From: Microbacterium salitolerans
GTDB taxonomy: Bacteria > Actinomycetota > Actinomycetes > Actinomycetales > Microbacteriaceae
Reading direction: 5' to 3'
Length of the DNA: 64,000 nt
NCBI RefSeq assembly: GCF_019720895.1
Contig: NZ_JAHKSH010000004.1
Coordinates: 434,001 to 498,000, forward strand
In this document: positions 1-64,000 of the stretch, one piece after another
Numbering within the stretch: position 1 is the first letter of the stretch
How the letters are laid out: each line of letters opens with the position of its first letter
Notes under the pieces: generated by a model
What the model saw: the letters and a program-made list of their open reading frames with translations, nothing else
Told to the model about the DNA's origin: nothing
Database searches by the model: none
Made by a program: the position numbers and the translations under genes

Positions 1-727
1 CGGAGAGATGGAAGAACGAGTCGCCCGTCAGCACGTCCTCGCCGTGCGCGACCAGCCAGTCGTAGAGCTCGCGCTGCTGGTCCGCCGTCGGGTGCAGGTC
101 GTCCCACACGTCGGTCGCGCGCCCCGCGGGGCGCAGGCGCGTGAGCCGCAGCTGGGCCCCGTACCGATCGGCGAGCGCCTTGAACTCGTCGAGCTGCGAG
201 ATGTTCGTGCGCGTGCACACGACCGACAGCTTGAAGTTCTCCATTCCGGCCGCGCGGAGATTCTCCATCGCGCGGATCGCGATGTCGTACGAGCGCCCGC
301 CGCGGATGGCGTCGTTGACCTCCGCCGTCGCGCCGTCGAGCGAGATCTGCACGTCGACGTAGTCGTTGGCGGCGAGGCGCTCCGCCACCTCCGGGGTGAT
401 CTTGACGCCGTTCGTCGAGAACTTCACCCCCACGCTGTGGCTCGTGGCGTAGTCGAGCAGCTCCCAGAAGTCGCTCCTCACGGTGGGCTCGCCGCCGCCG
501 ATGTTGACGTAGAAGACCTGCATCCGCTCGAGTTCGTCGATGATCTCCTTGCACTCCGCAGTCGTCAGCTCGCGCGGATCCCTTCTGCCGGAGGCCGACA
601 GGCAGTGGATGCACGAGAGGTTGCACGCGTACGTGAGCTCCCACGTGAGGCAGATCGGCGCGTCGAGGCCGTGCTCGAAGTGGTCGACGAGGCGCTGCGG
701 CTTCGCCTCGGGGGGTGCGATGGTCAT
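1..727 (-). CDS. mftC: Mycofactocin radical SAM maturase MftC (3' end cut by window edge)
   Basis: MftC catalyses oxidative decarboxylation and then cyclisation of the C-terminal Val-Tyr of MftA, building the mycofactocin redox-cofactor core. The reading frame starts at ATG 727 and runs off the left edge after about 242 codons. It carries the radical SAM motif C35-NLS-C39-IH-C42, followed by a GGGEP SAM-binding motif and an N-G motif typical of strand beta-3/4. The start overlaps the mftB stop (ATGA), as expected for translational coupling in an mftABC operon. The remaining C-terminal SPASM cluster domain and mftD/E/F would lie to the left. Identification is firm because of the adjacent MftA core peptide. 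Confidence 0.95.
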   Translation of the reverse strand, partial: MTIAPPEAKPQRLVDHFEHGLDAPICLTWELTYACNLSCIHCLSASGRRDPRELTTAECKEIIDELERMQVFYVNIGGGEPTVRSDFWELLDYATSHSVGVKFSTNGVKITPEVAERLAANDYVDVQISLDGATAEVNDAIRGGRSYDIAIRAMENLRAAGMENFKLSVVCTRTNISQLDEFKALADRYGAQLRLTRLRPAGRATDVWDDLHPTADQQRELYDWLVAHGEDVLTGDSFFHLS

Positions 728-990
728 GACGTCCTCTCCTGCAGCATGTGCGATCGGCGCAGGGTCTCGAGAGCGCTGAGGTAGGCGCGTTCGCGCTCGG
801 GGGCGACCCCGACGGCGGCGAGCGCGGCGCGGGCCGACGGCGCGTCGGCGAGGCGCTCGACGATGTCGAGCAGTGTGCGGTCCTTGAGGAACGAGAGCTT
901 GCGTGTGCCGAAGTGGTACAGCAGCGCGCCGAACGGCTCAGGCCGCACCGACACCTGCGGGTCGAGGCGCCAGGCGCGATCGGGGTCCAT
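724..990 (-). CDS. mftB: Mycofactocin peptide chaperone MftB
   Basis: This 88-residue protein (MDPDRAWRLDPQVSVRPEPF...) has the length and opening typical of MftB, the RRE-type chaperone that delivers MftA to MftC. The start ATG 990-988 shares a base with the mftA stop (TGATG) and its own stop overlaps mftC, so the three genes are translationally coupled. The internal segment GALLYHFGTRKLSFLK matches the conserved part of the family. The assignment rests on this similarity plus the invariant mftA-B-C order. Confidence 0.95.
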   Translation of the reverse strand: MDPDRAWRLDPQVSVRPEPFGALLYHFGTRKLSFLKDRTLLDIVERLADAPSARAALAAVGVAPERERAYLSALETLRRSHMLQERTS

Positions 991-1088
991 CAGTAGACAC
1001 CGCACATTCCGTCGATCGAGACCTCCTCGACGAGGGCGTCGTCGGCGATGAGGTCGTCGTTCGGCTCCTGCGTGACGTCGTTGTCCAT
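990..1088 (-). CDS. mftA: Mycofactocin precursor peptide MftA (32 aa)
   Basis: A tiny gene that is easy to miss. The start ATG 1088-1086 follows a strong GGAGGAG ribosome site 7-8 bases upstream. The 32-residue product begins MDNDVTQEPN and ends in IDGMCGVY, the hallmark C-terminal core of mycofactocin precursors. The terminal Val-Tyr is the part converted to the redox-active cofactor after processing by MftC, MftE and MftD. The acidic leader (residues 1-24) is the likely MftB-binding region. Identification is essentially certain from the C-terminus and the coupling to mftB. Confidence 0.97.
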   Translation of the reverse strand: MDNDVTQEPNDDLIADDALVEEVSIDGMCGVY

Positions 1089-1158
1089 GTCGTTCTCCTC
1101 CGGTATCGACTGCGTCGGCGGTCACCTGACTGGTCGCGAGCGTATTGACACCGAGTGC

Positions 1159-1195
1159 CGGATGGAAGATCCCTTCCGCTGGCAGGAAGCATCCG
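1159..1195. promoter_or_regulatory. Nested dyads between mftA and mftR (candidate MftR operator)
   Basis: An outer inverted repeat CGGATG (1159-1164) / CATCCG (1190-1195) encloses a second one, CTTCC / GGAAG, with a further GGAAG at 1164-1168. It sits directly upstream of the mftR start in the 112-bp divergent region. A TTGACA hexamer lies at 1145-1150. TetR proteins commonly bind such dyads next to their own gene, so an autoregulatory operator is a reasonable inference. No binding evidence is available from sequence. Confidence 0.4.
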
Positions 1196-1200
1196 ACACG

Positions 1201-1827
1201 ATGGCCTCCATGCATCAGGTCATGCCGGGCGGATCACCGCCGAGATCGCGGGGACGCGCCCGCCGCGTCTCGCACGGCGAGCTCGGCACGGTCGCGCTCG
1301 AGCTGTTCGTCGAACGGGGCTTCGAGGAGACGACGATGGACGACATCGCCGACGCCGCCGGCGTCTCGCGCCGCACGCTGTTCCGCTACTTCCCGTCGAA
1401 GAACGACCTTCCGTGGGGTGACTTCGACGGGATGCTCGACCGCCTGAGATCGCACCTCGCGCGCGTGCCCGTCGACGTGCCCGTGCGCGAGGCCCTGCGC
1501 GCCGCCGTCATCGAGTTCAATTCGTTCCCGCCCGAGACGGCGCACATCCATCGCGAGCGCATGCGCCTGCTCCTGCACGTCCCGGCGCTCCGCGCGCATT
1601 CGGCACTGCGATACGCCGCATGGCAGCAGGTGGTCGCCGACTTCGTCGCGACCCGAACGCCCTACGACGCGCGGGCCCTCGTCCCGCAGGCGGTCGCCGG
1701 CGCGTGCCTCGGGGTGTGCATCGCGGCCTACGAGAGCTGGCTCGACGGCGGATCCGCATCGCTCGGCGCCGTGCTCGGCGAGGCGTTCGACGCCTTCGAC
1801 GACGTGCTCGTCGAGGCCGCGCCGTGA
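1201..1827 (+). CDS. mftR: TetR-family regulator of mycofactocin genes, MftR
   Basis: A 208-residue TetR-type repressor with an N-terminal helix-turn-helix at about residues 44-64 (MDDIADAAGVSRRTLFRYF) and an all-helical C-terminal ligand domain. Known MftR proteins sense acyl-CoAs and repress mft genes. The gene is divergent from mftA and overlaps mftG (GTGA), the usual arrangement. The reading frame stays open further upstream, but ATG 1201 is chosen because an AGGAAG site precedes it and the length then fits the family. ATG 1210 or 1222 are alternatives. Confidence 0.88.
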   Translation: MASMHQVMPGGSPPRSRGRARRVSHGELGTVALELFVERGFEETTMDDIADAAGVSRRTLFRYFPSKNDLPWGDFDGMLDRLRSHLARVPVDVPVREALRAAVIEFNSFPPETAHIHRERMRLLLHVPALRAHSALRYAAWQQVVADFVATRTPYDARALVPQAVAGACLGVCIAAYESWLDGGSASLGAVLGEAFDAFDDVLVEAAP

Positions 1828-3275
1828 TCCGCACGGTCGTCGTGGGGGCGGGCGCGGCGGGCATCCCCCTCGCCGTCCGGCTCAGCGACGACCCGCGCCG
1901 CTCGGTCGTCCTGCTCGAGGCCGGAGCAGACGGCGCGTCCGACGATGCCGGCCTGCGCGACGGATCCGCGCTGCGCGGCGCCGATCCCGCTCACGCCGCC
2001 AACTGGGCGCACCCCGCGCACCTCACGGCGAGTCGGCCCTACGCGGTCGCGCGCGGACGCGGAGTCGGAGGGTCGACGCTCATCAACGGCGGCGCCTTCA
2101 CGCTGCCGCGTGCCAGCGACCTGGCGGCCTGGGAGCGGGCGGGCGGACCCGCATGGTCGGCGGAGGCGCTCACGGCCGTGATCGACGACATCACCCGCGA
2201 CGGCCCCGTGCGCGTCGCGCCGACGCCGCAGTCGAACCCCGCATCGGCCGCGTTCCTCGCGGCGTGCGCCGAGCGCGGCTTCCCCGCCGAGCCCGACCGG
2301 AACGCCGGGCGACCGCCCGGTGCGGGCCCCGTGCCGTCGACGTTCGCGGGCGGCGAGCGCGTGAGCATCGACCGCGCGTACCTGACGCCCGAGGCGCGGC
2401 GGCGCCTCGAGGTCCGCGGCGATCAGCGCGCCCTGCGCATCGCATTCGACGGCGATCGCGCGGTGGGGGTGGAGACGGATTCCGGCGTCATCCCCGCCGA
2501 CGACGTCGTTCTGTGCGCCGGGGCGCTCGGGTCCGCCCGTCTGCTCCTCGCCTCGGGCATCGGGCCGGCCGGGCATCTCGACGAGGTCGGCGTCCCCGTC
2601 GTCGCCGATCTCCCCGTCGGGCGCGCCTTCGACGATCATCCGAGCATCGCGATCGATGTGCGCACCACGCGCCCCGTCGGGTCCGCCGACGAGCCGTTCG
2701 CTCTTCCCACCTCCCTGCGGGCCGGCGCGCTCCCCGACGGCGACCTCGAGATCCTCCTCTCCGTCAAGCCGCCCGCATATCTGCGGACGGGCGCACCCGG
2801 CGCCCTCCAGGATCCCGCGCTCCAGCTCCTCGTCACACTGCACGCGGCACGCAGCCGCGGGACGATCGCGCTCCGCTCGGCGGACCCGCGCGAGGATCCC
2901 GCGATCGACTACGGCTATCTCGCGCACGCGGAGGATCTCGGCCGCCTGCGCGCGGGCGCGCGTCTGGCCGTGGAGCTCCTGCGAGCCGACGCGTTCGCCG
3001 GACTCGTCGCCGAGGTCGACACGTCGCTGATCGCCGCTCTCGACGACGATCGCGCGCTCGACGCGTGGATCCGCGCACATCTCGGCACCGCCCTCCACAC
3101 CTGCGGATCCGCGCCGCTCGGCGCGGTCGTCGACTCCCACGGGTGCGTGCGCGGAGTGCGCGGGCTGCGCGTCGCCGACACGGCGATCCTTCCCCGCGCG
3201 CCCTCCCGTGGCCCCTATGCGGCAGCGGTCGTCGTCGGAGAGCACGTCGCCCGCCTCCTGCGCGCCGAGCCCTGA
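1824..3275 (+). CDS. mftG: Mycofactocin-associated GMC oxidoreductase MftG
   Basis: A 483-residue GMC-family flavoprotein. The N-terminus shows the FAD dinucleotide-binding motif VVVGAGAAGIPLAVRL (about residues 5-20). Further on are a GMC segment GRGVGGSTLINGG and a C-terminal HTCGSAPLGAVVD / ADTAILP region holding the active-site histidine of the family. MftG is thought to pass electrons from reduced mycofactocin to the respiratory chain. The GTG start 1824 overlaps the mftR stop. The family is clear; the mycofactocin role follows from location. Confidence 0.9.
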   Translation: MIRTVVVGAGAAGIPLAVRLSDDPRRSVVLLEAGADGASDDAGLRDGSALRGADPAHAANWAHPAHLTASRPYAVARGRGVGGSTLINGGAFTLPRASDLAAWERAGGPAWSAEALTAVIDDITRDGPVRVAPTPQSNPASAAFLAACAERGFPAEPDRNAGRPPGAGPVPSTFAGGERVSIDRAYLTPEARRRLEVRGDQRALRIAFDGDRAVGVETDSGVIPADDVVLCAGALGSARLLLASGIGPAGHLDEVGVPVVADLPVGRAFDDHPSIAIDVRTTRPVGSADEPFALPTSLRAGALPDGDLEILLSVKPPAYLRTGAPGALQDPALQLLVTLHAARSRGTIALRSADPREDPAIDYGYLAHAEDLGRLRAGARLAVELLRADAFAGLVAEVDTSLIAALDDDRALDAWIRAHLGTALHTCGSAPLGAVVDSHGCVRGVRGLRVADTAILPRAPSRGPYAAAVVVGEHVARLLRAEP

Positions 3276-3390
3276 TCACGGGAGCGGCAGGCCCGTCGCC
3301 CGCCCTCGTCGGATGCGGTTATGATCATGTCCGTCCGGCACTCGACGACGAGCACCGGTGCTTGAAAAAGGAGCACGAAGCGGCCGAGCC

Positions 3391-3428
3391 GTGAGACATA
3401 TACGGACACCCTCCGTCATACGTCTCAC
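3391..3428 (+). promoter_or_regulatory. Composite inverted repeat in the 5' leader of the ThDP-enzyme gene
   Basis: GTGAGAC (3391-3397) pairs with GTCTCAC (3422-3428). Inside it ACGGA (3402-3406) pairs with TCCGT (3412-3416) around a five-base CACCC loop, leaving only a short internal mismatch. The structure ends 13 bases before the start codon at 3442 and abuts the AAAGG ribosome site. It could be a repressor operator or an mRNA hairpin that controls translation. Sequence alone does not decide. Confidence 0.45.
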
Positions 3429-3441
3429 GAAAGGCATCACC

Positions 3442-5109
3442 ATGCCCTCTGTCGCTCAGCACGTCGCCGCCGCCCTCGCCCACCACGTCGATCACGTCTT
3501 CGGCGTCATGGGCAACGGGAACGCCTATCTGCTCGACGCCCTCCTGGGCGAGACGAGCGCCACCTACACCGCCGTGCGCCACGAGGCCGGCTCGGTCGTC
3601 GCCGCCGATGCGCACTACCGCGTCTCGCGCCGCATCGCCGCGGCGACCACGACGTACGGCGCCGGGTTCACCAATGCGCTCACGGCGCTCGCGGAGTCGT
3701 CGCTCGCGCGGATCCCCCTCGTCCTCGTCGTCGGCGACGAGCCCACGACGGGCGCGCGACCGTGGGACGTCGATCAGATCGCCCTGGCCTCGGGCGTCGG
3801 GGTGCGCACCTATACGGTCGGCCGCCTCGACGCCGTCGCGACCGTCACTCTCGCGATCGAGCACGCGCTCGAGAAGCGCCGCCCCGTCGTGCTCGCGCTC
3901 CCCTACGACGTCCCGACGCTCGATGCGGGCGACCTGCCCTCCCCGCTGCCCTCGATCCTCTCGCCCGCGACGGTCCAGCCCGACGACGCGACCCGCGCCG
4001 CGATCCAGCGCACCGCAGACCTGCTGAAGACGGCGGAGCGCCCCCTCCTGGTCGGAGGTCGCGGCGCGTGGCTGGCCGACGCCTCGGAGGCGCTCGGCGC
4101 TCTGGCCGATCGCACGGGCGCCGTGACATCGTCGTCCGCGCTCGGTCGCGGCGTCTTCCCGGAGACCCGGTACGATCTCGGCGTCACGGGCGGCTTCGGC
4201 GCCCCCGGGGCCATGGACCTCGTCCGCACCGCCGATGTCGTCGTCGTCTTCGGCGCCTCCCTCAATCAGTTCACGATGCGCTTCGGCGACCTGTTCTCGC
4301 CCGACACCCACGTCATCCAGGTCGACACGGCCGGATCCGCCACGCACCCGCGGGTCAACACCTACCTGCGCGGCGACGTGCGCGTGGTCGCCGAGCTGCT
4401 GCGCGAGACGCTCGGCGAGGGACCCGGATCCGGCTGGCGCGACCAGGTCGATGCCGCGGCCCTGCGCGAGCAGGTCGTCGAGGGCGAGTTCGCGGCCGAC
4501 GGCCTGCTGGATCCCCGCGCCGCGACCGCGCGCCTGGCCGAGCTCATCCCGGACGAGCGCGTCGTCGTGAGCGACGGCGGCCACTACATGGCGTGGCCGA
4601 ACATGTTCTGGCCCGTCGCCGATCCCGGTCGCATGGTGATGGTCGGCACGGCGTACCAGTCGATCGGGCTCGGGTTCCCGAGCGTCGCCGGCGCGGTGGC
4701 CGCCGACGCCGACTCGACGATCATCCTCGTGAGCGGCGACGGCGGCGGGCTCATGGCGCTCGCCGACCTCGAGACCGCCGTACGCACCGCGCGCGGGCGC
4801 GGCATGTGCGTCGTCTGGAACGACGGCGCCTACGGCGCCGAGGTCAATCTCTATGGCGTGTTCGGCCTCGACGAGCGACCGATGATGATCCCCGATGTCA
4901 GCTTCGCGGCGCTCGGCGAGGCGGTCGGCGCCGAAGGTCTCGTCGTCCGGGAGCTCGCCGATCTCGACCGCGTCGCGGAGTGGGCGGCGCAGCCGGTCGC
5001 CGATCGCCCGTTCCTCATGGTCGACCTGCGCATCTCGGGCCGGGTCATCGCGCCGTACCAGGAGGAGGTCATCCGCGTGAACCGGAAGACCGCCGTGTCG
5101 CACGACTGA
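3442..5109 (+). CDS. Thiamine-diphosphate-dependent enzyme of the acetolactate synthase superfamily
   Basis: A 555-residue protein with the three-domain ThDP architecture. The N-terminal PYR domain has the catalytic glutamate (RHEAG, E48). A central domain contains PLLVGGRGAW. The C-terminal PP domain has the ThDP/Mg motif GDGGG followed about 25 residues later by WNDGAYG (from about residue 431). The substrate cannot be named; acetolactate synthase, 2-oxoacid decarboxylase and benzoylformate-decarboxylase-like activities all use this fold. It is convergent with the MHS transporter and preceded by a conspicuous leader hairpin. The ATG at 3442 is preferred over in-frame upstream codons because of the AAAGG site. 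Confidence 0.85.
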   Translation: MPSVAQHVAAALAHHVDHVFGVMGNGNAYLLDALLGETSATYTAVRHEAGSVVAADAHYRVSRRIAAATTTYGAGFTNALTALAESSLARIPLVLVVGDEPTTGARPWDVDQIALASGVGVRTYTVGRLDAVATVTLAIEHALEKRRPVVLALPYDVPTLDAGDLPSPLPSILSPATVQPDDATRAAIQRTADLLKTAERPLLVGGRGAWLADASEALGALADRTGAVTSSSALGRGVFPETRYDLGVTGGFGAPGAMDLVRTADVVVVFGASLNQFTMRFGDLFSPDTHVIQVDTAGSATHPRVNTYLRGDVRVVAELLRETLGEGPGSGWRDQVDAAALREQVVEGEFAADGLLDPRAATARLAELIPDERVVVSDGGHYMAWPNMFWPVADPGRMVMVGTAYQSIGLGFPSVAGAVAADADSTIILVSGDGGGLMALADLETAVRTARGRGMCVVWNDGAYGAEVNLYGVFGLDERPMMIPDVSFAALGEAVGAEGLVVRELADLDRVAEWAAQPVADRPFLMVDLRISGRVIAPYQEEVIRVNRKTAVSHD

Positions 5110-5117
5110 CCCCGCAC

Positions 5118-5164
5118 CGCGCAGAGGCGCCGTCCCGGTCGACCCGGGACGGCGCCTCTGCGCG
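5118..5164. terminator. Bidirectional terminator between convergent genes
   Basis: A perfect 21-bp inverted repeat (arms 5118-5138 and 5144-5164, rich in GC, five-base loop) lies between the convergent ThDP-enzyme gene and the MHS transporter gene. It has no T tract, as is common for actinobacterial hairpin terminators. Confidence 0.85.
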
Positions 5165-5175
5165 GGCGCTGCTCG

Positions 5176-6549
5176 TCATCTGCCGGGCGTCTGCCACAGA
5201 TAGATGCCCGCGCGCTGCTCCTCCTCCGCCGCGGGCCGCAGGTTGATGCCGTTGCGGTTGCGCAGCAGGATCGAGGCGACGAGGCCGAGCGCCGCCATGC
5301 CGACGAGGTAGTAGCCGATGTTCGTCGCCTCGCCCGTCTCGGCGAAGATCCAAGCCGCGATCGTGGGAGAGAACGCCCCGCCGACGATGGATCCGATCGC
5401 GTAGGAGATCGAGACGCCCGAGAACCGCACGGACGACGGGAACAGCTCGGTGTACCAGGCTGACTGCGCGCCGTAGGTGAAGCCGAGCCCCACAGTGAGG
5501 ATCAGGAGCGCCGTCGTGAGGGACCCGGTCGTGCCGATGTTCACGATCGGGAACGCGACGGCCGCGCCGATGCCGAGCAGGATGTAGCCCACGATGTAGG
5601 TCGTGCGACGTCCGATGAGGTCGCTCACGAAGCCCGCGAGTGCCGTGAACACGAGCCAGCTCGCGCCCGACAGGGTGACGGCCGCGAGCACCGGGCCGCG
5701 GTCGAGCCCGAGCTCGGCCGTGCCGTAGTTCTGGATGTAGCCGCCCGTCGTCATGTAGCCGATCGCGTTGTTGCCCGCGAAGACGAGCGCGGCGAGGATC
5801 ACCAGCGGCGTGTACTGCGCGAACAGCTTCACGATGGGCGCCTTCGTCTGCTCCTTCCGCTCGGCGATCTCGGCGAAGACGGGGCTCTCCTCGACGCCGC
5901 GGCGGATCCAGTAGCCGAGCACGATCAGCACGATGCTGAAGAGGAACGGCACGCGCCATCCCCACTCGAGGAAGGCATCGCCCGGGAACAGCAGGTCCAT
6001 CAGCTGCATCATCCCGCTCGCGAGGAGGAGGCCGATCGGCACGCCGATCTGCGGCATCGCGCCGAAGATCCCGCGGCGGTTCGCGGGGGCGTGCTCGACG
6101 GCCATGAGCACGGCGCCTCCCCACTCGCCGCCGGCCGAGACGCCCTGGACGATGCGCAGAAGGATGAGCAGGATCGGCGCCCAGACGCCCGCCTGCGCGT
6201 AGGTCGGCAGGAAGCCGACGAGGGCGGTGGCCACGCCCATCAGGATCAGGGTCATGACGAGGACGGGCTTGCGCCCGATCCGGTCGCCGAAGTGACCGGC
6301 GAGGAACGCGCCGAGGGGGCGGAAGAGGAAGCTGATGCCCACCGTCGCGAACGACAGGATCGTCGCGAGCCCGTCGCCGGCCGGCGCGAAGAACAGGCGG
6401 TCGAACACGAGCCCCGCGGCCATCGCGTAGATGAAGTAGTCGTACCACTCGACCGTCGTGCCGGCGACGGTGGCGAACGCGACACGGCGGCGATCCGCCG
6501 TGCCCGAGATGGTTCCGGTGGAGGTGAGATGCGGTGATGCTGCTGACAT
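5176..6549 (-). CDS. MFS transporter, metabolite:H+ symporter (MHS) family
   Basis: A 457-residue integral membrane protein with about 12 hydrophobic segments. It shows the MHS-family signature near its start (ATVAGTTVEWYDYFIY) and the MFS loop motif GHFGDRIGRKPVL after TM2. It also has the RIVQGVSAGGEWGGA segment of proline/shikimate/aromatic-acid symporters. It is transcribed divergently from the aromatic-degradation operon across a 164-bp gap, so uptake of 4-hydroxyphenylacetate, homoprotocatechuate or a related acid is a fair inference. The substrate is not determined by sequence. Confidence 0.9.
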   Translation of the reverse strand: MSAASPHLTSTGTISGTADRRRVAFATVAGTTVEWYDYFIYAMAAGLVFDRLFFAPAGDGLATILSFATVGISFLFRPLGAFLAGHFGDRIGRKPVLVMTLILMGVATALVGFLPTYAQAGVWAPILLILLRIVQGVSAGGEWGGAVLMAVEHAPANRRGIFGAMPQIGVPIGLLLASGMMQLMDLLFPGDAFLEWGWRVPFLFSIVLIVLGYWIRRGVEESPVFAEIAERKEQTKAPIVKLFAQYTPLVILAALVFAGNNAIGYMTTGGYIQNYGTAELGLDRGPVLAAVTLSGASWLVFTALAGFVSDLIGRRTTYIVGYILLGIGAAVAFPIVNIGTTGSLTTALLILTVGLGFTYGAQSAWYTELFPSSVRFSGVSISYAIGSIVGGAFSPTIAAWIFAETGEATNIGYYLVGMAALGLVASILLRNRNGINLRPAAEEEQRAGIYLWQTPGR

Positions 6550-6646
6550 CGATCACTCCTTTGTAGAGGATGTCGGTGGTGCGGCCCGGCCGGAGCCGAC
6601 CGCGAGCGGGCGTGGGCGTCGCGTGGTGTCGACGCCGGATGCCCTC

Positions 6647-6686
6647 TTGTGGGGTGCGGACCGATGATATACGATTTCGAATACGA
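6647..6686 (+). promoter_or_regulatory. Predicted promoter with repeated ATACGA elements
   Basis: TTGTGG (6647-6652) and TACGAT (6670-6675) are separated by 17 bases and form a plausible sigma70-type promoter for the operon beginning at 6714. A direct repeat ATACGA occurs at 6669-6674 and 6681-6686, covering the -10 element with a 12-bp period. This is a candidate site for the GntR regulator encoded in the same operon. Confidence 0.4.
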
Positions 6687-6713
6687 CCTGAGACATGAAA
6701 GGCAAGGGCGCCC

Positions 6714-8201
6714 ATGACCACCGAGTCCGACCCGCGCTTCTCCGCGCTCCCGCTCGCTCCCGGCAAGATCATCGCGGTGCACCTCAGCTACGAGTCCCGC
6801 GCCGCCCAGCGCGGCCGCCGCCCCGCGCACCCCTCGTACTTCCTCAAGCCCGCGAGCTCCCTCGCCGCCTCCGGCTCCGAGGTCGCACGCCCCGCGGGCA
6901 CCGAGCTGCTCGCCTTCGAGGGCGAGGTCGCGCTCGTCATCGGCACCGCCGGGAGCCGCATCTCGCAGGACGATGCCTGGCGCCACGTCGGCTGGGTCAC
7001 CGCCGCGAACGACTGGGGTCTCTACGACCTCCGCGCGAACGACAAGGGATCGAACGTGCGCAACAAGGGCCGCGACGGCTACACGCCCATCGGGCCGGGC
7101 GTCATCGACGCCCGCGCCGTCTCCCCCGACGCGCTCCGGGTGCGCACGTGGCGAAACGGCGACCTCGTGCAGGACGACACGACGGCCGACGACCACATGA
7201 TCTTCCCGTTCGCGCAGCTCATCGCCGACCTCTCGCAGCACCTCACGCTCGAGCCGGGCGACATCATCGTCACGGGAACCCCCGCCGGCTCGTCGGTCGC
7301 CGTCCCCGGCGACACCGTCGAGGTCGAGGTCGACGCGCCGACCGCCGAGGGCGCGCCCACGACGGGGCGCCTCGTCTCGACCGTCGTCGAAGGCGCGGGC
7401 GACTTCGACCCCGCGATCGGCTCCCTGCCGAGCGTGAACGACCTCCAGCGCGAGGAGGCATGGGGGTCGCGCGCGGCGGCGGGCCTCCCCGCAGAGGGCG
7501 CCCCCGGCCTGGATCCGGCGCTCCGCGAGAAGCTCGAGAGGTGCCCCGTCGCGGGACTGTCTCAGCAGCTCCGCCGGCGCGGCATCCGCAGCTGCTTCAT
7601 CGACGGCGTCCAGCCGCTCGCCCCGGGCCAGAAGCTCGTCGGCGTCGCGCGGACGCTGCGCTTCATCCCGCTCCGCGAAGATCTCTTCGCCAGCCACGGC
7701 GGCGGCTACAACGCTCAGAAGCGCTGCTTCGACTCCGTCCGCGAGGGCGAGGTCATCGTGATCGAAGCCCGCGGCGAGCGCCGTTCGGGCACGCTCGGCG
7801 ACATCCTCGCACTGCGCGCCCAGGCCCGCGGCGCCGCCGGCATCGTCACCGACGGCGGCGTGCGCGACTCCGACCTCGTCGCCTCGTTCGGCCTGCCCGT
7901 CTTCGCGCAGGGCGGCCACCCCGCCGTGCTCGGACGACTGCATGTCCCGTGGGACAGCGACGTCACGATCGCCTGCGGCGGCGCCGCCGTGCAGCCGGGC
8001 GACATCATCGTCGGAGACGACGACGGCGTCATCGTGATCCCGCCCGCCCTCGCCGAGGAGGCGGTGGACGACGCCCTCGCGCAGGAGGACGAGGACGAGT
8101 GGATCGGCGAGCAGGTCAGGAACGGGGCACCGGTCGACGGGCTGTTCCCCATGAATGCCGAGTGGCGCGCCCGATACGTCGCCGAGACCGGCGGCAGCTG
8201 A
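6714..8201 (+). CDS. FAH-family / RraA-like fusion protein, homoprotocatechuate pathway isomerase-decarboxylase
   Basis: A 495-residue two-domain protein. Residues about 15-245 form a fumarylacetoacetate-hydrolase domain with the metal ligands E69, E71 (AFEGEVALVIG) and D100 (AANDWGLYD). Residues about 270-455 form an RraA / 4-hydroxy-4-methyl-2-oxoglutarate aldolase-like domain with the GGVRD motif (R384, D385). FAH proteins of this pathway (HpaG type) decarboxylate and isomerise the tricarboxylate after ring cleavage. RraA-like enzymes can decarboxylate beta-keto acids. As first gene of the hpa operon it probably supplies the HpaG step, perhaps with an added activity. E. coli HpaG has two FAH domains instead, so this fusion is unlike the textbook enzyme. 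Confidence 0.85.
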   Translation: MTTESDPRFSALPLAPGKIIAVHLSYESRAAQRGRRPAHPSYFLKPASSLAASGSEVARPAGTELLAFEGEVALVIGTAGSRISQDDAWRHVGWVTAANDWGLYDLRANDKGSNVRNKGRDGYTPIGPGVIDARAVSPDALRVRTWRNGDLVQDDTTADDHMIFPFAQLIADLSQHLTLEPGDIIVTGTPAGSSVAVPGDTVEVEVDAPTAEGAPTTGRLVSTVVEGAGDFDPAIGSLPSVNDLQREEAWGSRAAAGLPAEGAPGLDPALREKLERCPVAGLSQQLRRRGIRSCFIDGVQPLAPGQKLVGVARTLRFIPLREDLFASHGGGYNAQKRCFDSVREGEVIVIEARGERRSGTLGDILALRAQARGAAGIVTDGGVRDSDLVASFGLPVFAQGGHPAVLGRLHVPWDSDVTIACGGAAVQPGDIIVGDDDGVIVIPPALAEEAVDDALAQEDEDEWIGEQVRNGAPVDGLFPMNAEWRARYVAETGGS

Positions 8202-8205
8202 CGTC

Positions 8206-8865
8206 ATGGACACTTCGCAGGTGCTCAGCAAGTCGGAGCGTGCGTACGCGTGGCTCGTGGAACGCATCTCGACGCGCGAGTTCGGGCCGGGCTACCGGCT
8301 CGTGCTCGGGGACCTCGCCCGCGACCTCGATATGAGCGTCGTCCCCGTGCGCGAGGCCATCCGCCGCCTCGAGGCCGAGGGGCTCGTGACCTACGAGCGC
8401 AACGTCGGCGCGCGCGTCGCCCTCGCGGATCCGAACGAGTACGTCTGGGCGATGCAGACGCTGGGCGTGCTCGAGGGCGCGGCGATGGCCCTCGCGGCAC
8501 CGCACCTCGGTGACGACGCGCTCGACCAGGCCGATGTCGTCAACGGCCGCATGCGCGACCTGCTCTCGCACTTCGATCCGCACCGGTTCACCGTGCTGAA
8601 CGAGCGCTTCCACACGATCCTCTTCGAGGCGTGCCCCAACCCGCATCTGCTCGAGCTCGTGCGGCGCGGATGGTCCCGCCTCAACAACGTGCGCGACTCG
8701 ACGTTCGCGTTCGTGCCCGGCCGCGCCGAGGCCTCCGTCGACGAGCACGACGGGATCCTGGCCCTCGCCCGCGCGGGCGCGGACCCGATCGAGATCGAGA
8801 CGGCCGCCCGCGAGCACCGCTGGCGCACGATGAACGCCTATCTCGACGACCGCGACTCCCGCTGA
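8206..8865 (+). CDS. GntR-family (FCD domain) transcriptional regulator
   Basis: A 219-residue protein with an N-terminal winged helix-turn-helix (about residues 8-72; LGDLARDLDMSVVPVREAIRRLEAEG) and a helical FCD domain with possible metal-binding histidines (NERFHTIL, DEHDGIL, REHRWRT). It starts four bases after the preceding stop, inside the homoprotocatechuate operon. It probably represses the operon until a pathway intermediate binds. The start ATG 8206 is chosen because upstream codons would lie inside the previous gene. Confidence 0.9.
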   Translation: MDTSQVLSKSERAYAWLVERISTREFGPGYRLVLGDLARDLDMSVVPVREAIRRLEAEGLVTYERNVGARVALADPNEYVWAMQTLGVLEGAAMALAAPHLGDDALDQADVVNGRMRDLLSHFDPHRFTVLNERFHTILFEACPNPHLLELVRRGWSRLNNVRDSTFAFVPGRAEASVDEHDGILALARAGADPIEIETAAREHRWRTMNAYLDDRDSR

Positions 8866-8904
8866 CCTTCCGCCCCACCATCCCCGATGACGAGGAGACA
8901 CGTC

Positions 8905-10407
8905 ATGACCGACCACCAGCGCACGCTGCCGCAGGGCCTGCCCGAGCGGATCCAGCACTACATCGGCGGCCGATTCGTCGACTCGATCGACGGCGACACG
9001 TTCGATGTGCTCGACCCCGTCACGAACAGGACCTACATCCAGGCCGCCGCCGGCAAGAAGGCCGATGTCGAGGCCGCCGTCGCCGCCGCGAAGACGGCCT
9101 TCGAGGAGGGCCCCTGGCCCCGGATGCTCCCCCGCGAGCGCTCGCGCGTCCTGCACCGGATCGCCGACATCGTCGAGTCGCGCGACCAGCAGCTCGCCCA
9201 GATGGAGTCGTTCGACTCGGGCCTGCCGATCACGCAGGCCACGGGCCAGGCCCGCCGCGCCGCCGAGAACTTCCGGTTCTTCGCCGACCTGATCGTCGCG
9301 CAGTCCGACGACACGTTCAAGGTGCCCGGCCGCCAGATCAACTATGTCAACCGCAAGCCGATCGGCGTCGCGGGCCTCATCACGCCGTGGAACACGCCGT
9401 TCATGCTCGAGTCCTGGAAGCTCGGCCCCGCGATCGCGACGGGCAACACCGTCGTGCTGAAGCCGGCCGAGTTCACGCCGCTGTCGGCCCAGCTCTGGGC
9501 GGGCATCTTCGAAGAGGCCGGCCTCCCCGAGGGCGTGTTCAACCTCGTCAACGGCCTGGGCGAGGACGCGGGCGACGCTCTCGTGAAGCACCCCGATGTG
9601 CCGCTCATCTCGTTCACGGGCGAGTCGAAGACGGGCGAGCTCATCTTCGCCAATGCGGCCCCGTACCTGAAGGGCCTCTCGATGGAGCTCGGCGGCAAGT
9701 CGCCCGCCATCGTCTTCGCCGACGCCGACCTCGACGCCGCGATCGACGCGTGCGTCTTCGGCGTCTTCTCGCTCAACGGCGAGCGCTGCACGGCCGGGTC
9801 GCGCATCCTCGTCCAGCGCGACGTCTACGACGAGTTCGTCGAGCGATACGCGGCGCAGGCGAAGCGCGTGCGGGTCGGCTATCCCGACGACCCCGCGACC
9901 GAGGTCGGCGCCCTCGTGCACCCCGAGCACTACGACAAGGTCATGAGCTACGTCGAGATCGGCAAGGGCGAGGGACGCCTCGTCGCCGGCGGCGGCCGCC
10001 CCGAGGGCTTCGACGAGGGCAACTTCGTCTCGCCGACGGTGTTCGCCGACGTCTCGCCGGACGCCCGCATCTTCCAGGAGGAGATCTTCGGACCCGTCGT
10101 CGCGATCACGCCGTTCGACACGGAGGAGGAGGCCCTCGCTCTCGCGAACGACACGCGCTACGGCCTCGCCGCCTACCTCTGGACGAACGATCTGAAGCGC
10201 GCACACAACGTCGCGCAGTCGATCGAAGCCGGAATGGTGTGGCTCAACTCGAACAACGTGCGCGACCTGCGCACCCCGTTCGGCGGCGTCAAGGCCTCGG
10301 GTCTCGGCCACGAGGGCGGCTACCGTTCGATCGACTTCTACACCGACCAGCAGGCCGTGCACATCACGCTCGGCGCGGTGCACAACCCGAGCTTCGGCAA
10401 GGCCTGA
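8905..10407 (+). CDS. hpaE: 5-carboxymethyl-2-hydroxymuconate semialdehyde dehydrogenase
   Basis: A 500-residue NAD-dependent aldehyde dehydrogenase that oxidises the semialdehyde produced by ring cleavage of homoprotocatechuate. Typical elements are the oxyanion asparagine in TPWNTPF, the general base in MELGGKSP, and the catalytic cysteine in NGERCTAGSR (near residue 294). The C-terminal half has EEIFGPVVAITPF. The ATG at 8905 has a GAGGAGA ribosome site just upstream; an in-frame ATG at 8887 lacks one. Its place directly before hpaD supports the specific substrate. Confidence 0.92.
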   Translation: MTDHQRTLPQGLPERIQHYIGGRFVDSIDGDTFDVLDPVTNRTYIQAAAGKKADVEAAVAAAKTAFEEGPWPRMLPRERSRVLHRIADIVESRDQQLAQMESFDSGLPITQATGQARRAAENFRFFADLIVAQSDDTFKVPGRQINYVNRKPIGVAGLITPWNTPFMLESWKLGPAIATGNTVVLKPAEFTPLSAQLWAGIFEEAGLPEGVFNLVNGLGEDAGDALVKHPDVPLISFTGESKTGELIFANAAPYLKGLSMELGGKSPAIVFADADLDAAIDACVFGVFSLNGERCTAGSRILVQRDVYDEFVERYAAQAKRVRVGYPDDPATEVGALVHPEHYDKVMSYVEIGKGEGRLVAGGGRPEGFDEGNFVSPTVFADVSPDARIFQEEIFGPVVAITPFDTEEEALALANDTRYGLAAYLWTNDLKRAHNVAQSIEAGMVWLNSNNVRDLRTPFGGVKASGLGHEGGYRSIDFYTDQQAVHITLGAVHNPSFGKA

Positions 10408-10436
10408 CCCCCACGACAGAGAGCAAGGACGCTGAC

Positions 10437-11615
10437 ATGACGACTGATTCCCAGCCGACCGACCGCCGCGGGACGAAGACCTCGTCGGGCTTCTTCGTGT
10501 CGCAGGAGGCTCCCATCCACGCCGCCGACGCCGTGACGACACCGCAGGCGCCCGCCCCCGACATCCTTCGGTGCGCGTACATGGATCTCGTCGTGACGGA
10601 TCTCGCGGCGAGCCGCGCGTTCTACGTCGACATCCTCGGCCTGCACGTCACCGAGGAGGACGACGAGGCCGTCTACCTCCGCTCGACGGAGGAGTTCATC
10701 CACCACAACCTCGTGCTCCGCAAGGGCCCGATCGCGGGCGTCGCCGCATTCTCTTACCGCGTGCGCACCCCCGAGGACCTCGACAGGGCCGTCGCCTTCT
10801 ACGAGGAGCTCGGCTGCCGGGTGATCCGCCGCACCGACGGCTTCACGAAGGGCATCGGCGACTCCGTGCGCGTCGAGGATCCGCTCGGCTTCCCGTACGA
10901 GTTCTTCCACGCCGCCGACCACGTCGAGCGGCTGTCATGGCGCTACGACCTGCAGGGACCCGGCGAGCTCGTGCGCCTCGACCACTTCAACCAGGTCACG
11001 CCCGACGTGCCCCGCGCCGTGCGCCACTACCAGGACCTCGGTTTCCGCGTCACGGAGGACATCCAGGACGAGGCCGGCACCGTCTACGCCGCGTGGATGC
11101 GCCGCAAGCCGACCGTGCACGACACGGCCGCAACGGGCGGCGACGGCCCGCGCATGCACCACGTGGCCTTCGCGACCCACGAGAAGCACAACATCCTCGC
11201 GATCTGCGACAAGCTCGGCGCCCTGCGCCGCAGCGACATGATCGAGCGCGGCCCCGGCCGCCACGGGGTGTCGAACGCGTTCTACCTGTACCTGCGCGAC
11301 CCAGACGGCCACCGCGTCGAGGTGTACACGCAGGACTACTACACGGGCGACCCCGACAACCCGGTCGTCACATGGGACGTCCACGACAACCAGCGACGCG
11401 ACTTCTGGGGCAACCCGGTCGTCCCGAGCTGGTACACCGAGGCCTCCCTCGTGCTCGACCTCGACGGCAACCCGCAGCCCCTCGTCGCGCGCACCGACAG
11501 CAGCGAGATGGCGGTCACGATCGGCGCCGACGGCTTCTCGTACACGCGCGGGGACGATGACGAGGAGCTGCCCGACTGGAAGAAGGGCGAGTACAAGATG
11601 GGGCACCAGCTCTGA
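10437..11615 (+). CDS. hpaD: 3,4-dihydroxyphenylacetate 2,3-dioxygenase (VOC type)
   Basis: A 392-residue extradiol dioxygenase that opens the ring of homoprotocatechuate next to the diol. It resembles the well-studied Brevibacterium fuscum enzyme. With a constant offset of +28, the metal ligands H155, H214 and E267 map to H183, H242 and E295. The second-shell H200 and Y257 map to H228 and Y285. It consists of vicinal-oxygen-chelate modules (first about 46-160, second about 178-300). The extra N-terminal 28 residues form a polar, poorly conserved tail. It is followed by hpaH with a TGATG overlap. Confidence 0.96.
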   Translation: MTTDSQPTDRRGTKTSSGFFVSQEAPIHAADAVTTPQAPAPDILRCAYMDLVVTDLAASRAFYVDILGLHVTEEDDEAVYLRSTEEFIHHNLVLRKGPIAGVAAFSYRVRTPEDLDRAVAFYEELGCRVIRRTDGFTKGIGDSVRVEDPLGFPYEFFHAADHVERLSWRYDLQGPGELVRLDHFNQVTPDVPRAVRHYQDLGFRVTEDIQDEAGTVYAAWMRRKPTVHDTAATGGDGPRMHHVAFATHEKHNILAICDKLGALRRSDMIERGPGRHGVSNAFYLYLRDPDGHRVEVYTQDYYTGDPDNPVVTWDVHDNQRRDFWGNPVVPSWYTEASLVLDLDGNPQPLVARTDSSEMAVTIGADGFSYTRGDDDEELPDWKKGEYKMGHQL

Positions 11616-12403
11616 TGAGCCTCTCCTCCGCCCAGATCTCCGCGATCGCCGATGAGCTGGCCGCCGCGGAGCAGGACCGTACGATGATCCCGCTTCTCAC
11701 CCGGCGCTTCCCCGAGATGACGGTCGAGGACTCCTACGCGGTGCAGAACGAGTGGCGGCGCCGCGGCGTCGACGCCGGTCGCCGCCTCGTGGGACGCAAG
11801 ATCGGCCTGACGAGCAAGGTGATGCAGGCGGCGACCGGCATCAGCGAGCCCGACTACGGCGCGATCTTCGCCGACCAGGTGCACGAGAACGGCTCGGTCA
11901 TCGAGCACGCCCAGTACACGGGCGTGCGCATCGAGGTCGAGCTGGCTTTCGTGCTCGGGAAGCCGCTCGCGGGTCCGCACACGACGATCTTCGACGTCAT
12001 GCAGGCCACCGACTACGTGATCCCGTCCCTCGAGATCCTCTCGAGCCGTATCGAGATGGAGGGCCGCACGATCGTCGACACGATCAGCGACAACGCGGCC
12101 CTCGGCGGCATCGTCCTCGGCGGCAACCCGACGAGGCCGCACGACGTCGATCTCCGCTGGGTCTCCGCCCTGCTCTACCGCAACGAGACCATCGAGGAGT
12201 CGGGCGTGGCGGCCGCCGTGCTCAACCACCCCGCGATGGGCGTCGCGTGGCTCGCCGACAAGCTGTCGCAGCACGACGACCGTCTCGAGGCGGGCGAGAT
12301 CGTGCTCGCCGGATCCTTCACGCGCCCCATGTGGGTGCACCCGGGCGACACCGTGCTCGCCGACTACGGATCGATGGGAACCATCGCATGTCGCTTCGAG
12401 TGA
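11615..12403 (+). CDS. hpaH: 2-oxo-hept-4-ene-1,7-dioate hydratase
   Basis: A 262-residue member of the hydratase/decarboxylase family that adds water to 2-oxohept-4-ene-1,7-dioate late in homoprotocatechuate degradation. The core segments GRKIGLTSKVMQ and a metal-binding glutamate pair in RIEVELAFVLGKPL (E-x-E) are visible, plus SDNAALGGIVLGG. Its ATG shares a base with the hpaD stop. The next gene, hpaI, starts inside its 3' end. Confidence 0.94.
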   Translation: MSLSSAQISAIADELAAAEQDRTMIPLLTRRFPEMTVEDSYAVQNEWRRRGVDAGRRLVGRKIGLTSKVMQAATGISEPDYGAIFADQVHENGSVIEHAQYTGVRIEVELAFVLGKPLAGPHTTIFDVMQATDYVIPSLEILSSRIEMEGRTIVDTISDNAALGGIVLGGNPTRPHDVDLRWVSALLYRNETIEESGVAAAVLNHPAMGVAWLADKLSQHDDRLEAGEIVLAGSFTRPMWVHPGDTVLADYGSMGTIACRFE

Positions 12404-13188
12404 ACGGAACGCTGCGCCACCGGATCGCGGTGTCGGATCGCGCGATCTTCGGCGGGTGGGTGTGCTCGGGGTCCCCCGTCATGGCAGAGATCATGGCGGG
12501 ATCCGGGCTCGACTGGCTGATGATCGACATGGAGCACGGACCGAACACGCTCGAGAGCGTGCAGCTGCAGCTGCAGGTCGCGGCCGCCTACGACATCACG
12601 ACGGTCGTGCGAGTCCCCGCGAACGACGCCGTGTGGATCAAGCAGGTGCTCGACCTCGGCGCGCAGACGATCATGGTGCCCATGGTGGGATCCGGTGCCG
12701 AGGCCGAGGAGGCCGTCGCGCACGCGTCGTATCCGCCGCGCGGCCACCGCGGCATCGGCAACGCGCTCGCGCGGTCGGGCCGGTGGAACCGTGCCGGCGA
12801 CTACCTTCAGAACGCGACCGAGTACGTGTCGGTCATCGTGCAGATCGAATCGCTCGCGGGCGTCGAGCATGCCGAGGCGATCGGCGCCGTCGAAGGCGTC
12901 GACGGCGTCTTCGTCGGACCGAGCGATCTCGCGGCCTCGATGGGGCTCATCGGGCAGCAGACGCACCCCGACGTCATGGCCGCCGTGGCGCGCGCATTCG
13001 CGGGCGTGCAGGCGTCCGGCACCCCCGTGGGCGTCAACGCCTTCGTGCCGGAGACCGCGAGGGCCTACGTCGAGCAGGGCGCAGAGTTCGTCCTCGTCGG
13101 CGCAGACGTGTCGCTCGCGGCCCGCGGTGCGGAGGCACTGGCGACGACGTTCATCGACGACGACGGCACGCGGCGCGCGTCCTACTGA
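12388..13188 (+). CDS. hpaI: 4-hydroxy-2-oxoheptanedioate aldolase
   Basis: A 266-residue class II pyruvate aldolase (HpcH/HpaI family). It splits 4-hydroxy-2-oxoheptane-1,7-dioate into pyruvate and succinate semialdehyde. Family motifs are present: WLMIDMEHGPN, VRVPANDA, MVPMVGSGAEAEE and the metal-site QIES followed by VFVGPSDLAASMG. The start ATG 12388 lies 16 bases inside hpaH; GTG 12400, which overlaps the hpaH stop as GTGA, is an equally possible start. The succinate semialdehyde formed could be used by the dehydrogenase encoded just beyond, in convergent orientation. Confidence 0.94.
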   Translation: MSLRVNGTLRHRIAVSDRAIFGGWVCSGSPVMAEIMAGSGLDWLMIDMEHGPNTLESVQLQLQVAAAYDITTVVRVPANDAVWIKQVLDLGAQTIMVPMVGSGAEAEEAVAHASYPPRGHRGIGNALARSGRWNRAGDYLQNATEYVSVIVQIESLAGVEHAEAIGAVEGVDGVFVGPSDLAASMGLIGQQTHPDVMAAVARAFAGVQASGTPVGVNAFVPETARAYVEQGAEFVLVGADVSLAARGAEALATTFIDDDGTRRASY

Positions 13189-13200
13189 CGCGCGTCCGCC

Positions 13201-13264
13201 AACGCACACGAACCCTGCGGGCGCACATGATTTGTCATGTGCGCCCGCAGGGTTCGTGTGCGTT
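13201..13264. terminator. Very long perfect palindrome, bidirectional terminator
   Basis: Two perfectly complementary 30-base arms (13201-13230 and 13235-13264) around the loop TTTG lie between the convergent hpaI and aldehyde dehydrogenase genes. The position fits a bidirectional terminator. The stem is far longer than needed, which is unusual. Confidence 0.85.
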
Positions 13265-13270
13265 CGTGGG

Positions 13271-14632
13271 TCACGCCACGCGGACGAGCTTCTTGTTGAC
13301 GAACTCATCGGCCGCGAGCAGGCCGAGCTCACGCGAGGTGCCGCTGCGCTTGACCCCGCCGAACGGCAGCTCCGCGCTGTCGGCGAGGACGCAGTTGACG
13401 TAGACCATGCCGGCATCGATCTGGTCGGCGACGCGCTGCGCCTGCTCGGGGTCGGTCGTGAACACGTACGACCCGAGCCCGAATGGCGTGTCGTTCGCGA
13501 CGCGCACCGCCTCGGCCTCGTCGGCCACGCGATACACGACGCCGACCGGTCCGAACAGCTCCTCGCGGTAGGCATCCATCTCCGGCGTCACCCCCGTGAG
13601 CACCGTCGCCGGGAAGAACGCGCCCTCGCGCGCACCGCCAGCGGCGACCTGCGCGCCCTGCGCCACGGCCCGGTCGACCTGCTCCTCGAGCCGCTCCGCC
13701 GCCGCGAGCGAGGACAACGGCCCGAGCACGGTGTCCTCCGCCATCGGATCGCCCAGCTTCGCCGCGGCCATCGCGGCCGAGAACTTCTCGACGAACGCGT
13801 CGTACAGCGCGTCGATCACGAGGAAGCGCTTCGCCCCGTTGCATGCCTGGCCGTTGTTGTCGAGGCGCGCATCGACGGCGCTCTGCACCACGGCGTCGAG
13901 GTCGTCGGTCGACAGCACGAGGAACGGATCCGATCCGCCGAGCTCCAGCGCGACCTTCTTGAGGTGCTGGCCCGCAAGCGCCGCCACGGCGGACCCGGCG
14001 CGCTCGGACCCCGTGACCGAGACCCCTTGGACGCGCGGATCGGCGATGATCGTCGCCGCCTGCTCGTTCGTCGCGTAGACGTTGACGTACCCGCCCGCCG
14101 GTAGCCCTGCGGCGGCGTAGATCTCGGTGAGGATCGCGGCGGACTCCGGGCACTGCGGGGCGTGCTTCAGGATGATCGCGTTGCCGTTGATGAGGTTCGG
14201 GGCCGCGAAGCGCGCGACCTGGTAGGCGGGGAAGTTCCACGGCATGATGCCGAGCAGCACCCCGAGCGGCGCACGGCGCACGACGCCCGTCCCCTCGCCC
14301 ACGACGTCGATCGGCTGATCCGCGGTGATCTTCTCGGCGTTGTCGGCGTAGAACTCGATGATGTCGGCGGCGAAGTCGACCTCGCCCGTCGCGGCGTCGA
14401 GGGGCTTGCCCATCTCGCGCACGATCACCGCGGCGAGCTCGTCACGGCGCTCGCGGTGGAGCTCGGCGATGCGGCGCACGACGTGGGCGCGCTCTGCGAC
14501 GGGCGTCCCGCGCCAGGCGTCGAAGCCCCCCTGCGCTGCCGCGAGCGCCTCCTGGATGTCGGCGTCGGTCGCCGTCGGATAGGTCGAAACGGTCTCGCCC
14601 GTGGCGGGGTCGACGACTGCGTAGAGGTTCAT
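13271..14632 (-). CDS. NAD(P)-dependent succinate-semialdehyde dehydrogenase family protein
   Basis: A 453-residue aldehyde dehydrogenase with N133 (MPWNFP), E230 (ALELGGSDP) and the catalytic C264 (NNGQACNGAKR). The cysteine context and length match the short GabD-like subfamily. It is co-transcribed with an APC permease (ATGA overlap) and follows putrescine oxidase. It may therefore oxidise 4-aminobutanal, succinate semialdehyde, or both. It also faces hpaI, whose product is succinate semialdehyde. The exact aldehyde is uncertain. Confidence 0.88.
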   Translation of the reverse strand: MNLYAVVDPATGETVSTYPTATDADIQEALAAAQGGFDAWRGTPVAERAHVVRRIAELHRERRDELAAVIVREMGKPLDAATGEVDFAADIIEFYADNAEKITADQPIDVVGEGTGVVRRAPLGVLLGIMPWNFPAYQVARFAAPNLINGNAIILKHAPQCPESAAILTEIYAAAGLPAGGYVNVYATNEQAATIIADPRVQGVSVTGSERAGSAVAALAGQHLKKVALELGGSDPFLVLSTDDLDAVVQSAVDARLDNNGQACNGAKRFLVIDALYDAFVEKFSAAMAAAKLGDPMAEDTVLGPLSSLAAAERLEEQVDRAVAQGAQVAAGGAREGAFFPATVLTGVTPEMDAYREELFGPVGVVYRVADEAEAVRVANDTPFGLGSYVFTTDPEQAQRVADQIDAGMVYVNCVLADSAELPFGGVKRSGTSRELGLLAADEFVNKKLVRVA

Positions 14633-16203
14633 CGTGTCGCTTTCTCGCTCTCTGCTGCGTGGATGGCAAGCACCTTGCCGCGGAAGAAGTCGGGCTGCCG
14701 GATCGCCATGACGACCATGACCACGACGCCGATGCCGATGATCAGGATCCCGAGCAGTCCGACGATGCCGATCCCCGCGATGTGCTCACCGGAGCCGTAG
14801 GCCGGGTTCAGCGCGTCCCGGATCGTCAGGACGAACATCGCCAGGAGGATGATCCCGCCGACGAGCGGCGCGAGGAGCTTGAAGACGAAGGAGCGCGCGG
14901 AGTCGAACCACTGGCGGCGGAAATACCAGACGCACGCGAACGCCGTCAGCCCGTAGTAGAAGCACACCATCATGCCGAGCGTGAGGATGGTGTCCCACAG
15001 CACGTTCTCGCTGACGAAGCGCATGATCGCGTAGAAGCCGCCGGCGACCGAGACCGACACGACGATCGCGAAGGCAGGCGTCTTGTGCGTGGTGTTCACC
15101 GTGTCGAATCGCGCCGGCAGTGCCTTGAAGTGCCCCATCGCAAGCAGCGTGCGGGCCGGCCCGATGATGGTCGACTGCAGCGAGGACACCGAGCTGAGCA
15201 GCACCGCGAGCGAGATGAGGAAGGCGAACGGTCCGAGGATCGAGTCGGCGAGGCCGAAGAACACGTTCTGGACGACGCCGTCGTGCAGGAGCCCGCCCTC
15301 GCTGTCTCCGACGCCCGCGTACATCGTCAGCGCGACCGCGAGGAACAGGTACAGCAGGCCGACGATCGACACGGTCAGGGTCGCCGCCCGACCCGGCGTG
15401 CGGGACGGGTCGATCGTCTCCTCGTTCATCGTGAGGACGACGTCCCATCCCCAGAAGATGAAGATCGACACCGAGAGCCCGGCGACGACCGCGGAGAGGC
15501 CGCCCGCAGTGAACGGGTCGAACCAGGACCATTCGAAGGGAATCGCCGTGGCGACGCCGCCGGAGACCGCCTTGATGATGGCGATCGTCGCGAATGCGAG
15601 CAGGATGACGAGCTGGAAGCCGACGAGCACGGCCTGGAAGACCTTCGACTCCTTCATGTCGCGGAACGCGAGGTACGCCGCGCCCGTCATGAACAGCAGG
15701 CACACGGCGACGTTGATGACGGGGTTGTAGGTGAGGGCGGCGATCGCCGGATCCCCTGCCAGCTGCGAGATCAGGAGGAAGAAGAAGTCGACGGCGACGG
15801 CCGCGAGGTTCGACAGCACGAGCACTGTCGCGACGACGAGCCCCCACGACGCCATCCACCCCACCCAGGGCCCGAAGGCGCGTGTCGCCCAGGTGAAGGT
15901 GGTGCCGGAGTCGGGCATCGCCGAGTTGAGCTCGCGGTAGCCGAGCGCGACGAGGAGCATCGGGATGAGCCCCAGCAGGATGACGGCCGGTGCGTGCGTT
16001 CCGACCTCTGCGGCCGCTGGGCCCAGCGAGATCGTGAACGTGTACGCCGGGGCGACCGTGGAGACGCCGATGACCGTCGCTCCGAACAGCCCGACGGCTC
16101 CGACCGCGAGGCCCTTGCTCGAGATGATCTCGGTGATGAGGCCCGGCTGGGCTCCCGTCGAGCCGCTCACGGCGGTGCCGCGTCCTGGTGCGTTGTCGCT
16201 CAT
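14629..16203 (-). CDS. APC-family amino acid / polyamine permease
   Basis: A 524-residue protein with about 12-14 membrane segments and APC-family features. A G-rich first helix (AVGAVGLFGATVIGVSTVAPAY) is followed by the SGTTFTWATRAFGPWVGW segment of amino-acid/polyamine transporters. It sits between putrescine oxidase (upstream) and the dehydrogenase (downstream, ATGA overlap), so putrescine or GABA import is likely. Substrate is inferred from context only. Confidence 0.88.
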   Translation of the reverse strand: MSDNAPGRGTAVSGSTGAQPGLITEIISSKGLAVGAVGLFGATVIGVSTVAPAYTFTISLGPAAAEVGTHAPAVILLGLIPMLLVALGYRELNSAMPDSGTTFTWATRAFGPWVGWMASWGLVVATVLVLSNLAAVAVDFFFLLISQLAGDPAIAALTYNPVINVAVCLLFMTGAAYLAFRDMKESKVFQAVLVGFQLVILLAFATIAIIKAVSGGVATAIPFEWSWFDPFTAGGLSAVVAGLSVSIFIFWGWDVVLTMNEETIDPSRTPGRAATLTVSIVGLLYLFLAVALTMYAGVGDSEGGLLHDGVVQNVFFGLADSILGPFAFLISLAVLLSSVSSLQSTIIGPARTLLAMGHFKALPARFDTVNTTHKTPAFAIVVSVSVAGGFYAIMRFVSENVLWDTILTLGMMVCFYYGLTAFACVWYFRRQWFDSARSFVFKLLAPLVGGIILLAMFVLTIRDALNPAYGSGEHIAGIGIVGLLGILIIGIGVVVMVVMAIRQPDFFRGKVLAIHAAESEKATR

Positions 16204-16252
16204 GTGTCTTCCTTGACGATGAGGTGGTCGGGCTCGATCCGCCGCAGCGGGA

Positions 16253-17611
16253 TCAGGCGCCGATCTCCGTGATCAGATTCTGCGCCGTGAGCCGGCCCAT
16301 GCGGATGGCGCCGTCGACGTGCTGGAAGCCCGCGCCGGCGATGTCGCTGCAGGCGAAATGGATCGGGCCGACCGGTGTGCGCACGTCCGCGCCGTAGCGG
16401 TGGAGACCGCCGAGGTCGAAGCTCGCGGCGTACGCCCCGCGGGTCCACTCTTCGGTCCCCCAGTCGCTCTCGTAGTACACGACGGGATTCTTCGCCTCGG
16501 GACCGTAATACGCGGCGAGGGAGTCGAGGATCCGCTCGCGGCGCTCTTCCGCGGACAGCGCGAACACGCCGTCCGCGTCGATGTCGGAGACGAAGCCCAC
16601 GAGCGTGCCGCGCTCGTCGCCGTCATTCGTGTTGTCGTACGCCTCGTGGCACAGCTGGTAGGGGCTGAACACGGTTCCCGAGAGGCCCGCGTCGCGCCAG
16701 AACGGGCGGTCGTACACCGCGTGGACCTTGATGACGAAGCCCATCGAGAGGTGCTGGTGCATCTGGTGCTGCCGACGCGGCAGGGGCGGATCGAAGGTGA
16801 TCCGGCTGTACAGCACCGGCGCGTGCGCGAGCACGACGCGCTTCGCGCGGACCGTCATGCCGTCGCTCGTCACGACGACGCCGTTCTCGTCGTAGCGGAT
16901 CCGACGCACGGGCTGTTTCAGGTAGACGTCGTCGCCGACGCGCTCGGCGAGGCCCTCCGAGACGGCCTGCATGCCCTGGACGATGCGCTTGTCGAGGATG
17001 AAGTCGGCGTCGACGAGGTTCGAGAAGCTGCCGGCGCTCGATGCCATCAGCATGGCCTGCAGGATGGAGAAGGCGTGCGCGGGCTTCGTGAGCATTGCGG
17101 GACCGATGTAGAGCGCGATGTTGTCACGCGCCTCCTGGTCGTCGGTCTCGGCTGCGAGCCACGCGTCGAACGAGATCCGGTCGAGCTCCTCGGCGCGCGG
17201 GTGCTCCCACGGGCGCTCGGGGTCCATCTCGGCGGAGAGCGCGTCGAGCTTCGCGATGATCCGCACGAGCTCCGCCTCGGTCTCGGGCGCGACGGGGAAG
17301 ATGTCGCCGGTGAAGCGCGTGAGCTCTCCGGCCTTCGAGATGTAGAGGCTGTCGCCCTCGCGGTATCGGTCGAACGTGTCGAGTCCGAGCTCGTCGAGCG
17401 TCTCGAGCAGCGCGTCCTGATCGGGCGAGACCCACTGTCCGCCGATCTCGAGCCGCGCGCCGTCGACGTCGTCCGTCCAGGTGCGGCCTCCCACGCGATC
17501 CCGTGCCTCCAGGACGGCGACCGTGACGCCCTGTGCGGTCAGGTCGGCTGCCGCCCGCAGGCCGGTCGGTCCGGCGCCCACGATGGCGACGTCGCGTGTG
17601 ATCTCAGTCAT
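16253..17611 (-). CDS. puo: Flavin amine oxidase, probably putrescine oxidase
   Basis: A 452-residue FAD-dependent amine oxidase. It opens with the dinucleotide-binding motif VAIVGAGPTGLRAAADL, followed by LEARDRVGGRT and GGQWVSP. The C-terminal FAD-contacting segment is SDIAGAGFQHVDGAIRMGR. Actinobacterial enzymes of this subgroup oxidise putrescine to 4-aminobutanal with release of H2O2 and ammonia. Operon context with an APC permease and a semialdehyde dehydrogenase supports a putrescine-to-succinate route. The Lrp-type gene is divergent and likely regulates it. Confidence 0.85.
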   Translation of the reverse strand: MTEITRDVAIVGAGPTGLRAAADLTAQGVTVAVLEARDRVGGRTWTDDVDGARLEIGGQWVSPDQDALLETLDELGLDTFDRYREGDSLYISKAGELTRFTGDIFPVAPETEAELVRIIAKLDALSAEMDPERPWEHPRAEELDRISFDAWLAAETDDQEARDNIALYIGPAMLTKPAHAFSILQAMLMASSAGSFSNLVDADFILDKRIVQGMQAVSEGLAERVGDDVYLKQPVRRIRYDENGVVVTSDGMTVRAKRVVLAHAPVLYSRITFDPPLPRRQHQMHQHLSMGFVIKVHAVYDRPFWRDAGLSGTVFSPYQLCHEAYDNTNDGDERGTLVGFVSDIDADGVFALSAEERRERILDSLAAYYGPEAKNPVVYYESDWGTEEWTRGAYAASFDLGGLHRYGADVRTPVGPIHFACSDIAGAGFQHVDGAIRMGRLTAQNLITEIGA

Positions 17612-17675
17612 GTCCTACTCCTTCGCGGTGCGGCCCGGCGGGACCATTCCGCGAGCATAGGCGAGACCGAGCGCG

Positions 17676-17698
17676 TTCGCAACGGAATCCGTTGCGAA
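17676..17698. promoter_or_regulatory. Perfect 11-bp palindrome, candidate Lrp operator
   Basis: TTCGCAACGGA (17676-17686) is mirrored exactly by TCCGTTGCGAA (17688-17698 with the central base shared), in the 172-bp divergent region between puo and the Lrp/AsnC regulator. Its position about 65 bases upstream of puo fits a repressor or activator site. Confidence 0.6.
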
Positions 17699-17724
17699 TC
17701 TGCGTTCTGGCAACGCTATTCGCA
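17693..17724. promoter_or_regulatory. Second dyad sharing a half-site with the first
   Basis: TGCGAAT (17693-17699) pairs with ATTCGCA (17718-17724), and inside it GCGTT (17702-17706) pairs with AACGC (17712-17716). It reuses the right arm of the preceding palindrome, so the two form a tandem array. Such spaced arrays fit the wrapping of DNA by Lrp octamers. Confidence 0.5.
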
Positions 17725-17783
17725 CGTTTACCCTCGCGTGTCGATGAGATCCGCAGGACCCGCAACGATGCGACAATCGAGCC

Positions 17784-18251
17784 ATGACCTCGAAGCGCAA
17801 TGCACCTGCCCTCGACGACACGTCGAAGGCGATCATCGAGCTGCTGCAGACCGACGGTCGTCGGTCGTACTCCGAGATCGGCAAGGCGGTCGGGCTCAGC
17901 GAGGCCGCCGTGCGCCAGCGCGTGCAGCGCCTCACCGATGCCGGCGTGATGCAGATCGTCGCGGTCACCGACCCCGTGCAGATGGGATTCGCCCGACAGG
18001 CGATGATCGGCGTCCGCGTCTCCGGCGACGCCCGCCAGGTCGCGGACGCGCTCAGCGAGCTGCCCTTCGTCGTCTACGTCGTCATGACGGCAGGATCGTT
18101 CGACATCATCGCCGAGGTGCTCTGCGAAGACGATGACGAGCTCATCGAGATCCTCAACGAGAGGATCCGCGGAATCGAGGGCGTCTCGGCGACCGAGACG
18201 TTCCTCTACCTCCACCTGCGCAAGCAGCTCTACAACTGGGGCACGCGCTGA
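17784..18251 (+). CDS. Lrp/AsnC-family transcriptional regulator
   Basis: A 155-residue protein with an N-terminal helix-turn-helix (about residues 10-60, SYSEIGKAVGLSEAAVRQRVQRL) and a C-terminal RAM ligand-binding domain. It is divergent from the putrescine oxidase operon, with palindromic sites between them, so it most likely controls amine catabolism in response to an amine or amino acid. The start ATG 17784 gives the usual family length. Confidence 0.92.
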   Translation: MTSKRNAPALDDTSKAIIELLQTDGRRSYSEIGKAVGLSEAAVRQRVQRLTDAGVMQIVAVTDPVQMGFARQAMIGVRVSGDARQVADALSELPFVVYVVMTAGSFDIIAEVLCEDDDELIEILNERIRGIEGVSATETFLYLHLRKQLYNWGTR

Positions 18252-18277
18252 CGCACCCCGCCACCGCGGGCGTCAGC
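18247..18277. terminator. Convergent hairpin between lrp-type gene and add
   Basis: GCTGACGC (18247-18254) pairs with GCGTCAGC (18270-18277), with an inner CCCGC/GCGGG pair. It spans the ends of both convergent genes, a compact shared terminator. Confidence 0.65.
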
Positions 18278-19403
18278 GATCGAAGCCGTCGGCGACGAGG
18301 TCGATCAGCTCCTCCCGCTGCTCGACGGGCAGGAATGTGGCCGCCGCCGCATTCAGTTGGAACTGCTCGATGTCGTCGAGCTCGTACCCGAACGTCTCCG
18401 CGAGCTTCGCGAGCTCGCGCGTGAGCGTCGTGCGACTCATCAGGCGGTTGTCCGTGTTGACCGTGACGCAGAAGCCCAGCTGGTAGAGCAGATCGAACGG
18501 GTGATCCTCCAGAGTGGTCCCCCAGCGCGCGATCGCCCCGGTGCCGAGGTTCGAGGTGGGCGCGAGCTCGAGAGGGATCTCGCGGTCGCGTACCCAGCGG
18601 GCGAGATCGCCGAAGATCACATGGACCTCGTCGCCCTCGGTCTCGACCTCCTCGAGCTCCTCCGCGATGCGCACGCCGTGGCCGAGCCGCAGGGCGCGGC
18701 CGTCGAGAATCGCGCCGCGGATCGAATCGGGGCCCGCCGCCTCGCCCGCGTGCAGCGTGACGGGGAAGAACTCGCGTGCCAGCAGGTCGAGCGCCTCCTG
18801 ATGGCGTGACGCGGGATACCCGTCCTCCGGACCTGCGAGGTCGAAGCCGACGACGCCCTCCTCGCGGAAGTCGAGCGCGACGCGCGCGACCTCGAGCGAG
18901 CGATCCGCCTGCCGCAGAGCGGAGAGGATCTGGTTCACGCGGATCGAGTGCCCGCCCGCGTCGGCCGCCTCCTCGCCCTGCTCGAGGCCCTCCTGCACAG
19001 CCTGCACGGCCTCGTCGAGGGTGAGTCCGCCGTCGAGATGCTGCTCGGGGGCCCAGCGGACCTCGCCGTAGATGACGCCGTCGTTCGCGAGGTCCTCCAC
19101 GAACTCGCGCGCGACGCGCGTGAGGGCATCGGCAGACTGCATGACGGCGATCGTCAGCTCGAATGTCCGGAGGTACTCGACGAGCGACTCGGACGCGGCC
19201 TGCTCGGCGAACCAGTCGGCGAGCTCCCGCGGATCCTTTGCGGGAAGCGCGACGTCCATCTCGGTCGCGAGATCGATGACGGTCGACGCCCGCAGCCCGC
19301 CGTCGAGGTGGTCGTGCAGCGAGATCTTGGGGAGGCTGCGGACGGGGACGCCGCCGATGCGCGCCTCGTGGCGGGCGGGACGGTGGTTCTTGCCCTGGGG
19401 CAT
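18273..19403 (-). CDS. add: Adenosine deaminase
   Basis: A 376-residue metal-dependent deaminase converting (deoxy)adenosine to (deoxy)inosine. Zinc-site and catalytic motifs are visible in order: SLHDHLDGG, HAGEAAGPDS, LRLGHGVRI and NTDNRLMS (the variant of the STDDP motif seen in actinobacterial enzymes). The start is placed at 19403 because AGGAGA lies just upstream. An in-frame ATG ten codons earlier has no such site. It is the last gene of the nucleoside salvage operon. Confidence 0.93.
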   Translation of the reverse strand: MPQGKNHRPARHEARIGGVPVRSLPKISLHDHLDGGLRASTVIDLATEMDVALPAKDPRELADWFAEQAASESLVEYLRTFELTIAVMQSADALTRVAREFVEDLANDGVIYGEVRWAPEQHLDGGLTLDEAVQAVQEGLEQGEEAADAGGHSIRVNQILSALRQADRSLEVARVALDFREEGVVGFDLAGPEDGYPASRHQEALDLLAREFFPVTLHAGEAAGPDSIRGAILDGRALRLGHGVRIAEELEEVETEGDEVHVIFGDLARWVRDREIPLELAPTSNLGTGAIARWGTTLEDHPFDLLYQLGFCVTVNTDNRLMSRTTLTRELAKLAETFGYELDDIEQFQLNAAAATFLPVEQREELIDLVADGFDR

Positions 19404-19433
19404 GCGGTTCTCCTGACGGCGCGAGCGGTTCAT

Positions 19434-20720
19434 TCAGGCGGTGATGCGCGCGCGCACGATCGGCGCGGGCACGGGAGCAGTATCGCCGATGTCGTACGCG
19501 CCCGCCAGCGCGTCGAGGGCGCGCGCGAAGCGGGCGTCGTCGTCGGCGTTGAGCGTGAGCAGCGGATCCCCCGCGGCGACGCGATCGCCGGGCTTCGCGT
19601 GCAGGTCGATACCCGCTGCGTGGACGACCGGATCCGACGCTCGCGCGCGACCCGCGCCGAGCCGCCATGCCGCGATGCCGACGTCGAACGCGTCCATGCG
19701 CGTGACCACTCCGTCGCGATCCGCGGTGACGACGTGCGTCTCGCGCGGGGTCGGGAGCGCCGCTTCCGGATCGCCGTCCTGCGCGCGGATCATGCGGCGC
19801 CAGGTGTCCATGGCCCGACCGTCGGAGAGGGCCTCCGACGGATCCGCGTCGACCCCCGCCATGCGGAGCATCTCCCGCGCGAGCGCGACCGTCAGCTCGA
19901 CGACGTCGGCCGGACCTCCGCCCGCGAGCACCTCGACCGACTCGCGCACCTCGTTCGCGTTGCCGACCGTGCGCCCGAGCGGCGTCGACATGTCGGTGAG
20001 GAGCGCCGTCGTGTCCACGCCGGAGTCGGATCCGAGCGCCACCATCGTCTCGGCGAGCTCGCGTGCACGCGACTCGTCCTTCATGAAGGCCCCGGATCCG
20101 AACTTCACGTCGAGCACGAGCGATTCCGTGCCCTCGGCGATCTTCTTCGACATGATGCTCGACGCGATGAGCGGGATCGCCTCGACGGTCCCCGTGACGT
20201 CGCGCAGGGCGTAGAGCTTCTTGTCGGCGGGCGCGAGCCCGGTGCCCGCGGCGCAGATCACGGCCCCCACGTCTCCCGCGAGCTGCGCGCGCATCTCGTC
20301 GTTCGTCAGCGCCGCGCGCCATCCGGGGATCGATTCGAGCTTGTCGAGCGTGCCGCCCGTGTGGCCGAGTCCGCGTCCCGACAGCTGCGGCACCGCGACG
20401 CCGTAGGTCGCGACGAGCGGCGCGAGCGGCAGCGTGATCTTGTCGCCCACGCCCCCCGTCGAGTGCTTGTCGGTCGTGCGCTTGCCGATGCCGGCGAAGC
20501 TCATGCGCTCCCCCGACGCGATCATCGCGTCGGTCATGACGCGGATCTCATCGCGCGACATGCCGTTCAGCAGGATCGCCATGGTGAACGCCGACATCTG
20601 CGCGTCGGCGACATAGCCGCGCGTGTACGCGTCGACCATCCACCGGAGCTGATCCTCTGGCACGGGCGCGCCGTCGCGCTTCGCTCGGATCACGTCGACG
20701 GCGTCGAAGGGCTCGCTCAT
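19434..20720 (-). CDS. deoA: Thymidine phosphorylase
   Basis: A 428-residue pyrimidine nucleoside phosphorylase that cleaves thymidine or deoxyuridine with phosphate to base and deoxyribose-1-phosphate. The family signature region SGRGLGHTGGTLDKLESIPG is present, along with the phosphate-binding KHSTGGVGDK and the DVKFGSGAFMK segment. The length is normal. It lies between cdd and add, so deaminated deoxycytidine can be fed directly into it. Confidence 0.95.
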   Translation of the reverse strand: MSEPFDAVDVIRAKRDGAPVPEDQLRWMVDAYTRGYVADAQMSAFTMAILLNGMSRDEIRVMTDAMIASGERMSFAGIGKRTTDKHSTGGVGDKITLPLAPLVATYGVAVPQLSGRGLGHTGGTLDKLESIPGWRAALTNDEMRAQLAGDVGAVICAAGTGLAPADKKLYALRDVTGTVEAIPLIASSIMSKKIAEGTESLVLDVKFGSGAFMKDESRARELAETMVALGSDSGVDTTALLTDMSTPLGRTVGNANEVRESVEVLAGGGPADVVELTVALAREMLRMAGVDADPSEALSDGRAMDTWRRMIRAQDGDPEAALPTPRETHVVTADRDGVVTRMDAFDVGIAAWRLGAGRARASDPVVHAAGIDLHAKPGDRVAAGDPLLTLNADDDARFARALDALAGAYDIGDTAPVPAPIVRARITA

Positions 20721-20769
20721 GTGGTTCTCTCTCGTGTCGTTCGTCGTCGTGCGCGGTGCGGGGTGGCCA

Positions 20770-21186
20770 TCAGCTGGCCGTGGCGTCGAGGTCGCGCGGG
20801 CCGAAGGCGTCCGGCAGGACCTCGTCCATCGTGCGGATCCCCGACACGGTCTCGAGAAGCATGCCCGGGAGCGCGTGCTCGCTCAGCAGCTGCCGGCACC
20901 GGCCGCACGGCATGATCACCTCGCCGTCGGCGTTGACGCACACGAAGGCGACGAGCCGGCCTCCTCCCGACATGGCGAGGTCGGAGATCAGGCCGCACTC
21001 GGCGCAGAGCGTCACGCCGTAGCCGGCGTTCTCGACGTTGCAGCCGGCCACGATGCGTCCGTCGGAGACGAGCGCCGCCGCCCCGACCGGATACTTCGAG
21101 TACGGCACGTACGCCTTCTTCGTCGCGTCGGTCGCGACGCCGCGGAGCTGGTCCCAGTCGATGTCTGTCATATGGCTGTCGCTCAT
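20770..21186 (-). CDS. cdd: Cytidine deaminase
   Basis: A 138-residue zinc enzyme deaminating cytidine and deoxycytidine. Zinc ligands and the catalytic glutamate are in CAEC (C61-A-E63-C64) and PCGRC (C94, C97); the substrate-binding CNVENAGYG is at residues 49-57. The start ATG 21186 overlaps the stop of the permease (ATGA). An internal Met at 21171 is an alternative. It is coupled to the importer, so it acts on imported nucleosides. Confidence 0.95.
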   Translation of the reverse strand: MSDSHMTDIDWDQLRGVATDATKKAYVPYSKYPVGAAALVSDGRIVAGCNVENAGYGVTLCAECGLISDLAMSGGGRLVAFVCVNADGEVIMPCGRCRQLLSEHALPGMLLETVSGIRTMDEVLPDAFGPRDLDATAS

Positions 21187-22481
21187 CCCTTGATGTACGG
21201 CTTGCCCGTGCTGGCGGGTGCCCGCGATCCGCCGACGAAGCCGACGACGGCGAGGATCGTGACGAGGTACGGGAGCATGAGCATGAACTCGCTCGGAATC
21301 GGCGTGCCGAGCACCACGAGGAGGCCCTGCAGCTGATTCGCGAACCCGAACAGCAGACCTGCGAGGGCGGCCTTGACAGGGTGCCACTGGCCGAAGATCA
21401 CGGTCGCGAGCGCGATGAATCCGAGGCCGGCCGTCATGTTCTCGCCGAACTGCGGCACCGACACGAGCGTGAAGTAGGCGCCGCCCGCTCCCGCGATGGC
21501 GCCGCCGAGCGTGACGTTCCAGAACCGCGTCGGGTTCACCTTGATGCCGACGGTGTCCGCGGCCTGCGGGTGCTCGCCGACGGCCCGCACGCGGAGGCCC
21601 CAGCGGGTGCGGAACAGCCCCCACGTGACGAGCGCGACCGCGATGTACATGAAGTAGACGATGAACGTCTGGTTGAACAGCACGGGGCCGATGACGGGGA
21701 TCTCGCTGAGCACCGGAACCGGCCAGGCGGGGAAGCGCGTGGCCCGGTTGAGGACCAGCTCGTTGGGCACCAGGACGATCCCGTAGAGGAACGTCGTGAG
21801 ACCGAGCACGAGCACGTTGAGCACGACACCGACGATCACCTGCTGGACGAGGTACGTGATGGAGAACACCGCGAGCACGAGCGCCACGAGCACGCCGCCG
21901 ATCATGGCTCCGACGAGGCCCACGAAGGGATTGTCGGTGAGCGACGACAGCACGGCCGCATTGAACGCGCCGAGCAGGAGCTGCCCCTCGATCGCGACGT
22001 TCACGACGCCGACGCGCTCGCCGATCACGCCGCCCAGCCCGCCGAGGACGAGCGGGACCGAGAGGGACAGCGCGCCCGCCAGGAGGCTCACGACGGGGAT
22101 GAGTCCGTCGGCGCCCGCCCAGGCGAGGAAGCCGAAGACGCCGAACGCGGCGAATGCGATCGGCAGCCAGAGGCGCGTGCGCCGATACGCGAGCGTGTCC
22201 GCCACGGACCAGGCCATCAGCGCCGCGAGCAGCGCGAGGCTCGCGAACGCGGCCGGCATCGCGGGGATCGAGAGGTCGCCGAGCTGGATCGTCGACGGGC
22301 CGCCCGCCAGGCGGAACACGGCCACGCCAGGTCGCGGCACGAGCAGGAACAGGAGCGCCAGGATCGCGGTCGCGATGCCGAGTGTGATCGGGAGCTTCCA
22401 GGTGCGCGTGCGCACGCGCCGATGCTCGATGGGGCCCTCGTCCGGCGTCGTCTGCGGGTCGTGGACGATCTGGTCGCTCAT
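21183..22481 (-). CDS. Nucleoside ABC importer, permease 2
   Basis: A 432-residue membrane protein of the BPD_transp_2 (sugar/nucleoside) permease family with about 10 hydrophobic segments after a charged N-terminus. It contains GERVGVVNVAIEGQLLLGAF and RAVGEHPQAADTVGIKV, the conserved cytoplasmic loop of this family. The ATGA overlap with the upstream permease and the downstream cdd indicates one transcript. It pairs with the 22478-23722 permease. Confidence 0.93.
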   Translation of the reverse strand: MSDQIVHDPQTTPDEGPIEHRRVRTRTWKLPITLGIATAILALLFLLVPRPGVAVFRLAGGPSTIQLGDLSIPAMPAAFASLALLAALMAWSVADTLAYRRTRLWLPIAFAAFGVFGFLAWAGADGLIPVVSLLAGALSLSVPLVLGGLGGVIGERVGVVNVAIEGQLLLGAFNAAVLSSLTDNPFVGLVGAMIGGVLVALVLAVFSITYLVQQVIVGVVLNVLVLGLTTFLYGIVLVPNELVLNRATRFPAWPVPVLSEIPVIGPVLFNQTFIVYFMYIAVALVTWGLFRTRWGLRVRAVGEHPQAADTVGIKVNPTRFWNVTLGGAIAGAGGAYFTLVSVPQFGENMTAGLGFIALATVIFGQWHPVKAALAGLLFGFANQLQGLLVVLGTPIPSEFMLMLPYLVTILAVVGFVGGSRAPASTGKPYIKG

Positions 22482-23722
22482 CGCGCCACCGCCTTCTTCG
22501 CCTGCTGGGCTCTCTTCTTCGCCTGGATCTCCTGCTCGCTCTTCGGCAGGAAGAAGATCGTGCGCACGAGCGGCGGCGCCGCGACGAACAGCACCACAAC
22601 GGCCTGCACGACGAGCACGATGTCGACGGGGATCCCCTCGGCCGCCTGCATCGAGTACGAGCCCGCCTTGAGGGCGCCGAACAGCAGGCCGGCCGCGACC
22701 GTGCCGAACGCCCGACTGCGGCCAAGGAGCGCGACCGTGATCGCGTCGAAGCCGAAGCCCGCGTCGATCGTGCTGGTGAATCCGCTCGTGACGGCACCCT
22801 GGATCTGCTGCGCCGCCGCGAGTCCCGCGAGGCCGCCCGCGAAGAGCATCGCGTAGATGTAGATGCGCTTGACGTCGATGCCGGCCGCGCGCGCGGCATG
22901 GGGGTTCTCTCCCACCGCGCGCATGCGCATGCCGAGGTTCGACCGTTCGAGGAGCCAGTAGACGAAACCCGCCGCGAGCAGGACGAACACGAAGCCCCAG
23001 TCGAGCGCCGGGAACTGCGGCCCGAGCAGGTTCGGGAACAGCGCCGCCTCGGGTGTCGGGTCGGAGATGGGCTGGTTGCTGCCGGTCTTCTGCAGCACGC
23101 CGGGCGTCGACACCATCCACGTGACGAGATAGACCGCCACGTAGTTGAGCATGATCGTGAGGATCACCTCGTGCGCGCCCGTGAGCGCCTTCAGCACGCC
23201 GACGATGCCGGCCCACACCGCACCGCCGACGATCGCGCCGAGCATCGTCATGACCATCTGCGTCGGCCAGCCGAGCCCCATCGGGAAGGTGATGAGGGCG
23301 GCGAAGGCCGCGCCGAAGATGATCTGGCCCTGGGCGCCGATGTTGAACATGCCGACGCGGAACGCGAGCGCGACGCCGAGGCCGGCGGCGATCAGCGGCG
23401 CCGAGTACCCGATCGAGTTCGTCAGGGAGCGGATGCCCGCCGCGAAGGTGTCGGCGTTCGTGTTGTAGATCGCGCCGCGGAACAGCGCTTCATACGCTCC
23501 TCCGACGGCGTCCCAGATGGCGACGAACGTGTCCGCGGGGCGCGCGAGGAAGTAGCCGAGCGACGCCCGGACCTCCTCGCTCGTCGCTGCGATCAGCACG
23601 CCGCCGACGACGAGCGCGACGACGAACGCCAGGATCGTCGTGACGAGGCTTCCACGCAGCATCTCGCGGATCATCGCGTTGGCGCGCGGGGCCTCCGCGG
23701 GGGTGTCGGTCTGCGCGCTCAC
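22478..23722 (-). CDS. Nucleoside ABC importer, permease 1
   Basis: A 414-residue BPD_transp_2 permease with about 9-10 membrane segments. It carries FRVGMFNIGAQGQIIFGA and the coupling loop MRAVGENPHAARAAGIDVK. The GTG start at 23722 overlaps the ATPase stop (GTGA). It ends in a lysine-rich cytoplasmic tail (residues about 395-414). With the other permease it forms the heterodimeric channel of the importer. Confidence 0.93.
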   Translation of the reverse strand: MSAQTDTPAEAPRANAMIREMLRGSLVTTILAFVVALVVGGVLIAATSEEVRASLGYFLARPADTFVAIWDAVGGAYEALFRGAIYNTNADTFAAGIRSLTNSIGYSAPLIAAGLGVALAFRVGMFNIGAQGQIIFGAAFAALITFPMGLGWPTQMVMTMLGAIVGGAVWAGIVGVLKALTGAHEVILTIMLNYVAVYLVTWMVSTPGVLQKTGSNQPISDPTPEAALFPNLLGPQFPALDWGFVFVLLAAGFVYWLLERSNLGMRMRAVGENPHAARAAGIDVKRIYIYAMLFAGGLAGLAAAQQIQGAVTSGFTSTIDAGFGFDAITVALLGRSRAFGTVAAGLLFGALKAGSYSMQAAEGIPVDIVLVVQAVVVLFVAAPPLVRTIFFLPKSEQEIQAKKRAQQAKKAVAR

Positions 23723-25233
23723 GCGGCGTCCTCCTCGATGTCGGCGCCGGCCATCATGAGACCGAGCGTGTCGCGCGGGGTGTCGCCGGGGACGATGCCG
23801 ACGATCTCGCCGCGGTACATGACGGCGATGCGATCGGCGAGCGCGACGACCTCGTCGAGCTCGGTCGACACCACGATGACCGCGAGTCCCTCGTCGCGCG
23901 CGGCGACGATGCGACTGTGGATGAACTCGATCGACCCGACGTCGACGCCGCGCGTCGGCTGCGCGGCGATCAGGAGCTTGATGTCGCGGTTCATCTCGCG
24001 CGCGACGACGACCTTCTGCTGGTTCCCGCCCGACAACGTGCCCGCCGCCACGTGCGGCCCCTGGGCACGGATGTCGAACTCCTCGATGCGCTCGCGGGCG
24101 AAGGCGTCCATCACGCGGCGCTGCAGCGTGCCGCCACGGGAGAACTCCCCCGTGTCCGTGCGGTCGAGGATGAGGTTCTCGGAGATCGTCATCGTGCCGA
24201 CGAGCCCTTCGATCGTGCGGTCCTCCGGCACGAAGCCGACGCCCGCCTCGAGGATCGTGTGCACGCTCCGTCCGCGCAGCTCCGTCCCGTCGAGGCGGAT
24301 GGATCCGCTGACGTGCGCCTCGAGGCCCATGAGCGCCTCGGTCAGCTCGGTCTGGCCGTTGCCCTGGACGCCCGCGACGGCCAGGATCTCGCCGGGTCGC
24401 ACATCGAAGCTCACGCCGTCGACCATGATGATGCCGTGCTCGTCGCGCACCCGCAGGTCGGTCACGCTGAGGCCGCCCTCCTTCGGCTGCGCGGGCTCCT
24501 TGTGCACCGTGAGCTCGACCGCGCGCCCCACCATCAGGCTCGCGAGCTCGGCGTTGCTCGAGGTCGGGGCCGCCTCCCCCACGACGGCGCCGCGACGGAT
24601 GACCGTGATCCGGTCGGCGACCTCGCGCACCTCGCGCAGCTTGTGGGTGATGAAGACGATGCCCTTGCCCTCTTCCCGCAGCTGACGCATCATCGCCATC
24701 AGCTCGTCGGTCTCCTGCGGCGTGAGCACGGCCGTCGGCTCATCGAACACGAGCACCTCGGCGTCGCGCGAGAGGGCCTTGATGATCTCGACGCGCTGCT
24801 GCACGCCGACCGGGAGGTCCTCGACGATCGCGTCCGGATCCACGTGGAAGCCGAAGCGCTCGGCGATCCGCGTGACCTGGTCGCGCGCGCGTCCGAGGTC
24901 GAGCGCGCCGATCTTCGTCGTGATCTCGTGACCGAGGGCGACGTTCTCGGCCACAGTGAACACGGGGATCAGCATGAAGTGCTGATGCACCATGCCGATG
25001 CCGGCGTCCATCGCGTCGCCTGGCCCCCGGAAGTGGCGGGTCGCGCCGTCGATGAGGATCTCGCCCTCGTCGGCCTGGTAGAGGCCGTACAGGACGTTCA
25101 TGAGCGTGGACTTGCCTGCGCCGTTCTCGCCGAGGAGTGCGTGGATCTCTCCCGGTTCGACCGTGAGGTCGATGCGATCGTTGGCGACGAGGCTTCCGAA
25201 CCGCTTGGTGATGCCGCGGAGCTCGAGCTTCAT
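23719..25233 (-). CDS. Nucleoside ABC importer, ATP-binding protein with two ABC domains
   Basis: A 504-residue cytoplasmic ATPase. The first domain has Walker A GENGAGKST, signature LPVGVQQRVEI and Walker B VLVFDEPTAVL. The second has the degenerate Walker A GVQGNGQTEL, signature LSGGNQQKVVVAREM and a Walker B region LLIAAQPTRGVDVGS. The asymmetric tandem layout is typical of the MglA/RbsA/nucleoside importer group. It lies directly upstream of both permeases. Confidence 0.94.
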   Translation of the reverse strand: MKLELRGITKRFGSLVANDRIDLTVEPGEIHALLGENGAGKSTLMNVLYGLYQADEGEILIDGATRHFRGPGDAMDAGIGMVHQHFMLIPVFTVAENVALGHEITTKIGALDLGRARDQVTRIAERFGFHVDPDAIVEDLPVGVQQRVEIIKALSRDAEVLVFDEPTAVLTPQETDELMAMMRQLREEGKGIVFITHKLREVREVADRITVIRRGAVVGEAAPTSSNAELASLMVGRAVELTVHKEPAQPKEGGLSVTDLRVRDEHGIIMVDGVSFDVRPGEILAVAGVQGNGQTELTEALMGLEAHVSGSIRLDGTELRGRSVHTILEAGVGFVPEDRTIEGLVGTMTISENLILDRTDTGEFSRGGTLQRRVMDAFARERIEEFDIRAQGPHVAAGTLSGGNQQKVVVAREMNRDIKLLIAAQPTRGVDVGSIEFIHSRIVAARDEGLAVIVVSTELDEVVALADRIAVMYRGEIVGIVPGDTPRDTLGLMMAGADIEEDAA

Positions 25234-25295
25234 GGGGTCAACCTAACCTGAGGGCCTGACAGGGCGACAGAGGTGTCTGTGAACGTCGGCGCCGC

Positions 25296-25347
25296 GCACG
25301 ACGCTCGGGGCGACCGGATCCTCATCCGGTCGCCCCGAGCGTCGTGC
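25296..25347 (-). terminator. Intra-operon hairpin downstream of the binding-protein gene
   Basis: A perfect 24-bp inverted repeat (25296-25319 and 25324-25347, loop CCTC) lies between the BMP lipoprotein gene and the ATPase gene, which are transcribed in the same direction. It probably works as a partial terminator or mRNA-end stabiliser, so that the binding protein is made in excess over the transporter core. Confidence 0.75.
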
Positions 25348-25375
25348 TGCGGATGCCGTCAGCGCGCGGTGCGCG

Positions 25376-26491
25376 TCACGGCGAGTTGGGCGATTCGACC
25401 TCGATCTCGCCCGCGACGATCTGCTCCTGGAGCGCGGCGATCTCGTCGGTCAGCCCGTCGGGCAGATCGGCTTCGAAGTCGTGGAACTCGGAGAGGCCCA
25501 CGCCCTCGTTTTCGAGCGTGCCGACGTACGGCGTCACGTCGAAATCGGCGCCGGCGTCGGAGGCCTCGACCGTCGCGTCGAACGTCGCCTGGTCGATCGC
25601 CTTCGTGATCGAGACGAGCGTCAGGTCGGCGTTGTCGGGCTCCTTGACAGCGAGGTCGCTGTCGACGCCGAGGATGAGCGAGTCGGGGTACGACTCGCGG
25701 ATCGCGGCGATGGCCGACGTGTAGATCGGACCGCCGACCGGGAGGATGACGTCAGCGCCCTGCGAGAGCACCTGCTGCGCCGTCTGGCGCGCCGTGTCGT
25801 TGGCCTCGAAGCCGCCCGTGAAGAGGCCCTTCTGGCTCTCGGTGTCCCAGCCGACGAAGTCCACCGAGGCGTCCTTGTCCTCGTTGAACTTCTCGACGCC
25901 CAGCTGGAAGCCGTCCATGAACACCATGACCGACGGGATCTCACCGCCGCCGAAGGTGCCGACCTTGCTGACACCGGTCTGCTCCGACCACGCCGCCGCG
26001 GCGTATCCGCCGAGGTAGGCGGCCTCTGCCGTGTTGAAGACGAGGGGGCGGATGTTCGGGGCGTCGGTCTCGCCGTCGAAGTCGTTGTCGGCCCAGTCGT
26101 CGATGATCGCGTACATCACGTCGGGGTTCGCTGTCGCCGACTCGACCGTCGCCGCCGAGAGGTTGAAGCCCACCGACACGATGAAGTCGCAGCCCTGCGC
26201 CACAAGCTGATCGAGGTTGGGGCCGTAGTCGTTCGCGTTCGTCGACTCCATCTCGACGGGAGTCACGCCGAGCTCGTCCGCCGCGCGGTCCATGCCCTCC
26301 TTGGCGGACTGATTGAAGGAGCGGTCGTTCCAGCCGCCCTCATCCGAGATGAGACAGGGAAGGAAGTCGCTGGCTTCTCCGCCGTCTTCGCCACCGGTCT
26401 CCTCGGGCGCCGTGCCGCAGCCGGCGAGCAGGATCGCGGCGCTGGTGGCGGCGAGGCCGCCGAGCGCGGCGCGCTTGATCGTCTTGGTCAC
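25376..26491 (-). CDS. BMP-family nucleoside-binding lipoprotein
   Basis: A 371-residue secreted lipoprotein. The signal peptide (residues 1-24) ends in the lipobox LLAGC with C25 as the lipidated residue. It is followed by an acidic linker and a periplasmic-binding fold of the BmpA/Med family that captures nucleosides for the ABC importer. The GTG at 26491 is chosen because AGGAGGA precedes it and it gives a normal signal peptide. It is the first gene of the nucleoside operon. Confidence 0.92.
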   Translation of the reverse strand: MTKTIKRAALGGLAATSAAILLAGCGTAPEETGGEDGGEASDFLPCLISDEGGWNDRSFNQSAKEGMDRAADELGVTPVEMESTNANDYGPNLDQLVAQGCDFIVSVGFNLSAATVESATANPDVMYAIIDDWADNDFDGETDAPNIRPLVFNTAEAAYLGGYAAAAWSEQTGVSKVGTFGGGEIPSVMVFMDGFQLGVEKFNEDKDASVDFVGWDTESQKGLFTGGFEANDTARQTAQQVLSQGADVILPVGGPIYTSAIAAIRESYPDSLILGVDSDLAVKEPDNADLTLVSITKAIDQATFDATVEASDAGADFDVTPYVGTLENEGVGLSEFHDFEADLPDGLTDEIAALQEQIVAGEIEVESPNSP

Positions 26492-26669
26492 GCTGTGTCC
26501 TCCTGAGCGAAAGGCCCCGCCGCGCACGTGCTCCACTCGGCACGCGTCATCCGAGGCATCGTGCACACGTTACCCCTGAGACATCGAGCGATCTGCCCCG
26601 TGACCTGCGACGCAACGCGAAAGTTACAAACGCGCGCGCGAGGTCACCTGAGCCGTGCCCGGGCGCCGC

Positions 26670-27782
26670 TCAGAGGACGCTGTCGCGGCCGCGGTCGTGA
26701 AGGGAGCTGACCGCGCCTTTGACACGCTGCGCGTGCTCGGGGGTCGTGACGAGGAGCGCGTCCGGCGTATCGACGACGATGACGTTCTCGACCCCGATGA
26801 GCGCGACGACGCGGTCGGTCTGCGAGACGACGAGCGCCGAGGCCTCATCGTCGAGGACGTTCTCGTTCTTTCCGAGCACCGTGACCTTGCCGCGTCGACC
26901 ATCGGCGATGAGCTTCCAGAGGCTCGCGAAGTCTCCGACGTCGTCCCAGTCGAACTGACCGGGGATCACGGCGAGCAGCCCCTTGTCGGCCGCCGGCTCC
27001 GCGATGGCGTAGTCGATCGCGATCTTCTTCAGCGACGGCCAGACGCGCTCGGCTACCTCGTCGCGGCGGTCCGTGTCCCACGCCGCGGCGATCTCGATGA
27101 GCCCCGCATGCAGCTCGGGCTCGTTCGCCGCGAGCTCGTCGAGGAGGACGTCGGCGCGCGAGATGAACATTCCCGCATTCCAGAGGTACGACCGGTCGGC
27201 GAAGTACGCGCGCGCCGTCTCGAGGTCGGGCTTCTCCACGAAGCGCTCCACGAGAGCGGCCAGAGGAGCGTCGTCGATCACGAGCTCCTCCCCCGTCTTG
27301 ATGTAGCCGAAGCCCACGGCGGGCTCCGACGGCTGGATCCCGATCGTGGCGATGTACCCCTCCCGCGCGGCGGCGACCGCCTGCCGCACCGTGAACTCGA
27401 ACACCCGCTGGCGCTTGATCACGTGATCGGCCGCGAACGATCCGATGATGACGTCGGGGTTGCGGCGGTGCAGGATCGCGGCCGCCAGGCCGATCGCGGC
27501 CGCCGAGTCCTTCTGGCTCAGCTCAATGAAGACGTTCGCGGCGGCGATGTCGGGAAGGGATTCCTCGACCGCGGCGCCGTGCGCGCGCCCCGTCACGACG
27601 CCGATGTTCTCGCTGCCCGTGAGAGGGAGCAGACGGTCCCAGGTCGTGCGCAGAAGCGAGACGCCGGATCCCGTGAGGTCGTGCAGGAACTTCGGAGACT
27701 CGGCACGCGACAGCGGCCACAGGCGCGAGCCGATGCCACCCGCGGGGATCACAGCGAAGAAGTCGTCAATCGGCTCAGCCAT
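26670..27782 (-). CDS. manC: Mannose-1-phosphate guanylyltransferase
   Basis: A 370-residue nucleotidyltransferase making GDP-mannose from mannose-1-phosphate and GTP for glycan and cell-envelope synthesis. It has the pyrophosphorylase signature AVIPAGGIGSRLWPLSRAESPK, FVEKPD and WNAGMF. The C-terminal FDWDDVGDFASLWKL is typical of the family. There is no isomerase (ManA-like) domain, so it is the monofunctional form. The start at 27782 (MAEPIDDFF) is conserved in position; a longer open frame upstream is not expected to be translated. Confidence 0.93.
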   Translation of the reverse strand: MAEPIDDFFAVIPAGGIGSRLWPLSRAESPKFLHDLTGSGVSLLRTTWDRLLPLTGSENIGVVTGRAHGAAVEESLPDIAAANVFIELSQKDSAAAIGLAAAILHRRNPDVIIGSFAADHVIKRQRVFEFTVRQAVAAAREGYIATIGIQPSEPAVGFGYIKTGEELVIDDAPLAALVERFVEKPDLETARAYFADRSYLWNAGMFISRADVLLDELAANEPELHAGLIEIAAAWDTDRRDEVAERVWPSLKKIAIDYAIAEPAADKGLLAVIPGQFDWDDVGDFASLWKLIADGRRGKVTVLGKNENVLDDEASALVVSQTDRVVALIGVENVIVVDTPDALLVTTPEHAQRVKGAVSSLHDRGRDSVL

Positions 27783-28003
27783 GCGCTCCACGCTATCCGA
27801 CGGCCGGTTCGCCGCCTCGCGCGGCCAGACGGCGCGCCGTCTCCGACGGGCGTCCGGACCTGCGTTTTCTCTCGACGTCAAGAGAGTTAGGTTGCCCTTC
27901 ATCGATCGACCGGTGAGCTGGGAGTATCCTGGCTGATGGTCCGATCCGCGTGCCTGCATACGCGCTCTCGTCGGATCACGACTACCGATCAGAGAGGACG
28001 ATC

Positions 28004-28438
28004 GTGTCCGCAACTGCGCGACTGACACCCGATGTGTCCCAGACCACGTCGAAGGTTCCGCGCGGCACTCTGTACCGCGGCCGTGAGGGCATGTGGTCCT
28101 GGGTGCTGCACCGCATCACCGGCGTGGCCATCTTCTTCTTCCTTCTCGTCCACGTGCTCGACACGGCGCTCATCCGAGTGTCGCCCGAGGCGTACGACGC
28201 GGTCATCGGCACGTACAAGAACCCGATCATGGGCTTCGGCGAGGTCGTGCTCGTGGCAGGCATCGTCTACCACGCGTTCAACGGCCTCCGCGTGATCCTC
28301 ATCGACTTCTGGTCGAAGGGCGCGAAGTACCACCGCCAGCTCTTCTGGGGTGTGATCGGCGTCTGGGCCGTCACGATGATCGGCTTCAGCGCGCGCCACA
28401 TCCCGAACGTCCTCTCGCACATCGGAGGTGGCCACTGA
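28004..28438 (+). CDS. sdhC: Succinate dehydrogenase cytochrome b556 subunit
   Basis: A 144-residue membrane anchor with three transmembrane helices. It shows the SdhC signature [21 protein letters not shown] (S near 48, R near 53 for quinone/heme binding) and the heme-ligand histidine in VYHAFNGLR. The GTG start at 28004 follows AGAGAGGA. It overlaps sdhD (TGATG). A GTG 54 bases upstream in frame is less likely. Confidence 0.94.
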
Positions 28439-28881
28439 TGAGCACCCAGACCATCGCCGCTCCGCGCACTCCTGCGCGACGCAAGGGCTCGAACCTCGAG
28501 AAGTGGGGCTGGCTGTACATGCGCGCGTCGGGCGTCCTGCTCATCGTGCTCATCTTCGGCCACCTGTTCGTCAACCTCATGGTCGGCGACGGCATCAGTG
28601 CCCTCGACTTCGCCTTCGTCGCCGGGAAGCTCGCCAACCCGTTCTGGCAGTGGTGGGACGTCCTCATGCTGTGGCTCGCCTTCATCCACGGCGCGAACGG
28701 CATGCGCACGATCGTCAACGACTACGTGCTGAACACGACGGCTCGCGCCGTCCTCGTGTGGGTCATCGGCATCGTCGCCGCCCTCATGATCCTGCTCGGC
28801 ACGCTCGTCGTGTTCACCTTCGACCCCTGCCTGGGCGTCACCGAGAGCAGCACGCTCTGGAGCGCCTGCCAGGGCGCCTGA
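28438..28881 (+). CDS. sdhD: Succinate dehydrogenase hydrophobic membrane anchor subunit
   Basis: A 147-residue protein with three transmembrane helices, the partner of SdhC in binding heme b and quinone. It has a likely heme-ligand histidine in [14 protein letters not shown] and the second conserved segment [15 protein letters not shown]. Its first base is the last base of the sdhC stop. A short gap separates it from sdhA. Confidence 0.92.
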
Positions 28882-28907
28882 GGCTGACGGAAGAGATTGA
28901 CAGAGGA

Positions 28908-30734
28908 ATGACTTCTCCCACGTACCCCGACGCAGAGTTCCGAGACGGCGTCTACTACCACCAGTTCGATGTCGTCATCGTCGGCGCCGGCGGCGCGGGC
29001 ATGCGCGCCGCGATCGAAGCCGGCCCCGGAGCGAAGACCGCGGTCGTCACGAAGATCTACCCCACGCGATCCCACACGGGCGCGGCGCAGGGCGGCATGG
29101 CCGCGGCGCTCGCCAACGTGGAGGAGGACTCGTGGGAGTGGCACACCTTCGACACGATCAAGGGCGGCGACTACCTCGTCGACCAGGACGCCGCCGAGAT
29201 CCTCGCGAAGGAGGCCATCGACGCGGTCATCGACCTCGAGAACATGGGCCTGCCCTTCAACCGCACGCCCGACGGCAAGATCGATCAGCGTCGCTTCGGC
29301 GGCCACACCCGCGATCACGGCAAGTCCCCCGTGCGCCGCGCGTGCTACGCCGCGGACCGCACGGGTCACATGATCCTGCAGACGCTGTACCAGAACTGCG
29401 TCAAGCTCGGCATCAACTTCTTCAACGAGTTCTACGCTCTCGACCTCATCACGGTGAAGGATGAGGGCGGGACGAAGGTCGCCGGCATCGTCGCGCTCGA
29501 GCTGGCGACGGGCGATCTGCACGTCTTCCAGGCGAAGTCCGTCGTGTTCGCCTCGGGCGGCTTCGGCAAGATGTTCAAGACGACGTCGAACGCGCACACC
29601 CTCACGGGCGACGGCGTCGGCATCGTCTGGCGCAAGGGACTCCCCCTCGAGGACATCGAGTTCTTCCAGTTCCATCCGACGGGCCTCGCGGGTCTCGGCA
29701 TCCTCCTCACCGAGGGGGCACGAGGCGAGGGCGCGATCCTCCGCAACGCATCGGGCGAGCGCTTCATGGAGCGCTACGCTCCGACCATCAAGGACCTCGC
29801 GCCCCGAGACATCGTCGCGCGCTCGATGGTCAAGGAGGTCCTCGAGGGCCGCGGCGCCGGCCCCAACAAGGACTACGTCTACCTCGACTGCACCCACCTG
29901 GGTGCCGAGGTGCTCGAGACGAAGCTGCCCGACATCACGGAGTTCGCACGCACCTACCTCGGCGTCGACCCCGTCGTCGAGCCCGTCCCCGTCATGCCGA
30001 CGGCGCACTACGCGATGGGCGGCATCCCGACGAACACCGACGGCGAGGTCCTCTCCGATAACGAGACCGTCGTCCCCGGCCTCTACGCAGCTGGCGAGTG
30101 CGCGTGCGTCTCCGTCCACGGATCCAACCGCCTCGGCACGAACTCGCTGCTCGACATCAACGTGTTCGGCAAGCGGTGCGGCACCAACGCCGTCGCCTAC
30201 GCCAACGCCAACGAGTTCGTCCCCCTCCCCGAGGACCCTGCGAAGGACGTCCGCGAGATGGTCGAGCGGATCCGCTCGAACAAGGGCACCGAGCGCATCG
30301 CCGACCTGCGCAAGACGCTGCAGGACGAGATGGACAAGAACGCTCAGGTCTTCCGCACGGAGGAGACCCTGACGAACGTGCTCGGCACCATCCACGAGCT
30401 CCGCGAGCGCTACATGAACATCTACGTCGACGACAAGGGCAAGCGGTTCAACACCGACCTGCTCGAGGCGATCGAGCTCGGCTTCCTGCTCGACCTCGCC
30501 GAGATCGTCGCCTACGCCGCGCGCAACCGCAAGGAGAGCCGCGGCGGCCACATGCGCGAGGACTTCCCCGACCGCGACGACGAGAAGTACATGCAGCACA
30601 CGATGGCGTACCTCACGGGCGACCGGCACTCGCCGAACCCCGAGGATCACATCACGCTCGACTGGAAGCCGGTGACGTTCACGAAGGACGACTCAGGCGA
30701 GCTCCGCTACGCACCGATGGAGAGGAAGTACTGA
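28908..30734 (+). CDS. sdhA: Succinate dehydrogenase flavoprotein subunit
   Basis: A 608-residue FAD-binding catalytic subunit oxidising succinate to fumarate. Its motifs are [13 protein letters not shown], covalent-FAD site [10 protein letters not shown], the substrate region [17 protein letters not shown] and [13 protein letters not shown]. It overlaps sdhB by the ATG/TGA junction. The C-terminal part ends in the typical RYAPMERKY-like sequence. The C-D-A-B order is standard for actinobacteria. Confidence 0.97.
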
Positions 30735-31492
30735 TGGCCGACACCGCCGCTGCCGAGGCTCCTGCAGAAGAGGTCATCCAGTCCTACCTCGTCACCTTCA
30801 TGGTGCGCCGATACAACCCCGAGATCGACGCCGAGCCGCGCTGGGTCGACTACGACGTCGAGATGTACCCGACCGACCGCGTCCTCGACGCGCTCCACCG
30901 CATCAAGTGGGACGTCGACGGCACGCTCGCGTTCCGCCGCTCGTGCGCGCACGGCATCTGCGGATCCGACGCGATGCGCATCAACGGCCGCAACCGCCTC
31001 GCCTGCAAGACGCTGATCAAGGACCTCGACATCTCGAAGCCCGTCTACGTCGAGGCGATCAAGGGGCTTCCCCTCGAGAAGGACCTCATCGTCGACATGG
31101 AGCCGTTCTTCGCGGCGTTCCGCGAGGTGCAGCCCTTCCTGCAGGCGAACAGCGCACCCGAGAAGGGCAAGGAGCGCTACCAGTCGATCGAGGATCGCGA
31201 GCGCTTCGACGACACCACGAAGTGCATCCTGTGCGCCGCGTGCACCTCGTCGTGCCCCGTGTTCTGGACCGATGGCCAGTACTTCGGTCCTGCCGCGATC
31301 GTCAACGCGCACCGGTTCATCTTCGACTCCCGTGACGACGAGTCGCAGGTGCGACTCGACATCCTCAACGACGCCGAGGGCGTGTGGCGCTGCCGCACGA
31401 CCTTCAACTGCACCGACGCGTGCCCCCGCGGCATCGAGGTCACCAAGGCCATCGCCGAGGTGAAGCAGGCCGTCCTCAAGGGCGGTCGCTGA
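30734..31492 (+). CDS. sdhB: Succinate dehydrogenase iron-sulfur subunit
   Basis: A 252-residue electron-transfer subunit. The N-terminal ferredoxin domain has the [2Fe-2S] ligands in SCAHGICGSDAM and a distal cysteine in RLACKT. The C-terminal domain has the [4Fe-4S] set CILCAACTSSCP and the [3Fe-4S] set CRTTFNCTDACPRG. It links SdhA to the SdhCD quinone site and is the last gene of the operon. Confidence 0.97.
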   Translation: MADTAAAEAPAEEVIQSYLVTFMVRRYNPEIDAEPRWVDYDVEMYPTDRVLDALHRIKWDVDGTLAFRRSCAHGICGSDAMRINGRNRLACKTLIKDLDISKPVYVEAIKGLPLEKDLIVDMEPFFAAFREVQPFLQANSAPEKGKERYQSIEDRERFDDTTKCILCAACTSSCPVFWTDGQYFGPAAIVNAHRFIFDSRDDESQVRLDILNDAEGVWRCRTTFNCTDACPRGIEVTKAIAEVKQAVLKGGR

Positions 31493-31504
31493 CCTCACAC
31501 ACAT

Positions 31505-31543
31505 GACGCGGCGCCGGTTCCCCTCGGGGACCGGCGCCGCGTC
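31505..31543 (+). terminator. Hairpin terminator after sdhCDAB
   Basis: GACGCGGCGCCGG (31505-31517) pairs with CCGGCGCCGCGTC (31531-31543), and the stem continues with a one-base bulge into CCCC/GGGG. It starts 12 bases after the sdhB stop. Confidence 0.85.
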
Positions 31544-31568
31544 GTCTGCACGCCCTACCCTGGAGAGC

Positions 31569-32450
31569 ATGACTCGCATCGCCTCCGTCAACGTCAACGG
31601 GATCCGCGCGGCCGCGCGCAAGGGAATGAACGACTGGGTCGACGCGTCCGGCGTCGACATCCTGACGATCCAGGAGGTGCGCGGCAATCGTGAGCATCTC
31701 GAGACCCTGCTGCCCGGCTGGCACGTCCTCGAACACGAGGCGCTGCAGAAGGGCCGTGCCGGCGTCGCGATCCTCTCGCGCGCAGAGCCCGTCTCCCACC
31801 GCACGGACGCGCTCGGCATCGATCCCGCCGACATGGCCGGACGCTGGCTGGAAGCCGACTTCCGCGTCGGCGGTGCCGAGATCACCGTCGTCTCCGCCTA
31901 CGTCCACTCGGGCGAGGTGGACTCCCCCCGGCAGGAGCAGAAGTGGGCCTTCCTCGAGGCGATGGAGCGCCGTATGCAGGAGCTCGGCGGCGGCCTCGCT
32001 CTCGTCACGGGCGATCTGAACGTCGGCCACCGAGAGTTCGACATCAAGAACTGGAAGGGCAACGTCGCGAAGTCCGGGTACCTCGCCCGCGAACGCGCGT
32101 ACCTCGATCGCTTCGTCGGCGCCAGCGGGGAGCCGGTCTCCGGTCAGCCCGGCATCGGCCGCGGCAAGGTCGGCGAGCTGAGCGACACCCGCGCGTTCAG
32201 CGCCGATCGCGTCGGACTCGGGTGGGTCGACGTGGGCCGCACGTTCGCGGGCGACGTCGAGGGCCCGTACACGTGGTGGTCCAACCGCGGACAGGCCTTC
32301 GACAACGACACCGGGTGGCGCATCGACTATCACCTCGCCTCGCCGTCGCTCGCCCCGACGGTCGAGTCGTACCGTGTCGACCGCTACCCCTCCTACGACG
32401 CGCGGTGGAGCGACCACGCTCCCGTCGTCGTCGACTACGCGCTCTCATGA
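31569..32450 (+). CDS. xth: Exonuclease III family DNA repair nuclease
   Basis: A 293-residue endonuclease/exonuclease/phosphatase-fold protein acting at abasic sites. Motifs in order: ASVNVNGIRAA, the metal glutamate in TIQEVRG, GDLNVGHREFD (catalytic D and N) and the C-terminal WSDHAPVVVDY with the catalytic histidine. ATG 31569 is chosen because it gives the conserved MTRIASVNVNG start. Confidence 0.94.
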   Translation: MTRIASVNVNGIRAAARKGMNDWVDASGVDILTIQEVRGNREHLETLLPGWHVLEHEALQKGRAGVAILSRAEPVSHRTDALGIDPADMAGRWLEADFRVGGAEITVVSAYVHSGEVDSPRQEQKWAFLEAMERRMQELGGGLALVTGDLNVGHREFDIKNWKGNVAKSGYLARERAYLDRFVGASGEPVSGQPGIGRGKVGELSDTRAFSADRVGLGWVDVGRTFAGDVEGPYTWWSNRGQAFDNDTGWRIDYHLASPSLAPTVESYRVDRYPSYDARWSDHAPVVVDYALS

Positions 32451-32463
32451 AGCTCCAAGTCTC

Positions 32464-32485
32464 GTTAACCCAGCGTTCACCTTCC
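32464..32485 (+). promoter_or_regulatory. Candidate PHO box upstream of pstS
   Basis: Two consecutive 11-bp direct repeats, GTTAACCCAGC and GTTCACCTTCC, match the GTTCACC-type units bound by PhoP in actinobacteria. They lie about 100 bases before the pstS start. Phosphate-starvation control of the operon by PhoPR is inferred. Confidence 0.65.
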
Positions 32486-32581
32486 ATCTGCGATCCGGAC
32501 AGACGGCACGCTTACCTTCACTGAGTGTTGGGCGTCCCTCCCAGCGCCATCTCTGTCCTCCACAACGGATCGGATACTGAA

Positions 32582-33682
32582 GTGAAGCTCACTCGACTTT
32601 CCGGCGTCGCCGCCCTGGGCGCCGTCGCTGCCATCACCCTCGCCGGCTGCGCCGCGAACGAAGGCGGATCGCCCGCCGACGGCGCCGAAGGCGGCGACTC
32701 GGGCATCTCCGGCACCGTCGGCGCGACCGGCGCGTCGTCGCAGACCGCCGCCCAGGAGGCGTGGGTCGCCGAGTTCCAGACGGCGAACCCCGGCGCGACG
32801 ATCAACTACGAGCCCACCGGCTCGGGCACTGGCCGCGACAACTTCATCGCCGGCGCCTCGAACTTCATCGGCTCGGACCGTGCGTTCGAGATGGAGGAGC
32901 TCGGCGAGTTCGCCAGCTGCGCCTCCGAGAGCATCGTCGAGGTTCCGGCCTACATCTCGCCGGTCGCCCTCGCCTTCAACCTTGAGGGCGTCGACACGCT
33001 CAACCTCGACGCCGAGACCATCGCCGGCATCTTCGCCGGCGAGATCACGACGTGGAACGACGAGGCCATCGCGTCGCTGAACGAGGGCGTCGAGCTGCCC
33101 GACACGGCGATCACGCCGGTCAACCGCTCGGACGACTCGGGCACCACCGAGACGTTCGTCGCATACATGGCCGCCACCGCTCCCGATGTCTGGGACTACG
33201 AGGTCTCGGGTGTGTGGCCGATCGACGGCACGGAGCGGGGCCAGGGCACGCAGGGCGTGCGCCAGATCATCGAGGACGGCCAGGGAACGATCGGCTACCT
33301 CGACGCATCGCAGGTTCCCGAGGAGGCCGGACAGGTCGCCGTGGGCGTCGATGGCGAGTACGTCGCATACTCGGCCGAGGCCGCATCCGCTCTGATCGAG
33401 AACTCGCCGCTCGAGGAGGGCCGTGAGGCCCAGGACCTCGTCTTCGCCGTCGACCCCGCGTCGGCGTCGGGCGGTGCGTACCCGATCGCGCTCGTGTCCT
33501 ACCTCATCGGCTGCGTCGACTACGAGGACCCCGAGGTCGCCGCGCTGGTCAAGGAGTACTTCTCCTACATCATCTCGCCCGAGGGCCAGGCGACGGGAGA
33601 GGCCGCCGCGGGCAGCGCCCCGATCTCCGACAGCCTGCGCGAGCAGGCGCAGGCCGCGATCGACGCGATCGTCACGGAGTGA
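32582..33682 (+). CDS. pstS: Phosphate ABC transporter substrate-binding lipoprotein
   Basis: A 366-residue phosphate-binding lipoprotein. The signal peptide ends in TLAGC with lipidated C23. The mature part begins with an acidic/serine-rich linker followed by SGTVGATGASSQTAAQEAW, and contains EPTGSGTGRDNFI and NRSDDSGTTETF, the phosphate-binding loops. The GTG start at 32582 yields the proper signal peptide. It is the first gene of pstSCAB. Confidence 0.95.
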   Translation: MKLTRLSGVAALGAVAAITLAGCAANEGGSPADGAEGGDSGISGTVGATGASSQTAAQEAWVAEFQTANPGATINYEPTGSGTGRDNFIAGASNFIGSDRAFEMEELGEFASCASESIVEVPAYISPVALAFNLEGVDTLNLDAETIAGIFAGEITTWNDEAIASLNEGVELPDTAITPVNRSDDSGTTETFVAYMAATAPDVWDYEVSGVWPIDGTERGQGTQGVRQIIEDGQGTIGYLDASQVPEEAGQVAVGVDGEYVAYSAEAASALIENSPLEEGREAQDLVFAVDPASASGGAYPIALVSYLIGCVDYEDPEVAALVKEYFSYIISPEGQATGEAAAGSAPISDSLREQAQAAIDAIVTE

Positions 33683-33700
33683 CTCACATCTGCTCGTGAT

Positions 33701-33780
33701 TCAGCCTTAGGCTGATCTCAGCATCGGTGCCCCTGCGCGTACCGGAACGAGGACGACCTCGCCGGCACCGTGGGGGCACC
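33701..33780 (+). promoter_or_regulatory. Stem-loops between pstS and pstC
   Basis: TCAGCCT (33701-33707) pairs with AGGCTGA (33709-33715). GGTGCCCC (33726-33733) pairs with GGGGCACC (33773-33780) around a smaller CGAGG/CCTCG hairpin. These likely stabilise pstS mRNA or attenuate read-through into pstCAB, giving an excess of binding protein. Confidence 0.5.
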
Positions 33781-33817
33781 CGCATGATTCCCTGAACCAC
33801 CCGAGACTTGGGAGCCC

Positions 33818-34810
33818 ATGAGTACGTCCGAGAAGGCGCCGGCGTCCACGACGCCGCCCTCACCGCCCGCTGACAAGATCAAGGCCAAGAAGCGCCCCGG
33901 CGACATCGCCTTCTCCGGCACCGCACTCGGCGCCGGCATCATCATCCTGCTCGTCCTCGCGGCGACGGCGGTGTTCCTCATCGGACAGTCGATCCCCGCG
34001 ATCACGGAGGATCCTGAAGAGAACCCGATCCTCCATGGCCAGTCCTTCTGGAGCTACGTCGGCCCGTTCATCTTCGGAACGCTGTGGTCGTCGCTCCTCG
34101 CGCTCGTCATCGCGACGCCCATCGCGATCGGGATCGCCCTCTTCATCTCGCACTACGCGCCGCGGCGCCTCGCCGCGGTCCTCGGCTATGTCATCGACCT
34201 CCTCGCCGCGGTCCCCTCGGTCGTCTTCGGCCTCTGGGGCGCGCTCTTCTTCTCGAGCTTCCTCCAGCCGTTCTACGTCTGGCTGAACTCCGTCGCCGGC
34301 GACATCCCGGTGCTGAACCTCTTCTTCGCCGGGCCGGTGTCGCCGGTCGGCCGCACGATCCTCACGGCCGCTCTCGTCCTCGCCGTGATGATCCTGCCGA
34401 TCATGACCGCCATCTGCCGCGAGGTCTTCCTGCAGACGCCGAAGCTGCACGAGGAGGCGGCGCTCGCGCTCGGCGCGACGCGCTGGGAGATGATCAGGAT
34501 GTCCGTGCTCCCCTTCGCCCGCGGCGGCATGGTCTCGGGCGCCATGCTCGGCCTCGGGCGCGCGCTCGGAGAGACGATGGCCGTGACGATGGTCCTCTCG
34601 GGATCGCCGATCATCCTCCTGCAGCTCCTGCAGTCGGGCAACCCGCTCACGATCCCCGCGAACATCGCGCTCAGCTTCCCCGAGGCCTATGGCACCGGAG
34701 TCAACGCGCTCATCGCGACGGGTCTGATCCTCTTCATCGTGACGTTCATCGTCAACGCCGCCGCGCGGTGGATCGTGAACCGCCGATCCGAGTTCTCGGG
34801 AGCGAACTGA
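33818..34810 (+). CDS. pstC: Phosphate ABC transporter permease
   Basis: A 330-residue protein with about six transmembrane helices and the binding-protein-dependent permease EAA loop (EEAALALGATRWEMIRMSVLPFA). The charged N-terminal 30 residues are cytoplasmic. It is followed by pstA after one intervening base and forms the membrane channel with it. Confidence 0.95.
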   Translation: MSTSEKAPASTTPPSPPADKIKAKKRPGDIAFSGTALGAGIIILLVLAATAVFLIGQSIPAITEDPEENPILHGQSFWSYVGPFIFGTLWSSLLALVIATPIAIGIALFISHYAPRRLAAVLGYVIDLLAAVPSVVFGLWGALFFSSFLQPFYVWLNSVAGDIPVLNLFFAGPVSPVGRTILTAALVLAVMILPIMTAICREVFLQTPKLHEEAALALGATRWEMIRMSVLPFARGGMVSGAMLGLGRALGETMAVTMVLSGSPIILLQLLQSGNPLTIPANIALSFPEAYGTGVNALIATGLILFIVTFIVNAAARWIVNRRSEFSGAN

Positions 34811-34811
34811 C

Positions 34812-35909
34812 ATGACCACGACAACCGCACCCGAGAAGAACGTCGCCCTCACGGCCGGGCACCTCCCGAAATGGGTCCCCTGGGCCCTGTTCGCCGGATC
34901 GATGACCATCGCGGCCATCGTCTTCATCGTCGCGAATGCCAGCGGCGACATCGCCGAGTTCAACATCGCCGGAACCCTCTTCTTCGGCATGGTGCTGTAC
35001 ATCGCGCTCGTCCTCGTCGTCTCCGGAATCGCCGAGAGCCGCCGCCACGCGATCGACCGGCTGATGACGGCCCTCGTCGCGTTCGCGTTCGGGCTGGCCT
35101 GCCTGCCCCTCGCCTCCGTGCTCTGGACCGTCGTCTCGAGCGGCATCGCGCGCTTCGACGCCGAGTTCTTCAGCTACTCGATGCGCAACGTGCTCGATGC
35201 CGGCGGCGGCGCCGTGCACGCCATCTGGGGAACCATCATCATCACGGCCCTCGCGACCGTGATCTCGGTTCCGATCGGTCTGATGACGGCGATCTACCTC
35301 GTCGAGTACGGCGCGGGAAACCGCCTGTCGAAGGCGATCACGTTCTTCGTCGACGTCATGACGGGCATCCCCTCGATCGTCGCGGGTCTGTTCATCTACT
35401 CGGTCTTCGCGCTGATCTTCGGGCCGGGCATCCGCATGGGCATCATGGGCGCCCTGGCGCTCAGTGTGCTCATGATCCCCGTCGTCGTGCGCGGATCCGA
35501 GGAGATGCTCCGCATCGTCCCGAACGAACTGCGCGAGGCGTCGTTCGCGCTCGGCGTGCCGAAGTGGCTGACGATCATGAAGGTCGTCCTCCCCACGTCG
35601 ATCGCGGGAATCACGACGTCGATCATGCTCGCGATCGCGCGCGTCATCGGCGAGACCGCTCCCCTGCTCCTCACCGCCGGATTCACGCACAACCTCATGC
35701 TCGACGCGTTCGAGTCGAACAACGGCCAGATGATGACCCTGCCGGTCTTCGCGTACACGCAGTACATGTACCCGAATGCGTCGAACCCCGATGCGTCCCT
35801 CGACCGCGCCTGGGCCGCCGCCCTCACCCTCATCGTCATCGTGATGGTGCTCAACCTGCTCGCGCGCCTCATCGCGAAGGTGTTCGCGCCGAAGATGACC
35901 GGCCGCTGA
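34812..35909 (+). CDS. pstA: Phosphate ABC transporter permease
   Basis: A 365-residue permease. Two or three additional N-terminal hydrophobic segments precede the canonical six-helix domain, which includes [16 protein letters not shown] and the EAA loop [22 protein letters not shown]. The N-terminal extension is common in actinobacterial PstA. It completes the PstCA channel. Confidence 0.95.
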
Positions 35910-35958
35910 CGCGCCGTCGCATACTGTTCTCGAGCCGAAAAGAAGAAGGATCCCTCAG

Positions 35959-36738
<780 letters not shown>

Positions 36739-36761
36739 TCCGCTCGCTCTGAGCGAATTCT

Positions 36762-36791
36762 GAGGGCCTGGGGAATGCTCCCCGGGCCCTC
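36762..36791 (+). terminator. Terminator after pstSCAB
   Basis: GAGGGCC and GGGGA (36762-36774) pair with TCCCC and GGCCCTC (36779-36791) around ATGC, 23 bases after the pstB stop. Confidence 0.85.
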
Positions 36792-36918
36792 GTCGTTACA
36801 CTGGATCGTGCCGGGTCGCAGTCAAAACCCCGGGCTCCAACACTTGCCGCTTCGAGCGGCCTTCCGCCGAGAGGCGTTTTCTGCGGCCCGGCACCTTCGT
36901 GCCTGCGCGCGCCGGCCG

Positions 36919-37713
36919 TCACCCGCCGACGCCGTCGAAGAGCTCGGCGACGGCCCCCTCGACGCGCGCGTTCATCTCCTCGTCGGGGATCGTCGCCTCG
37001 CCGTCGCCCGGCTGGTCGCCGTAGTCCCCGAACGATGCGTGCGCGGCCCCGTCGATCTCGTCGAACACCGCGTCGGACGGCAGCTGGTCAGCCGCCTCGG
37101 CGATCTTGTCGGGCGTCGACAGCCCGTCCTCGCTGCCGCTCAGGCTGAGGACCGGAAGGCCGGATCCCGACAGGTCCGTCGCGCAGTACGACGCGAACAG
37201 GATCAGCGCATCGGCGTCGCCTGCCAGCTGACACGAGCGCACACCTCCGAGGGAGTGGCCGCCGACAGCCCAGGTGTCGACGTCGGGCGCGAGCGCCGTG
37301 AAGTCGTCGAGCGGACGCAGGTCGAAGAACGCGAGGTTCAGCCAGGGGCGCACGATCACGACGGTCATCCCCTCGTCGCGCACGAGGTCGGCGAGCCGAT
37401 TCGCGTAGGCCGCAGCGTCGACCTTGGCTCCGGGGTAGAACACGTACCCCGCCTCCGAGGCGCCGTCAGCGGGCGCCATCGTGATCGCGGCGTCGCCGTC
37501 GTCGTAGTCGATCGAGGCGTCCTCCGTGACCTCCGCGAGCGGCGCCTCCTCGGCGCCCATCACCCCGACCTGGCTCCAGATGACCAGGGCGACGGCTCCG
37601 CCGACGATCAGCGCGCCCACGATCGAACCCGCCCATATGAGCGCGCGCCGAAGACGACGCGGCCGTCGCGCGTCTGGCGTCCCGCCGTCGACGGGCAAGG
37701 AGGAGCCGGTCAC
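36919..37713 (-). CDS. Membrane-anchored alpha/beta hydrolase
   Basis: A 264-residue protein. A basic N-terminus and one membrane segment (about residues 22-44, ALIWAGSIVGALIVGGAVALVI) anchor an extracytoplasmic alpha/beta-hydrolase domain. The nucleophile elbow is GHSLGG, with a late AAHASFGDYG segment that may hold the catalytic histidine. The GTG start 37713 overlaps the stop of the upstream gene (GTGA). The substrate is unknown. Confidence 0.8.
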   Translation of the reverse strand: MTGSSLPVDGGTPDARRPRRLRRALIWAGSIVGALIVGGAVALVIWSQVGVMGAEEAPLAEVTEDASIDYDDGDAAITMAPADGASEAGYVFYPGAKVDAAAYANRLADLVRDEGMTVVIVRPWLNLAFFDLRPLDDFTALAPDVDTWAVGGHSLGGVRSCQLAGDADALILFASYCATDLSGSGLPVLSLSGSEDGLSTPDKIAEAADQLPSDAVFDEIDGAAHASFGDYGDQPGDGEATIPDEEMNARVEGAVAELFDGVGG

Positions 37714-38339
37714 GCCAGATCGCCGCGGCGCCACATGCGCGCGGCCGCAGACAGGTCGTCGGCGAAGCTCGTGAGCCGCAGGGCGCGCGTCGTGAGGGTC
37801 GTGGCGCGCTCGGGCTCCGTCTGCTCATGGTCATCGGCGAGGTGCGCGGCACCCGAGGCCTGCACACGGCAGAACGCCGCCGTACGGTCGAGCGCGACGG
37901 CGAAGTCGCCCGTGAACGCGCCGCGGAGGATCGTGTCGACGAGCGCGACGAGCTCGCTCGGCGTGGCCGGGGTCGGCGCCCCCGCGACGACCGCGTCGCC
38001 CGTGTGCAACTCGTGGCTTCCCCGTTCATAGAGCAGCGCGGCGGAATGCGGATCCTGATGGATGCTCACCTGCACGAGGTAGAGGCGCCACAGCACTCCG
38101 GGCAGCGTCTTGGCCGGCGAGCGCGACCACAGCTGCGCGATGTCGTCGATGCCATGCTCGGACGTGAATCCGATGAGGCGATCGACGACATCCGGATCCG
38201 CTTCCTCACGCACTCGAGCCAGCAGCGTCGCCGCGGTCGAATGGGCGGCGCGCGACACCTCGGCCGGGTCCTCGGATTCGAAGAGCCGGTCGAACGTATC
38301 GGAGGGCCGGAACACGGGCTTCGGGAAGTCGTTCGTCAT
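37710..38339 (-). CDS. Conserved protein of unknown function
   Basis: A 209-residue soluble, mostly alpha-helical protein (opening MTNDFPKPVFRPSDTFDR). I recognise it as of a type conserved in actinobacteria but know no function. Helices rich in Ala, Leu and charged residues fill the middle (DVVDRLIGFTSEHGIDDIAQLW). It has no signal peptide or membrane segment. It is coupled by overlap to the membrane hydrolase gene. The start at 38339 is chosen because the preceding frame lacks a ribosome site. Confidence 0.75.
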   Translation of the reverse strand: MTNDFPKPVFRPSDTFDRLFESEDPAEVSRAAHSTAATLLARVREEADPDVVDRLIGFTSEHGIDDIAQLWSRSPAKTLPGVLWRLYLVQVSIHQDPHSAALLYERGSHELHTGDAVVAGAPTPATPSELVALVDTILRGAFTGDFAVALDRTAAFCRVQASGAAHLADDHEQTEPERATTLTTRALRLTSFADDLSAAARMWRRGDLA

Positions 38340-38376
38340 CGCGCACCAGGGTACGCCCGGCACCTGCCGTCGGCTC

Positions 38377-38772
38377 TCAGATCTCGCCGGGAGCGTCGTC
38401 TCCTGCATGCGTGGGGATCGCGGCGAGGACCGCGCGGCCGAGGCGCCCGGCGTCGTCGAACGTCAGCGTGATGTGCGCACCGAGCGGGTTGTGCAGCACC
38501 GACGCCTCCTCGAGGTAGACGCCCGAGTCCACGCGCCGCAGCACGTCGTCGCCCAGGATCGCGCCGACGACCATGGTGAGCTCGGTCAGCGGGCTCGGCT
38601 CTCGGGTCACCACCGCGCGGTCGATGAACCATCGATCGAGCGAGAGCAGGATGCCCTCCGCCGCCCGACGCTCGCCGATCACGTGCACGTCGCGCGCGGC
38701 GCGCAGCACCTCGTCGAACCACGAGCGCGCGGTGTCGACGTAGCCGGTCGAGAAGCTCCTCTGCTCCGTCAT
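38377..38772 (-). CDS. Small protein of unknown function
   Basis: A 131-residue acidic, soluble protein (MTEQRSFSTGYVDTARSWFDEVL...). It has no motif I recognise. Its 3' end lies 37 bases upstream of the next gene on the same strand, so it may belong to the same transcript. The ATG at 38772 is the only start consistent with the divergent kinase-like gene. Confidence 0.65.
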   Translation of the reverse strand: MTEQRSFSTGYVDTARSWFDEVLRAARDVHVIGERRAAEGILLSLDRWFIDRAVVTREPSPLTELTMVVGAILGDDVLRRVDSGVYLEEASVLHNPLGAHITLTFDDAGRLGRAVLAAIPTHAGDDAPGEI

Positions 38773-38827
38773 GCCGCTCACAGTAGCAATGCGACGGCCG
38801 TCGCGGGGCTCCTGGCACACTGGTCGC

Positions 38828-39538
38828 ATGGTCGCCGGCCCTCCTCCCCGCGGCACGCCCGTCCCGCCGTCGATGACGGCGCACGCGGGCGGCCCCGTCA
38901 CGCTCGTATGGGCGAACGAGGCGGGTGGCCTCACGGGGCGCACCCACGGCGCGGATCCGCTGTTCCTCAAGTGGAATCCGGCGGGGTCCGTCGAGTCCCT
39001 CGCCGCCGAGGCGGAGCGGATCCACTGGCTCGCGGGACGCCACCCGGCGCCGGAGCTCGTGGAGCACGTCGCGTCCGACGACGGCGAGCTCCTCGTGACG
39101 CGCGCCCTTCCGGGGCTGTCGGCGGTCGACACGATCTGGACGGCGGATCCCGACACCGCTCTCCGTGCGATCGCGGAGGGGCTGCGCGTGCTGCACGCTC
39201 TGCCGACGCGGGACTGCCCGTTCGACTGGGGCGTGGAGACCCGCCTGCCGCATGCGTCGTCGACCGTGCCCGCCGCCCCGGTGATCGATCGCCTCGTCGT
39301 CTGCCACGGCGACGCGTGCGCGCCGAACACGCTCCTCGGACACGACGGACGGTTCCTCGCGCACGTCGACCTCGGCCGCGTCGGCGTCGCCGACCGCTGG
39401 GCCGACCTCGCGGTCACGACGATGTCGCTCGCCTGGAACTACGACGCGTACGACGAGGCGGTGTTCTGGGACGCCTACGGCGTGGAGCCCGACGTGGAGC
39501 GGATCGCGTACTACCGCGCGCTCTGGGACGCGACCTGA
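38828..39538 (+). CDS. APH-type phosphotransferase family protein
   Basis: A 236-residue protein of the aminoglycoside phosphotransferase / kinase-like fold. It has the Brenner motif HGDACAPN (H160, D162, N167) and the Mg-binding aspartate D181 in HVDLGRVGVADRWADLA. Both arrangements resemble APH(3') enzymes. The nucleotide lysine is probably in LFLKWN. It is slightly shorter than classical APH(3'). It may phosphorylate a small molecule; a resistance role cannot be claimed from sequence. Confidence 0.82.
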   Translation: MVAGPPPRGTPVPPSMTAHAGGPVTLVWANEAGGLTGRTHGADPLFLKWNPAGSVESLAAEAERIHWLAGRHPAPELVEHVASDDGELLVTRALPGLSAVDTIWTADPDTALRAIAEGLRVLHALPTRDCPFDWGVETRLPHASSTVPAAPVIDRLVVCHGDACAPNTLLGHDGRFLAHVDLGRVGVADRWADLAVTTMSLAWNYDAYDEAVFWDAYGVEPDVERIAYYRALWDAT

Positions 39539-39554
39539 GCTCAGAGGGCCGCGT

Positions 39555-40328
39555 CTACGGCGCGAGGACGAGTTCTGTGCCCGCCGCGGTGAGCGCCGCC
39601 GCGATCGCGTCGGGCGGTCGGCGATCGGTGACGAGCATGTCGATATCTCGGTAGTCGCCGAGGCGCACAAGGTCGGTGCGCCCCATCTTCCCGTGCGACG
39701 CGATCAGCACCACGCGATCGGCCGCCGCCATGATCGCCAGCTTCGTGGACAGCTCGAGGTTGCGCTCGATGTACAGCCCGCGGGAGTCGACGCCCGCGAC
39801 GGCGATGAAGGCGGTCTCGGCGCGCAGACCCTCGAGGTTCGCGATCGCCATGTCGCCGACGAAGGCCTGACTGTCGTGGAGCAGCTCCCCGCCGAGCGCG
39901 ATCGTCCGGGCGTTCGGGAGATGCAGAGCGGCCTGCATCACCGGCGCCGAGTGTGTGATGAGCGTGCCGGAGAACGACTGCGGCAGCGCGCTGGCCACGG
40001 CGTACGCGGTGGTCCCCGCATCCACGAACACACGCTCGGAGGAGGAGATGAGCGTCACGCACGCCGCCGCGATCCGGCGCTTCGCCTCGGCGTCCTCCCC
40101 GGCGCGCGCGGCGAAGCCGACGCCGTGCATCGTGCCGTGCGGCAGCATGAGACCGCCGTGCACGGAGCGCGCGGCTCCTGTCTGGGCGAGTCGACGCGCA
40201 TCGCGTCGGATCGTCATGTCGGACACCTCGTACGTGGCCGCGAGCTCCGTCGTCGAGACGAACCCGCGCTCCTTGAGGTCCTGCACGATCGCACGCTGCC
40301 GAGACGACAGACCTTCGGGACCAGGCAC
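39555..40328 (-). CDS. DeoR-family regulator of the sulfoquinovose cluster
   Basis: A 257-residue protein with an N-terminal DeoR helix-turn-helix (about 21-58, STTELAATYEVSDMTIRRD followed by ARSVHGG) and a C-terminal sugar-phosphate sensor domain (FVDAGTTAYAVASAL, then GGELL and KLAIMAAADRVVLIASHGK). The E. coli sulfoquinovose operon is also controlled by a DeoR-family protein (YihW/CsqR). As the last gene of this cluster it probably represses it until a sulfosugar or its phosphate binds. The start is GTG 40328. Confidence 0.9.
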   Translation of the reverse strand: MPGPEGLSSRQRAIVQDLKERGFVSTTELAATYEVSDMTIRRDARRLAQTGAARSVHGGLMLPHGTMHGVGFAARAGEDAEAKRRIAAACVTLISSSERVFVDAGTTAYAVASALPQSFSGTLITHSAPVMQAALHLPNARTIALGGELLHDSQAFVGDMAIANLEGLRAETAFIAVAGVDSRGLYIERNLELSTKLAIMAAADRVVLIASHGKMGRTDLVRLGDYRDIDMLVTDRRPPDAIAAALTAAGTELVLAP

Positions 40329-40385
40329 CCTAACTTCTCACCTTCTGCCCGTGAGCGAGACGGAGACCGCCGCCGGGCATTTACG

Positions 40386-41129
40386 TCAGTTTACGGCCAG
40401 CACTCGCGCGACCCCCTGCGCGATGACGGCGATCGCGCCGGCGAAGGCGAGCACGATGACCATGATCCTGGCCGCCTTCGGCCCGACCACCTTCGCGAGC
40501 AGGGTACCGGCGGCGACCCCGAGTCCGACAGCGCCGCCGCACACGACCCACTGCTGCCAGGACAGGGAGGGAAGAGCCCATTTGGCGGCCAGGGACGCGG
40601 CTCCGAGCACGAAGAAGTACAGCTGCACGGTCGCCGCGAACGCGGGCTGCGGCCATCTGGTCGCGATCGCGTAGGCCGAGATGGCGGGCCCGCCGACGCC
40701 CGCGGTGACGTTCATGAACCCGGACGCCGCGCCGGCGGCGATCGCGCCACCCCGGCCCATCATCCGGACGCTGCCCCGCGCGAAGAGGCTCGCGCACAGC
40801 GCCACCACCGTCAGCACGCCGATGATGAGGGTGAGAAGTCCGGCCGGGACGAGGCTCGCCACGATCGCGCCCGGCACGGTGGCGATGACCGCCGGCACGA
40901 GCAGCAGCAGCGCGCGCCTGCCCTCGACGCGACGCCAGACGGAGACCAGCACCACGAGCGCCGTCAGCGCCCCGAAGACGTTGACGACCAGCACACCCTC
41001 GAACGGGCCGAGGAGCACGACGAGGAACGGGGACGCGACGAGCGCGAAGCCCATCCCCGAGATCCGCTGGGTCGCCGTTCCGAGGAAGACCGCGAGACCC
41101 AGCGCCGTCAGCGGCAGCCATTCACTCAT
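40386..41129 (-). CDS. TauE/SafE-family sulfonate/sulfite exporter
   Basis: A 247-residue membrane protein with about eight hydrophobic helices and the duplicated TauE/SafE layout (GFALVASPFLVVLLGPFEGV; GFMNVTAGVGGPAISAYA). Members of the family export sulfite or small organosulfonates. Beside a sulfoquinovose pathway the natural cargo is the end product sulfolactate, as proposed for other sulfoglycolytic bacteria. It is transcribed after the aldehyde dehydrogenase that would make that product. Confidence 0.87.
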   Translation of the reverse strand: MSEWLPLTALGLAVFLGTATQRISGMGFALVASPFLVVLLGPFEGVLVVNVFGALTALVVLVSVWRRVEGRRALLLLVPAVIATVPGAIVASLVPAGLLTLIIGVLTVVALCASLFARGSVRMMGRGGAIAAGAASGFMNVTAGVGGPAISAYAIATRWPQPAFAATVQLYFFVLGAASLAAKWALPSLSWQQWVVCGGAVGLGVAAGTLLAKVVGPKAARIMVIVLAFAGAIAVIAQGVARVLAVN

Positions 41130-41161
41130 TCGTCGTGTTCGGGTGCTTCCTGCTCGTCATG

Positions 41162-42586
41162 TCAGACTCGCCACGCCAGATACTTCGGTTCGGTGAACTC
41201 GTCGAGACCGAGAGCGGAGCCCTCGCGGCCGAGGCCCGACTGCTTGACGCCGCCCATCGGGGCGAATGCCACCGAAGGCAGCGGATCGTTGATGCCGACG
41301 ATACCGGCTTCGAGTCGGTCGGCGACCCGCCAGCATCGCGACGCATCGCGCGAGAAGACGTACGATGCCAGCCCCATCTCGGTGCTGTTGGCCTGAGAGA
41401 CGGCCTCGTCCTCCGTGTCGAACCGGAATACGCCGGCGACCGGACCGAAGACCTCCTCGCGCGCCAGGCGCGCGTCGTCCGGGACGTCCGTGAACAGCAT
41501 CGGGCGCACGAAGTGCCCCGTCTCCGGGACGTCGCGCGGGGTCGTCGCCTCCACCGCGCCGCGCGCGACCGCATCGGCGACGATGTCGTTCACCGCCTGC
41601 ACGCCCTTCGCGTCGATCATGGGCCCGAGATCCGGTGTCGGCTCCGCCAGCCCGTCGCCGATCGACATCGCGTCGAGCCGGCGTGCGAGCTTCGCGACGA
41701 ACTCATCATGGACGCCCGCCTGCACGAGGAAGCGGTTCGCGCCGACGCAGGATTGCCCTGTGTTGCGTGTCTTCGCCAGGACGGCCGCCTCGACGGCCTG
41801 ATCGATGTCGGCGTCGTCGAACACGACGAACCCCGCGTCGCCGCCGAGCTCGAGCAGCGGGCGCACGACGCGCTCGGACGCCTTCGCCATGATCGCGCGG
41901 CCGACCGACGTCGAGCCGGTGAAGGTGACCACGCGCACGGCGGGGTGCTCGAGCAGCGCGTCGGTGATCTCGCGCGACGGGCCGTGCACCAGGCCGAGCA
42001 CGCCCGCGGGCACGCCCGCATCGCTGAACGCGCGGATGAGCTCGGTGACCGCGAGCGGAGCGCGCTCCGACACCCGAACCACCACGGGACAGCCGGCCGC
42101 GAGGGCGGGCGCAAGCTTGCGCGCCTGCAGCGAACAGGGGAAGTTCCACGACGTCAGGCTCACGACGACGCCCGCGGCCCTGCGCGTGCTGAGGTGCCGG
42201 CGTGCGCCGTCCTCCTGGGAGAAGACGCTGCCCTGGGGCCGCCGCACCTCCTCGGCGAACCACCGGATGTACTCGGCTGAGAAGCCGAGCTCGCCGACCG
42301 CCTCCGGCAGGCGCTTGCCCGCCTCTGCCGCGAGGATCGGCGCGATCTCGTCGGTGCGCTCCCGCAGCAGCTCCGCGGCCCGCAGCAGGATGTCCGCGCG
42401 CTGCCGGCCCGGCAGGCTCGCCCACGCGTCGAAGGCGCGTGCCGCGGCGTCCGCGGCACGGCGAGCGTCGTCGGCGCTCCCCCAGCACACGGTGCCGACC
42501 GTCTCCCCCGTTCCCGGGGCGGTCACGCGGCGACGCGCGTCGAGCGCCGACCATTCGCCGTCGATGAGAGTGGTTTCCGTGTGCAT
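41162..42586 (-). CDS. Aldehyde dehydrogenase, candidate sulfolactaldehyde dehydrogenase
   Basis: A 474-residue NAD(P)-dependent aldehyde dehydrogenase with N148 (TSWNFP), E246 (LLELGGD) and catalytic C280 (NTGQSCVGANR). Its similarity is to succinate-semialdehyde dehydrogenases, the group from which known sulfolactaldehyde dehydrogenases come. In the usual K-x-S-E cofactor-binding motif the lysine is replaced by R171 (VVVRVSE), so cofactor preference deserves a check. Within the cluster it would oxidise 3-sulfolactaldehyde to sulfolactate. The start ATG 42586 has GAAAGG upstream. Confidence 0.85.
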   Translation of the reverse strand: MHTETTLIDGEWSALDARRRVTAPGTGETVGTVCWGSADDARRAADAAARAFDAWASLPGRQRADILLRAAELLRERTDEIAPILAAEAGKRLPEAVGELGFSAEYIRWFAEEVRRPQGSVFSQEDGARRHLSTRRAAGVVVSLTSWNFPCSLQARKLAPALAAGCPVVVRVSERAPLAVTELIRAFSDAGVPAGVLGLVHGPSREITDALLEHPAVRVVTFTGSTSVGRAIMAKASERVVRPLLELGGDAGFVVFDDADIDQAVEAAVLAKTRNTGQSCVGANRFLVQAGVHDEFVAKLARRLDAMSIGDGLAEPTPDLGPMIDAKGVQAVNDIVADAVARGAVEATTPRDVPETGHFVRPMLFTDVPDDARLAREEVFGPVAGVFRFDTEDEAVSQANSTEMGLASYVFSRDASRCWRVADRLEAGIVGINDPLPSVAFAPMGGVKQSGLGREGSALGLDEFTEPKYLAWRV

Positions 42587-42615
42587 GGCAGTCGCCTTTC
42601 GTGTCATGTCCGTGG

Positions 42616-43431
42616 TCATCCCTTGACCGCACCGCTCGTCATACCGGCCACGAAGTAGCGCTGCAGGAACACGTACGCGATCACGACGGGGATGGAGGAC
42701 AGGAGGACTCCCGCGAACAGGAGCGGATAGTTGGTGAGGTACTCGCCTTGGAACCGCAGCAGCGCAAGCGGCAGCGTCGCCTTCGAGTCGGACGACACGA
42801 ACATCAGCGGGTACAGCAGCTCGTTCCAGTGCATGACGAACAGGAACGTCGCCGTCGCCGCGATCGAGGGAGCCGACAGGGGCATCGCGATCGATCGATA
42901 CGTGCGCCACGGGCCGGAGCCATCGATCTCTGCGGCCTCGTACAGCCCAGACGGCAGGGTCCTCATGAATCCGCCGAGGATGAACACGGCGACCGGCAGC
43001 GTCGACACGATGTTGATGAGGATCAGCCCGAGCTGGCTGTCGAGCAGTCCCAGCTGACCGAACTGGATGTACTGCGGGATCATGTTCGCCTGGGTCGGGA
43101 CCGACATGCCGAGCACGATGAACCCGAACAGCAGCCAGCCCTTCCATCCGGGGATCCGCGAGATGCCGTACGCGGCCAGCGACGCGATGAACAGCGTGAG
43201 CAGGACCGAGCTCACGGTGATCACCGTGCTGTTGACGAACGCCACCGCCAGATTGCCCCCGGTGAGCACCTCGGCGAAGTTGTCGACGTTCGGCGACGTG
43301 GGCACAGCGAAGGAGCTCTCGAAGATCTCCGAGGTGGTCTTGAAGCTGCCCGACAGCACGACGAAGAGCGGGACGGCGATCAGCACCGCGTAGACGACGA
43401 GGATGACGGCGCGGGAGACTCTGCCGGTCAT
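42616..43431 (-). CDS. Carbohydrate ABC transporter permease (MalG type)
   Basis: A 271-residue permease with six transmembrane helices and the EAA loop YEAAEIDGSGPWRTYRSIAMPL. Its start overlaps the preceding permease stop (ATGA). With the MalF-type permease and the lipoprotein it forms a sulfoquinovose or sulfoquinovosyl-glycerol importer. No ATPase gene is present in the cluster, so a shared MsiK-like ATPase encoded elsewhere probably powers it. Confidence 0.92.
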   Translation of the reverse strand: MTGRVSRAVILVVYAVLIAVPLFVVLSGSFKTTSEIFESSFAVPTSPNVDNFAEVLTGGNLAVAFVNSTVITVSSVLLTLFIASLAAYGISRIPGWKGWLLFGFIVLGMSVPTQANMIPQYIQFGQLGLLDSQLGLILINIVSTLPVAVFILGGFMRTLPSGLYEAAEIDGSGPWRTYRSIAMPLSAPSIAATATFLFVMHWNELLYPLMFVSSDSKATLPLALLRFQGEYLTNYPLLFAGVLLSSIPVVIAYVFLQRYFVAGMTSGAVKG

Positions 43432-44366
43432 GATTCCCCCTTCTGGATGAGCCGGAGCAGTCGCCGGATCGTGAAGGTGATGATGAGGATGAAGATGATG
43501 AACAGCACGGACTCGGTGGCCGCATAGCCGAACTCGGAGTTCGCGAAGCTGGAGTAGATGCGCGTCGACAGGATGTCGAGGGAGCTCGGCGGCGGATTGC
43601 CCGAGATGCTCAGGACGACGTCGAACGCCTTGAACGACTGGATCGTGGTGTAGCCGACGACGATCGCCATCGCCGGGCCGATGAGCGGCCAGGTGACCGA
43701 CCAGAATCGGCGCCACGGTCCCGCCCCGTCCACTTCTGCCGCCTCATACAGCTCGGCGGGGATCGCCTGCAGCCCCGCGACGAAGATCGTGATCATCATC
43801 CCGGCGTGGAACCAGATCTGCACGACGGCGAGCCAGAAGATGGCCTGCGTCTCGTCGCCGAGGAACGAGGACTTCCAGGCGCCGAGACCGACGGCATCGA
43901 GCGTGCTGTTGATGACGCCGAAGTTCGGGTCGTAGACGAACTTCCAGATGAAGCCGACCGACACCGACGACAGGATCGTCGGGAAGAAGTACAGCGCCCG
44001 CAGGAAGACGTTGGTCTTCGTGTTCTTCACCAGGAAGACCGACAGGATCAGGGAGAGCACGGTCTGCCCGACGAGAACGACGACCATGAACTTCAGGTTG
44101 TTCGCGAGCGCGTTGCCGAACAGCGAGTCGTTCGTGACGGCGCGGACGAAGTTGTCGAGTCCGACGTAGTCGAAGTCGGCGCTGTATCCGTCCCAGTTCG
44201 TGGTGGCGTACTGGAAGGTCTGCAGCATCGGCAGGATGAAGAAGGTCAGGTACAGCGCGAGCGCCGGGAGGGGGAACAGGTAGAGGGCGGGCGAGACCCG
44301 CCGTCGCGAACGCCGGAATCGGCGCTTCGTGCCGCCGCCGGTCACGATCAGTTCTGTGCTGGTCAT
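43428..44366 (-). CDS. Carbohydrate ABC transporter permease (MalF type)
   Basis: A 312-residue permease with a basic N-terminus and six membrane segments. The first (LYLFPLPALALYLTFFILP) and the EAA loop YEAAEVDGAGPWRRFWSVTWPL are typical of carbohydrate-uptake family 1. It is followed by the MalG-type partner and preceded, four bases away, by the solute-binding lipoprotein gene. Confidence 0.92.
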   Translation of the reverse strand: MTSTELIVTGGGTKRRFRRSRRRVSPALYLFPLPALALYLTFFILPMLQTFQYATTNWDGYSADFDYVGLDNFVRAVTNDSLFGNALANNLKFMVVVLVGQTVLSLILSVFLVKNTKTNVFLRALYFFPTILSSVSVGFIWKFVYDPNFGVINSTLDAVGLGAWKSSFLGDETQAIFWLAVVQIWFHAGMMITIFVAGLQAIPAELYEAAEVDGAGPWRRFWSVTWPLIGPAMAIVVGYTTIQSFKAFDVVLSISGNPPPSSLDILSTRIYSSFANSEFGYAATESVLFIIFILIITFTIRRLLRLIQKGES

Positions 44367-44370
44367 GTCA

Positions 44371-45675
44371 TCACCCCGCCGCCGCGATGCGCTGGTCGAC
44401 GATCACCTGTGCGTCTTCGGCCGCCTGCTCCGGCGGCGTGCCGGTCATGGCCGCGATCCCCGCCGCCTCCACGGAGTTGCGCATGTCGAGGTCGAGGAAC
44501 TGGAAGCGGGTCGCCAGGGAGAGGTCCTTGTCCAACCAGGGCGTCAGCCGCTGCAGGTCGGGGTTGGTGTACTCCACCCCGGCGACCGACGTGTGCTGGG
44601 CGGTGTTGTCGCCGTAGTAGGCGGCGATCTCGGGGTCGCTGAGGAACTCGAGCCATGCCAGCGCCGTCGCCTGGTTCTCGCTCGCGGCGTTGATGCCGAG
44701 GATGAAGGTGGCGTTGTACACGCCGACGTACTTCGCCTGCCCCGGAGCATTCGTCATGGCGGGAACCAAGTCGATCGGGAACTCGGCGCCGAGCGAGCGC
44801 GCCGAGGCGATGTGGTAGCTGCCCGTCGCCAGGATCGCCGCGTCGCCGGTGGCGAACATCTGCTGCGCCGGCTCTGCCGCGGTGCCCGCCGCGTTGTCCT
44901 GCGTGTACTGACCGAGTTCCTGGTATCGCCGCAGCATCTCGACGAACCAGTCGTCCGTGCACGCGTACTCACCGGACTGGAGCTTCGTGAACATGTCGTC
45001 GCTCGGAGCGATGTTCATCGACATCGAATTGATCAGCTGCCCGGCGTTGCCGGGGTCGGCTCCCGGGATCGCGAACGGGATGACCCCGCGGCTCTTCAGC
45101 TTGTCGAGCATGTCGAGGTACGAGTCCCAGTCCTGCGGAGCCTCGGCATACCCGACCGCACTGAGCAGATCCATGTTCGCGATCGGCACGTTGAACACGA
45201 TCTGGTACGGGAAGCCGTACTGTTCGCCGCCCTTCGCGCCCGCGCCGATCAGGCTCTCCTGGTAGCGCTCGACGAGACCCGACGAGCCGAGCTTCGCGAA
45301 CAGGCTCGCCGCGACGAACTGCTCGAACTGGTCACCTCGCCCCGCCGGGGCGACGTCGCCGATCGACCCGCTGCGCAGGCGTCGCAGCGCCTGCGCCGCA
45401 TAGTCGTTCGACGTCGAGATGTCCTGGTCGACCCGGACATCCGGATTCTGCTCGATGAACCGGGCGATCAGCTCCTCGAACACTTCGCGATCCTCGCCGC
45501 GCCAATGTGCGAAGGAGAGCTCGCCGCCGACGCCGCCCGACGCGTCGAGCGTGGTGTCGTGCTGGATCGTGGTGCCCGGTGCGGCGCACGAGGCCAGCAG
45601 CGCACCGAGGCCGACGGCGCCCGTGAGGCCGAACAGCTGGCGCCGGGTCGGGCGCCAATTCTGTAGCGATGACAT
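44371..45675 (-). CDS. Extracellular solute-binding lipoprotein of the sulfosugar importer
   Basis: A 434-residue family 1 solute-binding protein. The N-terminus has a twin-arginine motif (TRRQLFGL, R11-R12) and a lipobox LLASC with C30, suggesting Tat export and lipidation. The mature domain begins with LSFAHWRGEDREVFEEL, typical of carbohydrate binders. ATG 45675 follows AAAGGAG; a TTG three codons earlier is not needed. Its position inside the sulfoquinovose cluster suggests binding of sulfoquinovose or its glycerol glycoside. Confidence 0.9.
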   Translation of the reverse strand: MSSLQNWRPTRRQLFGLTGAVGLGALLASCAAPGTTIQHDTTLDASGGVGGELSFAHWRGEDREVFEELIARFIEQNPDVRVDQDISTSNDYAAQALRRLRSGSIGDVAPAGRGDQFEQFVAASLFAKLGSSGLVERYQESLIGAGAKGGEQYGFPYQIVFNVPIANMDLLSAVGYAEAPQDWDSYLDMLDKLKSRGVIPFAIPGADPGNAGQLINSMSMNIAPSDDMFTKLQSGEYACTDDWFVEMLRRYQELGQYTQDNAAGTAAEPAQQMFATGDAAILATGSYHIASARSLGAEFPIDLVPAMTNAPGQAKYVGVYNATFILGINAASENQATALAWLEFLSDPEIAAYYGDNTAQHTSVAGVEYTNPDLQRLTPWLDKDLSLATRFQFLDLDMRNSVEAAGIAAMTGTPPEQAAEDAQVIVDQRIAAAG

Positions 45676-45718
45676 TGTCCGCAACTCCTTTGTTGGGGGA
45701 ATGATCGGCGGGCGCCCG

Positions 45719-46603
45719 CTATCGGGCGAGCGCTCCGTCCGCGACGTCGACGAGTCGCCTCAGCCGATCGACGGCGTTCGTCGCCAGATCCGCCGGCACG
45801 TCGTCGGCGCCCAGCGACGGCGCCCACACGGCGCGCCCGGCGAGGAAGCCGGAGGCACCCTGCTCGCAGGCGATCCGCACGGCGTCCGGGAACACGTCCG
45901 GCGCGACGCCGGACGACAGAATCACCCAGGGGCCGTCGATCGCCTCGGTCAGGCGCGTGCACTCGGCTCGCAGCACCGCGACGTCGCCGCTGCCGCGCAT
46001 CGGCATCTCCGCCTTGTACAGGTCGGCTCCGAGCGAGCCGAGCTCCTCGGCCGCGCGATGCACGCCGTCGTTCCAGTCCCAGTCACCGCCGGAGATCGGG
46101 GCACGGGAGACCGGCTCGATGATGCTCGCGAGCCCGGCGTCGCGGCAGATGTGGATGAACTCGCGCGTCATCGCGATCCGCTCCTCCGGCGCCTCGTCCG
46201 GGCGCCAGAGCACCAGCAGCTTCAGCGCGACGGCACCGCGGCGCTTGAGGTCGTGTGCATCGATGAGCCGATCGATCGTCACGCGCCCGACGAGCTCGCC
46301 GTGCGCCGGCTCGAAATGGTCGGCGGATCCGATCAGCCCGCAGGACGGATCGACGACCCGCTGTTCGATGGCCTGATCGAGAGCGAACTGGCGGTCGATG
46401 AGGACGGCAGAGGCCAGCGGCGTCAGCACGCGCGCCGCGGTGAGCTTGAAGTCGAGGAGGTCATCATCGGTGACGCGACCTTCGGTGTGCTCGGCGAGCA
46501 TGTTGCGCAGCGCCTCGCGCTGGTCGACCGCGAGCATCGCGAACGCTCCGGACGGGCGTCGCAGGGGCGCGAGGGGGTCGGTCTCGATCTGGATGTCGGT
46601 CAT
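45719..46603 (-). CDS. Sulfofructose-1-phosphate aldolase (YihT-like)
   Basis: A 294-residue class I aldolase. Compared from memory with E. coli YihT (292 residues) it shares long segments: GAFAMLAVDQREALR, ALKLLVLWR, SIIEPVSRAP, WVILSSGV and GASGFLAGRAVWA. The Schiff-base lysine is K197 in ADLYKAEMP, matching the YihT lysine. It would split 6-deoxy-6-sulfofructose-1-phosphate into DHAP and 3-sulfolactaldehyde. Tagatose-1,6-bisphosphate aldolase (LacD) is the related alternative, but neighbours favour the sulfosugar. Confidence 0.92.
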   Translation of the reverse strand: MTDIQIETDPLAPLRRPSGAFAMLAVDQREALRNMLAEHTEGRVTDDDLLDFKLTAARVLTPLASAVLIDRQFALDQAIEQRVVDPSCGLIGSADHFEPAHGELVGRVTIDRLIDAHDLKRRGAVALKLLVLWRPDEAPEERIAMTREFIHICRDAGLASIIEPVSRAPISGGDWDWNDGVHRAAEELGSLGADLYKAEMPMRGSGDVAVLRAECTRLTEAIDGPWVILSSGVAPDVFPDAVRIACEQGASGFLAGRAVWAPSLGADDVPADLATNAVDRLRRLVDVADGALAR

Positions 46604-46645
46604 GTCGTCGTCCTTGTCGTCGAAGTCGATGAGCAGGGGGCGGGC

Positions 46646-47554
46646 TCAGCGAGCCAGCGCCCGGATGGTCTCGTCGTGGTCGGGGATGCGCGTCCGGCCG
46701 TCGAGGCCTCGGCACGACAGCGTCGCGACGGTGGTGGCGTACTCCACGGCGCCGCCGAAGCCGCCGTCCAGCAGGCCGCTGTCCGCGTGAAGCAGTCCGG
46801 CGATCAGGGCGCCGTGGAAGACGTCGCCGGCGCCGAGCGTGCTCACGACGTCGGCACGCGGCGGCGTGGCGGCGGCGCGCTCACCGTCCGCGCGCAGGCC
46901 GAACGACCCCCGGCCCCCGTCGGTGACGACGACGGCGTCCGCGCCCTCGTCGATCGCTCGGCGCATGCTCTCGTCGAGATCCTCGCCCCCGTAGCGGCGT
47001 TCGAGCGCCTCGCGGGTCGGGGCGAAGAGCGCCGTGCCGTCGAGAGCGAGCCCCGGGATCTCGTTGCCGGCGTCGATCGAGAGACGCGGACCGGGGATCC
47101 GGTCGCGCAGGTCTCGCACCGCCTGCCAGCCATGCTGGTCGACGTGCACCCATGCGGCCCCGGAGATCAGCTCCTGCGCGCGCGATGCGTGGGAGAGATC
47201 GAGTCGCGGGCCGACACGATTGACGATCGCGCGTGTGCGCTCGCGGCCACTGACGATGACGATGCTGCGCGAGGTCTCGGCTCCGGGGACCGCCACGAGT
47301 CCCGAGACGTCGACGCCTTCCGCCGCCAGCCGGGCGCGCACGCGGTCGCCGGCCTCGTCGTCGCCGACGGCTGCGATCACGGCACTCGGAACGCCGAGCC
47401 GCTGCGCCGCCACGGCGGCCGTCGCGGCCGGCCCTCCCCCGCCGAACACCATGCCGTCCGCGACCACGCGCTCGTCGGCATCCGGGTACCGGTCGACGAG
47501 AGCGATGGAGTCCTCCGTCGCGACTCCCGCGAAGACCGCCCGGGGCGTGGTCAC
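46646..47554 (-). CDS. Sulfofructose kinase (YihV-like, PfkB family)
   Basis: A 302-residue PfkB-family sugar kinase. Features shared with E. coli YihV are the [13 protein letters not shown] segment (38-50), the GAGD anion-hole motif (241-244, catalytic D244) in [12 protein letters not shown], and the C-terminal [13 protein letters not shown] close to the GRAGIPDCDQT of YihV. It phosphorylates 6-deoxy-6-sulfofructose at C1 with ATP. The GTG start 47554 overlaps the isomerase stop (GTGA). Confidence 0.92.
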
Positions 47555-48792
47555 GAGGTCACCGTGTCGAGGAGGCCCGCGGCGAGCGCCGGTGCCATGG
47601 CGGGTGCGAGCGGGAGGCGCGGGACGATCAGGCAGTGCATCAGATGGTAGATATCGGGCTTGCCGTCCCACACTTCGGTCGAGACGACGTTCTCCGGAGA
47701 GAGCTCCTGCCACCACGAGCCGTTCTCGGTGTCGATGAGGTGCTCCTTGGCGTAGTCCCAGAAGCGCTGGTACCACTGCTCGTACTCGTCGTCGCCCGTG
47801 ACGCTGTACAGGGCGGAGGCCCCTCCCATCGCCTCGACGACGACCCACCGGATCCGCTCGCGGACGACGGGTTCGCCATCCCAGCCGACCGAGTACACGA
47901 AGCCCGGGTTGCCGTCCGGCTCCCAGGCGTCGCGCACCGCGGCGCGGAACACGCCCGTCGCGTCCTCGACCAGCCAATCCGGCGCGTCGAGGCCGCGGTT
48001 CAGCAGCGACTGGCGCAGCGAGAGCAGCAGGCGCGCCCATTCGGTCCAGTGCCCGGGGGTGCCGCCGTAGGCCCGGAATCGGTGGGCGCGATTGTCCGAG
48101 TTGTACTCGAACAGTGGGGTGAGGGTCTCGTCGAAGTGCTCGACGACGCGGTACTCGTTGTTCCGAGCGACCTCGTGGATGATCTTCCGGCTGATCTCGA
48201 GGGCGCGGTGGAGCCAGACGTCGTCGCCTGTCACGTCCGCGACCACGAGGAAGGCCTCGACCGCATGCATGTTCACGTTGCCGCCGCGGTACGCCTCGGT
48301 CTCGGTGAACGCGGCGTCCCACGACTCGAGGCTGATCTGGTTCTCGTCGTCCCAGAAGCGACGTTCGAACAGCTCGATGGCGCGGTCCAGCAGCTCGCGG
48401 GCACCGGGCCGCCCCGCGGCGGATGCGCTGGCGGCGCCGAGCAGCACGAAGCAGTGCGCGTAGCCGGGCTTCGAGGTATCGACCGGCCCGTCCGCGTTCA
48501 CCTCGGCGAACCAGCCGCCGTTGACGTCATCGTGCAGCGGGCCGTTCAGCGCCCGGATGCCGTGGTCGACCAGCGCGCCGGCGCCGGGCCGCCCCATCAG
48601 CGCCGCGAGAGAGTACACGTGCACCATCCGACTGGTGATCCACAGCTCGGTGTTCTTGTCGTCGCGCACCACGCCCTGGTTGTTCAGCCAGCCGAATCCG
48701 GTCGGCACCTTCGCGCCGCGGCCGAACTCGAACGTGCGATCCGCTTCGGCTTCGAGCCATCGCGCGTGAGCCGGTGTGTTGAGCCACTTCAT
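47551..48792 (-). CDS. Sulfoquinovose isomerase (YihS-like)
   Basis: A 413-residue AGE-superfamily protein, the same length as E. coli YihS and strongly alike throughout, e.g. MKW-N-T...[44 protein letters not shown] and DIYHL-HCL. The histidines important in YihS fall at identical numbers, H176 (NMHAVEA) and H248 (TPGHW). It interconverts sulfoquinovose and 6-deoxy-6-sulfofructose (and sulforhamnose). It is the most diagnostic gene in the cluster. Confidence 0.94.
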
Positions 48793-48835
48793 CGGATTCC
48801 TCTTCCTCGTGTCGCGTTCAGATCCGCCGGGGCCC

Positions 48836-49966
48836 TCAGGACCGTGCGAAATCGAGATCCACCGGCTGGTGCGTCGCGGCGGAGCGCTCCGCCGCGATGC
48901 CCATCAGGACAGCGCGGAGGCCGTCCTCGAGCGTCACCTCGACGTCGGCCGCGCCCCGCACCACCTCCTGGAACCGCTGGTGCTCGAAGAACGTCGAGCC
49001 GTAGTGCCCGCCAGCCGCCTCGAGCTCGGGGTCGATGCTCACGTCGTGGTGCACGGGCCCCTGCGGCTCGCGCGGGCTGAACGTGACGAAGGCGTCGCGC
49101 TCCAGCGCGGTCCAGTGACCCGATGCCACGGGGACGCCGACCTCGGTCTTGGCGACGTCGCCGATCACCGACATGTGCTCCTGATACTGGCTGCCCTCGG
49201 CGAACATGCACAGGTTGAGCATCGCGCGACCGCCGCCCGCGAAGTCGACCGTCACGAATGCGTTGTCGAGGATGTCGGGCACGTGGCCGTCGTAGCTCTC
49301 GTCTCGATGGTTCACGTCTGCCGCGCCCGACGCGTACACGCGCACCGGCTCATCACGCAGGATCAGACGCATCAGGTCGAAGAAGTGGCACGCCTTCTCG
49401 ACGAGCGTTCCCCCGGTGCGCGCCGCGAACCGGTTCCAGTTCTCGACCTTGTGGAGGAACGGGAAGCGATGCTCCGTGATGGTCAGCATCCGCGGCGTCC
49501 CGGTCCTGCCCCCGTGCACGTCGTCCAGGAAGCGCTGGACCGGCGGCATGTAGCGGTACTCCATGGCGACCCAGATCGGTGCACCGTACTCCTCTGCGGC
49601 GCGTCGTACGCGTTCCGCGTCCTCCGGAGTGGTCACGAGGGGCTTCTCGATCAGGATCGGCAGGGCCACTCCGGTCGAGAAGACGTCGAGCAGGATCTGC
49701 GCATGCGTGTCGTTGGGGGTGGCGATGATCAGCGCGTCGAGGTGCTCATCGGCGAGCATCTCCGCGTGCGTGGCATATGTCGTCGCGTCCCGGGACAGCA
49801 GCGCGCGCGCCGCGTCGAGCGACGGTGCGTGCGGATCGGCGATCGCCGCGATCTCGCTGCCCTCGAGCATCTCGACGTAGCGGATGTGCTCACGACCCAT
49901 CGTGCCCGCACCGACCAATCCGTAGCGAAGCGTGCGGGTCTCGTCACTCGAAGCGTGGTCCGCCAT
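48836..49966 (-). CDS. Gfo/Idh/MocA-family protein, candidate NAD-dependent sulfoquinovosidase
   Basis: A 376-residue protein with an N-terminal Rossmann domain ([19 protein letters not shown], residues 16-34) and the family signature EKP (107-109). A C-terminal sheet domain has [11 protein letters not shown] as substrate-side motif. It is the promoter-proximal gene of the sulfoquinovose operon. Some Gfo/Idh/MocA proteins in sulfoquinovose clusters are known to be NAD-dependent glycosidases that release sulfoquinovose from its glycerides (the GH188 type, from memory). No classical GH31 sulfoquinovosidase is present in this window. The alternative is a sulfoquinovose or sugar dehydrogenase. 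Confidence 0.75.
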
Positions 49967-49996
49967 GTCACCGTCCTCATTGCGCGATGTGCTTTC

Positions 49997-50025
49997 TCCA
50001 ACGTTCAGTGTTGGATTTCGAACAC
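49997..50025. promoter_or_regulatory. Overlapping dyads upstream of the sulfoquinovose operon
   Basis: TCCAAC (49997-50002) pairs with GTTGGA (50010-50015), and GTGTT (50008-50012) pairs with AACAC (50021-50025). They lie 31-59 bases upstream of the first start codon (49966) and are a plausible operator for the DeoR regulator at the other end of the cluster. Confidence 0.5.
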
Positions 50026-50240
50026 GCTAGCAATGGGGAGCATCACCCGTCAACAGTCTGTTCGTCGCGCACTCGCCCGAAGGCGGCCGCGCCGATCGCC
50101 TTCGAAGCGGGCGACGGCGGGGCACGAGAATCCGCGGATCCACAGCCGCCGCGGTTCGTCAGACATCTCGGCGTGGAGAATCGCCGGTCGCCGACCGACC
50201 GAAGGGGCGCCCGAGCGTCGGAGCGCAGCGCCCGAATGCA

Positions 50241-50270
50241 GAATGACCGGGGCGACGGCCCCGGCCATTC
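50241..50270 (-). terminator. Terminator hairpin behind the tRNA 3' fragment
   Basis: GAATG-a-CCGGGGC pairs with GCCCCGG-c-CATTC (one mismatch in the stem, loop GACG). Read on the minus strand it starts about 12 bases after the tRNA 3' end, the normal place for a tRNA terminator. This shows that the fragment retains its chromosomal downstream flank. Confidence 0.7.
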
Positions 50271-50281
50271 CTCGTTCTCGG

Positions 50282-50321
50282 TGGGCCCAGCGGGGCTCGA
50301 ACCCGCGACCCGCGGATTATC
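50282..50321 (-). pseudogene. tRNA 3'-end fragment, left attachment site of the prophage
   Basis: On the minus strand the sequence has a normal T-arm (GCGGG-TTCGAGC-CCCGC), a 5-nt variable region, the acceptor 3' strand TGGGCCC and discriminator A. Upstream of the anticodon-stem 3' strand (TCCGC) the pairing partner is missing, so only about 40 bases of a tRNA remain. The anticodon reads GAT if the loop is native, but the break lies so close that a lysine-type tRNA (loop CTCTTAA) is equally possible. With the integrase next door this is best read as attL, with the intact tRNA regenerated at the far prophage end. Confidence 0.8.
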
Positions 50322-50540
50322 AGAGCGCTGTTTCAGAACCGCGGTCCATCGTCGACCTTGCTGAGTTCCGCGAGGCGCGGGTCTCGTGATGGCACCGCGT
50401 GTTTCTGTCCCGTCGCTGGCCATCGCCACGCCCTAGCTTTGCACGGCGACACTGTCGCCATGGTCTCTGACAGGCCGTGCACGCACGTCAATAGCGTGAT
50501 CTCGTCCCCATCACCTACCCGTGCACCCGTGGAGGAACCA

Positions 50541-51446
50541 GTGACCAGCTGGACGCTTATCCGTAATGCCTGGGCCGACGAACAGCGCGCCGCCGGCCTC
50601 TCACCTCGAACGATCGAGGGCCGCGATGCCCTCCTCGCGCTCCTCGAGGCCACTGGCAGGACCCCAGAGACGGTCAGCAAGACCGACATGATCGCCGTAC
50701 TCAACCGTCGCCACGCGCGCACCGGAGGAGACCTCTCACCTGGCACTCGTCAGGTTGAGCGCTCCTATATGCAGACATGGAGTCGTTGGATGCTCGAGGA
50801 GGGCTACCGCCCCGACGACCCTGGCGCGCGCCTTCGCAAAGTGAAGGTCCCCCGGCGCCGCCCACGTCCACTCACCGAGACGCACATCACGAACATGCTC
50901 GACAGCGGCGCGTACCAGTCCACACGCGACATGATCGTGATCGCTGCACTCACCGGCCTCCGCATCGGCGAGGTCGTGAAAATCCGAGACGAGGACATCG
51001 ATCGCGTCACAAACACCATCCGCTCGCTCCGCAAGGGCGGCCTCGAGCACATCGTCTACATGCCGCCCGCCATCCAGGAGATCGCGGATCGCCGCGGCGA
51101 GCGCGGCTGGTGGTTCCCGTCGCCGTACTCGAACAGCCGATTCCCTGACGGCGGAGGGCACGTGCTCATGAAGTCGGCGTCAACGTCAATCTCGCGTGTG
51201 TTGCGCAAGGCAGGGATCGCGGATCCACGGATCACGGGGCACAGCTTGCGGCACTACTACGCGACTACGCTCCTGCGCCAGGGCGTGGGGGTGCGCGTCG
51301 TGCAGGAGATGATGGGACATGCAAGCCTGGCGACGACACAGCTCTACCTCGAGGTCACAGACGACGAGATGGCGGCCGCGTCGAACGTCCTACCATTCAT
51401 CTCTCCTCGAGCGCGATCCGGACGCGGGCGCGGACATGCTGCCTAG
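50541..51446 (+). CDS. int: Tyrosine-recombinase integrase
   Basis: A 301-residue site-specific recombinase. The N-terminal SAM-like core-binding domain (about 1-100) is followed by the catalytic domain with the full active-site set: R141 (TGLRIGE), K165, H234 and R237 (HSLRHYYA), H260 (MGHAS) and nucleophile Y269 (TTQLYLEV). GTG 50541 is preferred because GGAGGA lies five bases upstream; the frame is open further back but lacks such a site. It lies next to the tRNA fragment, its presumed attachment site. Confidence 0.93.
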   Translation: MTSWTLIRNAWADEQRAAGLSPRTIEGRDALLALLEATGRTPETVSKTDMIAVLNRRHARTGGDLSPGTRQVERSYMQTWSRWMLEEGYRPDDPGARLRKVKVPRRRPRPLTETHITNMLDSGAYQSTRDMIVIAALTGLRIGEVVKIRDEDIDRVTNTIRSLRKGGLEHIVYMPPAIQEIADRRGERGWWFPSPYSNSRFPDGGGHVLMKSASTSISRVLRKAGIADPRITGHSLRHYYATTLLRQGVGVRVVQEMMGHASLATTQLYLEVTDDEMAAASNVLPFISPRARSGRGRGHAA

Positions 51447-51534
51447 CCAAATTGGGGGCCCCGTTGCATGTGGCCCGAGGCACGCACATTGGTCGACGTC
51501 GCTACAGAGCCGCGTCATTGCGCCTCGCGACGCT

Positions 51535-52071
51535 TCAATGCGTGTGCTTCTGAGTGAGCTCCGCGGCGGCTTCTAGACGCTTGGCGGTCTCAACGGTGCG
51601 ACCACTCGGCGCCTGGTTACGGGCCGCTGCCATCGCGATCTCCCGCCCCAAGTTTAGGAGATCGTCTCGATACTCACCCGGCGAGCTGGGCCCCCAGCTG
51701 TCCTCGATGCCCTCATCTACGATCGCGTCCAGAACGAGCTCAAGTCGTTCGCGGACCGCTCGGTCGTTCACTCTGTCGACTTGATATCGCAAGGTGAGAT
51801 CAGCTTGGACCCATCCTTCCGATAGAAAGATGCGATCGTCCCATGCGTCCGATCCCAGAGCGATGCTGCGGAGAGCTTTGCTCTGGCCGAGGAACGACTT
51901 AGCGACCGACTCGAGTATCCCTCGCGCCGCTTCTTCGTCCGCCCGCTCGCGATCCAATCGCGCACGTTCGTCCGCACGTCGCGCAATCCGTGCCGACCCG
52001 AGATACGTCAGCACACCACCTGCGATCACGCCACCAACGCCGACCAGCGCCGTGAGCACTTCTGAATCCAT
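51535..52071 (-). CDS. Small membrane-anchored protein of unknown function
   Basis: A 178-residue protein with an N-terminal membrane segment (about residues 6-24, LTALVGVGGVIAGGVLTYL). A charged helical stretch (ARRADERARLDRERADEEAA) suggests a coiled coil, followed by a soluble helical domain. No family recognised. The location between integrase and other accessory genes suggests a lysogenic-conversion function, which is inference only. Confidence 0.65.
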   Translation of the reverse strand: MDSEVLTALVGVGGVIAGGVLTYLGSARIARRADERARLDRERADEEAARGILESVAKSFLGQSKALRSIALGSDAWDDRIFLSEGWVQADLTLRYQVDRVNDRAVRERLELVLDAIVDEGIEDSWGPSSPGEYRDDLLNLGREIAMAAARNQAPSGRTVETAKRLEAAAELTQKHTH

Positions 52072-52175
52072 TCTGGAAGTCTAGAGATCGACTCGTCACT
52101 TCGAAGGTCGCGCTCCGTGGATGACGAAAGCGCACACGCGCCAACGTAGAAGGGCGCACGCCGTACCCTGAGGCC

Positions 52176-52379
52176 ATGGCTCTCACCCAGGACGACGTCC
52201 GAGCAATCAAGAACGACTGGTCCAAGCTCAGCGGAGAGGTTTGGTGCACCCATGATCACTGGGAAACTCTGATTCCCAAGCCTGAGTTCGGGCCATATGA
52301 CCATGCCTGCACGACGTGCGGTGTGACTTGGAACGGTGACAATCGACCTGACGCAACTGGCCGCCGTGGACCACGCTGA
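52176..52379 (+). CDS. Small cysteine/histidine-rich protein
   Basis: A 67-residue protein (MALTQDDVRAIKNDW...) with histidines and cysteines in WCTHDHWE and DHACTTCGVTW that could coordinate one metal ion. A weak GAGG site lies before the ATG at 52176. Short prophage accessory gene; function unknown. Confidence 0.55.
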   Translation: MALTQDDVRAIKNDWSKLSGEVWCTHDHWETLIPKPEFGPYDHACTTCGVTWNGDNRPDATGRRGPR

Positions 52380-52445
52380 CCGCAACAGCAAAGGGTTGTC
52401 CCTCCCGCTCGAGAGCAGAAGGGGTTGACGACTTACTCTGTCGAC

Positions 52446-52604
52446 ATGGATCTGTTCGAGCACGCCGCGCAGCCCATATGCCCTGAGTGCGGGGTCACCA
52501 TGCACCCGGAAGACGGGCGCGACGAGTGTCGCGAGTGTGGGTACCGGATCGAGTGGCCCGAAGCGCAGCACCCCGGATACGGCGACGACATCGCGGACGT
52601 GTAG
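52446..52604 (+). CDS. Zinc-ribbon microprotein (52 aa)
   Basis: A short open frame (52 codons) starting at ATG 52446 contains two CxxC knuckles, ICPECG and CRECG, 16 residues apart, the pattern of a rubredoxin-like zinc ribbon. It lies between two plus-strand accessory genes. The regular CxxC pair makes it credible despite its size. Function unknown. Confidence 0.5.
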   Translation: MDLFEHAAQPICPECGVTMHPEDGRDECRECGYRIEWPEAQHPGYGDDIADV

Positions 52605-52682
52605 GACCACAAGGAGACGCTAGGCCTCCCGCCTACGATCGGACTAGTCGACGACGAAGGCCGAGCGGCCTACGCTGACGGC

Positions 52683-53390
52683 ATGTGCGGACGCTTCGCC
52701 CTCGACGACAAGGTCAACGCCGACATCACGGAGTTCGTGACGGCCACCGGCCGGCAGGCCGAGGAATGGTCATGGGACTGGGAGCCGCGCTACAACATCA
52801 AGCCCACGACGCAGATCCCGATCCTCGTCGACGCACCGAAGACGCGCGAGCTGCGCATCGAGGGCGCCCGGTGGGGACTCGTGCCGCCCTGGTCCGACAG
52901 CCTCAAGCTGAAGTTCCCCACGTTCAACGCCCGCACCGAAGGCATCACCGGCAAGGCGACTTGGAAGGGCCCGCTGAAGTCGCGACGGTGCATCGTGCCG
53001 GCAGCCGGCTACTACGAGTGGACCGGCGAGAAGGGGGCGAAGACGCCCTGGTGGATCCACCCCGACGACGGTTCGCTCGGCTTTGCCGGCCTCTACGCGT
53101 GGTGGCAGGACAAGAGCGTCGCCGACGACGACCCCGCCCGATGGACGCTCACCGCCACGATCCTGACGATGCCCACCGTCGACGAGCTCGCGTCCATCCA
53201 CGACCGCAACCCCGTCGGCCTCCCGCAGGACCTCTGGGAACATTGGATGGACCCGGAGACCACCGGTGACCAGGCACTCGTCGACGAGGCCGTGAACGCC
53301 TCGCGCGGCGTCATGGAGCAGCTCGAGTACCACCGGGTCATGCCATTCAAGGCGACCGACGACGGGCCGCAGCTGCTCGAGCCCGCGTAA
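52683..53390 (+). CDS. SRAP-family protein (YedK/HMCES-like)
   Basis: A 235-residue SOS-response-associated peptidase family protein. These cross-link to abasic sites in single-stranded DNA through the N-terminal cysteine. The catalytic positions are clear: C2 (after Met removal), N82 (FNARTE), E112 (GYYEW) and H173 (IHDRNP). Phages often carry such genes. It is followed closely by a small unknown gene. Confidence 0.93.
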   Translation: MCGRFALDDKVNADITEFVTATGRQAEEWSWDWEPRYNIKPTTQIPILVDAPKTRELRIEGARWGLVPPWSDSLKLKFPTFNARTEGITGKATWKGPLKSRRCIVPAAGYYEWTGEKGAKTPWWIHPDDGSLGFAGLYAWWQDKSVADDDPARWTLTATILTMPTVDELASIHDRNPVGLPQDLWEHWMDPETTGDQALVDEAVNASRGVMEQLEYHRVMPFKATDDGPQLLEPA

Positions 53391-53399
53391 CCTGGATCG

Positions 53400-53654
53400 G
53401 TGCCCTACACCGTGACGATCCGCCCCACCGCGACGACCGACATCGAGATCGCTGACACGGACAGCATCGACGCGTTCAACGCCGCCGTGACCGCCGCGCT
53501 CCCCGACGGACACGACCTCGTGAAGGCAGACCTCAAGACCGGCATCGCGACCATCCGGCCACGCGAGACGAAGGACATCACCATCGCCGACCGGAGCGAG
53601 CTCGGCACGTGCGCCCCCGACGGGTGGATGGCGCTCAGCATCCGCAAGGCGTAG
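53400..53654 (+). CDS. Small protein of unknown function
   Basis: An 84-residue protein starting at GTG 53400, nine bases after the SRAP gene and so probably co-transcribed. It is rich in Thr, Asp, Ala and Ile (IRPTATTDIEIADTDSID), beta-strand-prone. No motif recognised. A prophage accessory gene. Confidence 0.55.
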   Translation: MPYTVTIRPTATTDIEIADTDSIDAFNAAVTAALPDGHDLVKADLKTGIATIRPRETKDITIADRSELGTCAPDGWMALSIRKA

Positions 53655-53711
53655 CCCCGCGGCGCGCGCGTCGCGCCGGCAGATTCATTCGAACATAGTT
53701 ACTACACTTGC

Positions 53712-53730
53712 CCTCACGTCGAACGTGAGG
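53712..53730 (+). promoter_or_regulatory. Perfect 8-bp dyad overlapping a ribosome site
   Basis: CCTCACGT (53712-53719) pairs with ACGTGAGG (53723-53730) around CGA. The right arm leads into the AGGAG ribosome site of the gene starting at 53738, so the hairpin could mask it, or a repressor could bind there. Confidence 0.45.
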
Positions 53731-53737
53731 AGACAAC

Positions 53738-54061
53738 GTGGGCAGCAGCAAGCGGTACCCCGACCACGCCGCGCGGCTCGCCGAGGAACGTGAGCTCCGC
53801 GATGCACGCAAGCACGGAGACCTGCACACCCTCTCGACTGAGCAGCTCGCGCTCCACTCCCGCATCGTGAGCATCGTCCCCGAGCATCGGCAGCTGCGCG
53901 CGTTGACCTGGCTCCGGTTCGGTGACGCCGACGTGCGCGCGACGGTGCGCGTGCGGCGGTGGACGGAGACGGCGGTCGGGGTCGAAGTGGACGTGGACGG
54001 CGAGCGTCTGCGCTGCTGGGTGTGGCGTGGTGCCTGCGCACCAACGGGACCAATGTCGTGA
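53738..54061 (+). CDS. Prophage protein of unknown function
   Basis: A 107-residue protein with a basic/acidic helical N-terminus (HAARLAEERELRDARKHGDLHTL) and a C-terminal half with alternating hydrophobic strands. It starts at GTG 53738 with a good AGGAG site. I recognise no domain. Expression may be controlled by the preceding dyad. Confidence 0.6.
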   Translation: MGSSKRYPDHAARLAEERELRDARKHGDLHTLSTEQLALHSRIVSIVPEHRQLRALTWLRFGDADVRATVRVRRWTETAVGVEVDVDGERLRCWVWRGACAPTGPMS

Positions 54062-54174
54062 TGCCGTGCGCACCCGCCGCCCCGCCACTCTCGATCAGGC
54101 CCCGTAGCGCGTCGCGGATCACAGATCCCTAACGACCCCCGCCCTTCAGCATGGGCGCTAGCTATGCTCCGGCT

Positions 54175-54768
54175 ATGACGAACTCCCCAGGTATGACACC
54201 GGGTCCCCAGGTAGCCGACGAGACGAAGCCGAAGAAGCCGTGGTTTACGCGATGGTGGGTCTGGGTGATCGCTGCGGCGGTCGTCGTGGGAGGAATCGGA
54301 AGCGCACTCGGGCTCGGAGATGACGACGAGGACCTGTCCGCCTCGGAGCCCTCCGAGACGACAGCGCCCGAACCTGCCGCGACACCGAGCGAGGATCCGG
54401 TCGAGGACGTCACCGAGGAGCCCGCTGCGGAAGAGGAGCCAGCCGAGCCCGTCGAGGAGGAGCCGGCGGAGCCCGAGATGTCGCTCTCCCAGGAGAATGC
54501 GGTGGGAGACGCGCAGTCCTACCTCGCCTATTCCGGGTTCTCACACGAAAGCCTCGTCACGCAGCTCGAGTTCGAGGGCTACCCGCGCGAAGACGCCGAG
54601 TTCGCGATCGAGTACCTCGCGCCGGATTGGAACGCCGAGGCCGTCGAGTCCGCGGAGAGCTACCTCGACTACTCGAGCTTCTCGCGACAGGAGTTGCTCG
54701 ACCAGCTGCTGCACGAGGGATTCACGCCCGAGCAGGCCGAGCACGGCCTCGCGGCCGTCGGATACTGA
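54175..54768 (+). CDS. Ltp-domain membrane protein, likely superinfection exclusion
   Basis: A 197-residue protein: short basic cytoplasmic tail, membrane segment (about 27-48), a long Glu/Pro-rich spacer (about 49-102), then two Ltp repeats (about 107-148 and 150-196; SYLAYSGFSHESLVTQLEFEG and SYLDYSSFSRQELLDQL). In streptococcal phage TP-J34 an Ltp lipoprotein blocks phage DNA entry. This one has a membrane anchor rather than a lipobox. A TATGCT box at 54163-54168 lies seven bases before the ATG, suggesting a leaderless transcript. Confidence 0.8.
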   Translation: MTNSPGMTPGPQVADETKPKKPWFTRWWVWVIAAAVVVGGIGSALGLGDDDEDLSASEPSETTAPEPAATPSEDPVEDVTEEPAAEEEPAEPVEEEPAEPEMSLSQENAVGDAQSYLAYSGFSHESLVTQLEFEGYPREDAEFAIEYLAPDWNAEAVESAESYLDYSSFSRQELLDQLLHEGFTPEQAEHGLAAVGY

Positions 54769-54800
54769 GCGCACGACCACCCACACGCCTCACCCACCAA

Positions 54801-54834
54801 AAGCGCCCCTCCGGACGAAGCCGGAGGGGCGCTT
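54801..54834. terminator. Terminator between Ltp gene and STAS gene
   Basis: A perfect 14-bp stem (54801-54814 / 54821-54834, loop ACGAAG) bordered by A-rich sequence to the left. It can serve both convergent genes. Confidence 0.85.
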
Positions 54835-54848
54835 GGAGTCTGCGCGGT

Positions 54849-55142
54849 CTAAACTGCTGCGCGAATGTCGACGAGCAGACGGTCGAGAACGCCGCGTAGC
54901 CGCGCCGACGTGTTGAGGTGCCGGGCAAGACTAGGCGATGCGTTGTGCACGACTAGCTCTCGGGCACTCCGCACCTCGAGGAGCTGCTTGCAGAGCTCAT
55001 CGACGAACGACTGACTCGCTGCGGACACGTTTGCGACATCGATCTCAACCGACACGCCTGCGAGCGAAGCAGGCAGTTCAGAAGCCAGTTCAGACGCGCG
55101 GGCGCGTGAACCAGCGAGGTCCGGTACGGCGAGGGCGGTCAT
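54849..55142 (-). CDS. STAS-like domain protein
   Basis: A 97-residue protein with a STAS-like alternation: VSVEIDVANVSAASQSFVDELCKQLLE, where the run of serines before FVDELCKQL is typical of the STAS-like DUF4325 group. It starts 15 bases after the HATPase gene, so the two form an operon. By analogy with SpoIIAA-type antagonists it may be phosphorylated or bound by the partner ATPase. No experimental function is known to me. Confidence 0.7.
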   Translation of the reverse strand: MTALAVPDLAGSRARASELASELPASLAGVSVEIDVANVSAASQSFVDELCKQLLEVRSARELVVHNASPSLARHLNTSARLRGVLDRLLVDIRAAV

Positions 55143-55157
55143 GACTCACCAACTTTC

Positions 55158-55943
55158 CTAGGCGGGCAAAGATACCTGGATGACGGTGCCTTCGAACGGC
55201 TGGTCGACCGTCCGCTTCGTCACAGTATCGCCCTCGTACCTGAAAATCGCCACCCCCGACGCGATATGCACTACACCGCCAGCTGCGATCGAAGTGCTCA
55301 CAGTCTCTGGGAGGCCCTGCCCTCGGCCCACTTCACCAGTGGCACTGATGTTCGCCACGGTGGCCAGTTCGATTGCGTTGGAATCATCGTTCACCGCCTG
55401 GCGCTTCTCGAGGCTCTCCCGCAGCCCGATGCCGCTGTCAGCGATCGCGAAGATGATGCGTCCGTTAATCGTCTGCGCAACTGCGTATCCACCATCGACC
55501 TCCGCGTGAAACTCGATGTTCCCAACTGTCTCGCAGATCGCGTTGTGGAGCGCCTCAACGACGGCCGGGTCCGTGCCGTTCGCATGGAGCTTGTCCGCAA
55601 CGAGTGCAGCCACCTTCTCGCCACCGTGCTCCCCCTGCACCTTCTGAAGCTCGAGCAGTTGCGCGGAAAGATCGCGCGCGTTCACACTCGGGAGATCGTG
55701 CGAGACACCCATCCGCTCCATCTCCGCTCCGAGACCGATACGGGCGAGGTAGTTCGCCACGTTGACATCCTTCGGCCTCAGCACAGTCACCTGCTGTCCC
55801 GCGCGACGAGCACGATCCGCCAAAGCGATCGTGCCTGCAAGTGCTACAGGCTCCACGAATGTTGCGTTGGTGAAGTCCGCGATGCTTCCGTCACCCCACT
55901 GGGTGCTGAAATTTGTGGGGTTGAGACTTCCGCTGAGCTGCAT
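55158..55943 (-). CDS. STAS-HATPase protein of an anti-sigma-like partner pair
   Basis: A 261-residue protein. An N-terminal STAS-like region (about 15-80, IADFTNATFVEPVALAGTI) is followed by a GHKL ATPase domain (about 115-258). The latter has N box N134/E138/N142 (HNAICETVGNIE), G1 box DSGIG (169-173) and G2 box GRGQGLP (206-212). It resembles regulatory kinases of partner-switch modules. Start ATG 55943 is one of several possible; a longer frame to 56021 exists. The neighbour encodes a lone STAS-like protein. Confidence 0.75.
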   Translation of the reverse strand: MQLSGSLNPTNFSTQWGDGSIADFTNATFVEPVALAGTIALADRARRAGQQVTVLRPKDVNVANYLARIGLGAEMERMGVSHDLPSVNARDLSAQLLELQKVQGEHGGEKVAALVADKLHANGTDPAVVEALHNAICETVGNIEFHAEVDGGYAVAQTINGRIIFAIADSGIGLRESLEKRQAVNDDSNAIELATVANISATGEVGRGQGLPETVSTSIAAGGVVHIASGVAIFRYEGDTVTKRTVDQPFEGTVIQVSLPA

Positions 55944-56084
55944 TAGTAGACGTACCTTGCGTTGTGGGGCGGGGACCCTCCGAGCATATCGACGAATCGC
56001 CCCTCCCAGGGAGCCTGCCACCGCTGTGGCGTCAGTAGCTCACCCAGGAGGGGCGATCGTGTATTGCTGGTGCGGGCGTGAAGG

Positions 56085-56603
56085 TCAGAACGTGCCCGCT
56101 GGTGGACGAGTGACGCCGCCGGGCGCGAGACCGTCGTCCGAACCTGCCGGCGCAGCCGGGGCGTCGACCGGCAGCGTCACCACTGGATCCGATGTCGGCA
56201 TGGTCGGAGCCGTCGGTCCAGCGGGCAGGGTGGCGAGGATGAGGCGCAGCAGCGAGATGAATGCGGACATCGCCGCGGACTGCAGCACGAGGGCCCAGTC
56301 GACATCGGTGATCAGCACCGCGCCGGTGAGGCCGGCCGCGAGAGCCTGGCCGAACGTCTTCCCCACGCGCTCGAGTGCCGCGAGCCACCAGGGCAGCTCG
56401 ACGCCGTCGGACTCCGGGAGGCCAGCGAGCGACGTCGCGAGAGAAGCGATCGCGCCCACAGCGGCGGCCGAGAGCGCGACAAGCCACGAGATGTCGGCGA
56501 TGACCGTCGCGCCGAGATAGGGGATCACGACGGCGATGGCCGTGTAGAGGGCCCGGAGGCCGGCAGCGCGCCACCATGTGGCGCTCGTGATGCGGTTCTT
56601 CAT
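56085..56603 (-). CDS. Phage holin, r1t-like
   Basis: A 172-residue membrane protein starting MKNRITSATWWRAAGLRALYT, the opening found in actinophage r1t-type holins. Two to three hydrophobic segments follow (AVVIPYLGATVIADISWL; ALSAAAVGAIASLATSL) and later a further segment. The C-terminal tail (about 130-172) is Pro/Ala-rich and soluble. GAGGGAG precedes the ATG at 56603, which overlaps the previous gene (ATGA). It is the last gene of the late operon. Confidence 0.85.
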   Translation of the reverse strand: MKNRITSATWWRAAGLRALYTAIAVVIPYLGATVIADISWLVALSAAAVGAIASLATSLAGLPESDGVELPWWLAALERVGKTFGQALAAGLTGAVLITDVDWALVLQSAAMSAFISLLRLILATLPAGPTAPTMPTSDPVVTLPVDAPAAPAGSDDGLAPGGVTRPPAGTF

Positions 56604-56914
56604 GGAGACTCCCTCGAGGGATAGTCGGGCAGGTGGTCCGCCCCGAGGCACGGGGCGTCGATGATGACGCGTCGATGCACGGCGAGGGACTCCTCGACGC
56701 GGCGGATCCGACGCGCGAGCCGGTCCTCTTCGGCTTCCGCGCCCTCGAGCGCCGTGCGCGCTTTGTCGCGTTCCTGGATCGCTCGGTCGACCTCGGCGCG
56801 CCTCTTGCTGAGGTGTCCGGCGTGGGCGTCGCGGGCCCAGTCGATGAGCTTCGTGACGACGGCGCCCACGACGCCGGATCCGAGGATCAGGGTGAGGATC
56901 TGCTCAGTCGTCAT
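56600..56914 (-). CDS. Lysis-cassette protein: one membrane helix plus coiled coil
   Basis: A 104-residue protein with one N-terminal membrane segment (LTLILGSGVVGAVVTKLI) followed by a long charged helix predicted to form a coiled coil (HLSKRRAEVDRAIQERDKAR; EEDRLARRIRRVEESLAVH). The layout resembles spanin- or accessory-holin-type proteins. It overlaps both neighbours. Specific role unknown. Confidence 0.65.
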   Translation of the reverse strand: MTTEQILTLILGSGVVGAVVTKLIDWARDAHAGHLSKRRAEVDRAIQERDKARTALEGAEAEEDRLARRIRRVEESLAVHRRVIIDAPCLGADHLPDYPSRESP

Positions 56915-57542
56915 GGGGCGCCTCCGGTCGCGGCTCGAACGAGTACCCCCGAATGAGCAGCCACCGAACGGCGAAGAGAGCTCCCGCGAGCGCGATGACG
57001 CCAAGCTGGGTGAGGCGCGATCCGCTCGTCTCAAGCTGGCGGCCGAGCACGACGATCCCGTAGATGCCAATGCCTGCCCCGGTCAGAATGATCGCGAGGC
57101 GCTCCGCCCACCACCACCCAGGCAGCACGGCGAGGGCGCCACCGACGCCGCCGGCGATGAGCAGGATCGCCCACGCCGTCGACAGCGGGTCGCCGAGGGA
57201 TCCCTCGACGGTGCGCGGTGGGGAGACGAGGGTCGTGATCCCCGTGTAGGTGACGATGAGGTACACCACGAAGAAGGCCGACGTGATGTGTCGCGGCTCC
57301 GTGATCGATTCCCACACGTGCCTCAGCGCGACGGCGACGACCCGGCGAGGCGAGCTCGCCGTCACGCGCCGTCGGCCGAGCTCCTCGTGCGGCTGGTCGA
57401 TCATGCGATCCGCAGCGTCGATGCTCGAGGCGCGGTCCTTCGACCGAGCCGCGAGCAACGCGCCGGCGAGAGCGCAGAGCATCGTCAGGACGATGCCGGC
57501 GACGGTGAGCACCAGCGGCGGGACGTTCGAGATGAGCTCCAT
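56904..57542 (-). CDS. Polytopic membrane protein of the lysis cassette
   Basis: A 212-residue protein with about five hydrophobic segments (LVLTVAGIVLTMLCALAGAL; SAFFVVYLIVTYTGITTLV; STAWAILLIAGGVGGALAVL; LAIILTGAGIGIYGIVVLG; LGVIALAGALFAVRWLLIRG). No family recognised. It overlaps the small membrane gene upstream (TGATG) and the coiled-coil gene downstream by 11 bases. It may be a second holin or an antiholin. Confidence 0.65.
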   Translation of the reverse strand: MELISNVPPLVLTVAGIVLTMLCALAGALLAARSKDRASSIDAADRMIDQPHEELGRRRVTASSPRRVVAVALRHVWESITEPRHITSAFFVVYLIVTYTGITTLVSPPRTVEGSLGDPLSTAWAILLIAGGVGGALAVLPGWWWAERLAIILTGAGIGIYGIVVLGRQLETSGSRLTQLGVIALAGALFAVRWLLIRGYSFEPRPEAPHDD

Positions 57543-57688
57543 CACATGGCACCTCCTCGCGCCGTGAGGAACGCGATCAGCCACAGGAAGAAGACGATCG
57601 ACCGGACCGCCGCCCACGCCGCGAGCGCGGTCATTCCGAGCGTGACGAGGCCGACGATGAGGGCGAACGTCTTCGTTCCGGCGGGCAT
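57542..57688 (-). CDS. 48-residue membrane protein, holin-like
   Basis: A tiny protein (MPAGTKTFALIVGLVTLGMT...) with two hydrophobic stretches (about 8-27 and 31-42). It starts on the last base of the endolysin stop and ends on the first base of the next start, so it is translationally coupled on both sides. Size and location suggest a small holin or regulator. Confidence 0.6.
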   Translation of the reverse strand: MPAGTKTFALIVGLVTLGMTALAAWAAVRSIVFFLWLIAFLTARGGAM

Positions 57689-58770
57689 CACGTCACCGGG
57701 GCTTCCCAAGCGGCCGCCCATGTGGCGGGGCCGATGAGGCCGTCGGCCTTCAGGCCCTTCTCGCGCTGGAAGGCGAGGGTGTTCTCGCGGGTCTCGGTGC
57801 CGTAGAGGCCATCGGATCCGTGGAGCGGGAACAGCCAGCCGCGGTCTTCCATGCGCTGCTGCCAGCGCCAGAGGTGCTTCCGCATCTCGGAGGCGGTGCC
57901 GTGGCGGTTGCCGTGGTGTCCGCTGACGGACTCGCGCGGGCCGCTCTCGGGGCCGAAGTACCAGTCCTTCGGGAGCGGGAACGCGGGCGCCTTCGGGGTG
58001 CTCGGCTTCGGCGTGCCTCCCGACTTCGCGGGGGCCTTCTGCAGCGCGGCCCACGTGGCGGGGCCGACGTCGCCGTCGACCGCGAGCCCGGCGGCAGCCT
58101 GGAAGGCGCGCACCTTCTTCTCGGTGTCGGGCCCGTAGATGCCGTCGACGGTCGTGGCGTGGCCGTGCACGCCGAGTCGCTTCTGGATGTCGCGGATCGG
58201 ATAGCCGGCCCACGTGCCGGACGTCGAGCCGCCGCCACCGCCGATCGGGGCGGGGCCGTCGCCGGATCCGAGGATCTGCTGCGCGCGGCGCGTGATCCAC
58301 GCCAGGTCCATGCCGCCGGGGCACGCGGTCGCGTAGGAACCGCCGTGGATCGTGTACACCTCACGGTGTCCGAGGACGGTCCACGTCGACGGGGAGCCGT
58401 TGCGGTGCGGGTAGAAGCCGAACGACTGCGCTGCGGACGCGACGAACTGCGCGATCGATTCGTGCGTCGCAGCCGACAGCGTCCACGAGGGGGCGGCGCT
58501 GTCGTTGACGCACTCGCACGTCATACCCCAGCTGTCCCAGTAACCGTCGCCGAGGGACCAGGCGCGCCGGTTCGCGGGCACCGTCTGGATGATGTCGCGG
58601 TCCTTGATCGCGGCGTGTGCGGAGACGGTGCGGCCGCCGGGCATCATCATGCCGACGAGTGCCTCGACGCTGCCGGTCATGGCGGCGTGGTGGAGGACGA
58701 CGCCACCGACACCGCGGATGCGGGGGCTGTGGTCGCTCGTCAGACGGGTTGCGGTGTAGACGCTGCTCAT
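57688..58770 (-). CDS. Endolysin: N-acetylmuramoyl-L-alanine amidase with two peptidoglycan-binding domains
   Basis: A 360-residue lysin. The N-terminal amidase/PGRP domain (about 20-165) has zinc ligands H28 (VVLHHAAM), H142 and C150 with the T7-lysozyme-like eight-residue spacing between the latter two. Two peptidoglycan-binding domains follow (about 190-245 and 297-357), each ending in DG-GPATW. The linker is Gly/Pro-rich. It overlaps the small genes on both sides. It cuts host cell wall at lysis. Confidence 0.93.
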   Translation of the reverse strand: MSSVYTATRLTSDHSPRIRGVGGVVLHHAAMTGSVEALVGMMMPGGRTVSAHAAIKDRDIIQTVPANRRAWSLGDGYWDSWGMTCECVNDSAAPSWTLSAATHESIAQFVASAAQSFGFYPHRNGSPSTWTVLGHREVYTIHGGSYATACPGGMDLAWITRRAQQILGSGDGPAPIGGGGGSTSGTWAGYPIRDIQKRLGVHGHATTVDGIYGPDTEKKVRAFQAAAGLAVDGDVGPATWAALQKAPAKSGGTPKPSTPKAPAFPLPKDWYFGPESGPRESVSGHHGNRHGTASEMRKHLWRWQQRMEDRGWLFPLHGSDGLYGTETRENTLAFQREKGLKADGLIGPATWAAAWEAPVT

Positions 58771-58892
58771 CAGTCGTCTCCCCTGTCACCCTCGGGACGG
58801 ACCATCGCGTCGGATCCGTCGTACTCGTCGTTCGGGTCGAGAGCGCGCTTCTGTAGCGCCAGCACCTCGGCTTCACGGGCCTGCTTCGACAT
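58770..58892 (-). CDS. 40-residue phage protein
   Basis: A short acidic protein (MSKQAREAEVLALQKRALDP...) starting at ATG 58892 with GGAGGAG upstream (reverse of CTCCTCC), and ending on the first base of the endolysin start. Strong ribosome site and coupling support translation; function unknown. Confidence 0.6.
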   Translation of the reverse strand: MSKQAREAEVLALQKRALDPNDEYDGSDAMVRPEGDRGDD

Positions 58893-58961
58893 CACTGCTC
58901 CTCCGGTTCATGCATGAGAAAAGCCGCCCCGGTCGGGACGGCTGATGGTGAGACGCGGCCT

Positions 58962-59345
58962 CTACGCGACCGGGTACGTGAAGTAGAACCGCATGCTGGT
59001 GGCGGATGAGCCGGAGGTGTTGAACACTCGGATCTCCCCTTCCGGCGTGACCTGCATGTATCCACCCGCGGGGTTCCCTGAGATCACAGCTCCGCCATGT
59101 GAGACGAACGGCGGCACATACTCGGGGGCGAGCGTCCCCACGATGGACATCCCGGTTGGAATCGTTCCGCTGTGGACCCCCTGCAGGGTGACGAGGCCGC
59201 CCACCTTCCGTGCCCGATAGGCGGTGTTAGGCAGCATTTGCGTCACTGCGCCGCCCGACGTCTCCGAGAGCAACGGTCCGAATCGGTTCTTGAACTCCTG
59301 GCCGATGCGCGTCGCGAGATCGGTCACTCGAGTGGCGAGACTCAT
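58962..59345 (-). CDS. Tail-fibre or receptor-binding type protein (small)
   Basis: A 127-residue protein with a helical start (MSLATRVTDLATRIGQEFKNRFG) and a beta-rich, Gly/Ser/Thr-rich remainder resembling the C-terminal heads of phage fibres (GTIPTGMSIVGTLAPEYVPP). Its position downstream of the baseplate genes supports a role in host contact. Exact function unproven. Confidence 0.65.
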   Translation of the reverse strand: MSLATRVTDLATRIGQEFKNRFGPLLSETSGGAVTQMLPNTAYRARKVGGLVTLQGVHSGTIPTGMSIVGTLAPEYVPPFVSHGGAVISGNPAGGYMQVTPEGEIRVFNTSGSSATSMRFYFTYPVA

Positions 59346-59356
59346 CCTGGGTCCTT

Positions 59357-59662
59357 TCAGACGACGACGGTGATCGTCGACAACGCGGCGCCTTCTGCGA
59401 GCGCAGTGGCGATCTCGGTGATGCGAGGTTCTTGGACGCGGGGTTCCCAGTCGACGATTGCCTGGGCGATGTCGCCCGGGTCGATGTCGACGGCGCCGAG
59501 CTGGTCGATGATTCCGTACTCGGGCAGGGCGGTCCGCTCTCCTCGAGGGGTCGACAGCAGCGACCGGATCGACTGGACGAGGTCGGCAGAGCTGTCCTGG
59601 GTGAGAGTGCGCAGCGCGCCCGTCTGACTGACCTCGAGCGGGAGACGAAGGGTGGTAGGCAT
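59357..59662 (-). CDS. Baseplate wedge protein, gp25-like
   Basis: A 101-residue protein matching the small gp25/GPW family of contractile-tail baseplates: SIRSLLSTPRGERTALPEYGI is the central family signature with the conserved R-x-P-x-G-like pattern. The later segment LGAVDIDPGDIAQAIVDWEPRVQEPRI fits as well (written here in its key parts only). It occurs only in contractile tails and related injection machines. Confidence 0.85.
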   Translation of the reverse strand: MPTTLRLPLEVSQTGALRTLTQDSSADLVQSIRSLLSTPRGERTALPEYGIIDQLGAVDIDPGDIAQAIVDWEPRVQEPRITEIATALAEGAALSTITVVV

Positions 59663-59669
59663 TGGGGTC

Positions 59670-59912
59670 CTATCCATCGACAGAAACGATCCACGGCCCG
59701 GCCGTCGTGAAGACGATGAGCACGTGCATTCCGGGAGCGATCGGAATCGCATCGACAGTGCGGGGGCCTCGGCACGGACCGATCGGATAGTCTGCCGACT
59801 GCCCGATCGGGGTAACGAGAATCCCGGCGTCGCTGACGGCGGTGACGACTGCGCTGACCGGCTCGAGGTGGACGCGCGGCGCACGGCCCCGCACGAGGTC
59901 GTCGAGCGCCAT
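59670..59912 (-). CDS. Small baseplate-region protein of unknown function
   Basis: An 80-residue, beta-strand-rich protein (HLEPVSAVVTAVSDAGILVT) of a type often found near the spike/hub of contractile tails, where small OB-fold proteins occur. It lies between the gp25-like gene and the fibre-like gene. The family is not recognised. Confidence 0.6.
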   Translation of the reverse strand: MALDDLVRGRAPRVHLEPVSAVVTAVSDAGILVTPIGQSADYPIGPCRGPRTVDAIPIAPGMHVLIVFTTAGPWIVSVDG

Positions 59913-59914
59913 GG

Positions 59915-60421
59915 TCAGAGGGCCGCTTCGAAGGCGGTGACGAAGTTGGTCTCCGGATTCCCGATGTTCGCGGCCGACTCCACCCCCAGGCTCGTGCGGG
60001 CCGCGGCGGCCGTCGCACCGCCGGTGCCGCCCTGCGCGATCGGGAGCGTGCCGGTGACGCCCGGTCGCGGCGCCGACGACAGCGGAGAAGACGCGACCGT
60101 CGACCCGAGGTTCACGAGCAGCGACGGCGCGACCGACAGCCCCGTGCCGCCGTTACCGATCGGCACCGGGGCCGCGGCGTCGATCACCCACTTCCAGTCG
60201 CCAGCGGTGCCGGACCGGTTCACCTCGAGGCGCTGCAGCGTCGTGTTGAAGATGACCATGCCCGGCCACAGATTGACCAGGACATCGCGCTCGGCCGTCG
60301 TGACGACCCGGATCCCGGGCACCTGTTCGAGGAACACAGCGAGCGCCTCGAGATCGAGGCGCGGCTTGTCAGGGTCGGGCGCCTCTGGGTAGGGGAAGCC
60401 CTTGCTTGTCTGAGTCGGCAT
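59915..60421 (-). CDS. Tail-fibre-like protein
   Basis: A 168-residue protein. The N-terminal half begins MPTQTSKGFPYPEAPDPDKP with a predicted attachment region. The C-terminal half contains two IGNGGTG / IAQGGTGG repeats (phage tail-fibre collar-type motif), which often precede a receptor-binding tip. No tip domain follows, so it is short for a full fibre and may trimerise as a collar. Confidence 0.75.
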   Translation of the reverse strand: MPTQTSKGFPYPEAPDPDKPRLDLEALAVFLEQVPGIRVVTTAERDVLVNLWPGMVIFNTTLQRLEVNRSGTAGDWKWVIDAAAPVPIGNGGTGLSVAPSLLVNLGSTVASSPLSSAPRPGVTGTLPIAQGGTGGATAAAARTSLGVESAANIGNPETNFVTAFEAAL

Positions 60422-60424
60422 CGG

Positions 60425-60994
60425 TCACTCCTCGGCTGTCGCGTACGTGTCGGCGGTGGCTTCTGCGGTCTCGTAGGTGCCGGCGACGTCCCCCGCCTCC
60501 TGGTAGGAGTGCGGCGGGTAGAACTCGAAGTCGAACGTCACGCCGGCGGGGCGGTGCCGTTCGGCGAGTGCTCGGATCGTGGCCTGCGTCGTGCCGGGGG
60601 CGAAGTCCGATTCGTAGACGCGGATCGTCGCGTGCCACGCACCGGTGTCTCGCTCGTCGACGAACACGCGGCGCGTGTCGACGAGGGCGGACCTGATCGA
60701 TGCGAGCAGCGCCTTGTACGTGCCACGAGACCAGCCGGGGCGCGTGCGAATGATGGTGCGCTGCTCTTCGGGGGTGAGGGTCGGATCCGGGTTGATGCCG
60801 ACCAGCTGCGCGAGCCATCCGGGCTGCGGGCCGTCCACGTCGAACGCGGCCGCCCATCCGTCTGGGGTGAGCGCGACGAGCTCGTCGGTTCCGGCGACCG
60901 GCGCGGTGAGGCTCTCGACGAGCGGTGTGAGGTGCTCGCCGGCGTGGCGACGAAACGATGCGCCGAGGCCGGCGAGGACGCGGTCGGCGATCAT
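60425..60994 (-). CDS. Tail protein I-like (baseplate)
   Basis: A 189-residue protein in the place always occupied by gpI next to gpJ. It has a segment WLAQLVGINPDPTLTPEEQR followed by RPGWSRGTYKALL and a C-terminal RALAERHRPAGVTFDFEFY, the pattern of tail protein I. It overlaps the J-like gene (ATGA). The last 25 residues hold a short repeat (AGTYETAEATADTYATAEE). Confidence 0.8.
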   Translation of the reverse strand: MIADRVLAGLGASFRRHAGEHLTPLVESLTAPVAGTDELVALTPDGWAAAFDVDGPQPGWLAQLVGINPDPTLTPEEQRTIIRTRPGWSRGTYKALLASIRSALVDTRRVFVDERDTGAWHATIRVYESDFAPGTTQATIRALAERHRPAGVTFDFEFYPPHSYQEAGDVAGTYETAEATADTYATAEE

Positions 60995-62178
60995 GAGGCG
61001 GTAACCGTCACGGTCGCGTCGACGAGCGCACCGGGGCCGGCGAGCGCGATGTCGGCCGTACCGCCGTCGAGGGTGATCCCGTTGATCGCCGCGACACCGG
61101 GGACGGTCGCGACGACGACCGCGACATCGAGCGTGCGGAGCGTGTCGACTTCCGCCCACGTCGCGGAGTCACCGTCGGCGGTGCCCCACACGGAGGATGA
61201 CAGCGCCTTGGTGACGGCTGCGGTGACGGCTGCCTCCACGGCGGGTGTCTCCTGCCCGGTCGCGGCGGTCACCGTCACGTCGACGGCGACGGCGGTCCGC
61301 GTCGGGTCGATCAGATGGAAGATGAAGCCCACTTCCCTGATCCCCTCGAGCGCGGCCTGCAGGCGCTCTCTCGCGAACGTGTCGAGGTCAGCGCCCGTGG
61401 CGGTGACGGGGATGATCGTCACGGCTCGGTCGGCAGGTGTGCCCGGATCGTTCGGGTCGTACCGGTCGAGGGCGAGGGCGCGCTGCGTGCCCTCCACGGT
61501 CGTCGCGAACGCGGCGAGATCCTCGGCCCGCACACCTCCCGGCTTCAGCGTCGCGAGCCACGCGGTGAAGCGGGTCAGGAACGTCGTCAGGGTCTCTGCC
61601 CCGACGCCACCCGTCGCCGGCGCCGTCAGCGTCGCGGTGATGATGACGGGCGAGACGGTCTGGATCGACGCCTTCTCACCGATCGTGCCCGTGTTCCACT
61701 CGTCGCCGATGTCGAGGGCGAGGAAGTCGACCGCGATGTCGCCGCGCCAGTAGCCCGCGAAGTCACCGGAGGCGACCTCCGCGAACGACGCGACGAGGGT
61801 GATCTGCTTCGGGACGACGAACGGCTGCTGCCCCACGGTGATGGTGAAGCCGGCCGGGACGGTCACCCCGCGATCGAATGGCGCGGTTCCCGCCGACGGC
61901 GGCAGCTGCGCCGTGAGGGTCACCTGCGGCAGCACCGCTTTGAGGCCGTCGATCGGCTCGAAGCCGAACGCTGCCGCGACGCCGGCGGCTGCGTACTCCG
62001 CTGCGGTCACCGCCGCCCGGTTCACGGCTGCCAGCTGGTAGCCGATCTCTTCGGCGAGCGCGACCTCGGGGGCGCCCTCGGAGGGGATCCAGCCCGGGAT
62101 CTTCTGGGAGAGGCCGGTGAGGATGTTGCGGATGATCGTCCCCTCGTCGATGGGGACGGGCAGCGGTTCCCAGGGCAT
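60991..62178 (-). CDS. Baseplate J-like protein
   Basis: A 395-residue protein of the baseplate J family: an N-terminal helical region (TIIRNILTGLSQKIPGW) is followed by beta domains with RAEDLAAFATTVEGTQRALAL, the core J motif, and a C-terminal VAVDVTVTA repeat region. It forms the wedge of contractile tails together with the gp25- and I-like proteins. Length is normal for the group. Confidence 0.85.
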   Translation of the reverse strand: MPWEPLPVPIDEGTIIRNILTGLSQKIPGWIPSEGAPEVALAEEIGYQLAAVNRAAVTAAEYAAAGVAAAFGFEPIDGLKAVLPQVTLTAQLPPSAGTAPFDRGVTVPAGFTITVGQQPFVVPKQITLVASFAEVASGDFAGYWRGDIAVDFLALDIGDEWNTGTIGEKASIQTVSPVIITATLTAPATGGVGAETLTTFLTRFTAWLATLKPGGVRAEDLAAFATTVEGTQRALALDRYDPNDPGTPADRAVTIIPVTATGADLDTFARERLQAALEGIREVGFIFHLIDPTRTAVAVDVTVTAATGQETPAVEAAVTAAVTKALSSSVWGTADGDSATWAEVDTLRTLDVAVVVATVPGVAAINGITLDGGTADIALAGPGALVDATVTVTAS

Positions 62179-62179
62179 G

Positions 62180-62956
62180 TCACTCTCCGATCGTGTGTGG
62201 TCGGGTCAGGCGTACGCGGCCTGTTCCGACGAGTGGCAGGTCTCGGGTCCATTCGGCGACGAGCCAGCGGCCATCGGCCGGACCTGAGGCGTAGACCTGC
62301 ACGGCGGTCCCGGCCTCGGCCGTCCATGCCGCGTCGACGGTGAACGTCGCGCGGTCGCGCGGTTGAGCGTGGTCGAGTGCGAAGTCGATGTCGCTGCGCA
62401 CGAGACCGCGTGAGCTCGTGATCCTGGTCGCTTCACCGGTGAGGCGCGCGGCGTCGCGGGCGACGATGAGGCGCTGCCCGTCGGAGAAGGCCCGGCCGCC
62501 GAGGCGCTCCGCGAGTGAGGCGATCTCGCGCCACGAGTCGGTCTCACCCAGCAGCGACCGGCCGGCGCCTTCGACATGCTGTTCGCCGATGATGGGGTCG
62601 ATGTCGACTTTCACGCCGGCCTCTGTGCAGAACCGGGTGATGACGTCGGCAGCAGGTAGCGCCACCTGGTACATGACCGGGTCGGTGTGCTCGCGCAGCG
62701 CGGCGATGATGGCGTCCTCGTAGACGAGGTGCACGGTGTCGCCGACGCGGCGGATCGCTGCCATGGTCCACGAGCGCCCTTCGGCGGTCGCGGCGTGTGC
62801 CGTGGCGAGTGATGCCGTGAGCTGGTCTTTCGGGAGTCGGACCTGCAGGGTGGAGGCTCCGGAGATCGTGGTGCGGACGCGTGCCGACGTCGCGGCCGAC
62901 ACGAGCTCGAGGCGTGGCCCGGCGGTGCTCGTGATGTTGATCAGGTTCGCCTTCAC
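62180..62956 (-). CDS. Tail hub / phage late-control D-like protein
   Basis: A 258-residue protein with the alternation of strands expected of baseplate hub proteins; DSWREIASLAERLGGRAFSD matches the LysM-like helical part seen in gpD/gp44 hubs. It is placed between J-like and the small tail gene. The family assignment is by pattern and order, so only moderately sure. Confidence 0.7.
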   Translation of the reverse strand: MKANLINITSTAGPRLELVSAATSARVRTTISGASTLQVRLPKDQLTASLATAHAATAEGRSWTMAAIRRVGDTVHLVYEDAIIAALREHTDPVMYQVALPAADVITRFCTEAGVKVDIDPIIGEQHVEGAGRSLLGETDSWREIASLAERLGGRAFSDGQRLIVARDAARLTGEATRITSSRGLVRSDIDFALDHAQPRDRATFTVDAAWTAEAGTAVQVYASGPADGRWLVAEWTRDLPLVGTGRVRLTRPHTIGE

Positions 62957-62969
62957 GAGCTCCGCTCCC

Positions 62970-63464
62970 CTACTCGCCGAGCGCTTGTCTCAGCGCGTCC
63001 GCGTAGCCCTTCTCGTGCGCGTATGCGCGCTCCTTGAGCGTCACGGTCACGTCCTGGCGGATGCGTTCGCCCCGGTCGTTCGTGACGAACTCACCCCAGT
63101 CGAGCTCCGTGATCGCCCATGTGATCGACAGCGGCACGCGGACGTTGCCCGATACGCGGACGAGCGTCGGCGGAGCGTACTCCTGGTAGGAAGCACGCCC
63201 CGCCGATGCCCAGTCCTGCAGCGCACGGATCTCGCCTTCGACCGTGTACTCCCAGTTCGGGAGGAAGCGGTCGAATCGCAGCGGGAGTGTGTAGACGCGC
63301 AGCGGCTGCTCGGTCCACACCAGCAGCGGTTCGCGCAGCTGACGCGGGACCTCTTGCCACCCGCCGACGCCGCCGCTCAGCTTGTCGGTGCCGATGAGCT
63401 TGAACGACAGCGACGGACGTTCCGGGATGGCCCGGGAGATGTGGACATCGAAGTCGCGACTCAC
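62970..63464 (-). CDS. Tail baseplate/tube-initiator protein
   Basis: A 164-residue protein located just before the hub gene and overlapping the tape-measure gene (ATGA). This place is normally held by the LysM-domain or tube-initiator protein. It contains beta-strand-rich segments (WEYTVEGEIRALQDW; RIRQDVTVTLKERAYAHE). Function inferred from order. Confidence 0.65.
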   Translation of the reverse strand: MSRDFDVHISRAIPERPSLSFKLIGTDKLSGGVGGWQEVPRQLREPLLVWTEQPLRVYTLPLRFDRFLPNWEYTVEGEIRALQDWASAGRASYQEYAPPTLVRVSGNVRVPLSITWAITELDWGEFVTNDRGERIRQDVTVTLKERAYAHEKGYADALRQALGE

Positions 63465-64000
63465 AGCCTCGCCTCCTCATCTGCGGCGTCGTCGAAGACC
63501 GCCTCGGTGAGGACGCGACCGTCGACGGTGACGACCCGGACGATGGTCCGATCGCCGCGGGGGCCGACCTCGATATCGACGTCGTCCAGCGACGCCGAGA
63601 TGTCCGCGGCGGACTGACCGGCGAACGTCGGCACCTCGGGGTACACGTACCCGTCGGCGCCCGGCACGAACAGCTCGGGGACTCCGCCGTCGCCGACGAT
63701 GTACCCCTCGCCCCTCCGGACCGGCCCGCCCTCGGCGAGCATCGGGAACACGCCACCGTTCGCCATCGCGAGGTGGATGTGGTCGTAGTGCTGCGCACGG
63801 ACGGCCGGACTCCACCCCGCGAACGGCTGGCCGTTCTGCAGCTGCCGGGATCCGGCGGGCGTGTAGATCAGCTCGGACGCGTTCGGGAACAGGCCCGCGA
63901 TGGTGTTGAACGTCTCCATCGTTGCGGGGATCAGGTCGATCGCGCGCCCCAGGGCGTGGTACGACTGACCGCCGTTGACGGTGACCGCCCCGGGACGGTA
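63461..64000 (-). CDS. C-terminal part of the tape-measure protein with an LAS-type peptidase signature
   Basis: The reading frame enters from the right edge and continues past an internal ATG (63919), so it is the end of a longer protein. It reads SYHALGRAIDLIP and, about 55 residues later, HYDHIHLA. This H-x6-D plus H-x-H arrangement is the zinc-site pattern of LAS metallopeptidases (D-Ala-D-Ala carboxypeptidase type). The remaining ~100 residues (GGVFPMLAEGGPVRRGEGYIV) have the Gly-rich tape-measure tail motif. The enzyme part could cut peptidoglycan during DNA injection. Confidence 0.78.
   Translation of the reverse strand, partial: YRPGAVTVNGGQSYHALGRAIDLIPATMETFNTIAGLFPNASELIYTPAGSRQLQNGQPFAGWSPAVRAQHYDHIHLAMANGGVFPMLAEGGPVRRGEGYIVGDGGVPELFVPGADGYVYPEVPTFAGQSAADISASLDDVDIEVGPRGDRTIVRVVTVDGRVLTEAVFDDAADEEARL

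Follow-up and report, generated by a model that had tools for sequence, protein, structure and literature searches.

A modified sulfo-EMP pathway that ends in sulfolactate was described in Arthrobacter by Kaur et al. 2022 (PMC8873060). Growth of strains AK01 and AK04 and 13C-NMR of the sulfolactate have been published (PMC8873060), and proteomics of AK01 found that the corresponding gene set is induced by sulfoquinovose (PMC10755693). Its text and the legend of its Fig. 4 name Microbacterium sp. No. 7 among the syntenic clusters (PMC8873060).

We analyzed a 64,000-nucleotide stretch of DNA from Microbacterium salitolerans ("the window") in which a first-pass annotation had proposed a collinear set of sulfo-EMP genes. 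All ten of the reading frames are present between positions 39,555 and 49,966, all on the minus strand, and they are separated by at most 57 bp or overlap by 4 bp. They encode an SqgA protein, a YihS-type isomerase, a PfkB kinase, a class I YihT-type aldolase, a solute-binding protein, two ABC permeases, an aldehyde dehydrogenase, a TauE-type permease, and a DeoR regulator. The isomerase, the kinase, and the aldolase thus lie together in one cluster, as do the ABC binding protein, its two permeases, and the TauE permease; the ATPase does not. We conclude that these genes very probably form a single operon that degrades sulfoquinovose, the sulfur-containing sugar found in plant membranes, along with glycosides of this sugar, through the modified sulfo-EMP pathway that yields sulfolactate. 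The sequence itself shows which genes are present, how they are ordered, which families the proteins belong to, and many of the catalytic and sulfonate-site residues, and these features support the proposal of an actinobacterial sulfo-EMP pathway with exported sulfolactate as the predicted product.

Like the clusters of Arthrobacter AK01 and AK04 (PMC8873060), the operon contains homologs of YihS, YihV, and YihT, ABC transporter genes, and a homolog of IolG (later SqgA), with a sulfolactaldehyde (SLA) dehydrogenase, predicted in our case, replacing the reductase. AK04 has TauE as well. The same gene order is found in a locus (L033, in genome G121) that we take to be from Microbacterium sp. No. 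7: all 10 genes are present with identical order and strand, and the DNA is 76% identical over 10.5 kb (window positions 39,562–49,929). This is a different species, as the isomerases are 79–80% identical, and the 2.9 kb and 3.7 kb of its flanks that we compared do not resemble the window. The idea of a novel gene order therefore fails; strain No. 7 is also listed in the published comparison (PMC8873060). M. halophytorum (locus L009) has 9 of the 10 genes, and tauE was not found in the stretch examined. The arrangement differs in two genomes from the same taxonomic order (L034 and L035): in both, sqgA and the kinase gene are divergent, with the isomerase gene placed after tauE in L034 and following deoR on the side of sqgA in L035. 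Relative to the yih operon of E. coli, the operon shares the homologs of YihS, YihT, and YihV. However, its ten genes do not include the GH31 enzyme YihQ, a mutarotase, YihO/YihP, or a YihU-type reductase; instead, they include the dehydrogenase, SqgA, the ABC genes, and TauE.

Both the pathway and its key enzymes have been published before, and what this locus adds is the species. We view it as useful for annotation but unsurprising: it is one more clean copy of an operon type known from related bacteria. In our sample of Microbacterium genomes, the operon is rare; this copy adds one predicted sulfoquinovose degrader to the genus, in a compact form and with a candidate operator that can be tested.

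In the proposed pathway, sulfoquinovosyl glycerol or sulfoquinovose would be imported by the binding protein and the two permeases, along with an ATPase that is encoded elsewhere. SqgA would cleave the glycosides, with NAD+ as a catalytic cofactor. The isomerase would then convert sulfoquinovose to sulfofructose, the kinase would form sulfofructose-1-phosphate, and the aldolase would split this into dihydroxyacetone phosphate and sulfolactaldehyde. Finally, the dehydrogenase would oxidize sulfolactaldehyde to sulfolactate, which the TauE-type protein would export.

The first gene of the operon (48836..49966, minus strand) encodes a 376-residue protein with a Gfo/Idh/MocA fold. It had been noted as a "Gfo-type enzyme" whose role was left unexplained. 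The protein is indeed present, and it matches the published NAD+-dependent sulfoquinovosidase SqgA (GH188). Its best match among solved structures is ArSqgA from Arthrobacter (8qc3), over nearly the whole length (E = 2.6e-137). The sulfonate triad of R167, L171 (via its backbone), and K173 is conserved (R166, L170, and K172 in ArSqgA), as are the ligand-contacting residues K108, Y137, E190, H194, and H321 (K107, Y136, E189, H193, and H321). Because the sulfonate triad and the catalytic residues are common to both proteins (PMC10755693), we predict that this SqgA, from another species, has the same function. Under the offset that we used, Glu163, as named for ArSqgA, corresponds to T164; the 8qc3 chain also lacks Glu at this position, and the neighboring E165 is Glu in both. 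Clusters that carry SqgA are expected to lack a GH31 sulfoquinovosidase (PMC10755693). The whole genome has no matches to the GH31 family (PF01055), and the same search was positive in 6 of 14 control genomes, so we counted this absence in favor of the sulfo-EMP reading.

Next to sqgA is the gene for the putative sulfoquinovose-sulfofructose isomerase (47551..48792, minus strand). The protein is 62.7% identical to E. coli's YihS over 413 positions and has the same length of 413 residues. R55, H176, R238, H248, Q362, and H383 are common to both proteins, which confirms by alignment the earlier observation about H176 and H248; Q379 of YihS is replaced by proline. Searching the plasmid records with this protein gave an Embleya protein as the best actinobacterial match (50.8% identity), among the best 15 of 142 records.

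The candidate sulfofructose kinase (46646..47554, minus strand; 302 residues) most likely starts with the GTG at 47,554, which overlaps the end of the isomerase gene by 4 bp, rather than at the start of the listed 558-residue frame, since the alignment with YihV begins there. Among SqgA, the isomerase, the kinase, and the aldolase, it is the weakest assignment: it is 33.8% identical to YihV over 281 positions, and its best PDB match is "Sulfofructose kinase" (7ag6; E = 2.1e-23). In YihV, the sulfonate-site residues are Lys27, Asn109, and Arg138. R29 and N112 of the kinase align with Lys27 and Asn109. Arg138 has no secure counterpart in the kinase or its relatives; in the kinase, it aligns with glycine in one alignment and with a shifted arginine in another.

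The difference around Arg138 could indicate that the operon acts on a different sulfosugar (for example, sulfofucose or sulforhamnose) by an EMP-like route. Kinase and aldolase homologs do occur in a sulfonate gene cluster that is induced on sulfofucose, yet sulfofucose was degraded by an ED-like route, without induction of the homologs of the isomerase, the kinase, and the aldolase (PMC12421959). Also, the isomerase in the window is 62.7% identical to YihS, and the corresponding genes of Arthrobacter AK01 are induced by sulfoquinovose (PMC10755693). We consider another sulfosugar to be a very improbable substrate.

The aldolase (45719..46603, minus strand; 294 residues) is predicted to be a class I sulfofructose-1-phosphate aldolase. 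It is 47.4% identical to YihT over 289 positions, and K197, which had already been singled out, aligns with K193 of YihT, while R257 aligns with R253. Its best PDB match is "Sulfofructosephosphate aldolase" (7ag7; E = 1.1e-77), at 264.6 bits versus 55.7 bits for the first non-YihT chain. Similarly, the best PDB matches for the isomerase are 2afa ("NAG isomerase"), yihS entries, and "Sulfoquinovose isomerase" (7ag4), with E values from 3.7e-185 to 4.7e-184, and YihS-type chains score 619 bits versus 155 bits for other relatives. The structure matches of all four enzymes, including that of SqgA to 8qc3, greatly exceed what chance would give.

These scores bear on whether the isomerase, the kinase, and the LacD-like aldolase might instead act on ordinary sugars, in a non-sulfonated pathway of the mannose or tagatose type. 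The best NCBIfam names point that way (D-mannose isomerase, ribokinase, and tagatose 1,6-diphosphate aldolase), but all are below their cut-offs; for the isomerase, the score is 518 bits and the cut-off is 600. More broadly, among the matches listed (the best 25 of 44 for the dehydrogenase; none were found for TauE), all ten proteins score below the curated cut-offs of the NCBIfam models. In contrast, the isomerase and the aldolase match solved sulfo-EMP enzymes far above other relatives, the sulfonate triad is kept in SqgA, and a TauE-type gene is present. Also, Q362 of the isomerase is conserved in YihS and in the 10 cluster loci that we compared (8 of them distinct), whereas this position is His in 18 of 18 homologs from loci without the other enzymes (excluding homologs with under 38% identity or under 85% of the length). 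Given the sulfonate residues and the PDB ranking, we rejected a mannose or tagatose pathway; the chance that the operon degrades a non-sulfonated sugar seems minimal.

Returning to the sulfo-EMP pathway, the candidate sulfolactaldehyde dehydrogenase (41162..42619, minus strand; 485 residues, with alternative starts at 42607 and 42586) is GabD/SSADH-like (PF00171, E = 3.7e-148). It has Cys291, and Arg167 and Arg285 are spaced from the WNF motif and the catalytic cysteine as are Arg171 and Arg289 of RlGabD. Its best matches among solved structures are mostly succinate-semialdehyde dehydrogenases. A Pfam search of the cluster found no SLA reductase among the ten genes; this dehydrogenase, with the expected motifs and a predicted substrate, stands in its place.

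The transport genes encode a solute-binding protein (44371..45675; SBP_bac_1, PF01547), which matches sugar-binding chains in the PDB (best E = 8.7e-19), and two permeases (43428..44366 and 42616..43431; both PF00528) that overlap by 4 bp, all on the minus strand. The best NCBIfam match of the first permease is UgpA, under its cut-off. Judged by eye, the N-terminus of the binding protein resembles a lipoprotein signal. A full ABC importer had been claimed, but the Pfam search found no ATPase gene in the ten-gene cluster. Two candidates for a MalK-type ATPase are encoded elsewhere in the genome; the ABC ATPase gene at 35,959–36,738 is on the opposite strand and adjoins a different permease gene. 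The proposed sulfolactate exporter (40386..41129, minus strand) belongs to the TauE/SafE family (PF01925, E = 6.5e-19). As points against the sulfo-EMP reading, we counted the low identity of the kinase to YihV and its lack of a secure match to Arg138, the NCBIfam cut-offs, the SSADH-like matches of the dehydrogenase, the proline in place of Q379, the lack of an ATPase in the cluster, and the offset at Glu163 of ArSqgA.

The last gene (39555..40328, minus strand) encodes a DeoR family regulator (PF00455 and PF08220), which may repress the operon by binding a palindromic site that closely follows the promoter. By eye, we identified a possible promoter (50024..50053, minus strand) with a -35 box of TTGACG (50053–50048), an 18-bp spacer, and a -10 box of TAGCGT (50029–50024). 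About 10 bp downstream of the possible -10 box is a 15-bp palindrome, CAACACTGAACGTTG (49999..50013, minus strand), which is a candidate DeoR operator. The window has a single copy of the pattern CAACAYTNNRYGTTG, and a search of the entire genome likewise gave one; the pattern is also found at the start of the operon in L009, L033, and L036, which are the loci that the pattern was derived from. We speculate, although we consider it less likely than not, that actinobacterial sulfofructose kinases are a clade whose sulfonate site is unlike that of E. coli's YihV, using R29 and, where YihV has Arg138, a stretch of the form H(V/A)D(Q/H)(H/L)GW, and that the operon is transferred between genomes in its entirety, controlled by a DeoR operator of its own.

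We found no tRNA genes in the window, and a scan of positions 34,000–58,000 with Rfam gave a single match, at 32 bits, below its gathering score of 50. Directly beside the operon is a prophage in tRNA-Lys, with a 39-bp tRNA-Lys repeat that begins at 50,281. A 23-bp part of this repeat has only two occurrences in the genome, allowing up to 3 mismatches, and neither is to the left of the operon. The operon may occupy different chromosomal positions in different genomes, judging from a comparison of short flanks in which the prophage obscures the right one. We rejected the idea that the operon is cargo of this prophage because the integrase and the phage genes are on the far side of the tRNA-Lys repeat, away from the operon.

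The predicted sulfoquinovose operon consists of ten head-to-tail genes on the minus strand, reading from 49,966 to 39,555. No intergenic gap exceeds 57 bp, and there are 4-bp overlaps between the isomerase and the kinase, between permease 1 and permease 2, and between permease 2 and the dehydrogenase. Reading frames and Pfam matches confirm the ten genes: the families are Gfo/Idh/MocA oxidoreductase, GlcNAc 2-epimerase family, PfkB, DeoC/LacD aldolase, SBP_bac_1, BPD_transp_1 (twice), Aldedh, TauE, and DeoR. Passages of PMC8873060 describe the same gene set in Arthrobacter AK01 and AK04, which were isolated on sulfoquinovose, with sulfolactate detected by 13C-NMR: homologs of YihS, YihV, and YihT, a GabD-type dehydrogenase, ABC genes, an IolG homolog, and, in AK04, TauE. 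One of the clusters that they call "non-identical but closely syntenic" is that of Microbacterium sp. No. 7. Judged by title, this was the only relevant paper that we found on Microbacterium and sulfoquinovose. The comparison locus that we took to be from strain No. 7 (L033) matches the operon in gene content (all ten genes), order, and strand. So, the gene order is not new, as had been thought possible, and the operon is a further example of a described kind of cluster; its gene order already occurs in a strain with a published cluster. Sulfo-EMP is also listed for Arthrobacter and related Actinobacteria in a 2026 review (PMC12890257). Judging from the sequences, the assignment of the operon to the sulfo-EMP pathway is very likely correct.

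By homology, the first gene is identified as SqgA. Its top PDB matches are 8qc3 (the NAD+-dependent sulfoquinovosidase ArSqgA from Arthrobacter; E = 2.6e-137) and 8qc2 (E = 1.5e-136), followed by 8zn9 ("Oxidoreductase, putative"; 4.8e-112) and then by an inositol dehydrogenase (E = 2.7e-19). According to passages of PMC10755693, the induced oxidoreductase of AK01 falls in this family. The ligand residues of ArSqgA given there include K107, Y136, R166, L170, K172, E189, H193, and H321; in the alignment to 8qc3, these correspond to K108, Y137, R167, L171, K173, E190, H194, and H321, and all are identical. Glu163 is also given, and the aligned offset places it at T164, with E165 adjoining. The genome has no second close match to SqgA (the runner-up has 29% identity, E = 1.9e-19).

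Over 413 positions, the isomerase has 62.7% identity to YihS of E. coli; its nearest named relative is from M. halophytorum (88%). It shares R55, H176, R238, H248, Q362, and H383 with YihS, while Q379 of YihS is replaced by proline; here and below, we take the E. coli residues to be functionally important. Aldolase and YihT share 47.4% identity over 289 positions, and K193 and R253 of YihT correspond to K197 and R257. The kinase is more diverged (33.8% identity to YihV over 281 positions): K27 and N109 of YihV align with R29 and N112, and Arg138 of YihV has no secure partner. A H(V/A)D(Q/H)(H/L)GW stretch near that position is present in 9/9 aligned actinobacterial kinases. Across the 15 kinase homologs that we aligned, the Arg138 column is variable and the N109 position is alanine or threonine in seven. 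The residues highlighted by the first-pass annotation (H176 and H248 of the isomerase, K197 of the aldolase) are among those matched.

The dehydrogenase has Cys291 within RNTGQSCVG and an arginine after WNFP. R167 and R285 have the same spacing as Arg171 and Arg289, which passages of PMC10599462 propose as sulfonate binders and also report in Arthrobacter. The window's dehydrogenase lacks the second cysteine, like the Arthrobacter enzyme as described in those passages.

The ABC importer had been described as full, but it is incomplete: the operon encodes a binding protein and two permeases, and Pfam identified no ATPase among the ten genes. Two proteins with MalK-type OB-domain matches are encoded elsewhere in the genome, and one of these presumably serves the importer. 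To the left of the operon, on the opposite strand, 34,812–36,738 contains genes for an ABC permease and an ABC ATPase, which by eye resemble phosphate transport genes.

The operon is rare among the sampled genomes of the genus. At E ≤ 1e-60, SqgA was found in 2 of 198 sampled genus genomes, including the window's own, and the isomerase in six (the same two plus four at 36–40% identity). The aldolase was found in 19/396 order genomes and in 19/299 family genomes, with the window's own genome in each sample, and many of these matches are more distant relatives. Matches outside the window's genome fell at 35 distinct places, of which we fetched 17. The M. halophytorum locus (L009) shares nine genes in conserved order; the tenth, tauE, has no match in the fetched stretch. 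DNA similarity ends at the cluster borders in both close relatives: it covers 39,562–49,929 for L033, and 41,169–50,024 plus 39,579–40,301 for L009 (a further 179-bp match links the dehydrogenase of L009 to another place in the window). The comparison suggests a different chromosomal location on the left side only, because the compared flanks are short (for L033, 2.9 and 3.7 kb; for L009, 8.8 and 2.2 kb) and a prophage hides the window's right flank. Together, the flank difference and the rarity hint at horizontal transfer.

The 39 bases at 50,281–50,319, just right of the operon, match the 3' end of an intact tRNA-Lys (TTT) gene about 39.8 kb further right, with one mismatch. Between the two lie a phage integrase (50,358–51,446) and, to its right within the left part of the element, holin, endolysin, and baseplate-like genes. 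Therefore, a prophage that has a 39-bp attachment repeat and sits in tRNA-Lys (TTT) adjoins the operon without containing it. This prophage of about 39.8 kb spans 50,281–64,000 and beyond (contig positions 484,281 to about 524,137).

A 15-bp palindrome, CAACACTGAACGTTG (49,999–50,013), is a candidate operator; a possible -10 element, read by eye, is located about 10 bp upstream of it. The pattern CAACAYTNNRYGTTG, drawn from the window, L009, L033, and another locus, L036, matches once in the window (0/100 shuffles match) and once in the whole 3.46-Mb genome. It occurs in 6/55 loci: L009, L033, L036, and three that repeat the window or L033. The pattern is not universal, as cluster loci L010, L011, L012/L044, L034, L035, and L037–L043 have no exact match.

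In the sulfo-EMP cluster of Nesterenkonia halophila (L010), permease 2 and the dehydrogenase are separated by a GH31-family gene (16,248–18,542), and the fetched stretch has no match to sqgA, so one type of glycosidase may replace another while the gene order stays nearly unchanged. The fetched stretches of two related clusters (L037 and L041) have no match to the YihS-type isomerase. A gene with the fucose isomerase C-terminal domain lies between the aldolase and the binding protein in both (L037, 8,084–9,634, just below the Pfam cut-off; L041, 9,812–11,623, above it). Passages of PMC11465081 describe variant clusters with fucose isomerase. Finally, a contig of 36,621 bases labelled as Acidobacteria MAG G2_35 (L012) carries an actinobacterial-type cluster. 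This label looks wrong, because L044, also of 36,621 bases and with matches at corresponding places, is placed by the genome collection in the window's own family.
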